Source: Haliclona indistincta (taxonomy: Eukaryota; Porifera; Demospongiae; Haplosclerida; Chalinidae). From it: 64,000 nucleotides of DNA. The notes beneath the pieces are model-generated. The model did not search any database and was not told where the DNA came from. It was given only the letters and a program-made list of their open reading frames with translations. Where the stretch lies: NCBI GenBank assembly GCA_964017065.1, contig OZ024785.1, positions 12,231,086 through 12,295,085 of the forward strand, written 5' to 3'. Made by a program: the position numbers and the translations under genes. This document shows positions 1-64,000 of this stretch, in pieces (position 1 is the first letter of the stretch; every line of letters starts with the position of its first letter).

Positions 1-502
1 TGCCAGGACTGCTGGAAAGACAACAGTACAATTTCAGTGTCACCATATCAACGGAGAGTTATTCCAAGGATTACCACATTTCACACAATCATCTGTAAAC
101 AGTGAGTTAAGTGCAACCACTAAAATTTAATTATTATTTTCCTATTTTAATGTATCAGTATTGGAATCAGTTGAAACGACTCTGACACCCACATGTGAGT
201 ACAATATCAGAAATATTATAGACAGTTAGGAACTAAATGAGAGTTTGACTTCACTGCTAATTACCACTTATTGCTATACATTGCACCAAATAATCTAAAC
301 ATGCTTTTCTCTCAATTTTTGAGTTTGCAAATAATTATTAACATGCAGCCAACCCACCACCTGATATACTGGCGCCACTAATAGCTGGGTGGGTTCTATT
401 CGGTGTTGCAGTTGCTGTAGTTGTTGTCGTTGCTGCATCTGCTATTGGATTCCTTGCGTGGAAAAAAGAGCCTGTAAAAGTTTAAGTATTTGAATCATAT
501 AC

Positions 503-635
503 TGATGAGCCCAAACCCGGATGGAACGAGATACAAGAGATAACCACCATTTTATTTTGTACAACATGTGTTACAATAATTGATCATCAATGAATATTAA
601 ATAGCATGAGTTTCATTACAAACAAAGCACTAACA
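503..635 (-). repeat. 3' LTR of the BEL/Pao element
   Basis: It is 133 bp and identical to 6375-6507. It ends TG...CA and is flanked outside by TATAC. On the coding (minus) strand this is the downstream LTR. Confidence 0.93.
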
Positions 636-716
636 TACCGCCGACCTAAGACGATATTAGTCTTACATACAATCAATCAATAAGATAAACAATACACAAA
701 CGTTAGTTCATAGTCT

Positions 717-3700
717 TCACTCCTCGTGTTGCAAGAGGAGAGCTACCTTGTTTACAGGTCTGACGTAGGTTCCATACTGAGTTTGTAACTTCACGACACG
801 AACGAATCCGTCATTACCACGATAAGTGTCGATGACTCTTCCTAGTGGCCAATTGCAGGGGGTTACCAACTTATCATCCTGGATCAGGGCTATGTCTCCA
901 ACAGATAAATTCCTTCTGGGATGGTGCCATTTATGATGCTTCCGTAGAGCTATGAGGTAGTCCCTGCTCCACAGCTGCCAAAAACGACGTACGAGATTCT
1001 GACATAAATACCACCGCTTGACCAAAGATACAGGCTGACAAGCACGTGATGAATCAGGAAGTGACATGAGGGGTCGTCCGATCAGGAAATGCCCTGGTGT
1101 GAGAGTGTCGATACCTTCGTTGCTGCTAGCTGTAACAACAAGAGGGCGGCTATTCAAGCACGCTTCTATCTGTGATAGAATTGTAGAGTATTCCTCAAAG
1201 GTGAGTTTCGTTTCTCCAATGATACGCTTGATATGATACTTTGTGCTCTTCACCGCGGCTTCCCACAGTCCTCCAAAATGAGGCGCCTTCTCCGGTATCA
1301 GTTTCCATTCAATTCGTTGAGAAGTACAAAATCGAGAGATCTTCTCATGCACTCGTTGGTCAGTCAGAAATTGTTCCAGATCTTTCAGCTCATTCTTTGC
1401 TCCCACGAAGTTAGTACCGTGGTCGCTTAACATCATCTTGGGTTTGCCTCTTCTAGCAATGAAGCGTCTCAAAGCTGAAATGAATGCCGCAGTTGTCAGA
1501 TCTGAAACTAACTCAATGTGGACAGCCTTGACAGTCAGCGACACGAATATGCAGATGTATGACTTAACAACAGTCGGCTTTCTTACGTACCCAAACTTTG
1601 TGTACACGGGGCCTGCATAATCCACTCCGGTGTTTTCAAACACGATATCAGGATGCACTCGTTCAACTGGCAATTGTCCCATTTGCTGTGGCTTTGGTCT
1701 CTCTGAACGACGAAGACAAACAATGCATTTGCGGACAACAGAACGCACAGACTTTCGACCACCTATTATGTGATACCTGGCATTCAAAGTAGAAATAACA
1801 AGAGTCAGACCTCCATGTAATAGTCTGAGGTGTTCCGATCGGATGATCAGCTTTGTTAACTGATGCTTACCAGACAAGATAACCGGGTGCATGGTTGTGT
1901 ATGCCAACTTGGACATCTGTGCTCTTCCAGAGACTCTCAGTAAACCAACAGAGTCTATAAAGGGGTGGAGACTTGCCAATGGGCTTCTTGCTCGAATGGC
2001 TTTGCCTGACTTTAGTCGCTTTATGTCTTCACCAAAGCACCTCTGTGAATAAGATAACCAGTAGTTTTCGGCAGAGACCAACTCTTGTACAGACAAAGTA
2101 GAAGACAGCTGTAGGTCGTCCTGGCTTCTCTTAAGGTTAGATACGAATCTCATTATCCATGCTGTGATACGAGTCAACTTAGTGTATGATGAGAAACGAT
2201 CCAAGGGTATCATCGGATCTTCGTCTCCTACGAATGTGACATGACAGGTTTCCCTGATCTCGCCAGTGACATCGTCAGGGGTTAACTCCTCTTGTGAGAG
2301 GGTTGGCCACTCGGATGATGATAATTTGAGCCAGTTAGGACCATTCCACCATAATTCGTGCTTGATCAGGTCATCTGGAAATAGGCCTCTTGAAGCACAG
2401 TCAGCTGGATTACTCTCTCCTGGTACGTGCCTCCATCTGGTTGGAGGTATGTGCTCAAGAATGAAGGAAATTCGATTCCCCACATAGGTTCGGAAGCGGT
2501 TAGGACTGCCATCCAGCCAATTCAAAACCACAGTGCTGTCAGTCCAAGCGTAAAGACTTTCAATGGGTATGTTCAAAGTCGATCTAACATGTACCAACAA
2601 TTTGGTGAGTACATATGCGCCACATAATTCTAGCCTTGGTATGGTAAGACGTTTCAACGGGGCAACCTTAGTCTTGGACGCAACCAGTGACACATGCACT
2701 CGTCCTTCACTGTCCACCATTCTTAGGTAAGCCACGGCAGCATAGGCACATTGTGATGCGTCGCTGAATCCGTGCAGTTGAATTGACTCGATCTTGGATT
2801 CTTTGGGGAAATAGTAGCGTGGAATGTGAATCTTGGAAAGAGACTCCAATTGTGAGCGCCAAATGGACCATTCATCAAGTATCTGTTCGGGTACTTCTTC
2901 ATCCCATTCTACTTTGGATTCCCATACTCTTTGGAGCAATATCTTGGCCTTTATCACTATAGGTGAAACAAATCCCAAGACGTCATAAATACTTGCTATT
3001 TCTGAAACCAAAGCTCTCTTGGTTGGTGATTCAAGTGATTGGTGTTTAGTGGTGTTGATACTGAAGTAATCAAGCACACAATGCCACTTAATTCCCAAGG
3101 TCTTGCTGTATACGTCGCTATGTTCTGTGATGGTGAGTGAAGTCTGTTCATCTCGCAACTCAGGCGGAACATCACGTAGGATTTGAGGGTTGCTCGAGTT
3201 CCATTTTCTCAATGTAAAGCCTGCCTTAGCAAACAACTCTTGTAATTGACGACGTAATTTCAGACCTTCTTGTACTGAGTCTGCTCCCGTAAGACAATCG
3301 TCGACATAGAATGCTTCTTCAACAACCTTGGCAGCTAAAGGATAATCCATTGTATAGTCTTCGGCATTCTGCTTGACTGCCATGTTAGCAATGAACGAGG
3401 AAGAAGAGATACCAAATGTTAATCTGGTCATCCTGTAATCTTGGAGCGTGTCTTCCGGACTCTCTCTCCACACAAATCGGTGAAGGTCACGATCAGCATC
3501 AGTCAATTCAATCGCTCTATACATTTTGCTAACATCGGCTACAACAGCAATACGATGCATTCTGAATCGAAGCAGCACTTCGATCAGAGAAGCATGAACA
3601 GTCGGGCCTACCATCAACGTGTCATTGAGTGACACTCCAGATGACGATTTCGCCGACGCATCGAAAACAGCACGAAACTTAGTAGTTGTGCTGGATGGTT

Positions 3701-6233
3701 TACAGACGACATGTACAGGCAAGTAGAATACATCGTGAGCTGGTTTGTTGAGATCATGGTAGGGGACTAATTCAGCATGCTTCAAATCGAAATATTCTCT
3801 CATAACATTACGAAATTCATTGAATTGATTCTTTGAACGCAGTGTACGCTCAAGAGAGAGAAATCGTTGAACTGCATGAGATCTAGACTCACCTAGACCC
3901 TTGACGTCGGTTCGTTTGGGGAGAGGTACTACAAATCTGCCATCTATAGTTCGACTCTGCATCGTCTTAAAGTGCTGAACAGCGCAACGCTCTTCAGGAC
4001 TCATGGCAGGCTCAGATAAAGGACTATCTTCGATTTCCCAAAACTTCCGCAGTAATTCATCTCCAGTGTTGCACGATACATGACAAGTCGCGATTCGAGG
4101 AATCGGTAATTGAGAATCTGTGTTACCAGCGAGAACCCATCCGAAACAGGTCTCAAAGGCAATGGGCATTCCAGGTGGACCACTCCGCCGACCGTGAAGT
4201 ATTACATCTACAAAAACATCGACACCAAGAAGCAAATCGATCTTTCCTGGAACACCAAACCCAGGATCAGCAAGATCAATTCCATCAAGGTGTTCCCACT
4301 CCTTGTTGAAAGAAATGGGTGAAAATGGAAGATCACACGTCACCTTGGGCACAATGATTGCGGTGACGTTGATATTTCGAAGTGGAGGTCGAGTGGCAGT
4401 GATGCAAAAATTAGTAATAGACTGGTTAGAACTCTGATGATGGAGTCCAGCTACTCCAGATATTCTAGCCCTTTGACTCACCCGTGGGAGTCTGAGAGAC
4501 TGAGCTAGCCTGGCTGAAACAAACGAGGCAGAGGACGCATTATCAAGCAAAGCTCTCGCTTCAACAGCGGTACCATCTGGTGCATGAATCAATACACGAG
4601 AAGTCATCATTAAAGCGTTTGACCTAAGCTGAATTGCAATATTCGATGAAACTTTATTGACTGTGTTTGCAGGATCGGGTGCAAAAGCAGGCGCCGAGGG
4701 GTTCATTGACGAGGAAGCTGGCTTGTGCGGTACGCCATCTGTATGCAAGAGAGTATGATGTGGTTTTTGACATCGCTTACACCGATGCGTAGAAGTGCAT
4801 TGCTTTACGAAGTGATTTGGAGTTAGACAATTCATACACAAACTATTGGATTTCACTGTATTGATCTTTGATTCATGAGACATGTCTCTAAACCTCGGAC
4901 AAGAATACAGTGGATGTTTGTCGGGCTTGCACAGAGTACATTGGCTAGAAGTTACTTCAGCATTACCGGCATGTGAAGCTACATTTCCCCCCTTAGAGAA
5001 ACCATGCTTGTGATGGGGTGGGTCTGGTCTAACATTCCTTGTATCTACCATGGATTCAGTGGCTCGAGCACGGAGGTCTAAGAAAGCAAGAATCTCCTCA
5101 TAAGGAGGGACTTCATCACATTTTTGGCTATGCTTTTGCCACTCAAACATGGTACACTTGTCTAGTTTCAACTCTATTGCTGAGGTTATGAAAGGACCCG
5201 ACGGATCACTCCCCATTGATCTTAATGCACGCAAGTGTTGTAATAGTGTGTCGTGCAACTTACGAATTTCTTTCCCGGTTCCCTCCTTCAGTGGGGGTAT
5301 TTCCAAAATCGTCTTCACATGTGCTTGGTGAATTATTCGAGGGCGATCATATCTGGTAGTCAGGCACTTGACAGCTTCTTGGTAGTCATCCCCTGTATGA
5401 GAAAGCCCCTCTATCACTGACTTTGCCGATCCTTCCTTCAAAGCTTGTTGCAAATAAACCAACTTTTCAGAGTCGGACAAATCAGTGCGATCGTGTACGG
5501 AGATAGAGAACTGTTCCCAAAACTTTCTCCAAGACAGAACGTTCCCGTTAAAGATAGGAGTCTCCAACTTTGGCAGTCTCATACCTTTGGGTCCAGAACT
5601 TGGGGGTGCAGTGGTGACAGCAAGTGTTGAGCGCGCATCCATCTCTTGCTTGATCTGGAGAGAAGTGGCGAACAATTCCTGTTCAAGGTGAGCATGCTTT
5701 GCGACGAAATCATGTCCATCATCTACGTTAAGTTCAAACAGTTTGCTATTGACTTCTGCTAATTCTCGCTTGTAATCTTGCAATTGCTCTTCATGTTGCT
5801 TCAGCACTGGAATCTCAACAGTACGACCTGCCCAGGACTTAATGACCTCCTTTGCACCGATCAAGAGTTTCTCCAAACGCGCAAGCTTCCTGCCAATCAC
5901 TCTTTGCTCGCCAGCATCTCTGGGTCTACTCTCAATGGAATCCACCAAGGCCATTAAACGAACAGAGCAATCACCTACTGTGTCAAGAACCTCGTCCAAC
6001 TGGGCTTGCTCATTAGCTAGAGCAGTGTCGTCTTCAATCAGGTCTACCACTTTTCGATGGCATTCGATGAACTCTTCGCTAGCGTTGTTTAGCCTTTTCA
6101 ATAGGTGCTTGGCAGTGTTAAAAGTTGCGGGCGTCGGTGGATCTTTCTCAAGATTCGACAAACGATTGAAAATGTGTGTTATAGAACCTTTGGCAGTGCC
6201 TCTTCTCCTTTTCTTGGAAGTAAGATCCGCCAT
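717..6233 (-). CDS. BEL/Pao Gag-Pol polyprotein
   Basis: This is the single-frame Gag-Pol of a BEL/Pao retrotransposon, used for reverse transcription and integration. The first ATG in frame is at 6233 (MADLTSKKRRRG), giving about 1,838 aa; the frame stays open upstream but without an ATG. Domains in order: a Gag-like region with the WRKFWEQF block typical of DUF1759; zinc knuckles (CTLCKPDKHPLYSC, then CMNCLTPNHFVKQC); an aspartic protease region with ALLDNASSASFV, so the usual D-[ST]-G is replaced by DNA; reverse transcriptase with the YVDD box; an RNase H-like segment (FSDAS); an H2C2 zinc region and an integrase core with DYAGP, SDHGTNF and APHFGGLWEAAV. No envelope-like frame is seen. 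The frame is unbroken, so the element may be active or only recently silenced. Confidence 0.93.
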   Translation of the reverse strand: MADLTSKKRRRGTAKGSITHIFNRLSNLEKDPPTPATFNTAKHLLKRLNNASEEFIECHRKVVDLIEDDTALANEQAQLDEVLDTVGDCSVRLMALVDSIESRPRDAGEQRVIGRKLARLEKLLIGAKEVIKSWAGRTVEIPVLKQHEEQLQDYKRELAEVNSKLFELNVDDGHDFVAKHAHLEQELFATSLQIKQEMDARSTLAVTTAPPSSGPKGMRLPKLETPIFNGNVLSWRKFWEQFSISVHDRTDLSDSEKLVYLQQALKEGSAKSVIEGLSHTGDDYQEAVKCLTTRYDRPRIIHQAHVKTILEIPPLKEGTGKEIRKLHDTLLQHLRALRSMGSDPSGPFITSAIELKLDKCTMFEWQKHSQKCDEVPPYEEILAFLDLRARATESMVDTRNVRPDPPHHKHGFSKGGNVASHAGNAEVTSSQCTLCKPDKHPLYSCPRFRDMSHESKINTVKSNSLCMNCLTPNHFVKQCTSTHRCKRCQKPHHTLLHTDGVPHKPASSSMNPSAPAFAPDPANTVNKVSSNIAIQLRSNALMMTSRVLIHAPDGTAVEARALLDNASSASFVSARLAQSLRLPRVSQRARISGVAGLHHQSSNQSITNFCITATRPPLRNINVTAIIVPKVTCDLPFSPISFNKEWEHLDGIDLADPGFGVPGKIDLLLGVDVFVDVILHGRRSGPPGMPIAFETCFGWVLAGNTDSQLPIPRIATCHVSCNTGDELLRKFWEIEDSPLSEPAMSPEERCAVQHFKTMQSRTIDGRFVVPLPKRTDVKGLGESRSHAVQRFLSLERTLRSKNQFNEFRNVMREYFDLKHAELVPYHDLNKPAHDVFYLPVHVVCKPSSTTTKFRAVFDASAKSSSGVSLNDTLMVGPTVHASLIEVLLRFRMHRIAVVADVSKMYRAIELTDADRDLHRFVWRESPEDTLQDYRMTRLTFGISSSSFIANMAVKQNAEDYTMDYPLAAKVVEEAFYVDDCLTGADSVQEGLKLRRQLQELFAKAGFTLRKWNSSNPQILRDVPPELRDEQTSLTITEHSDVYSKTLGIKWHCVLDYFSINTTKHQSLESPTKRALVSEIASIYDVLGFVSPIVIKAKILLQRVWESKVEWDEEVPEQILDEWSIWRSQLESLSKIHIPRYYFPKESKIESIQLHGFSDASQCAYAAVAYLRMVDSEGRVHVSLVASKTKVAPLKRLTIPRLELCGAYVLTKLLVHVRSTLNIPIESLYAWTDSTVVLNWLDGSPNRFRTYVGNRISFILEHIPPTRWRHVPGESNPADCASRGLFPDDLIKHELWWNGPNWLKLSSSEWPTLSQEELTPDDVTGEIRETCHVTFVGDEDPMIPLDRFSSYTKLTRITAWIMRFVSNLKRSQDDLQLSSTLSVQELVSAENYWLSYSQRCFGEDIKRLKSGKAIRARSPLASLHPFIDSVGLLRVSGRAQMSKLAYTTMHPVILSGKHQLTKLIIRSEHLRLLHGGLTLVISTLNARYHIIGGRKSVRSVVRKCIVCLRRSERPKPQQMGQLPVERVHPDIVFENTGVDYAGPVYTKFGYVRKPTVVKSYICIFVSLTVKAVHIELVSDLTTAAFISALRRFIARRGKPKMMLSDHGTNFVGAKNELKDLEQFLTDQRVHEKISRFCTSQRIEWKLIPEKAPHFGGLWEAAVKSTKYHIKRIIGETKLTFEEYSTILSQIEACLNSRPLVVTASSNEGIDTLTPGHFLIGRPLMSLPDSSRACQPVSLVKRWYLCQNLVRRFWQLWSRDYLIALRKHHKWHHPRRNLSVGDIALIQDDKLVTPCNWPLGRVIDTYRGNDGFVRVVKLQTQYGTYVRPVNKVALLLQHEE

Positions 6234-6374
6234 AACTGTCAGAGTAATGAAGGCGCCACGTGATGATTCACGGCGCAAACGAATTCCAATCAAACAACGA
6301 GTGAAAACTTCCTATCCGAGTCAGGACCAAATGAAGCGATAGTTCTTTCTATATCCGGCTCGGTGGACCAATTA

Positions 6375-6507
6375 TGATGAGCCCAAACCCGGATGGAACG
6401 AGATACAAGAGATAACCACCATTTTATTTTGTACAACATGTGTTACAATAATTGATCATCAATGAATATTAAATAGCATGAGTTTCATTACAAACAAAGC
6501 ACTAACA
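6375..6507 (-). repeat. 5' LTR of the BEL/Pao element
   Basis: It is 133 bp and identical to 503-635. It is followed outside by the target duplication TATAC (6508-6512) and inside, after four bases, by a tRNA-like primer binding site. Confidence 0.93.
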
Positions 6508-6702
6508 TATACCTTGACTGTATCTTATTCATGTTGTCACAGATCACCTTCTGCACATACATCACCAACTAAAATAGCTGTAGTATAAATACTCTTTCTG
6601 TACTAGATGTTTTTGCATGCTTTTCTAATTGTGTCTGATCATTATTAATAACTGAAAGTTATGAATTGACAATAAATGTGATTGAATTGACTGGCAACCA
6701 AT

Positions 6703-6826
6703 TGAATTGACAATTGGTTGCCAGATTGAGGGATGTCAAATGCACCCAAAATTCTGCAAATACTTCAAACAAAAACTCTCATCATAAACAGCAGGTTGTT
6801 CAACAACACACAAGGAACCAATGCTG
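6703..6826 (+). pseudogene. Relic of a beta-helix gene, first part (unit 1)
   Basis: The segment from ATTGGTTGCCAGATTGAGGG onward matches the intact gene near 11,710 (about codons 392-430) closely, but carries small deletions and stops. The next part of the same ancestral gene resumes at 9725, so the relic is split by about 2.9 kb of inserted repeats. Matching relics follow the other FN3 copies at 21,709 and 28,593. Confidence 0.8.
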
Positions 6827-7275
6827 TGACTACTCATGGATAATGGCAGGACGATTCATTGTCTATACGTCCATGCGTGATTCATTGTCCATCCATGATT
6901 TTGTCATTATCCATGATTTTGTCATTGTCAATGACAAAATCTATGGTTATGTAATACAAATAAACTGCTAATAACTCCATGGGCAGAATTACCAACACAC
7001 GACAACACAACCTCTACTGCTCTTCACACACTTGTAGCTAGATACAACCATGTCTTTTTTCTAAACAAAATCACGCCATTACTCAAAAATGTCTGACTCC
7101 GCATTTCTGCAAACTGTTCAACATACATACACTAGAGCCAGTTAGCTACTGAAACCTAATTTCACCAAACCCTCTTAACTAGCTCTGGTATTACAATTTT
7201 TAATGAGATTTTACCGCCTATTTACCTAAGTAGTTAGCACGGACATAGATATTATATACTACCAAGAGTTCATTA
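6827..7275. other. Non-coding flank shared by the three tandem units
   Basis: This stretch holds a CATTGTCCATGATTTTGTC-type simple repeat (about 6855-6945) and a segment with ACTAGAGCCAGTTAGCT. Both recur near 21,860-22,160 and 28,740-29,010. I see no gene in it. Confidence 0.5.
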
Positions 7276-7914
7276 CCTAAGAGTATGCAACCGTCAATAG
7301 AGAGTTTTAGTTACACGTTTATTTGCACTAACGGTAAACGTCTGGCAATGCTGACGTCACAAATTAGCACGTGATCCACCGTTAACCCCAGCCTCACGTT
7401 CAATTTTCCCGTTACAACGGCTGGCACCTGGTTTTCCCGTATGGTTTTCAAAGACTTCTCGCTTCTCTCGTCTAGCTTTCCTGCACGTTAGTTATAAGCT
7501 AGCACAAAGCCACATGCTTTAGGTGTCTGTTTTTGTGTGTTTTACGTGTGCCTACAAAATACTGTGCGCGCTACAGTGTTGTATACGTACACGACTAGAT
7601 TGCCTTCTTCGCGTGTACACAAGTTTACAAAATAAGTGGTGACGTCACTGAACCAGCCGTTGACGTTCAGCCGTTTGGCGTGAACGGCTAACTAAAACTC
7701 TCTAATATACCCCCTAGGACGGCGTTGGACATTTTCTACGTCACAAGTTTATACAGCAGAAAGCATTAGGGCTTCTATGCTAATGATATCCACAGTTGTG
7801 TAATGATATTCACAACAGTAGTAATGATAATCATCCCTGTGTATAGGTAAACTTGTGACGCAGAAAATGTCCAACGCCGTCCTAGGGGTATATTGACGGT
7901 TGCATACTCTTAGG
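7276..7914. mobile_element. Foldback/TIR element with long inverted ends, itself interrupted
   Basis: The left end begins CCTAAGAGTATGCAACCGTC and continues, after an interruption at 7299-7703, into CCCCCTAGGACGGCG. The right arm (about 7846-7914) is its reverse complement and ends in TACTCTTAGG. Arms are about 70 bp. No transposase frame is present, so this is a non-autonomous DNA element. Confidence 0.8.
7299..7703. mobile_element. 405-bp MITE nested in the arm of another element
   Basis: Terminal inverted repeats AGAGAGTTTTAGTTA / TAACTAAAACTCTCT bound the element. The flanking bases AAT are duplicated on both sides. The undisrupted opposite arm of the host element (CCGTCAATATACCCC) shows the empty site. 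A 3-bp target duplication fits PIF/Harbinger- or CACTA-like transposition; the family is not certain. Confidence 0.8.
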
Positions 7915-8020
7915 TGTACTCTGAATAAAGACAACACAGTGAAGTTGCAAGCAAGTAGCCAAGATTCATGTTGCTGACCGAGACAGGCGCCAAAATCTGT
8001 TTTTTTTCTATTGCATATAT

Positions 8021-8198
8021 ACAGTTGTTTGCGAAGATTTTGCATAACGGAAGCGAAAGCGGAAGTGTGACAATGGCCAATCAAATTCACTTTTCGTCAC
8101 GTGTACAGCTTCAGTTAGTCACGCCTACGTGCGTTTGATTGGCCAACGTCATACTTCCGCTTTCGCTTCCGTTATGCAAGATCTTCGCAAACAACTGT
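8021..8198. mobile_element. Hairpin MITE with about 62-bp arms
   Basis: ACAGTTGTTTGCGAAGATTT... at 8021 reappears as its reverse complement ending ...CGCAAACAACTGT at 8198, with only a few mismatches and a loop of about 55 bases. No coding content is seen. Confidence 0.8.
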
Positions 8199-8267
8199 AC
8201 ATAGATGACTTCGGTGTGAACTCTCACCTCATTAAACGCGAGGCAATCATGGTAGGCGTGCCTAGGT

Positions 8268-8608
8268 CGAGCGTTTGAGTTACACCCCTTTGGGGTCAGT
8301 GCTGCCTTCTTTCGTGTGATAAAGCAAGAAAACTATAAAATCAGAGGCCTGGGTTGCTTGAAGAGCGATTACTACTCCCAAAGTTTAAATCTGAGGCCTG
8401 AAGAGCGATTGCTACGCCCAAAAGACACGCCTGTACTACGCCGTGGCTTTTGGGTGTAGCCGCCGCTCTTCAGGCCTCAGATTTAAAGTTTGGGAGTAGT
8501 AATCGCTCTTCAAGCAACCCAGGCCTCTGATTTTATAGTTTTCTTGCTTTATCACACGAAAGATTAGAAGGCAGCACTGACCCCAAAGGGGTGTAACTCA
8601 CACGCTCG
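8268..8608. mobile_element. 341-bp near-perfect palindrome (foldback element)
   Basis: The left arm begins CGAGCGTTTGAGTTACACCC and the right arm ends GGGTGTAACTCACACGCTCG. Arms of about 165 bp pair almost completely around a short centre near 8438. Nothing in it codes. Such a structure would form a long hairpin or cruciform. Confidence 0.88.
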
Positions 8609-8614
8609 AAAAAT

Positions 8615-8679
8615 CGTCAAACGCAAAATCTGGGACAATCGCCAAAATTTTGCCCACCAAAATTTCTAGCTATACGGTA
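8615..8679. mobile_element. Right-end fragment of a TACCGTA-type MITE
   Basis: The end CACCAAAATTTCTAGCTATACGGTA resembles the right end of the MITE at 60489-60697. The left end is not recognisable here, perhaps replaced by the neighbouring palindrome. Confidence 0.55.
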
Positions 8680-9012
8680 GTTGGGCGTGGTATTGGGATA
8701 TGCTAGCTACAAGGTATCATGGTATCAATAGATATATATTAGATGGTCATGTATCATAGGTGGCAAAACAGCTGGTATTAGGAAGTTAAGCTGGTATTAG
8801 GTATTACTACCAGAATAAATTTTTACTGTGTGCGCATGCGTGCGAGTAGAGCTGAAGTACAATATCCTTACAATATTCACTATATCTATTGATAATTATA
8901 GTGAATACTAGGGTGCTCACGAGGCCTGTCGCACTCCTTGAAATCAAACGATATCTATAGAGAAAAATAGGGAGGGAGGAAGAGAGAGAGGATACGTCAG
9001 ACTCTAAAACAA

Positions 9013-9061
9013 GAGTGAGTGAGTGAGTGAGTGAGTGAGTGAGTGAGTGAGTGAGTGAGTG
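9013..9061. repeat. (GAGT)n microsatellite, unit 1
   Basis: About 12 tandem GAGT copies. The same repeat with the same flank (GACTCTAAARCAAGAGT) occurs at 22,412 and 32,989, so it predates the tandem multiplication of the locus. Confidence 0.95.
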
Positions 9062-9344
9062 AATGGATAATGACTCAGAACAAAACTTGTGATACCTTAT
9101 AACAGCTATTACAGTACAGCTATTTTTGATTCATAAATTGTCCTTATGGCTATTGACTTGAAGACACATTCCAAGCTATTCATACGACTAAAATGATACC
9201 AATAGCATGACTTAACTTCCAAAGAAATTAATAATTATTGAAAAAGAAAGGACATTGCATAAAGATGATGAAGGAGGGTTAAAGGCCAGTACTGTATTAA
9301 GAGAAGGCAGAGCATGCGTCAGCATCAATGAGATGTATTTTGTA

Positions 9345-9724
9345 ATGGATAATGGATCGACCTACAGTACACTAACAGATGGTAGGATAATGGATCGACC
9401 TACAGTACAGTAACAGATGGTAGGATAATGGATCGACCTACAGTACAGTAACAGATGGTAGGATAATGGATCGACCTACAGTACAGTAACAGATGGTAGG
9501 ATAATGGATCGACCTACAGTGCAGTAACAGATGGTAGGATAATGGATCGACCTACAGTACAGTAACAGATGGTAGGATAATGGATCGACCTACCGTACAG
9601 TAACAGATGGTAGGATAATGGATCGACCTACAGTACAGTAACAGATGGTAGGATAATGGATCGACCTACAGTACAGTAACAGATGGTAGGATAATGGATC
9701 GACCTACAGTACAGTAACAGATGG
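9345..9724. repeat. 38-bp minisatellite, about 10 copies (unit 1)
   Basis: The unit starts TAGGATAATGGATCGACCTA and ends AGTAACAGATGG. Copies start every 38 bases (9383, 9421, 9459 and so on) with very few changes. The array abuts the second part of the beta-helix relic. Homologous arrays lie at 22,829-23,247 and 33,276-33,578. Confidence 0.95.
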
Positions 9725-10036
9725 ATTCTACTACTGTAAAAATATCACAATATCCGATTCCACTATCTCAGATAACAATATGACAACGATCACTCTTATT
9801 GAATCCAATATAAGGTTCAAAAAAGAAATGAGTGTGTTTATTAACGAGGATATAAAATGCCATTTCAGTTATGTTCTCTCAACTGGCGCTTGTGACTGTG
9901 ACAAATTCTTACATGATTAACCATGTCATAATGTTTCTGCCTCTCCATACGAGTTTGTAAGACCAGTTGACTGTTGGTTTACCTATGTCAATGACACTCA
10001 ATGTATAACAGGTACCATCAATTGTCCTTCAAACTA
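9725..10036 (+). pseudogene. Relic of a beta-helix gene, second part (unit 1)
   Basis: It begins at sequence equal to codons about 438-467 of the intact gene (AACAATATGACA...), then jumps to the region around codon 700 (VLSTGACDC, WFTYVNDTQC). Roughly 230 codons are deleted between. In-frame stops follow (KFLHD then stop). It is the continuation of the relic at 6703. Confidence 0.85.
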
Positions 10037-10120
10037 GTAGCACCAGATCCTCCAATAGAGAAGGTACCAGCTGGTCTTAGCACATGCCCCTAATTGCTAA
10101 CTTGTTAGTTGTAGTTTGTA

Positions 10121-10265
10121 TACAGGGGATTGCAAGTTGCTTGACCGAAAATTCGCTGCTAGCGCATGCACACACTACGCTTTCTGTACAATTAGTATAC
10201 AGAAACACGCTATGCAAACGCGCTAGCAGAAAATTGTTTTGTCAAGCAACCTGTAATCCCCTGTA
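10121..10265. mobile_element. 145-bp MITE with TACAGGGGATTGCAAG ends
   Basis: TACAGGGGATTGCAAGTTGC at the left is mirrored by the right end ...CCTGTAATCCCCTGTA. Copies at the same place in the other units (23,660-23,804 and 33,981-35,157) show that insertion preceded multiplication of the locus. Confidence 0.8.
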
Positions 10266-10304
10266 GTTTTGAGCAAGTTGAGCAAGTTACGCTTATGATG
10301 TAAC

Positions 10305-10425
10305 GTACTTTGAAATACTTTCAAGAACATTTAGAATTTTCAGTAAACGTACAAATACATTAAGTATTTAAGTACAAGTATATTCCATTACTGACAAAAG
10401 TACTTAAGTACTTGACTCCAACCCT
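10305..10425. repeat. AAGTACTTAAGTACTTG repeat, hAT-like right end
   Basis: Short direct and inverted AAGTACTT blocks end in TTGACTCCAACCCTGG, which resembles the CCAACCCTG terminus of hAT-type MITEs. It recurs upstream of the other two beta-helix genes (about 23,840-24,034 and 35,215-35,361). The family call is inference. Confidence 0.5.
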
Positions 10426-10436
10426 GGTAGTGCATA

Positions 10437-10536
10437 ATACTAACTACTTTTTGTTTGCAGTGAAGCGTCACCTTCAAGAACCCTTCTTTTATATATCATT
10501 TCGTTCGTCAGTTGATGGTTCACACTCTGGACCACC
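10437..10536 (+). promoter_or_regulatory. Leader region of beta-helix gene A: splice-acceptor-like or TATA/Inr signals
   Basis: ATACTAACTACTTTTTGTTTGCAG (10437-10460) looks like a branch point, pyrimidine tract and 3' splice site. TTTATATAT (10488-10496) followed by TCAGTT (10508) could instead be a TATA box and initiator. The ATG lies in a good context (CCACCATGG). The same arrangement is kept before all three paralogs, so one of the two readings is probably functional; the sequence alone does not decide. Confidence 0.45.
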
Positions 10537-13500
10537 ATGGCAGCACTACTTGTGTTGCTGTTCTTGCTGGTTGGACCTCTAACTATGATCACAGCTAATG
10601 ATATCTACTATGTCACAGCTAACAATTCTGATAAATCTTGTCCTCCTCACCAAATGTGCCACAACCTCTCCTATTATGTCTCCGAGCCTGACTCTTACTT
10701 CACCAGTAACACTACCATCATATTTTTAGAAGGAGAACACAGCTTTAACACCACTAAAATCAGTATCTCTAAAGTACACAACCTGACTCTGAAGGGACAA
10801 GGTCAGTGGCCGATAACAGGAGCTGAAGAGACTGTGATGCAGTCTACTGTCATTATTAGCTGTGGCACAGAAGGAGGAGGTTTCTTCTTTTATAAATCTC
10901 ATAACATCACAGTTAAAGGTCTTACTGTTGTTAACTGCAAAGGATATAAATATGCGGTGTTTAACTTTTGGATAGTCAAAAGTCTCAATTTTCGAATGAA
11001 TTCAATCCAAAACATGTCGAGACATGGTATATTCATTCAAGATAACTGTCAAAATACTATTATCACAAACTGTTCCTTCTATCATTCACTACGAGGTGGA
11101 GTAGGAATTAGATACCGTGCTTTTTTTGAAAGGAACTATAATGCAACTCTGGAGCTGTCTTATTCCAACATGACCAAGTGTAACAACAATTATGTTGGGG
11201 GAGGTGGTATATATTTACAAACAGGGACATATACCCGTTTTCTATTTATAAGACTGCTGTTTAGACATTTGGTATTAACACAAAACAAAGGACACTATGG
11301 TGGAGGCTTGTTTGCTGATTTGAGGGGCAATGGCAATGTGACACTCATCATCAGCAATTCTGTTTTCTCTCGTGGATCTGCAAAATATGCTGGTGGTGGA
11401 ATTTACTTTACTGATATAACTATCCCTTCTAATATTACAATTGAAAACACAACATTAATGGAAAACAAAGGGCCTGATAGCAGTGAAATGCATCTAAGCA
11501 TCGAGATATCTCCTCGAATTCATGTTTCACTAACTTTTCTTAGCTCAACCATTATACACACTGAGACTTCTTCGAACTATGGTGTTCAGGTCAGTGGCTG
11601 CTGTGCTGATGTGGCACTCATTGATACTAACATGACATTTGCTAAACTAAGATTGGCAGGCTTTTTGAGGAGAGGAATTTCAGCTTTTAAACCTACCAAG
11701 TTTAAAATGATTGGTTGCCAGATTGAGGGATGTCAAAATACACCTACAATTCTGTATTTATATCAAATGGAAACTCTCATTGCAAACAGCAGGTTCTTCA
11801 ACAACACAAGTAAGGGATCACAAGATAAATCGGTCATCAAATTCTACCAATGTAAAGATATCACAATATCAAATTCCACCATCTCAGATAACAATATGAC
11901 AGGGATCACTCTTATTGAATCCAATATAAGGTTCTGTGGACACAATGTGATACAAAAGAACAGAAACACAGAGGGAGCTGGTATATATCTTCAGAGTGCC
12001 CTGAGTCATATCATAGTTGATGGAAAGTTAATGCTTTACAACAACACTGCTGATAAACAAGGTGGAGCAATTCTTGTAACGAAATCACCAGTGGATGATT
12101 TGAAATCTCAATGTACTTTGAATTTTGTTGAAAATTCTAGCTTGGTAATCTTCTCTGGAAATAGGGCTGGAAAAGGAGGAAGTGATATCTATGGTGCCAT
12201 AATGAACAATTGCTACAGGTATGATAAAGTCTTTATTCCACATGTAGGACAACCCAATGAAACCTCTTGGTACTTTAATACGCCACTAAAAAATAACTTT
12301 CGCTTCAGTAACACTGAAAAACTCTCCTCCATGTCCTCTGACCCCGTCATGATCTGTTTCTGCAATACTAGCAGCAATTTACCAAACTGTTCTGATAGGA
12401 CCCAGCATATACAAGCATATCCAGGAGTAGAGTTTAACACATCAATAGCAACAGTAGGATACTATGGCGGTACAAGTCCTGGTGTTGTGCAGGTCAGTGC
12501 TCAGCATGCAACACTAGTTCAAACCTATGGCCAAACTGAGACCACTAACTGTTTTCAGCTTCATATTCTTCTGCAAAAGAATGCAATCACGAAAGTAGCA
12601 TTGGTAGATATAAAATTAAAAGATTTAATTAATGGAATACATGCGTCTATTAAAGTGGATATGAAATGTCCTATCGGCTTTGTTCTCTCAACCGGAGCTT
12701 GTCATTGTGACAAATTCTTACAAAATAATCATGTCATATGTACAATTTCTGCCACTCCGTACAAGTTTGTAGGACCAGTTAACAGTTGGTTTACCTATGT
12801 CAATGACACTCAATGTTTAACAGGTACCATCAATTGTCCTTTTCACTACTGCAATCGATTCAATGTCCCATTTGACATCATGGCACCAGATCGTCAGTGT
12901 GTTGCCAATAGAGAAGGTATGCTTTGTGGACGATGCCAGTCACACCTTAGCATAATGCTAGGATCCAACCGCTGTGGTGCTTGCTCTAACTGGTATCTAT
13001 TTTTATTGCCAGTATTTATCCTCGCTGGCATAGTGTTGGTGAGTGTGTTGATGCACCTTAACTTTAGTGTCTCTGTTGGAACTATCAATGGACTACTGTT
13101 CTATGCTAATATAGTGAAGCTCAATGAAGCATTTTTCTTCCCAAATGGTAGTGTTCCCATTGTGAGTCAATTCATCTCATGGCTGAACCTTGACCTGGGT
13201 ATCGAAGTGTGCTTGTTTGATGGACTGGATGGCTACTGGAACACATGGCTACAATTTGCTTTTCCAGCTTACCTGTTCCTGCTCATGGGTGGTATTATCA
13301 TCAGCTGTCATTATTCTGTGTGGCTTTGCAGATTGTGTGGCTCTCATACTGTCCCAGCACTAGCTACACTGTTTCTAATGTCTTACACTAAAATTCTACT
13401 CACAGTCACTAGAGCTCTTTCCATGACTCGGCTGCCGTGCAATGACAGTATACTGACAGTGTGGAGTGTAGATGGTAACATTGAGTATGGTAGTGGTAAG

Positions 13501-14250
13501 CACCTCATTCTGGTAGTCTTCTCTTGTGGTGTCTTGGTTATTGGACTTGCTTATCCTGTTTTAGTGTTGTGTGCTCCTCTGCTGGAGAGATACAGTAACA
13601 ATTGTATCTCAAACAAGTTGAATCTTGTGAAAAAATTCAAGCCACTGTTAGATGCTTATGGGGGACCTTACAAAGACAAGTATCGATTCTGGACAGGAAT
13701 GACACTAATGGTGCGACTGATTCTCACTGTAACATTTTCCTTTACTGTAGGTAGACTGGTTGTCATCAATGCTTTCATCATCACTACTGTTGTTGTGGGC
13801 ATTCTTACTTTCACGGCAATAGGTGTTTATAAGAAATTTTATATGAGTTTGCTTGAAGCCTTCTATCTTATCAACATATTTCTCTTGAGCACTGTGAGTT
13901 TGGCTATTGCTTCTCTTGGATCAAGGAATTATCAAATAGCTACTATCATCTCTGTTAGTTTATCGTTGATGGCTTGTTTAGCAACTATGACAATGCATCT
14001 CTGGTATAACTTCATTGTTAAAAAGATAAAGAATTGGATAGCGAAAACAAGGTCTTCAAATGATATATCAGGATCTATTCGGTCTCAAAGAGCAGTCGAA
14101 AATGACAGTCGTCCACCTGTATCTCCTCCATCAGTTGTATATGGCTCATTCAGAGGACAGCATCGGTTTTTACTGAAGTTACCTAATCAAGACAGTCATC
14201 AATACTCTCCATCTGACTTAGAAAGGGAACCACTAATATTCGATGATTGA
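10537..14250 (+). CDS. Beta-helix ectodomain multipass membrane protein, copy A (1,237 aa)
   Basis: This is a predicted cell-surface protein of unknown function, encoded in one exon. Residues 1-20 form a signal peptide ending ITAN. Residues about 25-690 carry repeated short strands with N, G and T ladders (NITVKGLTVVNC, ISNSTISDNNMTG, GGGIYL), as in right-handed parallel beta-helices, with many N-glycosylation sites. A cysteine-rich segment follows (about 711-815: CPIGFVLSTGACHC, then LCGRCQSHLS and CGACSN). From about 818 to 1155 come eight or nine hydrophobic helices. The cytosolic tail (about 1160-1237) has PPVSPPSVVYGSF. The family resembles uncharacterised beta-helix/multipass proteins of sponges and cnidarians, which I recall only in general terms. 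A signal AATAAA lies at 14310-14315. Two paralogs follow in tandem. Confidence 0.85.
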   Translation: MAALLVLLFLLVGPLTMITANDIYYVTANNSDKSCPPHQMCHNLSYYVSEPDSYFTSNTTIIFLEGEHSFNTTKISISKVHNLTLKGQGQWPITGAEETVMQSTVIISCGTEGGGFFFYKSHNITVKGLTVVNCKGYKYAVFNFWIVKSLNFRMNSIQNMSRHGIFIQDNCQNTIITNCSFYHSLRGGVGIRYRAFFERNYNATLELSYSNMTKCNNNYVGGGGIYLQTGTYTRFLFIRLLFRHLVLTQNKGHYGGGLFADLRGNGNVTLIISNSVFSRGSAKYAGGGIYFTDITIPSNITIENTTLMENKGPDSSEMHLSIEISPRIHVSLTFLSSTIIHTETSSNYGVQVSGCCADVALIDTNMTFAKLRLAGFLRRGISAFKPTKFKMIGCQIEGCQNTPTILYLYQMETLIANSRFFNNTSKGSQDKSVIKFYQCKDITISNSTISDNNMTGITLIESNIRFCGHNVIQKNRNTEGAGIYLQSALSHIIVDGKLMLYNNTADKQGGAILVTKSPVDDLKSQCTLNFVENSSLVIFSGNRAGKGGSDIYGAIMNNCYRYDKVFIPHVGQPNETSWYFNTPLKNNFRFSNTEKLSSMSSDPVMICFCNTSSNLPNCSDRTQHIQAYPGVEFNTSIATVGYYGGTSPGVVQVSAQHATLVQTYGQTETTNCFQLHILLQKNAITKVALVDIKLKDLINGIHASIKVDMKCPIGFVLSTGACHCDKFLQNNHVICTISATPYKFVGPVNSWFTYVNDTQCLTGTINCPFHYCNRFNVPFDIMAPDRQCVANREGMLCGRCQSHLSIMLGSNRCGACSNWYLFLLPVFILAGIVLVSVLMHLNFSVSVGTINGLLFYANIVKLNEAFFFPNGSVPIVSQFISWLNLDLGIEVCLFDGLDGYWNTWLQFAFPAYLFLLMGGIIISCHYSVWLCRLCGSHTVPALATLFLMSYTKILLTVTRALSMTRLPCNDSILTVWSVDGNIEYGSGKHLILVVFSCGVLVIGLAYPVLVLCAPLLERYSNNCISNKLNLVKKFKPLLDAYGGPYKDKYRFWTGMTLMVRLILTVTFSFTVGRLVVINAFIITTVVVGILTFTAIGVYKKFYMSLLEAFYLINIFLLSTVSLAIASLGSRNYQIATIISVSLSLMACLATMTMHLWYNFIVKKIKNWIAKTRSSNDISGSIRSQRAVENDSRPPVSPPSVVYGSFRGQHRFLLKLPNQDSHQYSPSDLEREPLIFDD

Positions 14251-14309
14251 GATCAATACACTATGTGCAATGCATGCAGGTAGTTCCGTACAATTGTTGC
14301 TTGTTCATT

Positions 14310-14315
14310 AATAAA
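14310..14315 (+). terminator. Polyadenylation signal AATAAA, beta-helix gene A
   Basis: AATAAA sits 60 bases after the stop codon in a T-rich context. The equivalent is at 27924-27929 in copy B. In copy C the sequence reads ATTATTTTTT at this place. Confidence 0.7.
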
Positions 14316-14415
14316 TTTTTCCTGCTTGTTACCAAATTTTTACATGAAAGGCGTTAAAATATTTTATACTAGTCTTCAATTTCACACGTAACCTTCAGTT
14401 CTTCAGTCACCGATC

Positions 14416-17400
14416 ATGGATCTACTGCAGCTCTTTCTAGTGTTTGGAGTTCTAGTCTCGCTTTCAAACGGATGTGCTCTGGAAATACCGCAGCTAATGA
14501 CGATCAAGACACTCCTCGGTAGCGCCAACGTCAGCAGCCTGCGCTACACATGTCTTGTCCATAGAGCTAGTTCACGATACAGCGAGTTTGTGTTCGCTGC
14601 CAACGTCACTGTCTCCGTGCAGCAGCCTCGTGTAGTGCTCGTGCAACTAGTCTGCTCTAACAACGACTGGAAAGTGGAAGATATGAAGATTGCTAATATC
14701 GCGAAGACTTTTCCAACTCGAGGGGAATGCATGGCTTGTACTAACATGATTAGTACGTGTGAAGGTGAACAATACTAAATCATCAACTGAGATTATACAA
14801 ACTATTTTTTCTTAGGTGAGTGCTGGGATGGTGCTTATTTGACCACTTTTCCAAGCAGTGCAAGCAATGGTTCAAACATAACGTGTGGTGAGTCAGTGAA
14901 GATGAGTGACATAATGTATTGAGTCTGATTTTATTATAGAAAAGACTTTCATGACACCAATACTATACACTGGTGTAATTGTGTCAACTGTCTGCCTAGT
15001 GATATTGATCATCTTCTGTACATATCTCTGTGTCAGGTGAGCTACAGCAGGTGTTGTTGTGTGGTCTAGCTATTGTTGTAGATACATTATAATATCATTG
15101 TTCCTGCCAAGTTTGGTTTGGTATACTGTTACTGACTCTTGTAGTCTCAAATAACTTTTTAGCTGGCAGTAACCCAATCTGTGCAGAAACACAATAGTAT
15201 TGAATTCACTCTTACAAGAAATTGAAGCTACACACACTGTGCTGTCTGTCACTTTGCTGGCGCTTCCTATTGTCACAGTCTTATCTTGGTCAACAAATTT
15301 GCCTGAAATGATTTCAAGAAACCCTGAACACAGCATACACTTGTAGCTCCAGGAACACTATAGAAGCCATAAAGCTATCAACATCTGTCAAAACAGTCAT
15401 CAAAACAAGAGCATCTGTCAGTCTTCTTAAACTGCGAAATATTCGTGTGATAATGATTGCCAAGCGAAGTCAGGCCAATAATCGTGGCTGTACACGGGGA
15501 CATGGAGCATCGTGTGTATATCTGAATTGTATGTACAATTATTTATGTGACGCTTAAGTAGGTCTCGCAGGATCACACACCTCGAGACGATTCCAGCGTG
15601 TAATATCGACTGCAGCAATGACAGAGCAAATGATTTAACAGAGAATCAACTGTGTGCAGCAACTAAAAACAGTGACAGACTAAACTGAACTGGGTGAGAG
15701 ATGGGCCATCAGGGCTTAAATAAGAGAGTTTAAACATGTGATACAATGAACGAGTTAATGCATTGTCTATAGTGCTTCGAACTTTTAAATAGTGTTAAAA
15801 GACAAAACATTACTATTGAGTTACTCAAAAGTTATTCCAGACCATGAAATATACACTAAGCTGGTGAAAAAGACAATTAAATTTTGATTTAGATCCAGCA
15901 AGACAATTAAAGGGATATTTTTTATTACGACTACCTGCACCGTTTAAATTACAGCTTTGATTTTTGCAACACATAAACTCATGCTATTTGCCTACTACCT
16001 GCTTTAAACAGCATTTTAACTAACAATAATGTTGAAATTTGAAACTAAAAACTTTTCAAACCTCCAAAGATCATGTGTTTTAGTACATAAAACATTATGC
16101 AGTAAAAGAAAGCAACCAAACCAACTTTTACTGAAAATAGAACCATTCCTTGTGCTGTATGACAAATGACTATTCTTAACTGCAAATTTCCAAGCCTAAA
16201 ACATTTCTGGTGACGTATGCTAATGACTTCTACTTATTCAATCATAGGTTTTAGAATACTTGTTGTGAGTCTCTTAAACTTCGTAATTATGATCAGCAAT
16301 GATGTATCAAGTTTCAGACCAGATTTAACAATCATAGCATCTATAATGCTGGTATTACATGACATTATGCCCAATTTTTAATGTGTCGACCGCTGGTTGC
16401 TGTCTCGAATATTTTGAAGGAGAGCATCCAACTGAACAAATAAAGTAAAAAAACCTTGACTCTTTAGCTAGAAGCACTGTACATATAAAGGGCTGAACCA
16501 GTACAGGCACATTAACACTAAAGCATAATGTCATATCTCCCAAACATGTCATTATACACATCAGCTTTGCTGATATGAGGCTTAGTTGTGCTTCGTAATT
16601 ATACTAATTGAATTTTGTTCCATTTCATAGGAATTCATCTTATAGGCTAATTAGTGTTTTACTCATCAGCTACTTTGTGGCTCTTATTGGAGTAAATCTC
16701 TCATTCATTGGAGCTGTCTACAGCATCTTTATCATTCCACTGTGTGCTACTGTAGCAGCCGTGTTCCATTACTTTCTACTTGTTTCTTTACTCTCATCGC
16801 TAGCTGAAGTTTTATTCTTGTTCTTGTTGAAAATCGGAAGAGCAAAATGGCTCTACTCACATATATCAATACTTGGCTGTTGGGGTATGTTCATACACAA
16901 CAATAATGTTTGAACATGCATTGAAGCATACCTTACTTCCTACTGTAAGAAAGCATCCAAGCATAGGAACCTATAGCTTAGTTAGTGTCATATCAGGTTC
17001 CTGGTATTTCGTAACAGCTAGGAATTTTTTGGTTCATGTGTCTACTATGTGTACGATATGTATGACACCTACTAGGTGTCGTACATATCTTGCAATTGTC
17101 ACTACAAATTCTTCACGCAGTAAGAAGTATTTATATTTATTGTGGGTGGGACTGCTATCTGAGTACAAGGCTAAGCATGCTACAAGCTGTAAAGTGTTTC
17201 TGTACACTGAATACATGTATAGAAATTTTCACCACGGTGGAAGCTCTCTATAACCAAGGGCGTATAGAGAAAGAGGGCATGCAACTGTCAATCACTCTGT
17301 AGGATAGCGAAATACTTATTGTATCTATATTATCATACTTAATTTGATAGTATTGGATAGTATCAAGAGTAGCATTCCAGAATGACTGAATGCATCTGAA

Positions 17401-19203
17401 TTTATACTCGACATGGCACAACAAAAATGGACTCCCAGTATGGACTCTCTGCCAGTTGTATGAAAGCCCCTAACTCTATACATACTTTGCTGCCATAGCT
17501 GATGGCTATAACCACTTCAAAGAATTACGTGGCTCTAGTCCACCTTAACCTCTCTGCCCCTCTTGGCGACCAGTTTCTCCCATAGGCAGTCAGTTTCTCG
17601 GCCGTTGAAAACACTGGTGATGTCCGCCTCACCTGCAGGTCTCTTTCTCTGTATGTAATGGATCTCCTGTCTCTCACAACTTAGGCCTGCACCATAAAAC
17701 TCATAATAATGAACCATAGGGGTCATCTAAGGTGGAAACGTACATGCATTCCTCCTTGTGACCAGTCCTTATCCACCCACTGTCCACCCCCTATATTCAT
17801 TCCTACCAAGCTACCCCATAGCTCTTTGTGGGGTAGAGGGATTCTCCTCTGGCAGTATCCTCTATGCGCAACTTTTATTCATGTCCATTAGAGTCCGTCC
17901 AAAACTACTTGCTGCAGTGCCCCTGTCTCCCTCACGCACTCCAGGGCAAGTGCTTACATAGCAGCCAAGACTCTAGTTCCATCGGTACTAGTGTACCCAT
18001 GAGTCTTTACCGTCCAGACCATGCACCTATTTGTGTCACAATGTTAGTCAATGCAAATCGTCTCCTATTATGAACGTACATCGGGTGTCAAACCATGCCC
18101 AATGTGTGCTACAAAATCGCCTTGCTATACCTTTTACATCTGGTGTTGACAAGTACTTACCGTACCGGTCAAAATCGCCTTGCCTGCATTGGTACTTCAA
18201 CATAGTGCCACGTCTAAGCAAGCAAACTCCTCCTACGCGTGCTTGTACCTCAGTCTGCAGCTGTCTCAAACCAAGTTAGTCCATATTATGGAGATGTCCC
18301 CCCAGGTTCAATCTGTTTTGTATTGGTATGTATAAAACTGTTTCCCAACTTGTCCGTGTACATAACAATACAAGTATTGTTATGTATGATAATATAGCGG
18401 ACATCAGCAAATTGTCCGTTATTATAATTATTAAGGAAGTGCAGTGGAAGTGTCTGCTATTGTCTGAGGTTACACTGTACCAATTTTTAAACACACCTTT
18501 GCACAGTGTTATGCACAAAAATTAATATTAATTTTATTAATGATTTATTTTGTTAATGGTATTGGGTGTGTTATCTTCTTCAGTCATACCAGCTATCTTT
18601 GTTGCTGCTTGTATTGGCCCAGACTACACTAACTACACCAGTGGAAGAATGTGAGTATCTATACATAGCTTTATCGACTTTCAGCTATGATGACAGATCT
18701 TGTTAAATTTTAGATGCAGACCAGAAAATATTCCATATTACTTGGGAGTGCTTGCACCAATTGCTGTCGTTCCTCCTCTCATTTGGATTATGGTTTTTAT
18801 CATAATTTCCTCAAGATACCACGAAGGAAATTCGCTTGAAAATACGCTATCAAATCGATCCATTTTATTGCTTTCCATTTGTGCTGTCCTGAATTCCTTG
18901 GTGTTTAGTGTTGCCTGGATATTTGGATTTGAAGCGACATCATCGACTGCAAGGAGCTCAACAACAAGAACAGCTCTGTTGATCGTGTTCGTAATTCTCT
19001 CGGCTCTGCAGGGACTACTGCTTCTAATAATTCTCTGCATAAAAAAATTCACGGACAATAGGAGAACGACTTCTCACAAGAAAGACGATGAAACCATTCC
19101 CTTTATCCAAGATACTGAAGAGCCAGCTAGTCCTACTGATAAACCTCCACAAATAACTCTGCTAATCTCTTCCTTCAGTAGACAACCAAGTAAAAAAGAA
19201 TGA
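14416..19203 (+). CDS. Adhesion-class (B2) seven-helix receptor, copy 1, short ectodomain (442 aa)
   Basis: Six exons by splice consensus and phase: 14416-14764, 14816-14887, 14940-15036, 16631-16884, 18584-18650, 18714-19203. A signal peptide (residues 1-19, ending SNGCALE) precedes a small cysteine-containing ectodomain (TCLVHRASSRYS ... GECMAC). Seven helices follow. TM3 has LCATVAAVFHYFLLVSL, TM4 begins GCWGVIPAIFVA, ECL2 has RICRP, TM6 has SVAWIFGFEA and TM7 has LSALQGLLLLIILC, all characteristic of adhesion GPCRs. No GAIN/GPS cleavage motif is visible and the ectodomain is unusually short. A one-base deletion near 19,190-19,200, compared with copy 2, ends the protein at PSKKE and removes about 50 tail residues. 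The ligand is unknown. The class call is strong; the exact subfamily is not. Confidence 0.85.
17260..18290. other. About 1 kb present in intron 4 of GPCR copy 1 but not copy 2
   Basis: The flanks match copy 2 (CACGGTGGAA before, CCCCAGGTTCAATCTG after, joined near 42,255-42,310 there). Several ORFs cross it, but none shows a recognisable domain. I see no clear terminal repeats; it may be an old insertion or a deletion in copy 2. Confidence 0.5.
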
Positions 19204-19264
19204 ATGTGCTGCCTGCCTCAACTGTTCCAAAGTCTACTGTTAAAGAACAAATAAAACCTAAGAC

Positions 19265-21608
19265 AAATACATGACTCGTGTCGTGGTAATGCTACCTTCA
19301 CAACTCAGAGAAGAACATACACTTGTACAGTGAATGTCGAAGGGCGTGTTAATATTGGCAGTGGAAATTATAATACAGTCCTAAAAATTAGGAAGTGCAA
19401 ACACCACAGCCACAGTGACTGGTGAGTGAGCTAGTGTTCCTCGTGCACTACTGTACTCCTTATTCTCTCTTTATCAGTTGCTGGCACTCCCATTGCTGTT
19501 ACTGCCAGCAGAACTGGCTGGAACTCCATCCTGGTCTCTTGGACTGCTCCATCACCAGAACCACACGGCTATGAGGTATTCTATGAGACAGCATCAGCTG
19601 GAATGAGTAGCAGACTGAGTGGAGGGAACACTAGCAACACTGAGCTGACACTGACTGGGCTAACACTGGGAGAGACGTACATTGTGTTTGTTGTTGCTTT
19701 TGGAGCAGAGGGAGAACCAGTCCTGCCTAGTCCTCACAGCAACCTGGCAAATGATTCAATTTGTGAGTTTTGACTCTCAAGTAGATCACTTATTATTATT
19801 GAATCATATTATTATAGCTGCTGAACTGCCAGTGCTAAGTGATGACCTATCACTCACTCCCACGACCTCCTCCATCATGGTGTCATGGACTCCTCCAGAG
19901 TTTTCTCCTGGCAGCTACAACGTCACTTTCGCTTGTCAACTGTTGTGTGAAACTGAACCATACACAGAGTCATACAACATTATTGATGGAACAGCCAATG
20001 CCCACACCATTCTTAATCTTGAACCAGGCAACAACTGCACTGTCAGCATAGCAGGAGTGTTTGGTAACAGCATCGGCAACACTATCAATTCATCGATCGA
20101 TACTAATTCAGCACGTAAGAGAGATATAAGCTTGACCATGCTCACATAATAGTACTTATTTTCTCAGCTCCCAGTGCTCCAGAAGGTCTTGTCAACACTT
20201 CAGTGGAGACTCGATCATTGAGCATAGTGTGGGACCCAGTAGCTTGCTCAGAACAGGGAGGCCCTATTATTGGGTACAGGGTGCGGTATGGTTCTGATAG
20301 AAACATCTCCATTGTAATAATATCTGAAGAGGGAAGCAAAGAGAATGCTGAAATAACTGAACTAATTCCATTTACCAGCTACTTTGTGCAAGTGTCAGCT
20401 GTTAATGACGCAGGGATTGGAGAATTCACTGATCGAGGATTTACAGTGACAACACTTCAGGAAAGTAAGTGGCATTAGTGACTATTATCCAGTGTGTATA
20501 ACCAAACCTACTTCTGTGCAGTTCCTGGTCCAGTGTCTGATCTATCAGCTACCCCAGAAGTGGTTCAGCTCACTGTCTCATGGGGCCTTCCTGCCAGAGC
20601 CCAATGGAGTCATCATTGCATATGAAGTGTATTCCAACAGCAGTGGTGTGTTCAGTTACACTAACACATCAGCCACACAGCTCACACTGAGGGACCTCTC
20701 TCCCAACACCATCGTTGCATACAGTGTCAGAGCATACACCATCATAGGACCAGGAAGCAGTGTGACAAATCAAGCATCCACAGGAAGTACTTGTAAGTTT
20801 TGACAACATTGCAAATTGTTATGATTTCTACATATTATTAAAGCTCCTATTGTTACTGGAGTGTCAACAGTTGCTCTGAGCATGGCGTCAGTAAGGGTCT
20901 CATGGACTCCAGTCAACCTTACTGTAGTAGAGAGTTACACTGTACACTATGCCTCAGCAAGTGGAGTCGGTGGTACAGCTACCTTCCCAGCTAGTGCCTC
21001 CTCTGGAGAGGTGTCGGGGCTGCTGGAGAGACAACAGTACAATTTCAGTGTCACAACTACACTTAATGTCAACGGAGAGTTGTTCCAAGGATTACCAGAT
21101 TTCACACAATCATCTGTAAACGGTGAGTTAAATGCAACCAATAAAATGTAATCATTTTCCTATTTTAATGTAGTATCAGTATCGGAATCAGCTGAAACGA
21201 CTCGGACACCTCCTACACCCACATGTGAGTACAATATCAGAAATATTATACACAGTTAGGACCTAAACGAGAGCTTGACTTCACATTACCACTTATTGCT
21301 ATACATTGTACCAATCATATAAACAAGCTTTAATTTTCTCTCAATTTTTTGAGTTTGCAAATAATTATTTACATGCAGCCAACCCACCACCTGATATACT
21401 GGCGCCACTAATAGCTGGGTGGGTTCTATTCGGTGTTGCAGTTGCTGTAGTTGTTGTCGTTGCTGTATCTGCTATTGGATTCATCGCGTGGAAGAAAGCG
21501 CCTGTGAAAGTGTAAGTATTTGAATCATACACCTTGACTGTATCTTATTCATTTTGTCACAGATCACCTTCAGCACCAACATCACCAACTAAAATAGCTG
21601 TAATATAA
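19265..21608 (+). pseudogene. FN3-domain single-pass membrane protein, copy B (5'-truncated, frameshifted)
   Basis: Exons: an Ig- or FN3-like remnant (about 19265-19421, YTCTVNVEGR), then FN3 domains in exons 19478-19762, 19818-20114, 20168-20464, 20522-20792 and 20844-21122, a linker exon 21174-21224, the membrane exon 21379-21511 and the last exon 21563-21608. Each FN3 exon has the SWTPP/Y...V pattern and begins and ends in phase 1, as is usual for exon-coded modules. The upstream part is missing: the remnant directly adjoins the GPCR copy 1 tail. The remnant exon and the fourth FN3 exon (around 20,582-20,595, where SWG and LPEPNG lie in different frames) carry frameshifts. It is likely a pseudogene, though a sequencing error or allele is possible. 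Confidence 0.75.
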
Positions 21609-21708
21609 CTACTCTTTCTGTACTAGATGTTTTGGCATGCTTTTCTAATTGTGTCTGATCATATTAATAACTAAAAGTTATAATTGAATTGACTGGCAAC
21701 GAATTGAA

Positions 21709-21830
21709 TTGACAATTGGTTACCAGATTGAGAGATGTCCAAATGCGCCCAAAATTCTGTAAATACTTGAAACGGAAGTTCTCATTGCAAACAGCAGGTT
21801 GCTCAACAACACACAAGGAACCACAAGTCA
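21709..21830 (+). pseudogene. Relic of a beta-helix gene, first part (unit 2)
   Basis: Sequence from ATTGGTTACCAGATTGAGAG corresponds to the fragment at 6703 and to codons about 392-430 of the intact genes, with stops and a missing base. The remainder resumes at 23248. Confidence 0.78.
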
Positions 21831-22411
21831 AAGATGCTGTGACTATACTCATGGATAATGGCCGGACGATTTATTGTCCATGCCATTGTCCATGATTTTG
21901 TTATTGTCCATGACAAAATCTATGGTTACATTGTATACACAAATAAACTGCTTATAACTCCATGGGCAGAATTACCAACACACAACACACAACACACAAC
22001 ACAACCTCTTCACACACTTGTAGCTAGATTCACTATGTTTTTTTCTCAACAAATTGCACCACAACTCTGACTCCGCATTTCTTCAACATACATACACTAG
22101 AGCCAGTTAGCTACTGAAACCTATTTATCAAACCTTCACACTTTAACTAGCTCTGGTATCACAATTGATGAAGTGATGCACTGTAAAGTGATGCACTGTA
22201 GGCAACAGAAGTTGGCGTGCGAAGTGGGCCTGAAAAATGTTTGCAAATCATTATTATTCATGATCATGCAAAAGACTTGGCGTGTTACTTAGTAGTGAAT
22301 ATAATTAACTGGGTAATTTCAAGGTGATGCTCCAGCACCGGCTCCTTGAAATCAAACGATATCTATAGAGAAAAAAGAGAGGAAGAGGAGAGTGCATCAG
22401 ACTCTAAAGCA

Positions 22412-22650
22412 AGAGTGAGTGAGTGAGTGAGTGAGTGAGCGAGCGAGTGAGTGAGTGATTGAGTGAGGGAGGGAGGGAGGGAGGGAGGGAGGGAGGGAGG
22501 GAGGGAGGGAGGGAGGGAGGGAGGGAGGGAGTGATTGAGTGAGTGAGTGAGTGAGTGAGTGAGTGAGTGAGTGAGTGAGTGATTGAGTGAGGGAGGGAGG
22601 GAGTGATTGAGTGAGTGAGTGAGTGAGTGAGTGAGTGACTGAGTGACTGA
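22412..22650. repeat. (GAGT)n/(GAGG)n microsatellite, unit 2
   Basis: Blocks of GAGT surround a long run of GAGG (about 22,465-22,530) with scattered GATT and GACT units. It is an expanded form of the unit-1 and unit-3 arrays. ORFs across it are strings of Ser, Leu, Thr, His and Pro and are not genes. Confidence 0.95.
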
Positions 22651-22828
22651 GCAAATGGATAATGTCCCACAACAAAACTTGTGAAACTTTATAACAGCTA
22701 TTCATATTTCAGTACAGCTATGGCTATTAACTTGAAGATACATTCCAAGCTGAGGAAGGAGGATTAAAAGCCAGTACTGTATTAAGAGAAGGCAGAGCAT
22801 GCATCAGCATCAATGAGATGCATTTTGT

Positions 22829-23247
22829 AATGGATAATGGATCGACCTACTGTACAGTAACAGATGGTAGGATAATGGATCGACCAACAGTACAGTAACA
22901 TATGGTAGGATAATGAATTGACCTACAGTACAGTAACAGATGGTAGGATAATGAATTGACCTACTGTACAGTAACAGATGGTAGGATAATGGATCGACCT
23001 ACAGTACAGTAACAGATGGTAGGATAATGGTTCGACCAACAGTACAGTAACAGATGGTAGGATAATGGATCGACCAACAGTACAGTAAAAGATGGTAGGA
23101 TAATGGATCAACCTACAGTACAGTAACAGATGGTAGGATAATGAATTGACCTACAGTACAGTAACAGATGGTAGGATAATGAATCGACCTACAGTACAGT
23201 AACAGATGGTAGGATGATGGATTGACCTACAGTACAGTAACAGATGG
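22829..23247. repeat. 38-bp minisatellite, about 11 copies (unit 2)
   Basis: It is the same unit as at 9345 but with more variation (GGATCGACC, GAATTGACC and GGTTCGACC variants). It also ends directly at the second relic fragment. Confidence 0.93.
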
Positions 23248-23603
23248 ATTTTACTACTGTAAAAATATCACAATGTCCAATTCCACTATCCCAAATAACA
23301 ATATGACAACGATCACTCTTATTGAAGCCAATATGAGGATCAAGGACATGATAAAAGAAATGGGTGTGTTTATTAATGTGAATATAAAATGCCATTTCAG
23401 TTTTGTTCTCTCAACTGGCGCTTGTCACTGTAACAAATTCTTACATGATTAATCATTTCTTAATGTTTCTGCCACTCCATGCAAGTTTGTAAGACCAGTT
23501 AACAGTTGGTTTACCTATGTCAATGACCCTCAATGTATAACAGGTACCATCAATTGTCCTTTTGACTATATCAAACTAGTAGCACCAGATCGTCCAATAG
23601 AGA
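23248..23603 (+). pseudogene. Relic of a beta-helix gene, second part (unit 2)
   Basis: It matches 9725-10036: NNMTTITLIEANMR is followed by the region with VLSTGACHC and then a stop (FLHD). It keeps the same internal deletion of about 230 codons, so the deletion is older than the unit duplication. Confidence 0.85.
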
Positions 23604-23659
23604 AGGTACCAGCTGGTCTTAGCACATGCCCCTTGCTAACTTGTTAGTTGTAGTTTGTA

Positions 23660-23804
23660 TACAGGGGATTGCTAGTTACTTGACCGAAAATTTGCTGCTA
23701 GCGCATGCACACACTACAGTTTCTGAACAATTAGTATACAGAAATACGCTATGCACACTCCGTAGCAGAAAATTGTTTTGTCAAGCAACCTGCAATCCCC
23801 TGTA
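23660..23804. mobile_element. 145-bp MITE, unit 2 copy
   Basis: It is the same element, at the same relative place, as 10121-10265, with several substitutions in the left arm. Confidence 0.78.
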
Positions 23805-24147
23805 GTTTGAGCAAGTTATGCCTGCAAGTGCTTATGATGTAAAGTCCATGTACTTTGAAATACTTTCAAGTACATTCAGAATTTTAAGTAAGAGTACAAA
23901 TATATTTGTACTTTTACTTAATTCTGAAAGGAAACATTCTATAGCAGAGTATGAGCACCAAAGTACTTAAGTACATGAAAAAGTACTTGACATTCCATTA
24001 CTGACAAAAGTACTTAAGTACTTGACTCCAACCCCTGGTAGTGCATAATACTAACTACTTTTTGTTTCCAGTGAAGCGTCACCTTCAAGAGCCCTTCTTT
24101 TATATATCATTTCGTTCATCAGTTGATGGTTCACGCTCTGGAGCACC

Positions 24148-27100
24148 ATGGCAGCACTACTTGTGTTGCTGTTCTTACTGGTTGGGCCTCTAACTATGAT
24201 CACGGCTAATGATATCTACTATGTCACAGCTAACAATTCTGATAAATCTTGTCCTCCTCAACAAATGTGCCACAACCTATCCTACTATGTCTCCCAGCCT
24301 GACTCTTACTTTACCAGTAACACTACCATCATATTTTTAGAAGGACAACACAGCTTTAACACCGATATAATCAGTATCTCTGAAGTACACAACCTGACAC
24401 TGAAGGGACAAGGTCGGTGGCCGATAACAGGAGCTGAAGAGACTGTGATGCAGTCTACTGTCATTATTAGCTGTGGCACAGAAGGAGGAGGTTTCTTTTT
24501 TGAAAGATCTCATAACATCACTGTTAAAGGTCTTACTGTTGTTAACTGCAAAGGATATAACTATTCGGTGTTTAACTTTTGGACAGTCAAATGTCTTAAT
24601 TTTCGAATGAATTCAATCCAAAACATGTCGGGATATGGTATATTCACTCATAATTGTCAAGATACTATTATCACCAACTGTTCCTTCTATCATTCACTAC
24701 CTGGAACAGGACGCGGAATAGGAATTAGATACAGAGATTATAACAGTGACAATAATCCAACTCTGGAGCTGTCTTATTCCAACATGACCAAGTGTAACAG
24801 CAATTATGTTGGGGGAGGTGGTATATACTTACAAGCATGGTCATATACCGGTTCTCTGCTGTTTAGACATTTGGTATTAACACAAAACAAAGGATACTAT
24901 GGTGGAGGCTTGTTTGCTGATTTGAAGGGAAATGGCAAAGTGACACTCATTATCAGCAATTCTGTTTTCTCTCGTGGATCTGCAACATTTGCTGGTGGTG
25001 GAATTTACTTTACTGATATAACTATCAGATCTAATATTATAATCGAAAACACAACATTAATGGAAAACATAGGGCCTGTGAGCAGTGATATGCAGCTAAG
25101 CATCGATATGTCTCGTCAAATTCAGGTTTCACTAACTTTCCTTAGCTCAACCATTATACACACTGAGACTTCTTCAAACTATGGTGTTCAGGTCAGTGGC
25201 TGCTGTGCTGATGTAACACTCATCGATACTAACATGACATTTGCTAACCTAAGTTTTGCAGGCTTTCTGATGAGAGTAATTCCAGCTTTTATGCCTAACA
25301 AGTTTAAAATGATTGGTTGCCAGATTAAGGGATGTCAAAATACACCTAAAATTCTGCATTTTTTTCAAACGGAAACTCTCATTGCAAACAGCAGGTTCTT
25401 CAACAACACAAGTAAGGTAGCACAAGATAAATCGGTCATTGAATTCTACCATTGTAAAGATATCACAATCTCAAATTCCACTATCTCAGATAACAATATG
25501 ACAGGGATCACTCTTATTGAATCCAATTTAAGGTTCAATGGAGTCAATGTGATACAAAAGAACAGAAACACAGAGGGAGCTGGTATATATCTTCAAAGTG
25601 TCCTGAGTCATATCATAGTCGACGGAAAGTTAATGCTTTATAACAACACTGCTGATAAACAAGGTGGAGCAATTCTTGTAATGAAATCACCAGCGAATGA
25701 TTTGAAATCTCAATGTACTTTGAATTGTGTTGAAAAGTCTAGCTTGGTAATCTTCTCGGGAAATAGGGCTGGAAAAGGAGGAAGTGATATCTATGGTGCC
25801 ATAATGAACAATTGCTACATGTATGATAAAGTCTTTATTCCACATGTAGGACAACCCAATGAAACCTCTTGGTACTTTAATACGCCACTAAAAAAACACT
25901 TTCGCTTCAGTAACACTGACAAACTCTCCTCCATGTCCTCTGACCCCGTCATGATCTGTTTCTGCAATACTAGCAGCAATTTACCAAACTGTTCTGATAG
26001 GACCCAGCATATACAAGCATATCCAGGAGTAGAGTTTAACACATCAATAGCAACAGTAGGATACTATGGTGGTACAAGTCCTGGTGTTGTGCTGGTCAGT
26101 GCTCAGCATGCAACACTAGTTCGAACCTATGGCCAAACTGAGACCACTAACTGTTTTCAGCTTCACATTCTTCTGCAAAAGAATGCAACCACAAAAGTGG
26201 CATTGGTAGATATAAAATTAGAAGATGTAATTAATGAAATGCATGCGTCTATTAAAGTGGATATGAAATGTCCTATCGGCTTTGTTCTCTCAACTGAAAA
26301 ATGTCTCTGTGACAAATTCTTACGCAATAATTATGTTTTATGTACAATTTCTGCCACTCCATACAAGTTTGTAGGACCAGGTAACAGTTGGTTTACCTAT
26401 GTCAATGACACTCAATGTATAACAGGTACCATCAATTGTCCTTTTGACTACTGCAATCGATTCAATGTCTCGTTTGACGTCATGGCACCAGATCGTCAGT
26501 GTGTTGCCAATAGAGAAGGTACGCTTTGTGGACGATGCCAGTCACACCTTAGCATAATGCTAGGATCCAACCGCTGTGGTGCTTGCTCTAACTGGTATCT
26601 ATTCTTATTGCCAGTATTTATCCTCGCTGGCATTGTGTTGGTGAGTGTGTTGATGCACCTTAACTTTAGTGTCTCTGTTGGAACTATCAATGGACTACTG
26701 TTCTATGCTAATATGGTGAAGCTCAATGAAGCATTTTTCTTCCCAAATGGTAGTGTTCCTATTGTGAGCCAGTTCATCTCATGGCTGAACCTTGACCTGG
26801 GTATCGAAGTGTGCTTGTTTGATGGACTGGATGGCTACTGGAACACTTGGTTACAATTTGCTTTTCCAGCTTACCTGTTCCTGCTCATGGGTGGTATTAT
26901 CATCGGCTGTCATTATTCTGTGTGGCTTTGCAGATTGTGTGGTTCTCATACTGTCCCAGCACTAGCTACACTGTTTTTAATGTCTTACACTAAAATTCTA
27001 CTCACAGTCACTAATGCTCTTTCCATGACTCGGCTGCCATGCAATGACAGTATACTGACAGTGTGGAGTGTAGATGGTAACATTGAGTATGGCAGTAGTA

Positions 27101-27864
27101 AGCACTTCATTCTGGTAGTCGTCTCCTGTGGTTTCCTGGTTATTGGACTGGCTTATCCTGTTTTAGTGTTGTGTGCTCCTCTGCTGGAGAGATACAGTAA
27201 CAAGTGCATCCCAAACAAGTTGAATCTTGTGGCAAAATTCAAGCCACTGTTAGATGCTTATGGAGGACCTTACAAAGACAAGTATCGATTCTGGACAGGA
27301 GTGACACTGATGGTGCGACTGATTCTCACTGTGACATTTTCCTTTACTGTAGGAAGACTGGTTATCATCAATGCTTTCATCATCACTACTGTTGTTGTGG
27401 GCATTCTTACACTTTGGACTTTCACGGTAAAAGGTGTTTATAAGAAAATTTATATGAGTTTGCTTGAAGTCTTCTATCTTATCAACATATTTGTATTGAG
27501 CACTGTGAGTTTGGCTATTGCTTCTCTTGGATCAAGGGATTATCAAATAGCTACTATCATCTCTGTTAGTTTATCATTGATGGCTTGTTTTGCAACTATG
27601 GCAATGCATCTCTGGTATAACTTCATTGTTAAAAAGATAAAGAATTGGATAGCGAAAACAAGGTCTACAAATGATATGTCAGGATCTGTTCGGTCTCAAA
27701 GAGCAGTCGAAAATGACAGTCGTCCACCAGTATCTCCTCCATCAGTTGTCTATGGCTCATTCAGAGGACAGCATCGGTTTTTACTGGAGTTACCTAATCA
27801 AGACTGTGATCAAGATTATTCTCCATCTGATTTAGAAAGGGAACCACTAATATTCGATGATTGA
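24148..27864 (+). CDS. Beta-helix ectodomain multipass membrane protein, copy B (1,238 aa)
   Basis: Tandem paralog of the gene at 10537 with the same plan: signal peptide (1-20), N-glycosylated beta-helix ectodomain, cysteine-rich segment, eight or nine membrane helices, and a tail with PPVSPPSVVYGSF. It starts with the same CACCATGG context. Differences cluster in the ectodomain; for example, residues about 180-215 carry a SLPGTGRGIGIRYRD variant. The membrane part is nearly identical except for three extra residues (LWT) before FTVKGVY. The cysteine segment reads STEKCLCDKF instead of STGACHCDKF. AATAAA is at 27924-27929. Function is unknown. Unlike the other two copies, it is not followed by a GPCR gene. 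Confidence 0.85.
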   Translation: MAALLVLLFLLVGPLTMITANDIYYVTANNSDKSCPPQQMCHNLSYYVSQPDSYFTSNTTIIFLEGQHSFNTDIISISEVHNLTLKGQGRWPITGAEETVMQSTVIISCGTEGGGFFFERSHNITVKGLTVVNCKGYNYSVFNFWTVKCLNFRMNSIQNMSGYGIFTHNCQDTIITNCSFYHSLPGTGRGIGIRYRDYNSDNNPTLELSYSNMTKCNSNYVGGGGIYLQAWSYTGSLLFRHLVLTQNKGYYGGGLFADLKGNGKVTLIISNSVFSRGSATFAGGGIYFTDITIRSNIIIENTTLMENIGPVSSDMQLSIDMSRQIQVSLTFLSSTIIHTETSSNYGVQVSGCCADVTLIDTNMTFANLSFAGFLMRVIPAFMPNKFKMIGCQIKGCQNTPKILHFFQTETLIANSRFFNNTSKVAQDKSVIEFYHCKDITISNSTISDNNMTGITLIESNLRFNGVNVIQKNRNTEGAGIYLQSVLSHIIVDGKLMLYNNTADKQGGAILVMKSPANDLKSQCTLNCVEKSSLVIFSGNRAGKGGSDIYGAIMNNCYMYDKVFIPHVGQPNETSWYFNTPLKKHFRFSNTDKLSSMSSDPVMICFCNTSSNLPNCSDRTQHIQAYPGVEFNTSIATVGYYGGTSPGVVLVSAQHATLVRTYGQTETTNCFQLHILLQKNATTKVALVDIKLEDVINEMHASIKVDMKCPIGFVLSTEKCLCDKFLRNNYVLCTISATPYKFVGPGNSWFTYVNDTQCITGTINCPFDYCNRFNVSFDVMAPDRQCVANREGTLCGRCQSHLSIMLGSNRCGACSNWYLFLLPVFILAGIVLVSVLMHLNFSVSVGTINGLLFYANMVKLNEAFFFPNGSVPIVSQFISWLNLDLGIEVCLFDGLDGYWNTWLQFAFPAYLFLLMGGIIIGCHYSVWLCRLCGSHTVPALATLFLMSYTKILLTVTNALSMTRLPCNDSILTVWSVDGNIEYGSSKHFILVVVSCGFLVIGLAYPVLVLCAPLLERYSNKCIPNKLNLVAKFKPLLDAYGGPYKDKYRFWTGVTLMVRLILTVTFSFTVGRLVIINAFIITTVVVGILTLWTFTVKGVYKKIYMSLLEVFYLINIFVLSTVSLAIASLGSRDYQIATIISVSLSLMACFATMAMHLWYNFIVKKIKNWIAKTRSTNDMSGSVRSQRAVENDSRPPVSPPSVVYGSFRGQHRFLLELPNQDCDQDYSPSDLEREPLIFDD

Positions 27865-27929
27865 GATCAATACACTACCTGCATTGCATGCAGTTAGTTT
27901 TGTACAATTGTTGCTTGTTCATTAATAAA

Positions 27930-28240
27930 TTTTTCTGCTTGTTATCAAACTTTTACATGTAAGATGGGGCAATGCCAGATAGCAGATCTAAGTGTCTATG
28001 GACATATAAAATTCACCACCACTCAAAATATCAGCGTTTGAACGCTAATACATTGTATGTAGCCGCCATCTTGTTTTCTCGTTCATCACTACATAGGGAG
28101 TCACTACCGTGCCTCCCTAATAGTTAGGACCTAAACGAGAGTTTGACTTCACATACCACTTATTGCTATACATTGCACCAAATCATCTAAACAAGCTTTT
28201 CTCTCAATTTTTGAGTTTGCAAATAATTATTCACATGCAG
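27930..28240. other. Deletion junction of unit 2 and 5' flank of FN3 copy C
   Basis: After gene B the sequence matches the other units only to about 27,960. A unique stretch (about 27,965-28,123) follows, then FN3 intron sequence resumes at TTAGGACCTAAACGAGAG, equal to 21,256 onward. The GPCR and the five FN3 exons are missing here. Confidence 0.65.
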
Positions 28241-28470
28241 CCAACCCACCACCTGATATACTGGCGCCACTAATAGCTGTGTGGGTTCTATTCGGGGTTG
28301 CAGTTGCTGTAGTTGTTGTCGTTGCTGTATCTGCTATTGATTTCCTCGTGTGGAAAAAAGCGCCTGTGAAAGTGTAAGTATTTGAACCATACACCTTGAC
28401 TGTATCTTATTCATGTTGTCACAGATCACCTTCAGCACCAACATCACCAACTAAAATAGCTGTAATATAA
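28241..28470 (+). pseudogene. FN3-domain membrane protein, copy C, last two exons only
   Basis: The membrane exon (28241-28373, PPPDILAPLIAVWVLFG) and the last exon (28425-28470, ending GCTGTAATATAA) are intact with good splice signals, but no FN3 exons precede them. It is a truncated remnant; it would need new upstream exons to be expressed. Confidence 0.8.
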
Positions 28471-28592
28471 CTACTCTGTCTGTACTAGATGTTTTTGGCA
28501 TGCTTTTTCTAATGTGTCTGATCCTATTAATAACTAAAAGTTATGAATTGACAATAAATGTGATTGAATTGATTAGCAACCAATTGAATTGA

Positions 28593-28705
28593 CAATTGGT
28601 TGCCAGATTGAGGGATGTCAAATGCACCCAAAATTCTGCAAATACTTCAAACGGAAGCTCTCATTGCAAACAGCAGGTTGTTCAACCACACACAAGGGAC
28701 CACAA
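28593..28705 (+). pseudogene. Relic of a beta-helix gene, first part (unit 3)
   Basis: It is the same fragment as 6703 and 21709. Its continuation is at 33579, so about 4.9 kb of repeats now splits it. Confidence 0.78.
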
Positions 28706-29482
28706 GTCAAAGATGCTGTGACTATACTCATGTAATGATTCATTGTCCATGCCATTATCCATGATTTTATCATTGTCTATGACAAAATCATAATACAAAT
28801 AAACTGCTTATAACTCCATGGACAGAATTACCAACACACGACAACACAACCTCTTCACACACTTGTAGCTAGATTCAACTATGTTTTTTTCTCAACAAAT
28901 CACGACACTAATCTGACTCCGCATGTTCAACATACATACACTAGAGCCAGTTAGCTACTGAAACCTATTTACCAAACGCTCACACTTTAACTAGCTCTGG
29001 TATCACAAGTTTTAATGAGATATTTCCGCCTATTTACCAAAGCTTGTACCTTTTTCTGAAGATCCACGAATGGATATGGCTTCCCTTGTACCTATATGTC
29101 AGTGTCGTAGGAAGATATTTTCTAAAGTAATGCACTGTAGACAACAGAAGTTGGCGTGCGAAGTGGGCCAGAAAAATTTTTGCTTATTCATGATTATGCA
29201 ATTTACAGTACGTTGTGCCGCGAATTTCCAGTCTTGATCTTGGTTGGTCTTGCAGAGGCGGTTGCGTGGACGATCGCCTTGAAAATATGCAAAGCGCCAT
29301 GGACCTGTAATAATGAAGCACCAAAGGTGCAGATGCCTCGGTGGAATGCAACCATTTCACATACACAGCAACAAACTGCAGCTGTTGTACCTTGCTGTAC
29401 AGCAATCACAATGCAGTATAATAGTTATGCAATGAAATTCCTGTATGATGAAATTAAAGCTGAAGAGCGCTGCAACAAGCAC

Positions 29483-30510
29483 TGTTAGCAGAATAAGCTA
29501 GTGGGTTGCAACTATGCAATCAGAAGCCTAGCAGTGCTAACCACATGGAATTCAGTTGGGCGTGCCTATAATCAACACAGCACGTGAGCGCTGGTGCTAG
29601 CTTGCTGGAGCTGGCGCTGCAATAGCACGATTGATTTCGATAGCGATAGCGATAGCGCTGCAATAGCACGATTGATTTCGATAGCGATAGCGATAGCGAT
29701 AGCACGATTGATTTCTCAGCACTCACTGTACTACCTTGAGTAAAGAATTGTCTTACAAGCTGTGAAGAAGACTATAGTAGACAGCTTTATCTTCAGCGAA
29801 GTCCCACAATGCTGAGCGAGTCCAGCAATGCCATTCAAGGTAACGAAGCTTTGGAACCAAAAGTCTATCAATTCAATTCCGAGGCAACACCGAGTTGAAC
29901 ATGTATTGCAAGTATCAGCGCTTAGTTTTCCGCCGACGCGGAGTTCTGCCTGCGGACAGAACTAGCTACAGTAAACTCCACCTATTATACAAGCTATAGC
30001 ACATTTCCTGTACAGTAACTATCCACCATTTCACAAACACAGTAACTGCAGATCTATACAGGATTTCTGTACAGCACTGCAACAAGCTGCAATACAGCAC
30101 TGTTTGCAGAATAAGCTAGTGGGTTGCAACTATGCAATCAGAAGCCTAGCAGTGCTAACCACATGGAATTCAGTTGGGCGTGCCTATAATCAACACAGCA
30201 CGTGAGCGCTGGTTGCTACTCAGAGCTGGCTTGCCGCTGCTTAGCGATAGCACGATTGATTTTCTCAGCACTCACTGTACTACCTTGAGTAAAGAATTGT
30301 CTTACAAGCTGTGAAGAAGACTATAGTAGACAGCTTTATCTTCAGCGAAGTTCGGCAAAGCTGAGCGAGTCCAGCAATGCCATTCAAGGTAACGAAGCTT
30401 TGGAACCAAAAGTCTATCAATTCAATTCCGAGGCAACACAGAGTTGAACATGTATTGCAAGTATCAGCGCTTAGTTTTCAGCCGACGCGGAGTTCTGCCT
30501 GCGGACAGAA
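29483..30510. repeat. Duplicated repeat unit of about 450 bp
   Basis: 29483-29962 and 30101-30510 are close copies (GCAGAATAAGCTAGTGGGTT ... GCCGACGCGGAGTTCTGCC). The first has an expanded CGATAG simple repeat (about 29,635-29,700). Related but more diverged units follow at about 31,040 and 31,575. The edges carry TGCCTCGGTGG. I read this as clustered copies of a non-autonomous DNA element. Confidence 0.65.
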
Positions 30511-31893
30511 TGAAAAATGCACCATTGGTGCGGGTTATGCCTCGGTGGATGTGAAAAGTTGAGCATGTACAGCAAGTCATATAATAATCTTTATTATGAT
30601 TAAAAACTATGTATATTATTGCCATAATGAGTGCATTGTACAGCTTGTACTGTATCATTGACATGTGACATGCTTTATGCATAATCTTATTAACAGTACT
30701 GTTAAAGAATTGGTTAGCGTGGTTCAATCACACTGACTCTTGTTCTTGTCAATGTGGTGAAGCATGTTGCTTTCGACCTTTCTTATTCCCACAAGTTTGG
30801 CAATCCTACTGCTTCGGATATATTCAAAGCTCATTTGAAGAAGTTTGTCATATCAAATTCTGCTCTCTGGCAACTTCAATTCGAAAATCAGCGAATTGAA
30901 GAGAATACTGAGTACAATTCCAGTGCGAATTTTTAATTATTATTATGAAAGAAAACGAAATATCAACAAACACAACTGTCCACCATTCTACAGACACAGC
31001 AACTGCAGATGCATGTATACAGGATTTCTGTACAGTAGTGCTTTAGTTATGCAATCAGAAGCCAATCAGTGCTGACCAAAATTCAACTGGGCGTGTCTAC
31101 AGTGTCAGCATACCACGAGCGAGATAGCTTCCATAGCTTGCTTACACGATTTCTCTGGACCTGCGCTGCTATCCTGTAGTAAAATTCTAACCTATCAGCT
31201 TCTAGGCAGTCAACTGTGGACAGCCTTGCCTTCGGAGAAGTCCAGATCGCCAGCAACGGCAAACAAAGTAAGCAAATCACGCCATAACTCTAGAACAAAG
31301 CTTTGTATCGAAATTTCGCTAGTTCACATCCGAGATAATATCGATTTCTACCTGCATTGCAAGTTTCAGAGCTTACCTTTCAGCGTGCGCCGCAAAAATG
31401 ATGTAACAGACAGACTGACTGACTGACAGACAGACAACGCGATTACAGTATGCCTCGTGGCTCCGCCCACCGAGGCATAAAAATAGCACCATAGGTGCTG
31501 ATGCCTCGGTTGATTGACATTATATCCACAAACACAACTATCCACCATTCCACAAACACAGCAACTGCAGATGCTTTAGTTATGCAATCAGAAGCCAATC
31601 ATGCAGTGCTGACCACAATTCAACTGGGCGTGTCTACAATGTTCATTACAGCACACGCATACCACGAGCGAGATAGCTTCCATAGCTTGCTTACACGATT
31701 TCTCTGGACCTGCGCTGCTATCCTGTAGTAAAATTCTAACCTATCAGCTTCTAGGCAGTCAAGTGTGGACAGCTTTGCCTTTGGAGAAGTCCAGATCACC
31801 AGCAACGGTAAACAAACTAAGCAAACCGCGCCATAACTCTAGAACAAAGCTTTGCATCGAACTTTCGCTAATACACAACCGAGATGATTTACA

Positions 31894-32516
31894 CCCGTTT
31901 CGTCGACTCCCGATTCGTCGACTCTCGATTGGTCGACTAATTAATATTCATATTCGCGTTATTACCTGCGCGCGTGCCCGGCGCAGCGCTACGAATGAGT
32001 TCGAACAGCATTCTGTTTCAACTAAATCCTAAACCCTAAACCCTAAAAACCTTCTCCAAACTGTGCAAAGTCGGGAGGGTGTCCTAAACCGGGCCTTCGG
32101 CCCTTGGTAAGCCTAAGGATCGTCGCTAGGGTGTCCTAAAGCGGGCCTTCGGCCCTTGGTAAGCCTAAGGATAGTCGAGAAGGTAGTCCTACCTTCTGCC
32201 CTTGCTAACGATCGTCTAGAGCGTTGTGAATAGACAAAAACTTAAGTTTTTGGAGAGAAAAAACTTATTGAAGTCCGTCTGTTCTTTACAATTCATACGA
32301 ATTGTAAAGAACAGACGGACGTCACTTGAACAGTTTCCGTGACCCACAGATCTACACAAAGGGCTAGCTAGGCAGTGCTTTCATGGAACACACCATGTTC
32401 CAACGTAATTGAAATTCGCTGTAGTGGCCGCATAGCGACCGTACATAGTGGGCGTAACCCAATAATTGACTAGTCGACCAATCGAGAGTCGACGAATCGG
32501 GAGTCGACGAAACGGG
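31894..32516. mobile_element. 623-bp TIR element with CCCTAAA repeats and strong hairpins
   Basis: The left end CCCGTTTCGTCGACTCCCGA is mirrored at the right (TCGGGAGTCGACGAAACGGG); arms are about 48 bp. Inside are three CCCTAAA repeats (about 32,026-32,047), a duplicated block of about 52 bp with GGGCCTTCGGCCC hairpins (32,077-32,180), and a perfect 22-bp-arm palindrome at 32273-32320. The element lies inside a TGCCTCGG-type unit. It has no open frame of note. Confidence 0.8.
32273..32320. repeat. Perfect palindrome, 22-bp arms, 4-base loop
   Basis: GTCCGTCTGTTCTTTACAAT at the left is exactly mirrored at the right around ATAC. It lies inside the TIR element at 31894-32516. Confidence 0.9.
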
Positions 32517-32988
32517 GACAAGCCACCGAGATAATGTCGAGTTATACCTGCATTGCAAGTTTCAGAGCTCACCGTTCAGCGTGCGCCGCAAAAATGGTGT
32601 AACAGACAGACTGACAGACAGACAGAATGACAGACAACGCGATTACAGTATGCCTCGTGGCTCCGCCCACCGAGGCATAATGAATGAATGAATGAATGAA
32701 TGAAGGACAAACCGACGAACTACTGTATGCCTCGTGGCTCCGCCCACCGAGGCATAAAAAGCTTGTTTAATTAATGATATTCACGAAGACTCGGAGTGTT
32801 ACTTAGTAGTGAATATTATTAAGTAGGTAATTTCAAGGTGATGCTCCAGCACCGGTGCACCATTTATTCCTATCGCATAGTGAATACCAGGGTGCTCACG
32901 AGGCCTGTCCCACTCCTTGAAATCAAAGATATCTAGAGAAAAAGAGGGAGGGAGGAATAGAAAGAGAGTACGTCAGACTCTAAAGCAA

Positions 32989-33060
32989 GAGTGAGTGAGT
33001 GAGTGGGTGAGTGAGTGAGTGAGTGAGTGAGTGAGTGAGTGAGTGAGTGAGTGAGTGAGC
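32989..33060. repeat. (GAGT)n microsatellite, unit 3
   Basis: About 17 GAGT copies with one GGGT variant. It corresponds to those at 9013 and 22412. Confidence 0.95.
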
Positions 33061-33275
33061 GAATGGATAATGTCCCAGAACAAAACTTGTGATACTTTAT
33101 AACAGCTATTTCAGTAAAGCTAATTGTCCTTATGGCTATGATACCATACCATGACTTAACTTCCAGAGAAATTAATAATTATTGAACAGGAAAGGACATT
33201 GCATAAAGCTGATGAAGGAGGGTTAAAGCCCAGTAATGTATTAAGAGAAGGCAGAGCATGAGTCAGCATGATTGT

Positions 33276-33578
33276 AATGGATAATGGATTGACCTATACT
33301 GTCATGGTACAGTAACAGATGGTAGGATAATGGATCGACCTACAGTACAGTAACAGATGGTAGGATAATGGATCGACCTACAGTACAGTAACAGATGGTA
33401 GGATAATGGATTGACCTACAGTACAGTAACAGATGGTAGGATAATGGATTGATCAACAGTACAATAACAGATGGTAGGATAATGGATCGATCAACAGTAC
33501 AATAACAGATGGTAGGATAATGGATCGACGTAACAGATGGTAGGACAATGGATTGACCTACAGTACAGTAACAGATGG
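33276..33578. repeat. 38-bp minisatellite, about 8 copies (unit 3)
   Basis: It is the same unit as in the other arrays, with one shortened copy near 33,527-33,545. It ends at the second relic fragment. Confidence 0.92.
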
Positions 33579-33908
33579 ATTCTAATACTGTAAAAATATC
33601 ACAATATCCAATTCCACTATCTCAGATAACAATATGACAGCAATCACTCTTACTGAATCGAATAAAGGATCAAGGACATGATAAAATAAATGAGTGTGTT
33701 TATTAATGTGAATATAAATGCGATGTCAGTTTTGTTCTCTCGACAGGCGCCTGTCGCTGTTGCAAATTCTTACATGATTAATCATGTCATAATGTTTCTG
33801 CCACTCCATACGAGTTTGTAAGACCAGTTGGTTTACCTATGTCAATGACCCTCAATGTATAACAGGCACCATCAATTGTCCTTTGACTACATCAAACTAG
33901 TAGCACCA
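33579..33908 (+). pseudogene. Relic of a beta-helix gene, second part (unit 3)
   Basis: It shows the same internal deletion and the same stop after LHD as the relics at 9725 and 23248, with additional small deletions. Confidence 0.82.
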
Positions 33909-33980
33909 GATCGTCCAATAGAGAAGGTACCAGCTGGTCTTAGCCCATGCCCCTTGCTAACGTGTCAGTTGTAGTTTGTA

Positions 33981-35157
33981 TACAGGGGATTGCAAGTTGC
34001 TTGACCAGATTCCTGTTGTACATGACCACACCACCTAGTGTAGTTAACAATAGTCCATCCTCCTGCTATGTTCAGAGCAAACATTTCAATTTTAAACCAT
34101 ATTTGTGCGTTACGTAGCTACACACAGCGTGACGATTGAATTGAATCTCTGAAATTGAATAATTAAATTGTATGAATGACAGATGATAAAACAGCATGAG
34201 TACAAAAAAACAAACAGTACAGTTTATGATTGAGTTATTGTTTGTGTACATGTATTATGCTATATACAAATGTCTGTACTTATTCAAAATCTTTTGTCAA
34301 GTTGCCTTGTCATGATCAGGTTAGACTGCGAAGGACTCTTTTATCTTGCAACCCTGTAGAGAGAAAAAATAATGTTAATAAGTTCCTTACAATAACAACA
34401 ATGAGGCAAAAGAAAGTAGTTGTGTGCGAGAAAACAAATATTATTTTGATGAAAACAGGGTTTTAGATGTGTGATATAAAAACAAAGGATTTCTATGAGA
34501 GACAGAAACAGAGAACAGAAGAAAAGGGTGTTTTGCTATGAGACACAAGAACAGAGTGTTTAGCTAAAGACACAAGAACAGAACGTTAAGCTATGAGACA
34601 CAAGAACAGAGTGTTTAGCTACGAGACACAAGCACAGAGTGTACATAGTGTTTAGCTAGAGACACAAGCAACTTGATTCACAACACACATGCAATCTTCT
34701 CTGTACACTCTGTGCTTGTGTCTCGTAGCTAAACATTCTGTTCTTGTGTCTCATAGCTAAACACTCTGTACACTCTGTGCTTGTGTCTCGTAGCTAAACA
34801 TTCTGTTGTTGTGTCTCGTAGCTAAACACTCTGTACTCTCTGTGCTTGTGTCTCAAAATAATAGGTACAGCCCTCTGTTATTGTTGTTGTTGGTGTAAAA
34901 TTATAAAGCCTTCTTGCTGTGTGCCTAAGAGGTCCCATTTCCCTTTCCTTGTTGTGGTATATTGTTGTGGTGCTGTTCTTGTGTATCATAGTTTTTGCTG
35001 CTTTCTTGTCTTGAAACACTTCATCTTGATCATTAACTTTCATGTGCATGCTAGCGCATGCACACACCACGCTTTCTGTTCAATTAGTGTACAGAAACAC
35101 GCTATGCACATGCGCTAGAAGAAAATTGTTTTGTCAAGCAACCTGCAATCCCCTGTA
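33981..35157. mobile_element. MITE (unit 3 copy) carrying about 1 kb of inserted DNA
   Basis: The left arm TACAGGGGATTGCAAGTTGC (33981) and the right arm ending CAATCCCCTGTA (35157) are those of the 145-bp MITE at 10121. About 1,040 bases (roughly 34,007-35,048), absent from the other two copies, separate them. The inserted part holds the inverted minisatellite at 34540-34854. Confidence 0.7.
34540..34854. repeat. Minisatellite in two opposite orientations
   Basis: Units of about 28-35 bp (GAGACACAAGAACAGAGTGT followed by TTAGCTAC) run forward to about 34,670. They are then repeated as reverse complements (TAGCTAAACACTCTGT, CTTGTGTCTC) from about 34,695 to 34,854. The two halves could pair over about 150 bp. 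Confidence 0.85.
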
Positions 35158-35468
35158 TAGTTATGAGCAAGTTAAGCAAGTTACGCCTGCAAGTGCTTAT
35201 GATGTAAATTACTTTGAAATACTTTCAAGTACATTCAGAATTTTAAGTAAAAGTACAAATACATTCTATTAATGAAAAAGTACTTAAGTGCAAGTACAAG
35301 AACAAGTATATTCCATTACTGAAAAAAGGACTTAAGCACTTGACTCCAACCCTGGTAGTGCATGCACAATACTAACTACTTTTTGTTTCCAGTGAAGCTT
35401 CACCTTCAAGAGCCCTTCTTTTATATATCATTTCGTTCATCAGTTGATGGTTCACACTCTGGAGCACC

Positions 35469-38400
35469 ATGGCAGCACTACCTGTGTTGCTGTTCTTGCT
35501 GGTTGGACCTCTAAATATGATCACAGCTAATGATATCTACTATGTCACAGCTAACAATTCTGATAAATCTTGTCCTCCTCACCAAATGTGCCACAACCTC
35601 TCCTACTATGTCTCCCAGCCTAACTCTTACTTTACCAGTAACACTACCATCATATTTTTAGAAGGAGAACACAGCTTTAACACCAATAAAATTGTTATCT
35701 CTGAAGTACACAACCTGACTCTGAAGGGACAAGGTCAGTGGCCGATAACAGGAGCTGAAGAGACTGTGATGCAGTCTACTGTCATTATTAGCTGTGGCAC
35801 AGAAGGAGGAGGTTTCTATTTTGATAAATCTCATAACATCACTGTTGAAGGTCTTACTGTTGTTAACTGCAAAGGATATAACTATTCGGTGTTTAACTTT
35901 TGGACAGTCAAAAGTCTTAATTTTCGAATGAATTCAATCCAAAACATGTCGGGATATGGTATATTCACTCATAATTGTCAAGATACTATTATCACCAACT
36001 GTTCCTTCTATCATGGAATAGGAGGCGAAGTAGGAATTAGATACAGAGATTATAACAGTGACAATAATCCAACTCTAGAGCTGTCTTATTCCAACATGAC
36101 CAAGTGCAACAACGATTACGGGGGAGGTGGTATATCTTTACGAGTACAGACATATTATACCCATTCTCTAATTATAAAACTGCTGTTTAGGCATTTGGTA
36201 TTAACACAAAACAAAGGATTAATTGGTGGAGGCTTGTATGCTGATTTGAATGGCGATGGCAATGGCAAAGTGACACTCATCATCAGCAATTCTGTTTTCT
36301 CTCGTGGATCTGCAATGCATGCTGGGGGTGGAATTTGCTTTGATGAGATAACTATCCCTTCTAATATTACAATTGAAAACACAACATTAATGGAAAACAA
36401 AGCGCCTGATACCAGTGAAATGCATCTAGGCTTCCGTATATATTCTCATATGCTGGTTTTACTAACTTTTCTTAGCTCAACCATTATACACACTGAGACT
36501 TCTTCGGACTATGGTGTTCTGGTCAGTAGCTTCAGTGGTAATGTAACACTCATCGATACTAACATGACATTTGCTAAACTAAATCTGGCAGGCTTTTTGA
36601 TGAGAGGAATTTCATCTTTTAATCCTGGAAAGTTTAAAATGATTGGTTGCCAGATTGAGGGATGTCAAAATGCACCTAATATTCTGCAAATAGTTCAAAC
36701 AGAAACTCTCATTGCAAACAGCAGGTTTTTCAACAACACAAGTAAAGGAGCACATAATAAATCGGTCATCGAATTCTACCAATGTAAAGATATCACAATA
36801 TTAAATGCTACGATCTCAGATAACAATATGACAGGGATCACTCTTATTGAATCCAATTTAAGGTTCAGTGGACTCAATGTGATACAAAAGAACAGAAACA
36901 CAGAGGGAGCTGGTATATATCTTCAAAGTGCCCTGAGTCATATCATAGTTGACGGAAAGTTAATGCTTTACAACAACACTGCTGATAAACAAGGTGGAGC
37001 AATTCTTGTAATGAAATCAACAGTGAATGATTTGAAATCTCAATGTACTTTTAATTTTGTTGAAAAGTCTAGCTTGGTGATCCTCTCTGGAAATAGGGCT
37101 GGAAAAGGAGGAAGTGATATCTATGGTGCCATAATGAACAATTGCTATAGTTATGATAAAGTCTTTATTCCACATGTAGGACAACCTAATGAAACCTCTT
37201 GGTACTTTAATACGCCACTAAAAAACAACTTTCGCTTCAGTAACACTGACAAACTCTCCTCCATGTCCTCTGACCCCATCATGATCTGTTTCTGCAATAC
37301 TAGCAGCAATTTACCAGACTGTTCTGATAGGACCCAGCATATACAAGCATATCCAGGAGTAGAGTATCTATGGTTTAACACATCAATAGCAACAGTAGGA
37401 TACTATGGTGGTACAAGTCCTGGTGTTGTGCAGGTCAGTGCTCAGCATGCAATAATAGTTCGAACCTATGGCCAAACTGAGACCACTAACTGTTTTCAGC
37501 TTCATAATCTTCTGCAAAAAAATCCAACCACAAAAGTAGCATTGGTAGATATAGAATTAAAAGATGTAAATAATGAAATGCATGTGTCTATTAAAGTGGA
37601 TATGAAATGTCCTATCGGCTTTGTTCTCTCAACCGGAGCTTGTCATTGTGACAAATTATTACAGAATAATCATGTCGAATGTACAATTTCTGCCACTCCG
37701 TACAAGTTTGTAGGACCAGGTAACAGTTGGTTTACCTATTTCAATGACACTCAATGTATAACAGGTACCATCAATTGTCCTTATGACTACTGCAATCGAT
37801 TCAATGTCTCGTTTGACATCATGGCACCAGATCGACAGTGTGTTGCCAATAGAGGAGGTACGCTTTGTGGACGATGCCAGTCACACCTTAGCATCATGCT
37901 AGGATCTAACCGCTGTGGTGCTTGCTCTAACTGGTATCTATTCTTATTGCCAGTATTTATCCTCGCTGGCATAGTGTTGGTGAGTGTGTTGATGCACCTT
38001 AACTTTAGTGTCTCTGTTGGAACTATCAATGGACTACTGTTCTATGCTAATATAGTGAAGCTCAATGAAGCATTTTTCTTCCCAAATGGTAGTGTTCCCA
38101 TCGTGAGTCAGTTCATTTCATGGCTGAACCTTGACCTGGGTATCGAAGTGTGCTTGTTTGATGGACTGGATGGCTACTGGAACACATGGTTACAATTTGC
38201 TTTTCCAGCTTACCTGTTCCTGCTCATGGGTGGCATTGTCATCGGCTGTCATTATTCTGTGTGGCTTTGCAGGTTGTGTGGCTCTCATACTGTCCCAGCA
38301 CTAGCTACACTGTTTCTAATGTCTTACACTAAACTTCTACTCACAGTCACTAATGCTCTTTCCATGACTCGGCTGCCATGCAATGACAGTATACTGACAG

Positions 38401-39194
38401 TGTGGAGCATAGATGGTAACATTGAGTATGGCAGTATTAAGCACCTCATTCTGGTAGTCATCTCTTGTGGTGTCCTGGTTATTGGACTTGCTTATCCTGT
38501 TTTAGTGTTGTGTGCTCCTCTGCTGGAGAGATACAGTAACAAGTGTATCCCAAACAAGTTGAATCTTGTGGCAAAATTCAAGCCACTGTTAGATGCTTAT
38601 GGAGGACCTTACAAAGACAAGTATCGATTCTGGACAGGAGTGACACTGATGGTGCGACTGGTTCTCACTGTGACATTTTCCTTTACTGTAGGAAGACTGG
38701 TTATCATCAATGCTTTCATCATCATTACTGTTGTTGTGGGCATTCTTACTTTCACGGCTAAAGGTGTTTATAAGAAATTTTATATGAGTTTGCTTGAAGC
38801 CTTCTATCTTATCAACATATTTGTATTGAGCACTGTGAGTTTGGCTATTGCTTCTCTTGGATCAAGGAATTATCAAATAGCTACTATCATCTCTGTTAGT
38901 TTATCATTGATGGCTTGTTTAGCAACTATGGCAATGCATCTCTGGTATAACTTCATTGTTAAAAAGATAAAGAATTGGATAGCGAAAACAAGGTCTTCAA
39001 ATGATATGTCAGAATCTATTCGGTCTCAAAGAGCAGTCGAAAATGACAGTCGTCCACCAGTATCTCCTCCATCAGTTGTATATGGCTCATTCCGAGGACA
39101 GCATCGGTTTTTACTGATGTTACCTAATCAAGGCAGTCATCAAGACTCTCCATCTGATTTAATGGCAAGGGAACCACTACTATTCGATGATTGA
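35469..39194 (+). CDS. Beta-helix ectodomain multipass membrane protein, copy C (1,241 aa)
   Basis: Third tandem paralog with the same architecture: signal peptide (MAALPVLLFLLVGPLNMITA), beta-helix ectodomain with many Asn glycosylation sites, cysteine-rich segment (LCGRCQSHLS), eight or nine membrane helices, and a short tail with PPVSPPSVVYGSF. Its ectodomain has its own insertions and substitutions (YHGIGGEVGIRYRD, SLRVQTYYTHSLII, YLWFNTS). The membrane region is almost identical to copies A and B. Unlike them, no AATAAA is present at the corresponding place: sequence around 39,245 reads CATTATTTTTTCTGC. It is followed after 150 bases by GPCR copy 2. Function is unknown. Confidence 0.85.
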   Translation: MAALPVLLFLLVGPLNMITANDIYYVTANNSDKSCPPHQMCHNLSYYVSQPNSYFTSNTTIIFLEGEHSFNTNKIVISEVHNLTLKGQGQWPITGAEETVMQSTVIISCGTEGGGFYFDKSHNITVEGLTVVNCKGYNYSVFNFWTVKSLNFRMNSIQNMSGYGIFTHNCQDTIITNCSFYHGIGGEVGIRYRDYNSDNNPTLELSYSNMTKCNNDYGGGGISLRVQTYYTHSLIIKLLFRHLVLTQNKGLIGGGLYADLNGDGNGKVTLIISNSVFSRGSAMHAGGGICFDEITIPSNITIENTTLMENKAPDTSEMHLGFRIYSHMLVLLTFLSSTIIHTETSSDYGVLVSSFSGNVTLIDTNMTFAKLNLAGFLMRGISSFNPGKFKMIGCQIEGCQNAPNILQIVQTETLIANSRFFNNTSKGAHNKSVIEFYQCKDITILNATISDNNMTGITLIESNLRFSGLNVIQKNRNTEGAGIYLQSALSHIIVDGKLMLYNNTADKQGGAILVMKSTVNDLKSQCTFNFVEKSSLVILSGNRAGKGGSDIYGAIMNNCYSYDKVFIPHVGQPNETSWYFNTPLKNNFRFSNTDKLSSMSSDPIMICFCNTSSNLPDCSDRTQHIQAYPGVEYLWFNTSIATVGYYGGTSPGVVQVSAQHAIIVRTYGQTETTNCFQLHNLLQKNPTTKVALVDIELKDVNNEMHVSIKVDMKCPIGFVLSTGACHCDKLLQNNHVECTISATPYKFVGPGNSWFTYFNDTQCITGTINCPYDYCNRFNVSFDIMAPDRQCVANRGGTLCGRCQSHLSIMLGSNRCGACSNWYLFLLPVFILAGIVLVSVLMHLNFSVSVGTINGLLFYANIVKLNEAFFFPNGSVPIVSQFISWLNLDLGIEVCLFDGLDGYWNTWLQFAFPAYLFLLMGGIVIGCHYSVWLCRLCGSHTVPALATLFLMSYTKLLLTVTNALSMTRLPCNDSILTVWSIDGNIEYGSIKHLILVVISCGVLVIGLAYPVLVLCAPLLERYSNKCIPNKLNLVAKFKPLLDAYGGPYKDKYRFWTGVTLMVRLVLTVTFSFTVGRLVIINAFIIITVVVGILTFTAKGVYKKFYMSLLEAFYLINIFVLSTVSLAIASLGSRNYQIATIISVSLSLMACLATMAMHLWYNFIVKKIKNWIAKTRSSNDMSESIRSQRAVENDSRPPVSPPSVVYGSFRGQHRFLLMLPNQGSHQDSPSDLMAREPLLFDD

Positions 39195-39342
39195 CACTAT
39201 GTGCATTGCATGCAGTTAGTTCTGTACAATTTTCATACTTGTTCATTATTTTTTCTGCTTGTTGTCAAATTTTTACATGAAAGGCGTTAGCCTAGTCCGC
39301 TTCAATTTTCACACTTAGCCTTCAGTTCCTCAGTCACCGATC

Positions 39343-42300
39343 ATGGATCTACTGCAGTTCTTTCTTGTGTATGGAGTTCTAGTCTCGCTTTCAAACGGAT
39401 GTGCTCTGGAGATACCGCAACTGATGACGATCGAGGCACTCCTCGGTAGCGCCAACGTCAGCAACCTGCGCTACACATGTCTCTTCCATAGATCTAGTTC
39501 ACGATACAGCGAGTTTGTGTTCGCTGCCAACGTCACTGTCTCTGTGCAGCAGCCTCGTGTAGTGCTCGTGCAACTAGTCTGCTCTAACAACGACTGGAAA
39601 GTGGAAGAAATGGCGATTGCTAACATAGCGAAGACTTTTCCAACCCGAGGGGAATGCATGGCTTGTACTAACATGATTAGTACGTGTGAAGGTAGACAAT
39701 ACTAAATCATCAACTGAGATTATACAAGCTATTTTCTTAGGTGAGTGCTGGGATGGAGCTTATTTGACCACTTTTCCAAGCAGTGCAAGCAACGGTTCAA
39801 ACATAACGTGTGGTGAGTCAGTGAAGATGAGTGACATACTGTATTGAGTCTGATTTTATTCTAGAAAAGACTTACATGACTCCAATACTATACACTGGTG
39901 TAATTGTGTCAACTGTCTGCCTAGTGATATTGATCATCTTCTGTACATATCTCTGTGTCAGGTGAGCTACAGCAGGTGCTGTTGTGTGGTCTAGCTATTG
40001 TTGTAGATACATTATAATATCATTGTTCCTGCCAAGTTTGGTTTGGTATACTGTTACTGACTCTTGTAGTCTCAAATAACTTTTTAGCTGGCAGTAACCC
40101 CATCTGTGCAGAAACTCAACAGTATTGAATTCACTCATACATAAAATTCACACACTCAACATTGAATTCACACATGTGCTGTCTGTTAGCGCTTCCTATT
40201 GTCACAGTCTTATCTTATTCAACAATTTTACTTGAGATGATTTCAAGAAACCCTGAACACAGCATACACTTGTAGCTCCAGGAACACTATAGAAGCCATA
40301 GTGCTATCAACATCTGTCAAAACAGTCATCAAAACAAGAGCATTTGTCAGTCTTTCGAACTGCACAATATTCGTGTGATAATGATTGCCAAGCGAAGTCA
40401 GGCCAATAATCGTGGCTGTACATGGGGTCATGGAGCGTCGTGTGTATCTCAGAATTGTATGTACATTTATGTCACGCTTAAGTAGGCCTCGCAGGATGAC
40501 ACACCTCGTGACAATTCCAGTGTGTAATATCGACTGCAGCAATGACAGAGCAAATGATTTAACAGAGAATCAACTCTGTGCAGAGATGTCAAAAACAGTG
40601 ACAGACTAAACTGAACTGGACGAGAGATGGGCCATTAGGGCTTAAATAAGCGTTTAAACTGAGTGTTTGAATTAAGCGTGATTTCGCCCATACATGTGAT
40701 ACAATGAATGACTTAATGCATGGTCTATAGTGCTTCGAACTTTTAAATGGTGTTAAAAGACAAAACATAACTATTGAGTTACTCAAAAGTTGTTCCAGAC
40801 CGTGAAATATACACTAAGCTGATGAAAAAGACATATTAAATTTTGTTGATAAATTTTAGATCCAGCAAGACAAATAAAGGGATATTTTTAATACAACTAC
40901 CAGCACCGTTTAAATTACAGCTTTGATTTTTACAACACATAAACGTATGCTACATTTGTATTTGTCTATTACATGCTGAGCTCCATTGGTCACCCGATTG
41001 TTGATATAGCTCAACCGTTGTGTGTACTTGAATCTATTGGCGTTTTTCCAATTAAACAGCATTTTAACTAACAAAAAAATGTTGAAATTTGAGCCTTAAA
41101 CACTTTTCAAACCTCCAAAACTGAAATAGTTCATTTGCTTTAGTACATAAACCATTATGCAGTAAAAGAAAGCAACCAATTGCAAACAAACTTTTACTGA
41201 AAATTGAACCATTCCTTGTGCTGTATGACAAATGACTATTCTTAACTGCAAATTCCCAAGCCTAAAACGTTTTCTGGTGACGTATGCTAATGACTTCTAC
41301 TTCATAATTATGATCAGCAATGATGTATAAAGTTTCAGACCAGATTTAACAATCATAGCATCTATAATGCTGGTATTAAATCACAGTATGTCCAATTTTT
41401 AAAGTGTCGACCGAAGGTTGCTGTCTCGAATATTTTGAAGGAGAGCATCCAACTGATGAAATAAAGTCAAAAAAAACCTTGACTCTTTAGCTAGAAGCAC
41501 TGTACATATAAAGGGCTGAACCAGTACAGGCACATTAACACTAAAGCATAATGTCATATCGCCCAAACATGTCATTATACACATCAACTTTGCTGATATG
41601 AGGCTTAGTTGTGCTTCGTAATTATACTAATTGAATTTTGTTCCATTTCATAGGAATTCATCTTATAGGCTAATTAGTGTTTTACTCATCAGCTACTTTG
41701 TGGCTCTTATTGGAGTAAATCTCTCATTCATTGGAGCTGTCTACAGCATCTTTATCATTCCACTGTGTGCTACTGTAGCAGCTGTGTTCCATTACTTCCT
41801 ACTTGTTTCTTTACTCTCGTCACTAGCGGAAGTTTTATTCTTGTTCTTGTTGAAAATCGGAAGAGCAAAATGGCTCTACTCACATATATCGATAATTGGC
41901 TGTTGGGGTATGTTCATACACAACAATAATGTTTGAACATGCTTTGAATTTGCTTGAGCATACCTTACTTCCTACTGTATCCAAGCATAGGAACCTATAG
42001 CTTAGTTAGTGTCATATAAGGTTCCTCGTATTTCGTAACAGCTAGGAATTAATATTTTTGGTTCAGGTGTCTACTATGTGTAGACACCTACTAGGTGTCG
42101 TACATATCTTGCAATTGTCACTACAAATTCTTCACGCAGTAAGAAGTATTTATAATTATTATGGGTGGGACTGCTATCTGAGTACAAGGCTAAGCATGCT
42201 AGAAGCTGTAAAGTGTTTCTGTACAGTAAATATAGAAACTTTCGCCACGGTGGAACCTCTACAAGTTAGGAAAGTTCTTTTTGTCAGTTATATGTAGATG

Positions 42301-43350
42301 TGTCCCCCAGGTTCAATCTGTTTTGTATTGTTATGTATAAAACTGTTTCCCAACTTGTCCGTGTACATAACAACACAAGTATTGTTATGTATGATAATAT
42401 AACGGACATCAGCAAATTGTTCGTTATAATAATTATTATGGAAGTGCAGTGGAAGTGTCTGCTATTTGTCCGAGGTTACACTGTACCAATTTTTAAACAC
42501 ACCTCTGCTATGCACAAAAATTAATAATTTATTTTGTTAATGGTATTCGGTAAATAATGTGTTATCTTCTTCAGTCGTACCAGCTATCTTTGTTGCTGCT
42601 TGTATTGGCCCAGACTACACTAACTACACCAGTGGAAGAATGTGAGTATCTATACATAGCTTTATCGACTTTCAGCTATGATGACAGATCTTGTTAAATT
42701 TTAGATGCAGACCAGAAAATATTCCATATTACATGGGAGTGCTTGCACCAATTGCTGTCGTTCCTCCTCTCATTTGGATTATGGTTTTTATCATAATTTG
42801 CTCAAGATACCACGAAGGAAATTCGTTTGAAAATACGCTATCAAATCGATCCATTTTATTACTTTCCATTTGTGCTGTCCTGAATTCCTTGGTGTTTAGT
42901 GTTGCCTGGATATTCGGATTTGAAGCGACATCATCGACTGCAAGGAACTCAACAACAAGAACAGCTCTGATGATCGTGTTCATAATTCTCTCAGCTCTGC
43001 AGGGACTACTGCTTCTAATAATTCTCTGCATAAAAAAATTCACAGACAATAGGAGAACGACTTCTCACAAGAAAGACGATGAAACCATTCCCTTTATCCA
43101 AGATACTGAAGAGCCGGCTAGTCCTACTGATAAACCTCCACAAATAACTCCTCTAATCTCTTCCTCCGGTAGACAACCAAGTAAAAAGAGAATGAATGTA
43201 CTGCCTGCCTCGACTGTTACAAAGTCTACTGTTGAAGAACAGATAAAGCCTAAGACAAAGAGAATGGAAGTCATAACTAATACTCCCGCATTTAAACTCG
43301 TAGAAGAGTCTACAGATGATGATGGCGATGATTTTAGTGATGATGACTAG
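39343..43350 (+). CDS. Adhesion-class (B2) seven-helix receptor, copy 2 (494 aa)
   Basis: Six exons of the same sizes as in copy 1: 39343-39691, 39741-39812, 39865-39961, 41654-41907, 42575-42641 and 42705-43350. Signal peptide, short cysteine ectodomain (TCLFHRSSSRYS ... GECMAC) and seven helices with the adhesion-class landmarks HYFLLVSL (TM3), GCWGV.PAIF (TM4), FGFEA (TM6) and LSALQGLLLL (TM7). Cys in TM3 and in RICRP of ECL2 would form the usual disulfide. There is no GPS site. The tail is complete here and ends in a strongly acidic run (STDDDGDDFSDDD), with Ser/Thr and Lys/Arg stretches before it. It is probably the ancestral form of the pair. The ligand is unknown. Confidence 0.87.
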
Positions 43351-43760
43351 AATTCATAACTTATTCATGAGACTAACTCTGAAGTTCTTTCCAATGATAG
43401 TAATTCAATTGAATTGTATTGTGCACTAAGTAAATGTGTGATAATAGTTGTTAGACTATACAATACACCTTGCATCGTGATCTATAGCGACATGATTTGT
43501 GGTTGTGCGTTGTAGACTAAACATTGCCTCAGCCTGGATGATGCTAGTCATGAGTTATAATTGCTGCTAGTTACGTAGGTGTGAAGCTGAGTGCTAGAAG
43601 CCATAGAAGTAGATTGGTTGTATTTGTGGGTTGTAGCCACATTCAATTAAGCAAAGGAATGCAAGTCTTTGGTTCAGAGTGTTCATCCTGTTTGATACAG
43701 ACTGGTTTCCTTTGTCTGGCGTGCATTCATTCATCATAATATGGTGTGACTGTGTCTGGC

Positions 43761-43768
43761 TATAAAAG
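43761..43768 (+). promoter_or_regulatory. TATA box of the EGF-receptor-like gene
   Basis: TATAAAAG lies 89 bases before the ATG at 43850. A start site near 43,790 would leave a leader of about 60 bases. The rest of 43,351-43,849 shows no gene. Confidence 0.65.
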
Positions 43769-43849
43769 TGCCGTGCCAACCTTGAGAACAGCATACTATA
43801 CGTCAACAAAGACTTCTCGAATTCTAAAGTTATATACCGTGTGAATCAG

Positions 43850-46690
43850 ATGCTTACTGTTGCAGTGGTCTTGCTGTTTAGTGTGCAGTGCTATGCACAA
43901 AACTTTGTCTGTGATCGATTACCTAACAGAAATGAGATTAGTGCTCCTGTGGCGGCACAACTTGAGTCAAGAAATTCTGGTAATACAGAGCCTCCCTCAG
44001 CTTTCAACATAACCTTCAACAGACCAGAACATTTCACTTGCCTTGCTGTACGTGGATTGAACCGTTATAGTCATGTGGCTGTAGCCTTGAACTACACAAC
44101 ACAGCTCTCAAACAGGAGCTATATTGTACAGTTTATACTGGAATGCAATGTAAATGGTACTTGGTCTCCCCTCATTGGGGATAATGTTATCATAAGGAAT
44201 GTTCCAAGTGAAGTGTTTGACCTGCCCACAAGCACCAGCTGCTCAACCTGCTTTTTTATTATCAACATCGTAAATCGACGTCGTCGACAATCATCAGCAA
44301 ACAGTGGATGTATGGGTGAGTAAATAGTGCAGTCTCTATCATAGAGTACAGAATTATAACTTTTCTTTTTTCTCAAGGCTGCCCATCACAGTGTAGCTCA
44401 ATTGGTGCTGGTCATTGTCTTGGTTCACTTCAATGCTGTCCATTCTTTGAATCAAATGGAACCTGCACTACCAATTGCAGTACACCCAACTTTGTTCCAA
44501 ACAATCGAACATTTGTGTGTGGTGAGTTGATTATAAATAGGCACATCCACTGATTTTTATATCAATTTGTATGACTGTAGAATGCCCACTAACTTGTTCA
44601 GTTGGTCAGTCGCCAAATGCAGAGTGCGCTGCATGTGAACCAACTCACATCTGTCTGACTGACAACCCATGTCAAAATGGTGCTACCTGTCGCATTAACA
44701 GCCGGAACAATTCTGACTACACCTGCATGTGTGCGAACGAGTACAGTGGACAAAACTGTGAAGGTATGCATATTACACATAATACACAGAAACAATAATG
44801 TGTATAGCCATAGATTCCTACAGTAGTTAGCTAGTTTTAGTCTCGAATGAAATCCAGGTCACAGTCCTTCATTCGAAGATTCAAAAGCATTTTTGGTCAC
44901 TATTCATTATTTAACACTTGGGTTCTTTGAAGTACACAGAGGAAGTGACTTGCTGCCAAAGGTTGTCTTGAGTTTATCAGAACCTTTCAATTTTAAATAT
45001 AAGCTTCCTTACAATCTGTCTGTACTGGAAATTCTACTGCATGATCTCATGCATGTTGCTTCCCTTTAGCTAACAACAGTGGCTGTAGTATAACATTTTT
45101 AACATAATGATTTCCACTTTCCGTCTGTAGATGTACTTTAATCATTTGTTTATGTTTACAGTTTGTGATGTGGCCTGTGGAACTGGAGAGATATTGGTCA
45201 AGAACTGTACCTGTGCTTTGATCAACATATGCTTGAGGGACATGCCTTGTGAAGATGGACAAACTTGTGTACTTGGGAGTCTTCCAACAGAATTTACATG
45301 CCTCCCTCAAGCAGCAGGTAATACTAACCTTCATGTTATTTTTGAATTTTCTATGCATGTGTAGCTATAGTGATTAATTCTGTCTTATTATTTAGCGATA
45401 GAAAGAATTCCTATGTGGGCAATTGCTGCTCTGGTTTTACTCCTTTTGCTACTAATCTTTTGCACTCTGGGATTTTTGATCGAAGTGGTCATTAGCAATT
45501 ACAGAATTTCTCGTCTTAAGAAAAAAAGTAAGTTCATTTACTGTCAATATGTTATGCATTACTGGCAAAATAATTATGATTTTTTTCTTTATTCTGATTC
45601 AGTTGACCCAATGACTGTGGAAGAAGTGATTGAGATGAGAGACGGAGGGCAAATGGACATGGACGATAATAATTATGAGGACACCATTGCAGTGCCATCA
45701 ACAGCAACTACTCAACAAAACAGAACAAACACTTTGGAAAACAATGAAGAAGAAGATCATGAATATTATGGTAACGTAGCCGTCTCATCACAAAGTGATA
45801 TCCAGTCACCTCAAAGAGAAGCAGAGGTTGATGGACATGGTGACCAAGTCTATGATCAGCCATTTATGAACAATACTGAGCCTCCAAGTGGTACTATACC
45901 ACCTCCTCAAGTCATTCTTAGTCGAGCCAAAACTAGTTCACTACCATCGGACATCAATTCCGAAAAACCATCAAAAAGACACACTTATGTAAATCTAGCA
46001 GTTGCTGAGGAAGATTTGCATGCCAGATCGTGTCAACAGCTTGAAAGAGCAAGATCACCAGATTACTATCTCACTTTATTGGACGAAAAAGCTCTTAAAC
46101 CTAGCTCTACAAATTCTTTACCAATTTCTCGTTCTTGCACTTTTGTTTCAACCAGGACAAGTGAAGGTGCTACTAGTAGATTGAAAGCAGACACCAGCGC
46201 AAGACCTGCATCAATTGTTCTCTCTCCTAATCCATCCTATGAAACTCACTTTCGACGATCACTTCAGGAAAGCCAAAAACCTAAAACTGCTCCCAAACCT
46301 CTTCACCTTAAAGTGAAGAAACCTGTCCACATAAATGGAGTCACACGAGGTCCAAACAAGTTTTCAAGCACCAAAGCAACTTCTAAAGCTTCTAAGAGTA
46401 CCAGTCAAAGTACTAGTCAGACATTGAGCAAGCCAGTTGCATACAGCATCGATACTAATGTTTCTACAACGAAAAGTCCCTCATACGAAAATCTTGAAGT
46501 ACAATCGACTAGGCATCCTGATAATAATTTTACTGATGAAGATGAAATTGAGCTCTCTCAAAACCCTTCTTATGAAAGCAGTGAGGTGTTGGACTTTTAC
46601 CGATCAACTGTTGGGAAAAGTAATGGTCTTCTCACAGCTGCTCCTGCTAACGAAAGAATTGAAATAGACGACTATGAAACATACGTGTGA
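43850..46690 (+). CDS. Single-pass receptor with GPCR-like N-terminal module, EGF domain and tyrosine-rich tail (722 aa)
   Basis: Six exons, all joined in phase 1: 43850-44315, 44378-44521, 44581-44763, 45162-45317, 45396-45527 and 45603-46690. The start is ATG 43850, giving the signal peptide MLTVAVVLLFSVQCYA. Exon 1 (residues to 155) has TCLAVRGLNRYSHVAVALNYT with the same spacing as the GPCR ectodomains upstream, and a basic RRRR site that could be cleaved by furin-type proteases. Exon 2 is cysteine-rich, exon 3 an EGF domain (CQNGATCRIN...CMCANEYSGQNC) and exon 4 a degenerate EGF. Exon 5 codes the membrane helix. The tail (about 360 aa) has NPSYE twice, SPSYEN, YxN motifs (YGNV, YVNL) and a C-terminal ETYV that could bind PDZ domains. 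A phosphotyrosine-signalling receptor is likely by motif content; the ligand is unknown. Confidence 0.85.
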
Positions 46691-47150
46691 TCATTATGCA
46701 CAAGTAAACTAAACTTTCTTTCAAAAATGTCACTTTTCGTCTTGTATTGTTTTTGCATAATTATTATGATGTACCGTTATAAAAGCAATCACACATATTT
46801 CTTGTTAAAGGCATGCAAGAACCAAGTGGAGTCATGTGATTCAACTCACGCTGTAATTAGTCTGCGGATTTGGTTCCCTGCATGCACATAGTACATGCTC
46901 TCTACATGCACACAGCACTCATGAGACGACTGTCTGAGCTTCAGACTTCCTCTCAAATCATGACTTATTATAGCCATGCATGTCTTGTGCATGATGATTA
47001 ACAATACCTTGTAAGGCACCATCACTAGTACAACGTACTTACTCCATTTCAGATATGTCTTATCAAAGATCTACTCACAATGACAGCGGCATGCATGATG
47101 CTATGATAAAGCTGCCTTTCTCAGCAGATCAGCTATAGTTGAAGCAAGAA
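46691..47150. other. Intergenic, no gene seen
   Basis: AT-rich sequence with short GCATGCA-type words. No AATAAA close to the stop at 46,690 and no clear promoter for the next gene are visible. Confidence 0.4.
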
Positions 47151-48689
47151 ATGGATCATAACATGCAGTGCAGCATTGCAGTCATTTTACTTATTGCTCT
47201 TCTGTGCACAACAGCTGATGCCAATAAAGATGGTGGTGTTGGCTGCCCCTCGACTGGTAAGATGCCTGGACCGAGAGCGTCTGGCAAATGTCCCTATCCA
47301 GTAGAAGACGAAACATGCCCAGTCACTCCATCCTACGAATCGCTGCAACAGAAAGGTGTTCTCTGGCCATGTCCAGTTTGGGAAAAGAGCAACGGAGGAG
47401 CGAACTACGGTAGTTGCACTCCCGGGTCGGGTCCGAATCCACTATGCAATTTTAACGCTGGCTCGTCGAATTTCGGTTGTTGCTGTCCTCTCGAAGGCTG
47501 CTATGCACCTCCAAAGTTCAACTGGATAATTGGTGTGTGTAAGGGATCTCAGTGTGGTGGCTACAACGGAGCGCCTTCTACTAAACAATATAAGAACATG
47601 GGATCGCAACTAGTTGTTAACTATGTCGCAACGTATCAGTGGAATACGGCTGAACGTAAGTGGCATCTCGTGGAGGATTCATCTTTCAATACGAACGGAT
47701 CAAAACCGGCTTACGACACTATCAAACCATATGGTGGACTCAGCCAGAATGATGCATGGATGAACCCGCAGCCTGGAGGAGCAGCAGCTTGGACTTATGG
47801 ATATTACCCAGCTGGAGTCCCAGGGGCTGGACCCCCAGGAATGATGTTTGTACTATCAGTAGAAAGTGTGTGGAATATTGCATGGTACATGCTCAATCAG
47901 GTCAATCTGGACAAGGGACCAGCTGTCTCTTATCCTAATTCAGGATGTAAAGATGGAAACAGCAACTGCTGGGCTTCTGGTAATTCTGGTGAGATTGATT
48001 TCCTGGAGTCAGCATGGACAGTGAATGCTGGAGCTACTGATGAATATCGGCGTCTCTATTCCACTCAATGGAATCAAGTTGGTCGATCATTTGTGGGTGA
48101 CATGGGATCAACATGCAATGCCGATGGTGGATGGTTTAATGATCAGGTTGCCAGCAACAATTATTTCCTTGGCACCAAGCCCAACAAACCAGAACCTTAT
48201 GTCTATGCTGCTGTTGTAGACAAAGTTGGTACATTTATTTATCGTATGCCCTCAGCTAGTGTTGATAAACTATGGCCTGGATTATCGAGAAAAACTGCTG
48301 CTTGCACTTTAGATGCTCGGCCCACAGAAATGCCTCAGAACAGCGGTCCACCGTGTCGTGATGATGCACCTTACTGTGCTTTGTTTCTTCCTAACTGTCA
48401 AGCTAGTGAGTGGGGTGGAGCGTCAGCTGGTCACCAAGGAGGTTCCAATCAAGGCTGCAAAGTGAATGGACAGCAAGGCTGGTGTAAGAACTGGTGGACA
48501 TGGTTTGACAACACTGGACAATGGCTATGGCCGGCCAATGGTAGGAAGAGCAGGGTGCAGTACCAGGCTCCAGCTAGTGTTGTAGAAATGCCTTGGAACT
48601 ATGAAATGGAGAGCTATAAAGTAGACTGGTCTGATAAACCAGAGTACAGTGGTGGATGCTGTGTACATAACAAAGGACATTGTCCATAG
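47151..48689 (+). CDS. Secreted, intronless, GH16/GH7-like protein with ExDxxE motif (512 aa)
   Basis: One exon. The first real ATG is 47151; 47163 (MQCSIAVILLIALL) gives an equally good signal peptide. The mature protein is rich in Cys, Trp, Gly and Asn. Near its middle it has GEIDFLESAW, with E281, D283 and E286 spaced as in the ExDxxE catalytic signature of clan GH-B (GH16 laminarinases and GH7 cellulases). A beta-jelly-roll glycan-acting enzyme or lectin is therefore plausible, but I do not recognise the whole protein and place it in no family with certainty. Lack of introns among intron-rich neighbours could mean retroposition or horizontal acquisition. It stands alone on the plus strand between two receptor-type genes. 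Confidence 0.65.
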   Translation: MDHNMQCSIAVILLIALLCTTADANKDGGVGCPSTGKMPGPRASGKCPYPVEDETCPVTPSYESLQQKGVLWPCPVWEKSNGGANYGSCTPGSGPNPLCNFNAGSSNFGCCCPLEGCYAPPKFNWIIGVCKGSQCGGYNGAPSTKQYKNMGSQLVVNYVATYQWNTAERKWHLVEDSSFNTNGSKPAYDTIKPYGGLSQNDAWMNPQPGGAAAWTYGYYPAGVPGAGPPGMMFVLSVESVWNIAWYMLNQVNLDKGPAVSYPNSGCKDGNSNCWASGNSGEIDFLESAWTVNAGATDEYRRLYSTQWNQVGRSFVGDMGSTCNADGGWFNDQVASNNYFLGTKPNKPEPYVYAAVVDKVGTFIYRMPSASVDKLWPGLSRKTAACTLDARPTEMPQNSGPPCRDDAPYCALFLPNCQASEWGGASAGHQGGSNQGCKVNGQQGWCKNWWTWFDNTGQWLWPANGRKSRVQYQAPASVVEMPWNYEMESYKVDWSDKPEYSGGCCVHNKGHCP

Positions 48690-48850
48690 TTAAAATATAT
48701 TGTTGGAATTCATATTTTGTGTGTGTAAAATGTGTTACAATAACAATGTGTTACAATTCATACTATAAATTGCATGACAATCCATGACAGCTACAGTTTA
48801 TACGTACACAGCTTGCTTGCGTCAAGTGTATTTTGTATTAGCTATTCTCA

Positions 48851-50321
48851 ATGGATGATGCCGGTGGTTCAGCACTTGTACCATATCCGTGTGAAGTCCC
48901 TACTTGTGATATAGCTAAATACATCACTGTCATTGCTGTACTTGGAGCATTAGTGCTGGTGTTGGCTGGCTACTCTATCTTCATCACCTACTCCTATGGA
49001 AGAATAAAGAATGTAGTGAAACAGCTAAGACAACAATACATAGGTAAGACAAATTACTACGCCTGCTAAAAGAACGTGATTCAACAATCAAATTTTTTGA
49101 TTACATATACAATAGCTATTAATTTTTTATGACTATCAATAATTTTGCACTTGACAGATAGAGAACAATAACTGCTATATAAATATTATGACAAGAATAA
49201 GTGTATAGGTTATATCCCGCGTTAGCAGGATATATGACCCGTTATAACCCGCGGGAAAGGGTGCGCTTCTGAGACTTTACGAGAGCTCTAGTTTAGCCCT
49301 TTCCTGAGGGTTATAACAGGTCATACGTCTCGTCAACATGTGATATAACTTACTTGTACCATGCTAAAGACTGTTCTGATCTTGGACATGTGACGCGGAG
49401 GGAAATATGACCCGTTATATCCCTCAAATAGCGGTCAGAATAGACTTAGTATGGTATATAATTAAATTAATGTCCTCAGACAATAATTTATTACATTGGA
49501 CATGCACTAATGTACTATAATTGATTAAGGCATTTGGTGAACTCCTTTTCTCATATATAGGTGCTCCACCTCAGTTGACAAAAGAACATCAGAAATTTAC
49601 CAGCGATAGTGATGAACAACGTGTCAACAGAAGCTATGAAAACTGTCATGTAGTTGTAAATCCTGGCATAGACATACCACTAACAGAGAGCACTAGGTGT
49701 GATGATCGCGATATTAGTGGTAGCTATTCATACCCTAATGTGGATGGATGGAACAGTATTAAGAAAGCAGAAACTAGTTTTACAGAAAATTTGGAGCCAC
49801 AAGTGTATAATGAAGCTAAACAAGAGGAGTGTGACCAGAATCGTCCAACACAATCTATACCAAGTGACTCTGAAACAAGGGTAACATCAGAAATAACTGA
49901 TTCACTCAAACATTCAAATATGCCCGATTTATTGAATCAAACCCAAACAATTGAAAAAGACTATGTGAGTAACCCTACACTAACTGCAACTACTGATCAA
50001 GAGCCTCTGGAAACAACAGAAATGTGTCGAGTTGCCTCTCTACCATGTCACTCGAGAGAAAGTCATCAATGTGATGCTGAGAAACGTATAACAATGTCGC
50101 TAGCGTTAACTAGTTCTGGCAAGGATCGCAGCACCAGCAGAGATGATAACACACCGACTAATATCAAGCTATCTAAGAATCCCTCCTATGAACTGCTAAG
50201 ATTTAGTTCATCACCTCCTACAGGAGCCGATGAAGCTCGTTTCTGTCATGTTGCAAATGATGAGGATGGTCTGATGGTACTAACACTTAATCCTTCATAT
50301 GAAACATTCAATAAAGACTAA
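48851..50321 (+). CDS. Small-array gene 1: single-pass protein with NPSYE tail motifs (317 aa)
   Basis: Two exons (48851-49043 and 49561-50321) joined in phase 1. There is no signal peptide: about 20 outer residues (MDDAGGSALVPYPCEVPTC), one helix (ITVIAVLGALVLVLAGYSIF), a short basic stretch, and a 255-aa acidic/Ser-rich tail. The tail has LSKNPSYELL and LTLNPSYETF, matching LSPNPSYET and LSQNPSYES in the EGF receptor upstream, plus NRSYEN. NPxY motifs recruit PTB-domain proteins or clathrin adaptors, and phosphorylated YE sites recruit SH2 domains, in known systems. Gene structure and helix resemble the four smaller genes that follow. It is likely a transmembrane adaptor or receptor subunit; no homolog is recognised. 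Confidence 0.75.
49205..49435. mobile_element. MITE-like repeat in the intron of array gene 1
   Basis: GGTTATATCCCGCGTTAGCA at the left and ACCCGTTATATCCCTCAAAT at the right, with internal mirrored blocks (AACCCGCGGGAAAGGG and CCCTTTCCTGAGGGTT), suggest a non-autonomous element. Borders are approximate. Confidence 0.5.
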
Positions 50322-50955
50322 TGTATAACTACATACTATTATGCCTAGTACAAGCTATAACAGTCACACGAACCTGTTGTTCGAGTCTTTTTAGGTCTTC
50401 TCCTTGCCAAGCAGCCATGTTGCATTGAGTAACCCCGAAAGAATGATTTCGAATGCTCTTAGAATAATTATTGTGTAACACATTACAGCTTCATAAAAAA
50501 ATCAACTTCATAAATTCATAAAAAATTAGTACCTAGCTCAAGTACTAAATGTAACATACCTTTCCTGTAACATGCACATACACAGACACATGTACAATAA
50601 TAATTATCAAGCGATTGTATTCATTTCAAAATGCCCATAGAAAATTGTGATAGTTTTCAGTCTGTGTACCTTTCAATCAATGCAAATTTGTCTAGATTTT
50701 CTATGCAAAATGGCCATTTTTGTCCTTGTTTGCAGTTCAACGATGCATTTTATGACTACATGAAAATTTTGATTTCATCTTCCAGTTTTGTATTCTAAAT
50801 TTCAATTTATAATAATTTATTGAAAGGTACACTGACCACGTGTTCGACAGTACAACACACAAATCTTGAAAGAGATGCAGTTTACCAAAGATTTACTCAT
50901 GCTGAATCTCAAAAGGTCAACAATAATCAATGCCGTTTGAACACTATAGCATACG
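50322..50955. other. Intergenic, AT-rich
   Basis: I see no gene. TATA-type promoter sequence for the next gene begins at 50956. Confidence 0.4.
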
Positions 50956-50963
50956 TATATAAG
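50956..50963 (+). promoter_or_regulatory. TATA box of array gene 2
   Basis: TATATAAG stands 43 bases before the ATG at 50999. A TTTACAGT initiator-like word lies near 50,981-50,988. Confidence 0.6.
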
Positions 50964-50998
50964 CACACTTTATACTCAAGCTTTACAGTGGGTTTAAG

Positions 50999-51446
50999 AT
51001 GTCTGATTGTGCCAGTAATCCTATCATCATTACTTTTCCTATCATTGCTGTTGTTATAGCAACCTTGGTTGTACTATCAGTGTTCCTAGCAGGCTATGGG
51101 GTCGTGATCACCTTCTGCTATCATAGGAACAAAAAGTGTCTGTTGAAGCTGAAAAGAACATTAAATGGTAAGAATACGAGAGTTTTACAAATAATGTATT
51201 TATGCGTATGTTATAGTAAGCACTGAGTGTAGACAAAGCAAAAGATACACGATGGAGCTAAGCAATGCTGACTATTCCTCATGGAGTGAACAGCGGAGAA
51301 TGAAATCCCATCATAAGCCTCAGATGCAAGATGAACCATACTACATCACTCCTAATATTATTGGCAAGACTGAGTACCAGGCTTTATCAATGACTACCAT
51401 AAATGCTGACGGTCATGAATATGCCACACCCTACATACGTCACTAG
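50999..51446 (+). CDS. Small-array gene 2: single-pass protein with EYQALS motif (132 aa)
   Basis: Exons 50999-51167 and 51217-51446, phase 1. A short outer end (MSDCASNP) precedes one helix (IIAVVIATLVVLSVFLAGYG), then VITFCYHRNKK and a coiled, basic stretch. The tail has YYITPNIIGKTEYQALSMTT and ends HEYATPYIRH. TEYQAL fits a TxYxxL tyrosine motif close to ITIM/ITSM. At the place where genes 3 and 5 have ITPYATVG or ITPYAIVG, this one reads ITPNIIGK, so that tyrosine is lost. A role in tyrosine signalling is inferred from motifs only. Confidence 0.72.
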
Positions 51447-51666
51447 CTGTATGTACACAGACCTCTGAAACTCAGTAAAAACAGCAGATGTAGCATGCAA
51501 TATCAGCGCTATTAAAAGACAAGCAACATGCAAGATTCATATATGGAAATAATTGTTTACTTTATTTAATACAGACAATATTGATAAGGTTGATATGCAC
51601 CACCTTGTATACAAAACATGTTTTTGTCTAACATAGTTGCACAACAGTGCAGTGTGCAGCTAAACG

Positions 51667-52135
51667 ATGGCTTATTTCAGTGGTCCTCTCATAGTTTCTG
51701 TGATAGCAGGACTGACTATAATACTAGTGTGTAGTCTAGCAACCTATGGAATAGTGATCACCATCTTTTATCAAAAGTTAAAAAAATCTGTTGATGGTAA
51801 GTTATGCTTAATCAAGCTTTAAAAACCTATAATTCTTCTTTACAGTTTTAAAGAAGGATTTAAGCAAGCTTAAGCAAGCTTTGAACTCAGCAGTAGTGCC
51901 GCTAAAACATCAGGCTAGCACAGAAGAACTTCCTGTCATCCCAGAAGATTCTCGAGCTGAACTAGATAGCATCACTCCATATGCTACGGTTGGTATCTAC
52001 CATACAGTAACTATTGAAGGCAATGAACAGTACCAGGCTCTGTCAATGAACACCATGGATCCAAGAGGAACCACGTATATGAACACACTTATATCACATG
52101 ATTCACATCATACATTAAATAATACCCTGTACTAG
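51667..52135 (+). CDS. Small-array gene 3: single-pass protein with paired tyrosine motifs (139 aa)
   Basis: Exons 51667-51796 and 51846-52135, phase 1. The outer end is only MAYFSGP. The helix is LIVSVIAGLTIILVCSLATY, followed by GIVITIFYQKLKK. The tail has ITPYATVGIYHTV and then NEQYQALSMNT, plus TTYMNTL (a YxN, Grb2-type site). TPYATV matches the ITSM pattern TxYxx[VI]. Outside animals with known immune receptors such paired motifs have no set meaning, so function is open. The exon plan and the words YGI.IT.FY and EYQALS tie it to its neighbours. Confidence 0.75.
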
Positions 52136-52548
52136 CTCATGCAGGGGTACTAAGGGTAACAGTTATTGTCCTTATAAATAGTGAGTTATTGTTATCATTT
52201 TAAGTATGTAGCAAACTAGCTTTTGAGTGAAATTGTCTTATTGCTAACTGTTGACACTCCGTGTATGCAGTGTCGCAAGATGCTCTTCAAAGTGCACTGT
52301 ACATACATAGTCATGTATATCTACTGATAGTCAAAGCTTATTTAGTGAAGGACTAATTGATCATTCATGTACACAATCAAATGTTTATTCAAATATAACA
52401 CATTGTTGATAATCACAAAGTTCGTGAAGAAGTAAACATGTTTTATTGTGATTGTACTGTAATTATTATAATAATTTGCTGTATACAATGGTTATACAGA
52501 CTCTTTATAGTTCATCACAGCTTTGCATGTCACTTTCTTGCTTTAATA

Positions 52549-53186
52549 ATGCCTGACTCTTTCAGTACACCAGTTGTCTTATCTGTGATAATAGGACTAG
52601 TGATACTAGTTGGTATTCTAGCTATCTATGGAATCACGATCACTATCTTTTATCAACGAAATAAACATTGCTTCCAGCAGTTGAAAGAAGATATAAATAG
52701 TAAGTGTGATATTATTTTTGTCTGCTGTGTGTGCTAGATAACACTAGTTGTGCTTTTAAAATAATTATTAGTAAAACCAGCATCATGCAGTTTTTATTGG
52801 TAGTAGCACTCCCAGACATGCACTTCGATACTTTGTTGACGAGAATAGTAATTTTTGATAGAAAGGTCAACTTCACAGAGAAGAGGTGGTTGATGCATGC
52901 TGACTACATTTTAATTCTGTTGTTTCAATTTCAGAAGCTGCCGAGATAGTGAGGTGCATGGATATCACATCATTGTTGTTATTGTACATACTTGTCAGAC
53001 AATGGTGTTTACTTTTATGCAGTTATCAAGGGAAGTGTAGGCAAGCAAACTACTGCAACTGTGAAACATGATACTCAGAACAGCTCACAGCGACAGACAG
53101 TTACTGCTCATAGAGATCGTGATGAAGAAAGCACCATCAGTCCATACGCCACAGTTGGTATACATGATGTCATGCACTACAGATGA
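52549..53186 (+). CDS. Small-array gene 4: single-pass protein with one tyrosine motif (104 aa)
   Basis: Exons 52549-52699 and 53023-53186, phase 1. The outer end is MPDSFSTPV, with one helix (LSVIIGLVILVGILAIYGI), then TITIFYQRNKH. The tail has ISPYATVGIHDV and stops soon after at HYR. Sequence past the stop (GAAGAACCCATCTCATGC) may be a decayed form of the second motif seen in genes 3 and 5, so the tail may have been cut short by a frameshift. The first exon resembles gene 3 most. Confidence 0.68.
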
Positions 53187-53471
53187 AGAACCCATCTCAT
53201 GCAGCTGGCTAGGTCGTAACAATGGTCCCCAACTAAGGTCCCCAACAAAGGATATGGACAAGTTATTATTTCAGCTCTCAGTGTATGTAGACTCCGTCAT
53301 TGTGCAATACAAACACGAACACACAGTGTTATTTTTCCTACTACAATGAGGCTTGATGTAGTATATACTACTACAACATATCTACATGATAGTGTGTATA
53401 TGGTTATGCAGTTGGTTTCAGTATTAAAAAAAAGAGTATAGATGCTCGGACGTCTCATAGACTAGAGTTGA

Positions 53472-54085
53472 ATGGCAACCAATAATGACTGTTCCCGCAG
53501 TAATTCTATCTTCATTGGTGTGATAGTATGGCTAATACTGACTGTGCTAATTCTAACAATTTACGGTAGTGTGATCTCTTACTTCTATCGGAAAATAAGA
53601 AATAACTTTCTTCAGTTGAAACAAGACTTGAATAGTAAGTTTACTCTGTGAGACAGAATAACAGCAATGCATGTAGATGTATGCTAGCATGTTTAATATT
53701 TGGTCTCAGGCATCGATTTAGACTCAAGACTGATGAATATGATAATTATGTCAAGTGTACTGATGCATGAGCTAGAATAATTATGTATTGACCAATTCCT
53801 ACAACTACATATAATTATGGGTATGCCAATGCAGTGATCAAGAAAAATATATCGAAGAAACGTACATCAGCAGCTGGACAGCTCATCAAGAATCAGGATG
53901 ACCCAGAAGCTCTAGACGAAGCTGAATTCATAACTCCATATGCAATAGTTGGTATCGAGGATGTGCATACTGTTGGTATCGAGGATGTGCATACCACAAC
54001 TGCTGACAGCAGTGAATACCAAGCTCTGTCATCTGATGCTTTGAATCCAGACAGTGACTATGAAATTGAACACGATTATTACTAA
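53472..54085 (+). CDS. Small-array gene 5: single-pass protein with paired tyrosine motifs (137 aa)
   Basis: Exons 53472-53634 and 53835-54085, phase 1; the junction creates the Met in LNMIKKN. The outer end is MATNNDCSRSNS, then a helix (IFIGVIVWLILTVLILTIYG) and VISYFYRKIRNN. The tail has ITPYAIVGIEDVHT, with VGIEDVHT duplicated in tandem (24 bp), then SSEYQALSSDA and a C-terminus DYEIEHDYY. SEYQAL fits the ITIM pattern SxYxxL and TPYAIV the ITSM pattern. It is the last gene of the array. The kinase gene on the other strand ends 196 bases further on, so the two genes converge. Confidence 0.75.
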
Positions 54086-54263
54086 AAAGTGTTATTCAAC
54101 AGTTGTAAAATACAATAGTAGTCAAAAATGTTTACACACATCAGAAACAAAAAAAATCATTTTCTAGCTGTATCTCTACGAATACTGAACTAAAATATAC
54201 ATTCTGCATAAAACATTGACAGTCAGAGAGACTGGAGTTTGGAACCAGTTGAATGAAGTTAGC

Positions 54264-54269
54264 TTTATT
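54264..54269 (-). terminator. Polyadenylation signal of the diacylglycerol kinase gene
   Basis: AATAAA on the minus strand, 12 bases beyond the stop codon at 54281. Confidence 0.7.
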
Positions 54270-54280
54270 GCGACAGTGTC

Positions 54281-57200
54281 TTACAAATCTGTCTGTTTCT
54301 CTATGGAATCAGCTTCCTGTTCTACAATTTCATCCTCATCGAGTTTTCTGTAGAGAGTGTGTGAAAGTCCGCTCACAGGAGAATTCACGGATGCCCCTTC
54401 TGGTGTGTACTGACGACGTGAGCTAAGCTGAGTGAGATCCATCGCTGTCACAGAGGCACGAAGCAGCATGTCTTTTACTTCATGTTGAGTAGTTACTCCG
54501 CGGGATTGATAGAATCGTTTCGACGATTTCTCGAGCATGGAGGTTTGGTAGGCTAATCTCTTGACTGAAATACAGCATGGAGTCTGTTGCCAAGCTTCAC
54601 CATCTATCTGTATAGGCAACACCTCATGGAAATCAACCATAAACTGAAAGGGAAGAGATCACTGTCAACATATATGTACTTGCTGTAGAAACAACACAGC
54701 TACCTTTTTGCCTTGTGCAAGACGAATACCGTTTTTAATTCCACTTTTAATTTGACCCTGTCGACAAAAAGAATACAAAATAACACAGCGACTATCACCA
54801 TGAGTTTTTAGGTGCTTTCAAAGCTCAAGTATTAATCATAATTGAGTACGAAAATTTTTAATGGTTATCTTTTAACTAACAATGTGAACTGGTCCAGATA
54901 TTCCCATCACTTCCAATAATTCATCATCGTATGCATTCTTCACAAAACCCTATTTTGCAAATTTATTAATAAAGTGTTTGTGATGTAGCTTGAACTCACC
55001 GGCTCTTGACTAGAGCCCCACGGCTCAGATCCGGCTCCCCAACTGGATGAAAATAAAGTTTAGTAATAAAGTATAGTTTAGTATTAGAGATGCCTTCACA
55101 GAACTATAAATCTTTATTATTTTATAGCAGACCCTGAAAAATGACATCATACTCACACTCACACATCATACTCATAAAATGACACCTGCTCACAACATTT
55201 GTCGTGTGGTACAACTACCGTATAGCCGTTTTTTTTCGCTGGTCAAATAATTCGTTAGCCAAATTTTGGCAGGGTCTAATTTTCGTCACAGATCCACGTC
55301 ACAGAACTTTTTAAATAGGCAAAAATAATTTTCGAAATCTAATTTTCGACTCGCACCAGCCGTTCGAAAATTAAACATGAAAATAACCGGCTATACGGTA
55401 TATTTGAGGAAGCTATATTACATGTATGTCACTATACACAAGTTCCTACAAATGCTAACACTGGCCGTGAATGCAAGTGTGCACGAGTTATGTTACACAT
55501 ACTGTTTTACCTTTGTATATTGAGAAGTACGATTCCTTTCATGTCTCTTGGTATTTCAAGCTTTTTATCATCAACCTAAATGAGGCACAACATTAATCAT
55601 CCATGAACAACAGTAATAATACAGAATAGTTTATCTATAGCTGTATCTAGGTGCAAGTTTGTGCAATCGTGTGTTAGCTTACGTAAAGAGTTATCTGCTT
55701 TGCCAGTCCATACGAGTTGTCACGAGAGAAGGTCTTTTGAACGCCAAGTTGGAAATATACACTCTTATTGTGAAACCTATGTGAATAGAGAAGAGTATGG
55801 TAGAGTCATTGATGAATCACTCCACCCACCTGCTGTTAAATTTCTGAGGGTTTTCTTCACGGGCATTGTGAAAGTCTAGGGCGATTTCAGCGTCCAATCC
55901 GATACCTAAATAGTTGTTCATAGTCACAGTTTTACAGCATCCTGTTCTCGGAGATGACGGAGGTGAACCAGGTACGGGCTCCTTGATAGCCACCTCCCAT
56001 CTTATGAGAAAATGAGAGGAAAGGAAAGTTAGCAAAGTTGAGTGAATGAATGGTAAGCCTAGTGATTTGTACTTCAAAATTTACCTTTATCGTAAAAAAA
56101 TTGTGCTTATAAGCACAGTATCATTCATGTACATGAATAGTACAGGGTTTCAAATTATCAAAAGAAGAAGTAAACGCTGACCAATCAAATTTCACTGCTA
56201 CCCACTGTCCCGTCCCGTCACCTCCACCCACTAACACTCGGAAAGATGGAACTTTCTGGAACATGCATTTGATTGGTCAACGTTTACTTCGCTTTTGATG
56301 ACTTATTTCAAAAACCCCGCAAAACTCTATATTCTAAGAGCTATCATATGCCCAATTAGAGTAATTTTTCACATTACCTGTCAAACTTGACAACATTGGC
56401 GTCTTCTACTGCAAACAAAATCTGCATCACTTTCTCGCCAGAGTAACCTCCTCCCCATTTGAGAGCACGAGCGAGATCATTGCCTGAACAAGACAAATAA
56501 TACCATATAATAGCTCATCTAATGTTCAGATACGTTGCTGTATAGTGCTAGAGTGGTATTTGTTTTACCTGTTCCAAGTGGTACTGTTGCGCACGGAGGA
56601 GAGGAAAAGGTGAGCATATCTCTCATGGAGTCCAGTCCGCCAAGAACCCAACCCACTGTCCCGTCACCTCCACCCACTAATACACGGAAAGACGGAACTT
56701 TCTGGAACACGTACAGCCTGAATAAGAATAGTGTTGGTTGGTAAAACATGCAAACATGCACAGTAATCAAGGACTCAACTGTATGAACTTACTCACCCAG
56801 GCAATGGTCCTCCCTTGGCGAGGTCGTATACTTGGTGAGGATTAAGATGTCTTTGGAATGAATTTATCAGCTCTTTGCCTTGGTTTCCACCACTGCGAGC
56901 ATTGATGAACACCAGTAGAGGCTCCTGGTCCCTCCTGATTGCTGATTCCTATTGTTAACAACATATTGAAAATAATAGTAATTTCAAGCAATCTTTTAGT
57001 ACATGGGATCTAAAAGAACAAGTGAGACATAATAATTGTTGTAGTTGTTAAAACATGGGTCTAAGGAGTTGACGTTCAGCACGTGGAGAGAAAATCACGA
57101 CCTGAATTAATTTTGTAGTAGCTTACATGTATGTTTGGTAGAATCTTCACACAACTGTGACCATTAGCAATGGCAGCAGAACGAACACTCTTTGCCTGTT

Positions 57201-60200
57201 CACAGTTCTTAAACTCAATAAAAAGAGCTCCTGTTTAAAAGATAGATAAAACAATCGTAATTTGCTAAAATATATCAAAACGAGACAATAAAACAAACTA
57301 ATTTTGTGACGATGAAATTAGACAAGGCACAAAAACACATTGTATGTATTAAGAAGCACCAAACACGAATTCAGTATCAAACAAAAATTAATCATGAGAC
57401 ACTCTTACGAACCATGTGTTGGAAACAGTGGTCCTATACTGACTGAATCATCAATTAGATCATCTGAAAGATCAAAAAAGAACAGGTGATGCGAATTGCA
57501 AATACAGTATAGCAATATTTTTACTAGCGACATATTATTTTTAAAAAGAGCGTTTTACAATAAAAATTGTAATGTCTTTTATGTGTAGTTGTTAATTACC
57601 ATTAGCGACAAGAGTCTTCACGTATGCTGTAGCTTCATCGGTGGTCTGTAGTGATTGTGCTGGTATGTTCCATAGATACAAGGTAGTGGTCGTCTCCTCC
57701 TTTGGATTGAGATAGTAGCGCTGGAGATTTGCACTTCGAATGGAGTCCTAAAGAAGAGAATGCATGTTATCTGTTAGCGCCTAGTAGCGTCTAGTAAGCT
57801 CACAACACTCTTGTGCTAGGGAGTGCAGGACAATGAAAAAACATAATGTTGTACCTCAGTTAGCTGCTGTACGTTGGACCATGGACGCTCTTTTTCGTCC
57901 ATGAGTCGTTGAGAGACACCGCCATCCTGGCTGACCTCATAGAGACAGTAGTTAGTGTGGTCCTCCTTGTGAAGTAACATAACAACAGCAAAGCAATAAA
58001 TACAATATAAAACAATTATGTGCATGCATGCATATCTCTATATGCAAGGATGCGCAAATCTTCAAAATCACTTTCATTATACATGTACACATACATGTAA
58101 ACAGGTACGCTCTTGCCAAGTCTGAGTAAACACGATGAGCATGTACGTGTATACATGTATTATGCACAACTGATACATAATATAAGCATGAGTATATGCG
58201 CTTATAGTACATAGTACTTGTACATGTACCATAGTACATAGTACTTACTTCGATCTCAAACTTGGCAACAGCCATCTTAATGATGTCAGCTGTTGTAGTC
58301 GTTTGTTCAATCTTCACTGGCACAGTCTTGTGGGAAGACCTCAATCTACAGTTGTGAATGCGCAGAGTGATCTTGGAGTTTGCTTCAACCTGTGTTAAAA
58401 AAAGAAAATAAAAAAATAGAATAAAAAATGAGGGGGCACCCGGATTTGAACCAGGGACCTCTCGATCTGCAGTCGAATGCTCTACCACTGAGCTATACCC
58501 CCAACCACATTTATCACACTGAAGACTACTGTATACTTGGAAAGTTTAGACAACACATTTATATGTGTGTTTGACTGTTTACCGCCTAATATCTATGAAA
58601 TACTGCCCATAACGAGAAAGGAGCATAGTCATTAGTCCAATAGTCCCTGAGACAGCGCATCTGAGGATCTATGCGATTTAGAAGCCCGAGAGCTGTTGCT
58701 AGCATAGTGAGGTGCTACGGTAATGGCGCGAGGGCTTCTACATCGCATAGATCCGATTGGATGTGCTGTCTTAGGGACTATTGGACTAATGACTATGCTC
58801 CTTTCTCGTTATGGGCAGTATTTCATAGATATTAGGCTGTAAACAGTCAAACACACATATATTATACCTTTTAAAATGACACAACCAAAGCGTGCTTAGG
58901 GTGATCATTTTAGGAAGGAGTACACGCGAGCGCTATAAAATTACTCCGCGCGCAGAACCGTAACCTGTGCCATGAGGTGAGATTCTATTATGTGGTTGCG
59001 GCAGTAGTGGGATTCCATTATGAGCTTTACAGACCCGCAGCTACGCAACCTGATTGGTCAACATCACTTAGCTGTGGTCTAATAACTAAAATAATAGGAC
59101 ATGAAGGGCAAGTACTTGAGACTATAAAACGTTTTACATCACGGCACAAGTTCCTCCCACTGTCAATACTAGCTAAAAATGTCTCACTCTGGGTGTCATT
59201 AGCTTAGGATTTGTTGTAGGGCTAACTTTAAAGTGTTTACAAGTAGGGAAGTAGTTGATAAAAGTATAACTTTCATTGAAGACGCAAAAGAGGGGGCACC
59301 CGGATTTGAACCAGGGACCTCTCGATCTGCAGTCGAATGCTCTACCACTGAGCTATACCCCCAACTGACGCTAATGTTTTAGGTAGAGTTCCAGGTAGAG
59401 TGGGACCAATGTGCACATTACACTGCTTATTTCTCAACTAGAGGTATCTTGCCTTGTAAGCAATAATATTATTGTAAAAATGGCCGTACATGTGATTCAC
59501 GACACTGTTAATTTTTGTAAGTGTGGTAGAGCATTCGACTGCGGCTCGAGAGGTCCCTGGTTCAAATCCGGATGCCCCCTCTTTTGCGTCTTCAATGAAC
59601 TTTTATACTTTGGTCATGCTAGCTGTTCAGTGTAACCTGAGTTAGCGGTCACCTGAGTAATACGGTCTCCTTTCTATTGGCTAGATTCCCGATTGGCATC
59701 TGTACAATATGATTTACCATGACTAGGACTACGCTATGACTTGCATAGTGCAGTCCTGTCTAATGGATACAGCGCCCACATACATATAATTCACTTTGTC
59801 TCATCACTATGGGCAGTCGCCATATTGTTATAATCAGCAGTTTAGCTATTAGAAACGCATTGTTCTTAGGGACTATTGGAGTGCTATGTTCTTAGGGACT
59901 ATTGGAGTGCTATGTTCTTAGGGACTATTAGAAACGCATTGTTCTTAGGGACTATTGGAGTGCTATGTTCTTAGGGACTATTGGAGTGCTATGTTCTTAG
60001 GGACTATTGGAGTGCTATGTTCTTAGGGACTATTGGAGTGCTATGTTCTTAGGGACTATTGGAGTGCTATGTTCTTAGGAACTATTGGAGTGCTATGTTC
60101 TTAGGGACTATTGGAGTGCTATGTTCTTAGGGACTATTGGACTGCTATGTTCCTTTCTCGATATGGGCTCTTGGCAGTATTTGATGGCTATTAGGCAGTA

Positions 60201-61615
60201 AACAGCTAGCTGTAAACAGTTAAAGATACATAACATCTGAATAATATACAATTAAAATGACGCAACCAAATGTGCAGAGTGATCACCCTTGGGCATACGT
60301 GCATAGGGTGATCATTTTTATAATTGTATAAAAAATATAAGTTTGCAAGTATACAGTAGTCTTCAGAGTGACAGATGTGGTTGGGGGTATAGCTCAGTGG
60401 TAGAGCATTCGACTGCAGATCGAGAGGTCCCTGGTTCAAATCCGGGTGCCCCCTCTTTTGCGTCTTCAATGAACGTTACTTTATCAACTACCGTACAGCT
60501 AGATATTTTGGTGGACTAAAATTTTGGCGAATTTAGCGAATCGTCAAGCGTCCGCCAAAATATTAGTCGACAAAATCTGTTGTTCTATTTTAGCAATACG
60601 TGAGCCAGGCGTTGGGCACCAAAATATTAGTCACCAAATGCAAAATCTGGGACATTAGATAAAATTTTGTCCACCAAAATGTCTAGCTACATGGTACTTC
60701 ACTACTTGTGAACACTTTTAAAGTTATCCCTACAACGAAACATAAGCTAATGATACCCAGAGTGAGACATTATTTGACAAAATTTGAAATATCATTAGCA
60801 GATTGTGTGCATAACCTTACACAACACACACACGCTGATCAGCTGTAAACCCACACTGATGACTTAGTTTAGCAACACACCTTTTTCTTGATGTATAGTT
60901 TGAGCAGACCAGGAATTCCAGGGTTGACATTGTGTGGTTGGTCATCAGAAGACAGTATACTCTGAGAGCCATCAGGTGAAGTGGTGGTAAGATAGTACTC
61001 ATCGAAATTATCAGTAACACTGCACTTGCGCAACGAAATAATCTAACAAGCAAGAAAGAAAGTTTGTGTAAGAGAGAGAATAATTATATAAAGCCCACAC
61101 ACAGTAATGTTTTTAGGAGACATAAGACATAAGAAATTCATTCAGGATCTAGCAATACATACTTTCTTTGGAGCTTGTGTTGCTATTTCACCATTTTAAC
61201 TCATGTATCAAGAGTTAAAATGCTCCTGAAAGTGTCGAGCTGTTGTCGCTCCCACTCCCATGTGCAGCAATGGCTGTTACCGAGCGAGCACGTACACTAC
61301 ACGTTATTGATCGAATAGGCATGTCCTAATTCTTGGGAACATTGGGGCGACAAACACACCAACATACTGACATACATACAAAGTATCTGACAATGTGGGA
61401 CGTTGTCACTATTAATGTGGGGCTCGCCCCAATTAATTGCACAGACCGACTGACACTGTAGTAATTTAAAGTGAGCATACATTATCTCACTGCTAACCAA
61501 TAGTTCCTCTGCTGTCATTTCTTTGGGTACATATGTTGGTTGCAGACGCCTCTTTCTCCATTTATCATAGCCTGACTTACCAGCACTGCCATCAATGATG
61601 AGAGTTGGCCGACCT

Positions 61616-61679
<64 letters not shown>

Positions 61680-64000
61680 GAGAGAGAGAGAATTGAGTAG
61701 TGTACAACAACCATTACATATTCAGCTAGCTACTAGCTGTGATGTACCTTTTCCTTCTGCTTCTTTTCCCCCAGTCGTACCATCTTCTTCATCAAGAACT
61801 GGAGAGAGTATCTCATCTGCAACAACAAGCAATTACCCTTCTCATTTACTCAAAATAACGTTTGAAACACTTAATTTGTAGCAATTTGAAACTTCTGGCT
61901 TGCTACAAATTATTAAAAATTTGCTGCATAAATACAGTCCTAGGGTAGGGCTGTGTATTTGCAGGCTTTCTCTATAAAATTCATACAATGTCAACTATGA
62001 ATCTTTGTTATGATTCCTATTATGGGTGGAAATGATTTGTGGTCTTCAGCCACAAGTTTACTTTGCAACACACAACATTGAAGTATTACTACTAGAGTGA
62101 ATTCCATGTCCAGTGTGTAGTTATTGTAACAACATCAGAGAATAGCACTTTAGGTAATCAGATTGTAAAATTACAATAACTGACACATTGAATTACTCAA
62201 AATTGTAAGACGATCTAAAACAGACGAATTTACACGATGCATCTATATCATTCCAACAACAAAATTGAGGTCCTCTGTGTTGAATAAGCTACGCCTGTAC
62301 TTAGCCTTCGCTAGAAGCTAGTGTCCAAACTTCAGAGAGGTTGTACACATACATTATACATACAGTAGTCAACTCTTGGCGCATGCATAGCGAGGGTTAT
62401 TGTACTTGATTTGTCATTTGTTTGTATTGTTTGCTTACCACTGTCAGGCACGCTGTCAGGGCTGTCGGGCTCATCCTGTTCCTCTGCGATAGATATGGGA
62501 CAGGAGACGGCATTGGGAGGCAGCATCATGTTCCAGAGTGCTCTAAAGTTGCAAGTCTGGTTCTTTAGTACCAATTCATATGCATCGCGACATGAGGAGT
62601 GGACCTGAGGGAGACAACAACTAGTTTCAACTCACACAAGACAATAACAGTGCCTCGATTCACAAATACTATAGTTTAGAACAAAGTGAAATGAAGGAGA
62701 GAGGATATGAGAGTAAGAGAAATTGAGGAATGGATAGAAAGCATGTATAGGCAGGGCCCCTGGTGTAGGTTAAGATAACAGAGCAGAAAAGAGTGAAAAT
62801 GGAATGAGAGAGAGAAGAAAGAAATGAATCTGAGGGAGAGGAACGATGAAGAGGGAGAGAGGAGAGTACAGAGAGAGAGAGAGAGAGAGAGAGGGGGAGG
62901 GAGGAGTAATGAGAGTGCAAGGAGAGAGGGAGAGGAGTGAAAGGAGTAATGAGAGAGAGAGGCTGTACTAACAGTAATTCCACACCATCCACATCTGAAT
63001 CCAGATAGTGTTATATCAGTGAAACAGCTCTTGCCGCACTGCTCACAGCGTGAAGTAGACGGCAGGTTACCCTCGATCCAATGGTGCTTTAATGGCTCCT
63101 GTAACAAGCAAAAGTGAGACGCAAAATATGAGACATGTATTAGTGCATTGCTTACATCACTGATGGTAGAATATGAGGCACAGTCCTTGCAGTTATTGAA
63201 TGCATCACTCTTACAGTGTTGGTGTGAATAGATACGACAAACTGGAGAGAAACAATAATAGCAACAACATACATTTGATAGGCTGAAAGTAACAATTCCT
63301 CTACTGTTTGGTCCCTAGCTAGCTTGCTGTTATAAGCAGACAGTGATCACTATAGACAGGTTCCACTGTACTGTTTGGTCCCTAGCTAGCTGGCTGTTAT
63401 AAGCAGGCAGTGACCACTATAGACAGGTTTCACTGTACTGTTTGGTCCCTAGCTAGCTGGCTGTTATAAGCAGGCAGTGACCACTATAGACAGGTTTCAC
63501 TGTACTGTTTGGTCCCTAGCTAGCTGGCTGTTATAAGCAGGCAGTGACCACTATAGAAAGGTTCCACTATACTGTTTGGTCCCTAGCTAGCTGGCTGTTA
63601 TAAGCAGACAGTGACCACTATAGACAGGTTCCACTGTACTGTTTGGTCCCTAGCTAGCTTGCTGTTATAAGCAGACAGTGATCACTGTAGACAGGTTCCA
63701 CTGTACTGTTTGGTCCCTAGCTGTTATAAGCAGACAGTGACCACTATAGACAGGTTCCACTGTACTGTTTGGTCCCTGGCTAGCTGGCTGTTATAAGCAG
63801 GCAGTGACCACTATAGACAGGTTCCACTGTACTGTTTGGTCCCTGGCTAGCTGGCTGTTATAAGCAGGAAGTGACTAGTCTTACTGGTCTCTAGCTAACT
63901 ATTAGACAGTGAGCACAATAGACTTACCTCGACAGAAATACTCTTTACTGTTGATTCTCAGTCGACACACATTGCACCATTTCTTCTTCTTTTTGCTGAC
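54281..64000 (-). CDS. DGKQ-like: Theta-like diacylglycerol kinase, C-terminal part (starts beyond the window)
   Basis: Converts diacylglycerol to phosphatidic acid with ATP. About 22 exons on the minus strand: 63928-64000, 63156-63241, 62973-63098, 62439-62604, 61748-61816, 61498-61613, 60881-61042, 58249-58389, 57855-57965, 57600-57747, then near 57413, 57127, 56803, 56572, 56380, 55834, 55684, 55512, 55003, 54880 and 54707, and the last at 54281-54643. Order of domains: C1 (WCNVC...YFC..C..YSHQHC), a second C1 ([17 protein letters not shown] ... [14 protein letters not shown]), a linker, a Ras-association-like region (ITLRIHNC ... CLYEV), the catalytic domain starting [12 protein letters not shown] with the glycine loop [10 protein letters not shown] and GNDLARAL, then the accessory domain ([24 protein letters not shown]). 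C1s plus RA plus catalytic domain is the theta layout. The donor near 57,413 is non-consensus; other borders are firm to a few bases. Confidence 0.9.
55216..55400. mobile_element. 185-bp MITE, TACCGTATAGCCG ends, in a kinase intron
   Basis: TACCGTATAGCCG at the left is mirrored by CGGCTATACGGTA at the right, with TA at each edge as in TA-target families. The inside is AT-rich with ATTTTCG repeats. Confidence 0.8.
56157..56300. mobile_element. MITE-like element carrying a copy of the kinase glycine-loop exon
   Basis: Ends of about 33 bp are inverted copies (ATCAAAAG.GAAGTAAACG and CGTTTACTTCGCTTTTGAT, each followed inward by CCAATCAAAT or its complement). Between them, about 56200-56265 is nearly the same as part of the true exon at 56650-56713 (which codes [20 protein letters not shown]). 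It differs by a few substitutions and an extra CCGTC that breaks the frame. It lies in the next kinase intron, same orientation. Confidence 0.8.
58431..58502 (-). tRNA. tRNA-Cys (GCA), copy 1
   Basis: 72 bases. GGGGGTATAGCTCAGTGGTA starts the minus-strand gene. The anticodon loop is CTGCAGA (anticodon GCA), the T loop is GGTTCAAATCC, and the acceptor GGGGGTA pairs with TGCCCCC. It has no intron. It lies in the kinase intron between exons 60881 and 58389, on the same strand as the kinase. Confidence 0.95.
58561..58860. mobile_element. 300-bp foldback element
   Basis: The left end ATATGTGTGTTTGACTGTTT is mirrored exactly by AAACAGTCAAACACACATAT at the right. Arms of about 140 bp pair with few changes around a short centre (about 58,705-58,728). 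Part of its arm (CTTAGGGACTATTGGA) is the seed of the minisatellite at 59858. Confidence 0.85.
59291..59362 (-). tRNA. tRNA-Cys (GCA), copy 2
   Basis: It is identical over 72 bases to copy 1, with different flanks. The downstream flank (GACGCAAAAG) matches, inverted, the one following the plus-strand copy at 60383. Confidence 0.95.
59518..59580 (+). pseudogene. tRNA-Cys pseudogene
   Basis: The T arm and 3' acceptor are kept (GGTCCCTGGTTCAAATCC, GATGCCCCCT). The 5' acceptor and part of the D arm are gone, and the anticodon loop reads CTGCGGC. Confidence 0.85.
59858..60147. repeat. 26-bp minisatellite, about 11 copies
   Basis: The unit GTTCTTAGGGACTATTGGAG followed by TGCTAT recurs with two AGAAACGCAT variants. 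It ends in CTTTCTCGATATGGGC and GGCTATTAGGCAGTAAACAG, the right half of a foldback element like 58561-58860, so the array grew inside such an element. Confidence 0.9.
60383..60454 (+). tRNA. tRNA-Cys (GCA), copy 3
   Basis: The same 72-base gene on the plus strand, opposite to the kinase, followed by CTTTT as a Pol III stop. Its upstream flank (GTATACAGTAGTCTTCAGAG) is the inverted copy of the flank of copy 1 (58,503-58,545). Confidence 0.95.
60489..60697. mobile_element. 209-bp MITE with TACCGTACAGCTAG ends
   Basis: TACCGTACAGCTAGATATTT is mirrored by the right end TGTCTAGCTACATGGTA. The inside repeats CCAAAATATTAGTC. A related end fragment is at 8615-8679. Confidence 0.8.
61614..61691. repeat. 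(GA)n microsatellite against a kinase splice acceptor
   Basis: About 35 GA units. On the kinase strand it is a CT run directly before CCCAG at the exon ending 61613, so it serves as the pyrimidine tract. Confidence 0.93.
63300..63880. repeat. 67-bp minisatellite, about 8-9 copies, in a kinase intron
   Basis: The unit starts CTGTTTGGTCCCTAGCTAGC and includes CTGTTATAAGCAGGCAGTGA and CACTATAGACAGGTT. Copies vary at a few sites, and one lacks the GCTAGCTGG part. Confidence 0.93.

What the first reader, a model, noticed from the sequence alone, without database searches (positions are those of the whole stretch)
48851..54085. Array of five single-pass proteins with recurring tyrosine motifs: a possible undescribed signalling family
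Seen: five consecutive plus-strand genes with the same plan. Exon 1 codes a short outer end, one helix and YG[IV].IT.[FY]-like juxtamembrane sequence and always ends in phase 1; exon 2 codes the tail. Tails of genes 2-5 share [IT][ST]P[YN]A[TI]VG and/or EYQALS. Known: TxYxx[VI] is the ITSM pattern and SxYxxL the ITIM pattern of vertebrate immune receptors; small proteins with almost no ectodomain and several such sites resemble transmembrane adaptors (LAT/SIT/TRIM type). Inference: a lineage-specific adaptor or inhibitory-receptor cluster in a sponge-like animal. I recognise no named family.
Basis: partly seen in the sequence, partly recalled or inferred. Interest (0 to 1): 0.85.

Follow-up and report, generated by a model that had tools for sequence, protein, structure and literature searches.

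The report
Small membrane signalling adaptors in tandem
Five neighbouring genes of an animal, perhaps a sponge, encode tiny membrane proteins that look built to pair up in the membrane and to dock signalling enzymes on their inner tails, much as small adaptors of our own immune cells do, but with no shown kinship to them.

Summary
Five two-exon plus-strand genes lie at 48851-54085, all GT-AG, all phase 1. Exon 1 is one family: 0 of 1000 shuffles reach any of five leave-one-out scores. Tails of genes 2-5 are related; gene 1's tail is not and weakly resembles that of the receptor gene upstream. Searches of the 144-Mb genome found no convincing further member. Five tails from other contigs keep YQALS; in all 8 tails with YQALS a tyrosine follows at +14/15.

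Corrections: YG..IT lies inside the membrane helix, so it is no phosphosite. It is part of Y....[TS]..Y, present in 5 of 5; YxxxxT is a published CD3-zeta/CD28 helix-dimerisation motif (PMC9068223, passages). FcR-gamma is the best PDB match of the helix profile, not significant (E 0.058). ITSM fits 2 of 5 genes, ITIM 2 of 5, each near chance alone.

Best reading: dimerising transmembrane adaptors that recruit SH2 proteins, perhaps SHP-type phosphatases (two such genes found). Gene structure is well supported; the mechanism is inferred; no expression data. Member of no named family.

The parts
48851..49043 (+). g1 exon 1: 24 residues outside, membrane helix, basic flank; ends in phase 1
49561..50321 (+). 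g1 exon 2: 253-residue tail with 7 Tyr, unrelated to the other four tails
   Evidence: own match only (below E 5)
50178..50192 (+). g1 tail NPSYE, first copy
50289..50303 (+). g1 tail NPSYE, second copy
50999..51167 (+). g2 exon 1: 8 residues outside, membrane helix, basic flank; phase 1
51217..51446 (+). g2 exon 2: tail with 7 Tyr
   Evidence: relatives P0007 and P0008
51375..51389 (+). g2 tail YQALS
51667..51796 (+). g3 exon 1: 7 residues outside, membrane helix, basic flank; phase 1
51846..52135 (+). g3 exon 2: tail with 5 Tyr
   Evidence: relatives P0004, P0005, P0006
51974..51991 (+). g3 tail TPYATV (ITSM pattern)
52031..52045 (+). g3 tail YQALS
52549..52699 (+). g4 exon 1: 8 residues outside, membrane helix, basic flank; phase 1
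53023..53186 (+). g4 exon 2: short tail with 2 Tyr, no YQALS
53139..53156 (+). g4 tail SPYATV (ITIM pattern)
53472..53634 (+). g5 exon 1: 11 residues outside, membrane helix, basic flank; phase 1
53835..54085 (+). g5 exon 2: tail with 5 Tyr
53933..53950 (+). g5 tail TPYAIV (ITSM pattern)
54017..54031 (+). g5 tail YQALS (ITIM pattern with the S two before the Tyr)
48971..48997 (+). g1 intramembrane Y....T..Y
51095..51121 (+). g2 intramembrane Y....T..Y
51745..51771 (+). g3 intramembrane Y....T..Y
52627..52653 (+). g4 intramembrane Y....T..Y
   Evidence: best match of the TCR zeta helix model in the genome
53562..53588 (+). g5 intramembrane Y....S..Y

Best explanation
A lineage-specific tandem family of small transmembrane adaptors. 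Each protein has 7-24 residues outside and one uncharged helix. The helix pairs with itself or with a sister through the polar YxxxxT/S motif, as described for CD3-zeta and CD28, so that a pair shows two copies of each tail tyrosine side by side. Src-type kinases phosphorylate these sites (YQALS, [TS]PYA[TI]V, NPSYE) and SH2 proteins dock: tandem-SH2 proteins such as the SHP-type phosphatases fit the g3, g4 and g5 tails best, PTB or Grb2-like readers the g1 tail. Shown here: gene models, homology, a single locus as far as searched, a conserved tyrosine module, the intramembrane motif, and SH2, SH2-kinase and SHP-type frames in the same genome. Inferred: expression, topology, pairing, phosphorylation, docking and the sign of the signal.
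For: Y....[TS]..Y in the helix of 5 of 5 and no charged residue in 5 of 5 cores; YxxxxT as dimer motif (PMC9068223, passages). Net charge outside -3 to 0, first 20 residues inside +2 to +5, which fits N-out/C-in. YQALS in 8 of the 9 related tails (g4 lacks it), with a Tyr at +14/15 in 8 of 8 and at +18 to +20 in 7 of 8; the five outside tails were found with profiles that hold this module, so the count is biased towards it. TPYA[TIM]V in g3, g5, P0004 and P0005. The genome has 90 SH2 matches; of 18 frames scanned, two are SH2-SH2-phosphatase and six SH2-kinase. One SHP2 can bridge two ITSMs on two PD-1 chains (PMC7078208, passages), which is what a dimer with one such site per chain would offer.
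Against: No transcript or protein evidence. Motif matches taken singly are near chance (P 0.05-0.23). g2 has no ITSM or ITIM, g4 has lost YQALS, and P0006 has an extra residue that breaks its ITSM. Of the conserved Tyr of g2, two are gone in P0008. Residues outside the family could explain the Tyr conservation as general constraint (P only 0.022, non-independent).
Confidence: 0.45

Rival explanations
1. Trafficking tails. The sites are sorting signals of the AP-2 kind (YxxPhi in g2-g5, NPxY in g1) that carry partner membrane proteins into endosomes, without phosphotyrosine signalling.
For: YxxPhi occurs in the tails of all five and NPxY twice in g1. That these are sorting signals is recalled knowledge.
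Against: Conservation runs past what YxxPhi needs: S at +4, mostly T or L at +7, D/N and P near +9/+10, Tyr at +14/15. The module's neighbours would be free under sorting alone.
Confidence: 0.2
2. An activating, zeta/FcR-gamma-like signalling subunit family: g2-type tails act as ITAMs for a Syk-type kinase, g3-g5-type tails as inhibitory partners, so the array would hold paired members of opposite sign.
For: P0007, a relative of g2, has a canonical ITAM by spacing, YITL-x6-YQAL; g3 has YHTV and g2 YITP 11 residues before the YQALS tyrosine. The helix resembles FcR-gamma and the TCR zeta model. Syk-family sequences from sponges are in print (PMC9601881, passages).
Against: None of the five window genes has a canonical ITAM; one in nine tails has it, and 1.2% of its shuffles do. 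P0008, the other g2 relative, lacks it. No acidic helix residue to pair with receptors. Syk was not sought in this genome. The P0006 ITAM match lies in its first 40 residues, which I take for intron read through, and I cut them off.
Confidence: 0.12
3. The five units are alternative helix-and-tail ends of larger receptors, joined by splicing to ectodomain exons, rather than five free genes.
For: In g2-g5 the Ser codon before the helix is AGT, in frame, behind a stretch that could serve as an acceptor; the other exon end is phase 1 throughout.
Against: In-frame stops lie 12, 39, 6, 153 and 3 bases before the ATGs of g1-g5. The gaps between the genes are 220-677 bases and I saw no ectodomain-like frame in them in the list (by eye). 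The receptor upstream has its own helix and tail. The shared AGT can be plain descent.
Confidence: 0.08
4. Small membrane proteins whose tail tyrosines have no phosphotyrosine role; the recurrences are descent from one recent ancestor.
For: The genes are paralogues in one array, and single motif matches are near chance.
Against: The tails have diverged to 30-56% identity, yet the YQALS module and its Tyr spacing remain in tails from other contigs.
Confidence: 0.15

Closest known systems
LST1/A (vertebrate myeloid adaptor, 97 aa)
   Same: Very short ectodomain, one helix, tail with tyrosine sites, dimer; binds SHP1 and SHP2 (PMC8111073, passages).
   Different: LST1 has a dimerising cysteine, a palmitoylation site and two ITIMs; here ectodomain Cys is in g1, g2 and g5 only, no tail has CxxC, and no tail has two ITIMs. 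No sequence kinship was found or directly compared.
Transmembrane adaptor proteins (LAT, SIT, TRIM, LAX, PAG, NTAL, LIME)
   Same: Short ectodomain, one helix, tail with several Tyr sites (PMC2803307, passages).
   Different: No Pfam match to any such family; tandem array; conserved YQALS-x9/10-Y module; intramembrane YxxxxT.
TCR zeta / FcR-gamma helix (PF11628)
   Same: YG...T..Y in the helix of g2, g3, g4 as in FcR-gamma (letters); g4 is the genome's best match to the model.
   Different: No acidic residue in the helix, no conserved Cys outside, no ITAM in the five; PDB E-values not significant.
ITIM/ITSM receptors (PD-1, BTLA)
   Same: TxYxx[VI] in g3 and g5, [SIVL]xYxx[ILV] in g4 and g5 (consensus from PMC8631942, passages).
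   Different: No ligand-binding ectodomain; g1 and g2 have neither motif.

Membership tests
Transmembrane adaptor proteins (as a kind) | Short extracellular part | tested here: met
   7-24 residues before the core in 5 of 5, if the ATGs are the starts
Transmembrane adaptor proteins (as a kind) | Single transmembrane helix | tested here: met
   One uncharged core of 24-33 residues in 5 of 5, by hydropathy only
[quoted passage not shown]
   7, 7, 5, 2 and 5 Tyr in tails of g1-g5; phosphorylation not testable; g4 hardly fits
LAT/PAG/NTAL/LIME subgroup | CxxC palmitoylation motif next to the helix | tested here: not met
   No CxxC in any of the five tails; in the printed exon-1 sequences the flank has lone Cys in g2 and g4 only
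TCR zeta / FcR-gamma family (PF11628) | Match to the family's helix model over the curated cut-off of 25 bits | tested here: inconclusive
   Whole proteins: g4 24.1, g3 16.4, g2 14.5 bits, g1 and g5 none. Genome frames: g4 25.3, just over
TCR zeta / FcR-gamma family (PF11628) | Acidic residue in the helix (recalled as the receptor-pairing residue) | tested here: not met
   No D or E in 5 of 5 cores
TCR zeta / FcR-gamma family (PF11628) | ITAM, YxxL/I-x6-12-YxxL/I, in the tail | tested here: not met
   0 of 5 window genes; relative P0007 has one
ITSM/ITIM proteins | TxYxx[VI] or [SIVL]xYxx[ILV] in the tail | tested here: inconclusive
   g3, g4, g5 yes; g1, g2 no; each near chance by shuffling
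ITSM/ITIM proteins | Binds SHP1/SHP2 or SH2D1A-type proteins when phosphorylated | not testable with these tools
   Two SHP-type frames exist in the genome

The most novel reading that the evidence does not exclude
The array is an early branch, or a parallel invention, of the zeta/FcR-gamma signalling module: a YGxxxTxxY dimer helix without the receptor-pairing acid, joined to tails of which some are ITAM-like and some ITSM-like. The immune-type dimeric phosphotyrosine module, with members of opposite sign side by side, would then exist in an animal without lymphocytes.
Probability: 0.1. Interest if true: 0.9.

Novelty: new variant of a known kind. Interest (0 to 1): 0.55.

Why it matters
Small dimeric adaptors with paired phosphotyrosine sites are known chiefly from vertebrate blood cells (recalled). 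A compact five-gene family with the same plan in what may be an early-branching animal would make it testable whether the logic of ITIM/ITAM adaptors is older than lymphocytes, and it offers a natural set of paralogues for seeing how such tails diverge.

Tried and rejected
Shared tail elsewhere in the genome: the DNA pattern for TPYA[TIM]VG gave 2 matches, both in the array. The pattern for EYQALS gave 11 (control 1); two are in the array (g2, g5), and the nine others lie in frames that by eye are short or unrelated. g3's QYQALS is outside that pattern.

Larger receptors with the same helix and tail: g2 as query gave 66 matches: 4 in the array, 61 on C3 between 12.37 and 13.37 Mb (best E 0.0143) and 1 on C1. 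The seven that I read (L082-L088) are multi-pass and look like POT peptide transporters by eye (no family scan), so I take them for helix-to-helix noise; the other 55 outside the array were not read. g4 as query brought four places outside the array (best E 0.37), of which L075-L077 show a Thr-rich ectodomain and a helix but no related tail. Matches L005, L006, L032, L034 were read and set aside; L028 (E 5.8) and L033 (E 3.1) were not read.

Signal peptide instead of a membrane helix: judged unlikely from the uncharged core of 24-33 residues and its basic flank; no predictor was at hand.

Relatives of g1's tail in the large protein set: itself only. All three protein searches are spent, so the helix exons were never searched there on their own; the A1 profile did hold them, but its length window (0.55-1.75 times 139) leaves out lone helix exons.

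Helix against the PDB by single sequence: g4 finds V-ATPase c first and FcR-gamma last of 30, at E 9; g3 finds nothing. The four-gene profile A1 finds beta-dystroglycan first (E 0.06), FcR-gamma chains at 0.28-1.1. These count against the zeta reading.

Papers: ten searches. I saw no report of such a family in a sponge in the rows listed; those are capped listings over open-licence papers. Passages only were read of PMC8111073, PMC2803307, PMC7582382, PMC9068223, PMC7078208, PMC8631942 and PMC9601881.

Structure prediction was not run: a lone helix with a probably disordered tail would say little, and the spliced proteins are not letter for letter in the window.

A BEL/Pao-type element in the window speaks for an animal (recalled).
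Full report
What is there. One search gives the DNA and the five gene models, all on the plus strand, with GT-AG introns of 517, 49, 49, 323 and 200 bases and phase 1 in 5 of 5. The proteins have 317, 132, 139, 104 and 137 residues. In-frame stops lie 12, 39, 6, 153 and 3 bases upstream of the ATGs of g1-g5, so the short N-termini are likely, though not proved, to be real.

Is it more than chance. With a profile of the other four, exon 1 of each gene scores 37.4-62.8 bits, above 1000 of 1000 shuffles that keep the hydrophobic core as core. For tails, g2, g3, g4 and g5 beat every scored shuffle (989, 946, 1000 and 995), but g1 does not (685 of 866 reach it). So the helix exon is one family of five; the tail is a family of four. 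Single ITSM or ITIM matches are near chance for these compositions (P 0.05-0.23).

One locus, as far as searched. Whole-genome searches with g1, g2, g3, g4 and g5 found no convincing member elsewhere; the best outside matches were helix-to-helix (E 0.0143). Such searches score only the best candidates. Exon-1 and tail profiles over all frames of the window and 10 kb on either side found the five helix exons and the four tails, the next best at E 0.49 and 0.6.

Relatives. The protein set gave five tails that are not marked as the window's: P0004 and P0006, both listed with a longest contig of 455,885 bases, P0005 and P0008, both with 710,889, and P0007 on a 918-base contig. Equal lengths suggest, but do not prove, shared contigs and so arrays in another genome. 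P0007 and P0008 are like g2 (MELSNA.Y, YQALS, YATPYIR); P0004-P0006 are like g3. In four pairwise alignments (g2 with P0007 and P0008, g3 with P0004 and P0005; P0006 left out) Tyr was kept at 6 of 6, 4 of 6, 3 of 5 and 3 of 5 positions, together 16 of 22, other residues at 143 of 296; P 0.022, but the four share sequences. Counted from the YQALS tyrosine, another stands at +14 or +15 in 8 of 8 tails (g2, g3, g5, P0004-P0008) and at +18 to +20 in 7 of 8, all but g3.

The helix. All five have Y....[TS]..Y, and none has a charged residue in the core. [quoted passage not shown] Pfam's TCR zeta helix model is the nearest match on the whole proteins: g4 24.1 bits against a cut-off of 25, g3 16.4, g2 14.5, g1 and g5 none. 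Over the whole genome that model has six matches; g4 is first (25.3 bits, E 0.0028, over the cut-off), g3 second (17.5), g2 fifth (15.7), and the best outside match has 16.4 bits. A profile of the five helix exons finds FcR-gamma first in the PDB at E 0.058, with 5 of 11 matches FcR-gamma chains. The four-gene profile finds beta-dystroglycan first (0.06) and FcR-gamma chains at 0.28-1.1. Single sequences do worse. So the resemblance is there in plan, is not significant as kinship, and the zeta family's acidic helix residue and ITAM are absent in the five.

The tails. ITSM pattern: g3 TPYATV, g5 TPYAIV, also P0004 and P0005 (TPYAMV) but not P0006. ITIM pattern: g4 SPYATV and g5 SEYQAL. Canonical ITAM: none of the five; P0007 has YITL-x6-YQAL, and g2 and g3 have a tyrosine 11 before YQALS with P or V at its +3. 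Nine tails were tested for this and 1.2% of P0007's shuffles have it, so it is a lead only; P0008 lacks it. g1 has NPSYE twice (0 of 20,000 shuffles have two).

Surroundings. Just upstream, frames at 43766-44320 and 45374-46687 and pieces between look by eye like a receptor with a signal peptide, Cys-rich and EGF-like parts, a helix and a tail of about 394 residues with 19 Tyr; the family scan finds nothing at E 0.1 in the two frames given. Its tail also has NPSYE twice, and BLASTP aligns it with g1's tail at E 0.008, 20 of 50 identical, an E-value for that one comparison. It has one further match in the genome, at E 0.67. g1 may have taken over a tail from this receptor or may serve it: a guess.

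The machinery. The genome has 90 SH2 matches. Of the 30 loci cut I scanned 18 frames: two neighbouring frames on C9 are SH2-SH2-phosphatase, the SHP plan, and six are SH2 plus tyrosine kinase. Syk was not sought here; Syk-family sequences from sponges, Amphimedon among them, are in print (PMC9601881, passages).

How it most likely works. The proteins pair through the helix, are phosphorylated by Src-type kinases, and hold SH2 proteins at the membrane. A pair with one ITSM-like site per chain could engage both SH2 domains of an SHP-type phosphatase, as reported for two PD-1 chains (PMC7078208, passages). Everything after the gene models and the conservation is inference. Closest in plan is LST1 (PMC8111073, passages), then the transmembrane adaptors in general (PMC2803307, passages).

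Limits. There is no expression evidence. Only open-licence papers were searched.

Noticed in passing
43766-46687 (+): Receptor-like gene just upstream of the array: signal peptide, Cys-rich/EGF-like parts, helix and a long tail with 19 Tyr, NPSYE twice and SPSYENL; its tail weakly matches g1's.
   Followed up: partly
10516-14247, 24127-27861, 35448-39191 (+): Three very similar long frames (1244, 1245, 1248 codons); the first matches the Pfam beta-helix model.
   Followed up: no
14392-14775 and 39319-39702; 18694-19200 and 42685-43347 (+): Further near-copies of membrane and secreted frames, so much of 10-43 kb looks like a repeated block of cell-surface genes. Fibronectin III match at 19435-19770.
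   Followed up: no
720-6311 (-): Long frame with Pao-type peptidase, integrase zinc-binding and weak reverse transcriptase matches: a BEL/Pao-type retroelement.
   Followed up: no
47139-48689 (+): 516-codon Cys-rich frame that looks secreted, without a Pfam match at E 1.
   Followed up: no
58431-58502 (-), 59291-59362 (-), 60383-60454 (+): Three tRNA genes with the same covariance score.
   Followed up: no
G000 C3 12.37-13.37 Mb (L082-L088): 61 matches in a 1-Mb stretch; the seven read look like a large tandem array of POT-type peptide transporters.
   Followed up: partly
G000 C9 7.650-7.654 Mb (L038, L042): Two neighbouring SH2-SH2-phosphatase frames of 581 and 572 codons, each open throughout; SHP-type genes next to each other.
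   Followed up: partly
P0007: A g2-like tail on a 918-base contig with a canonical ITAM by spacing, YITL-x6-YQAL.
   Followed up: partly
g2-g5, start of exon 1: The Ser before the helix is AGT in all four, behind a stretch that could be a splice acceptor; may be descent or a latent exon start.
   Followed up: partly
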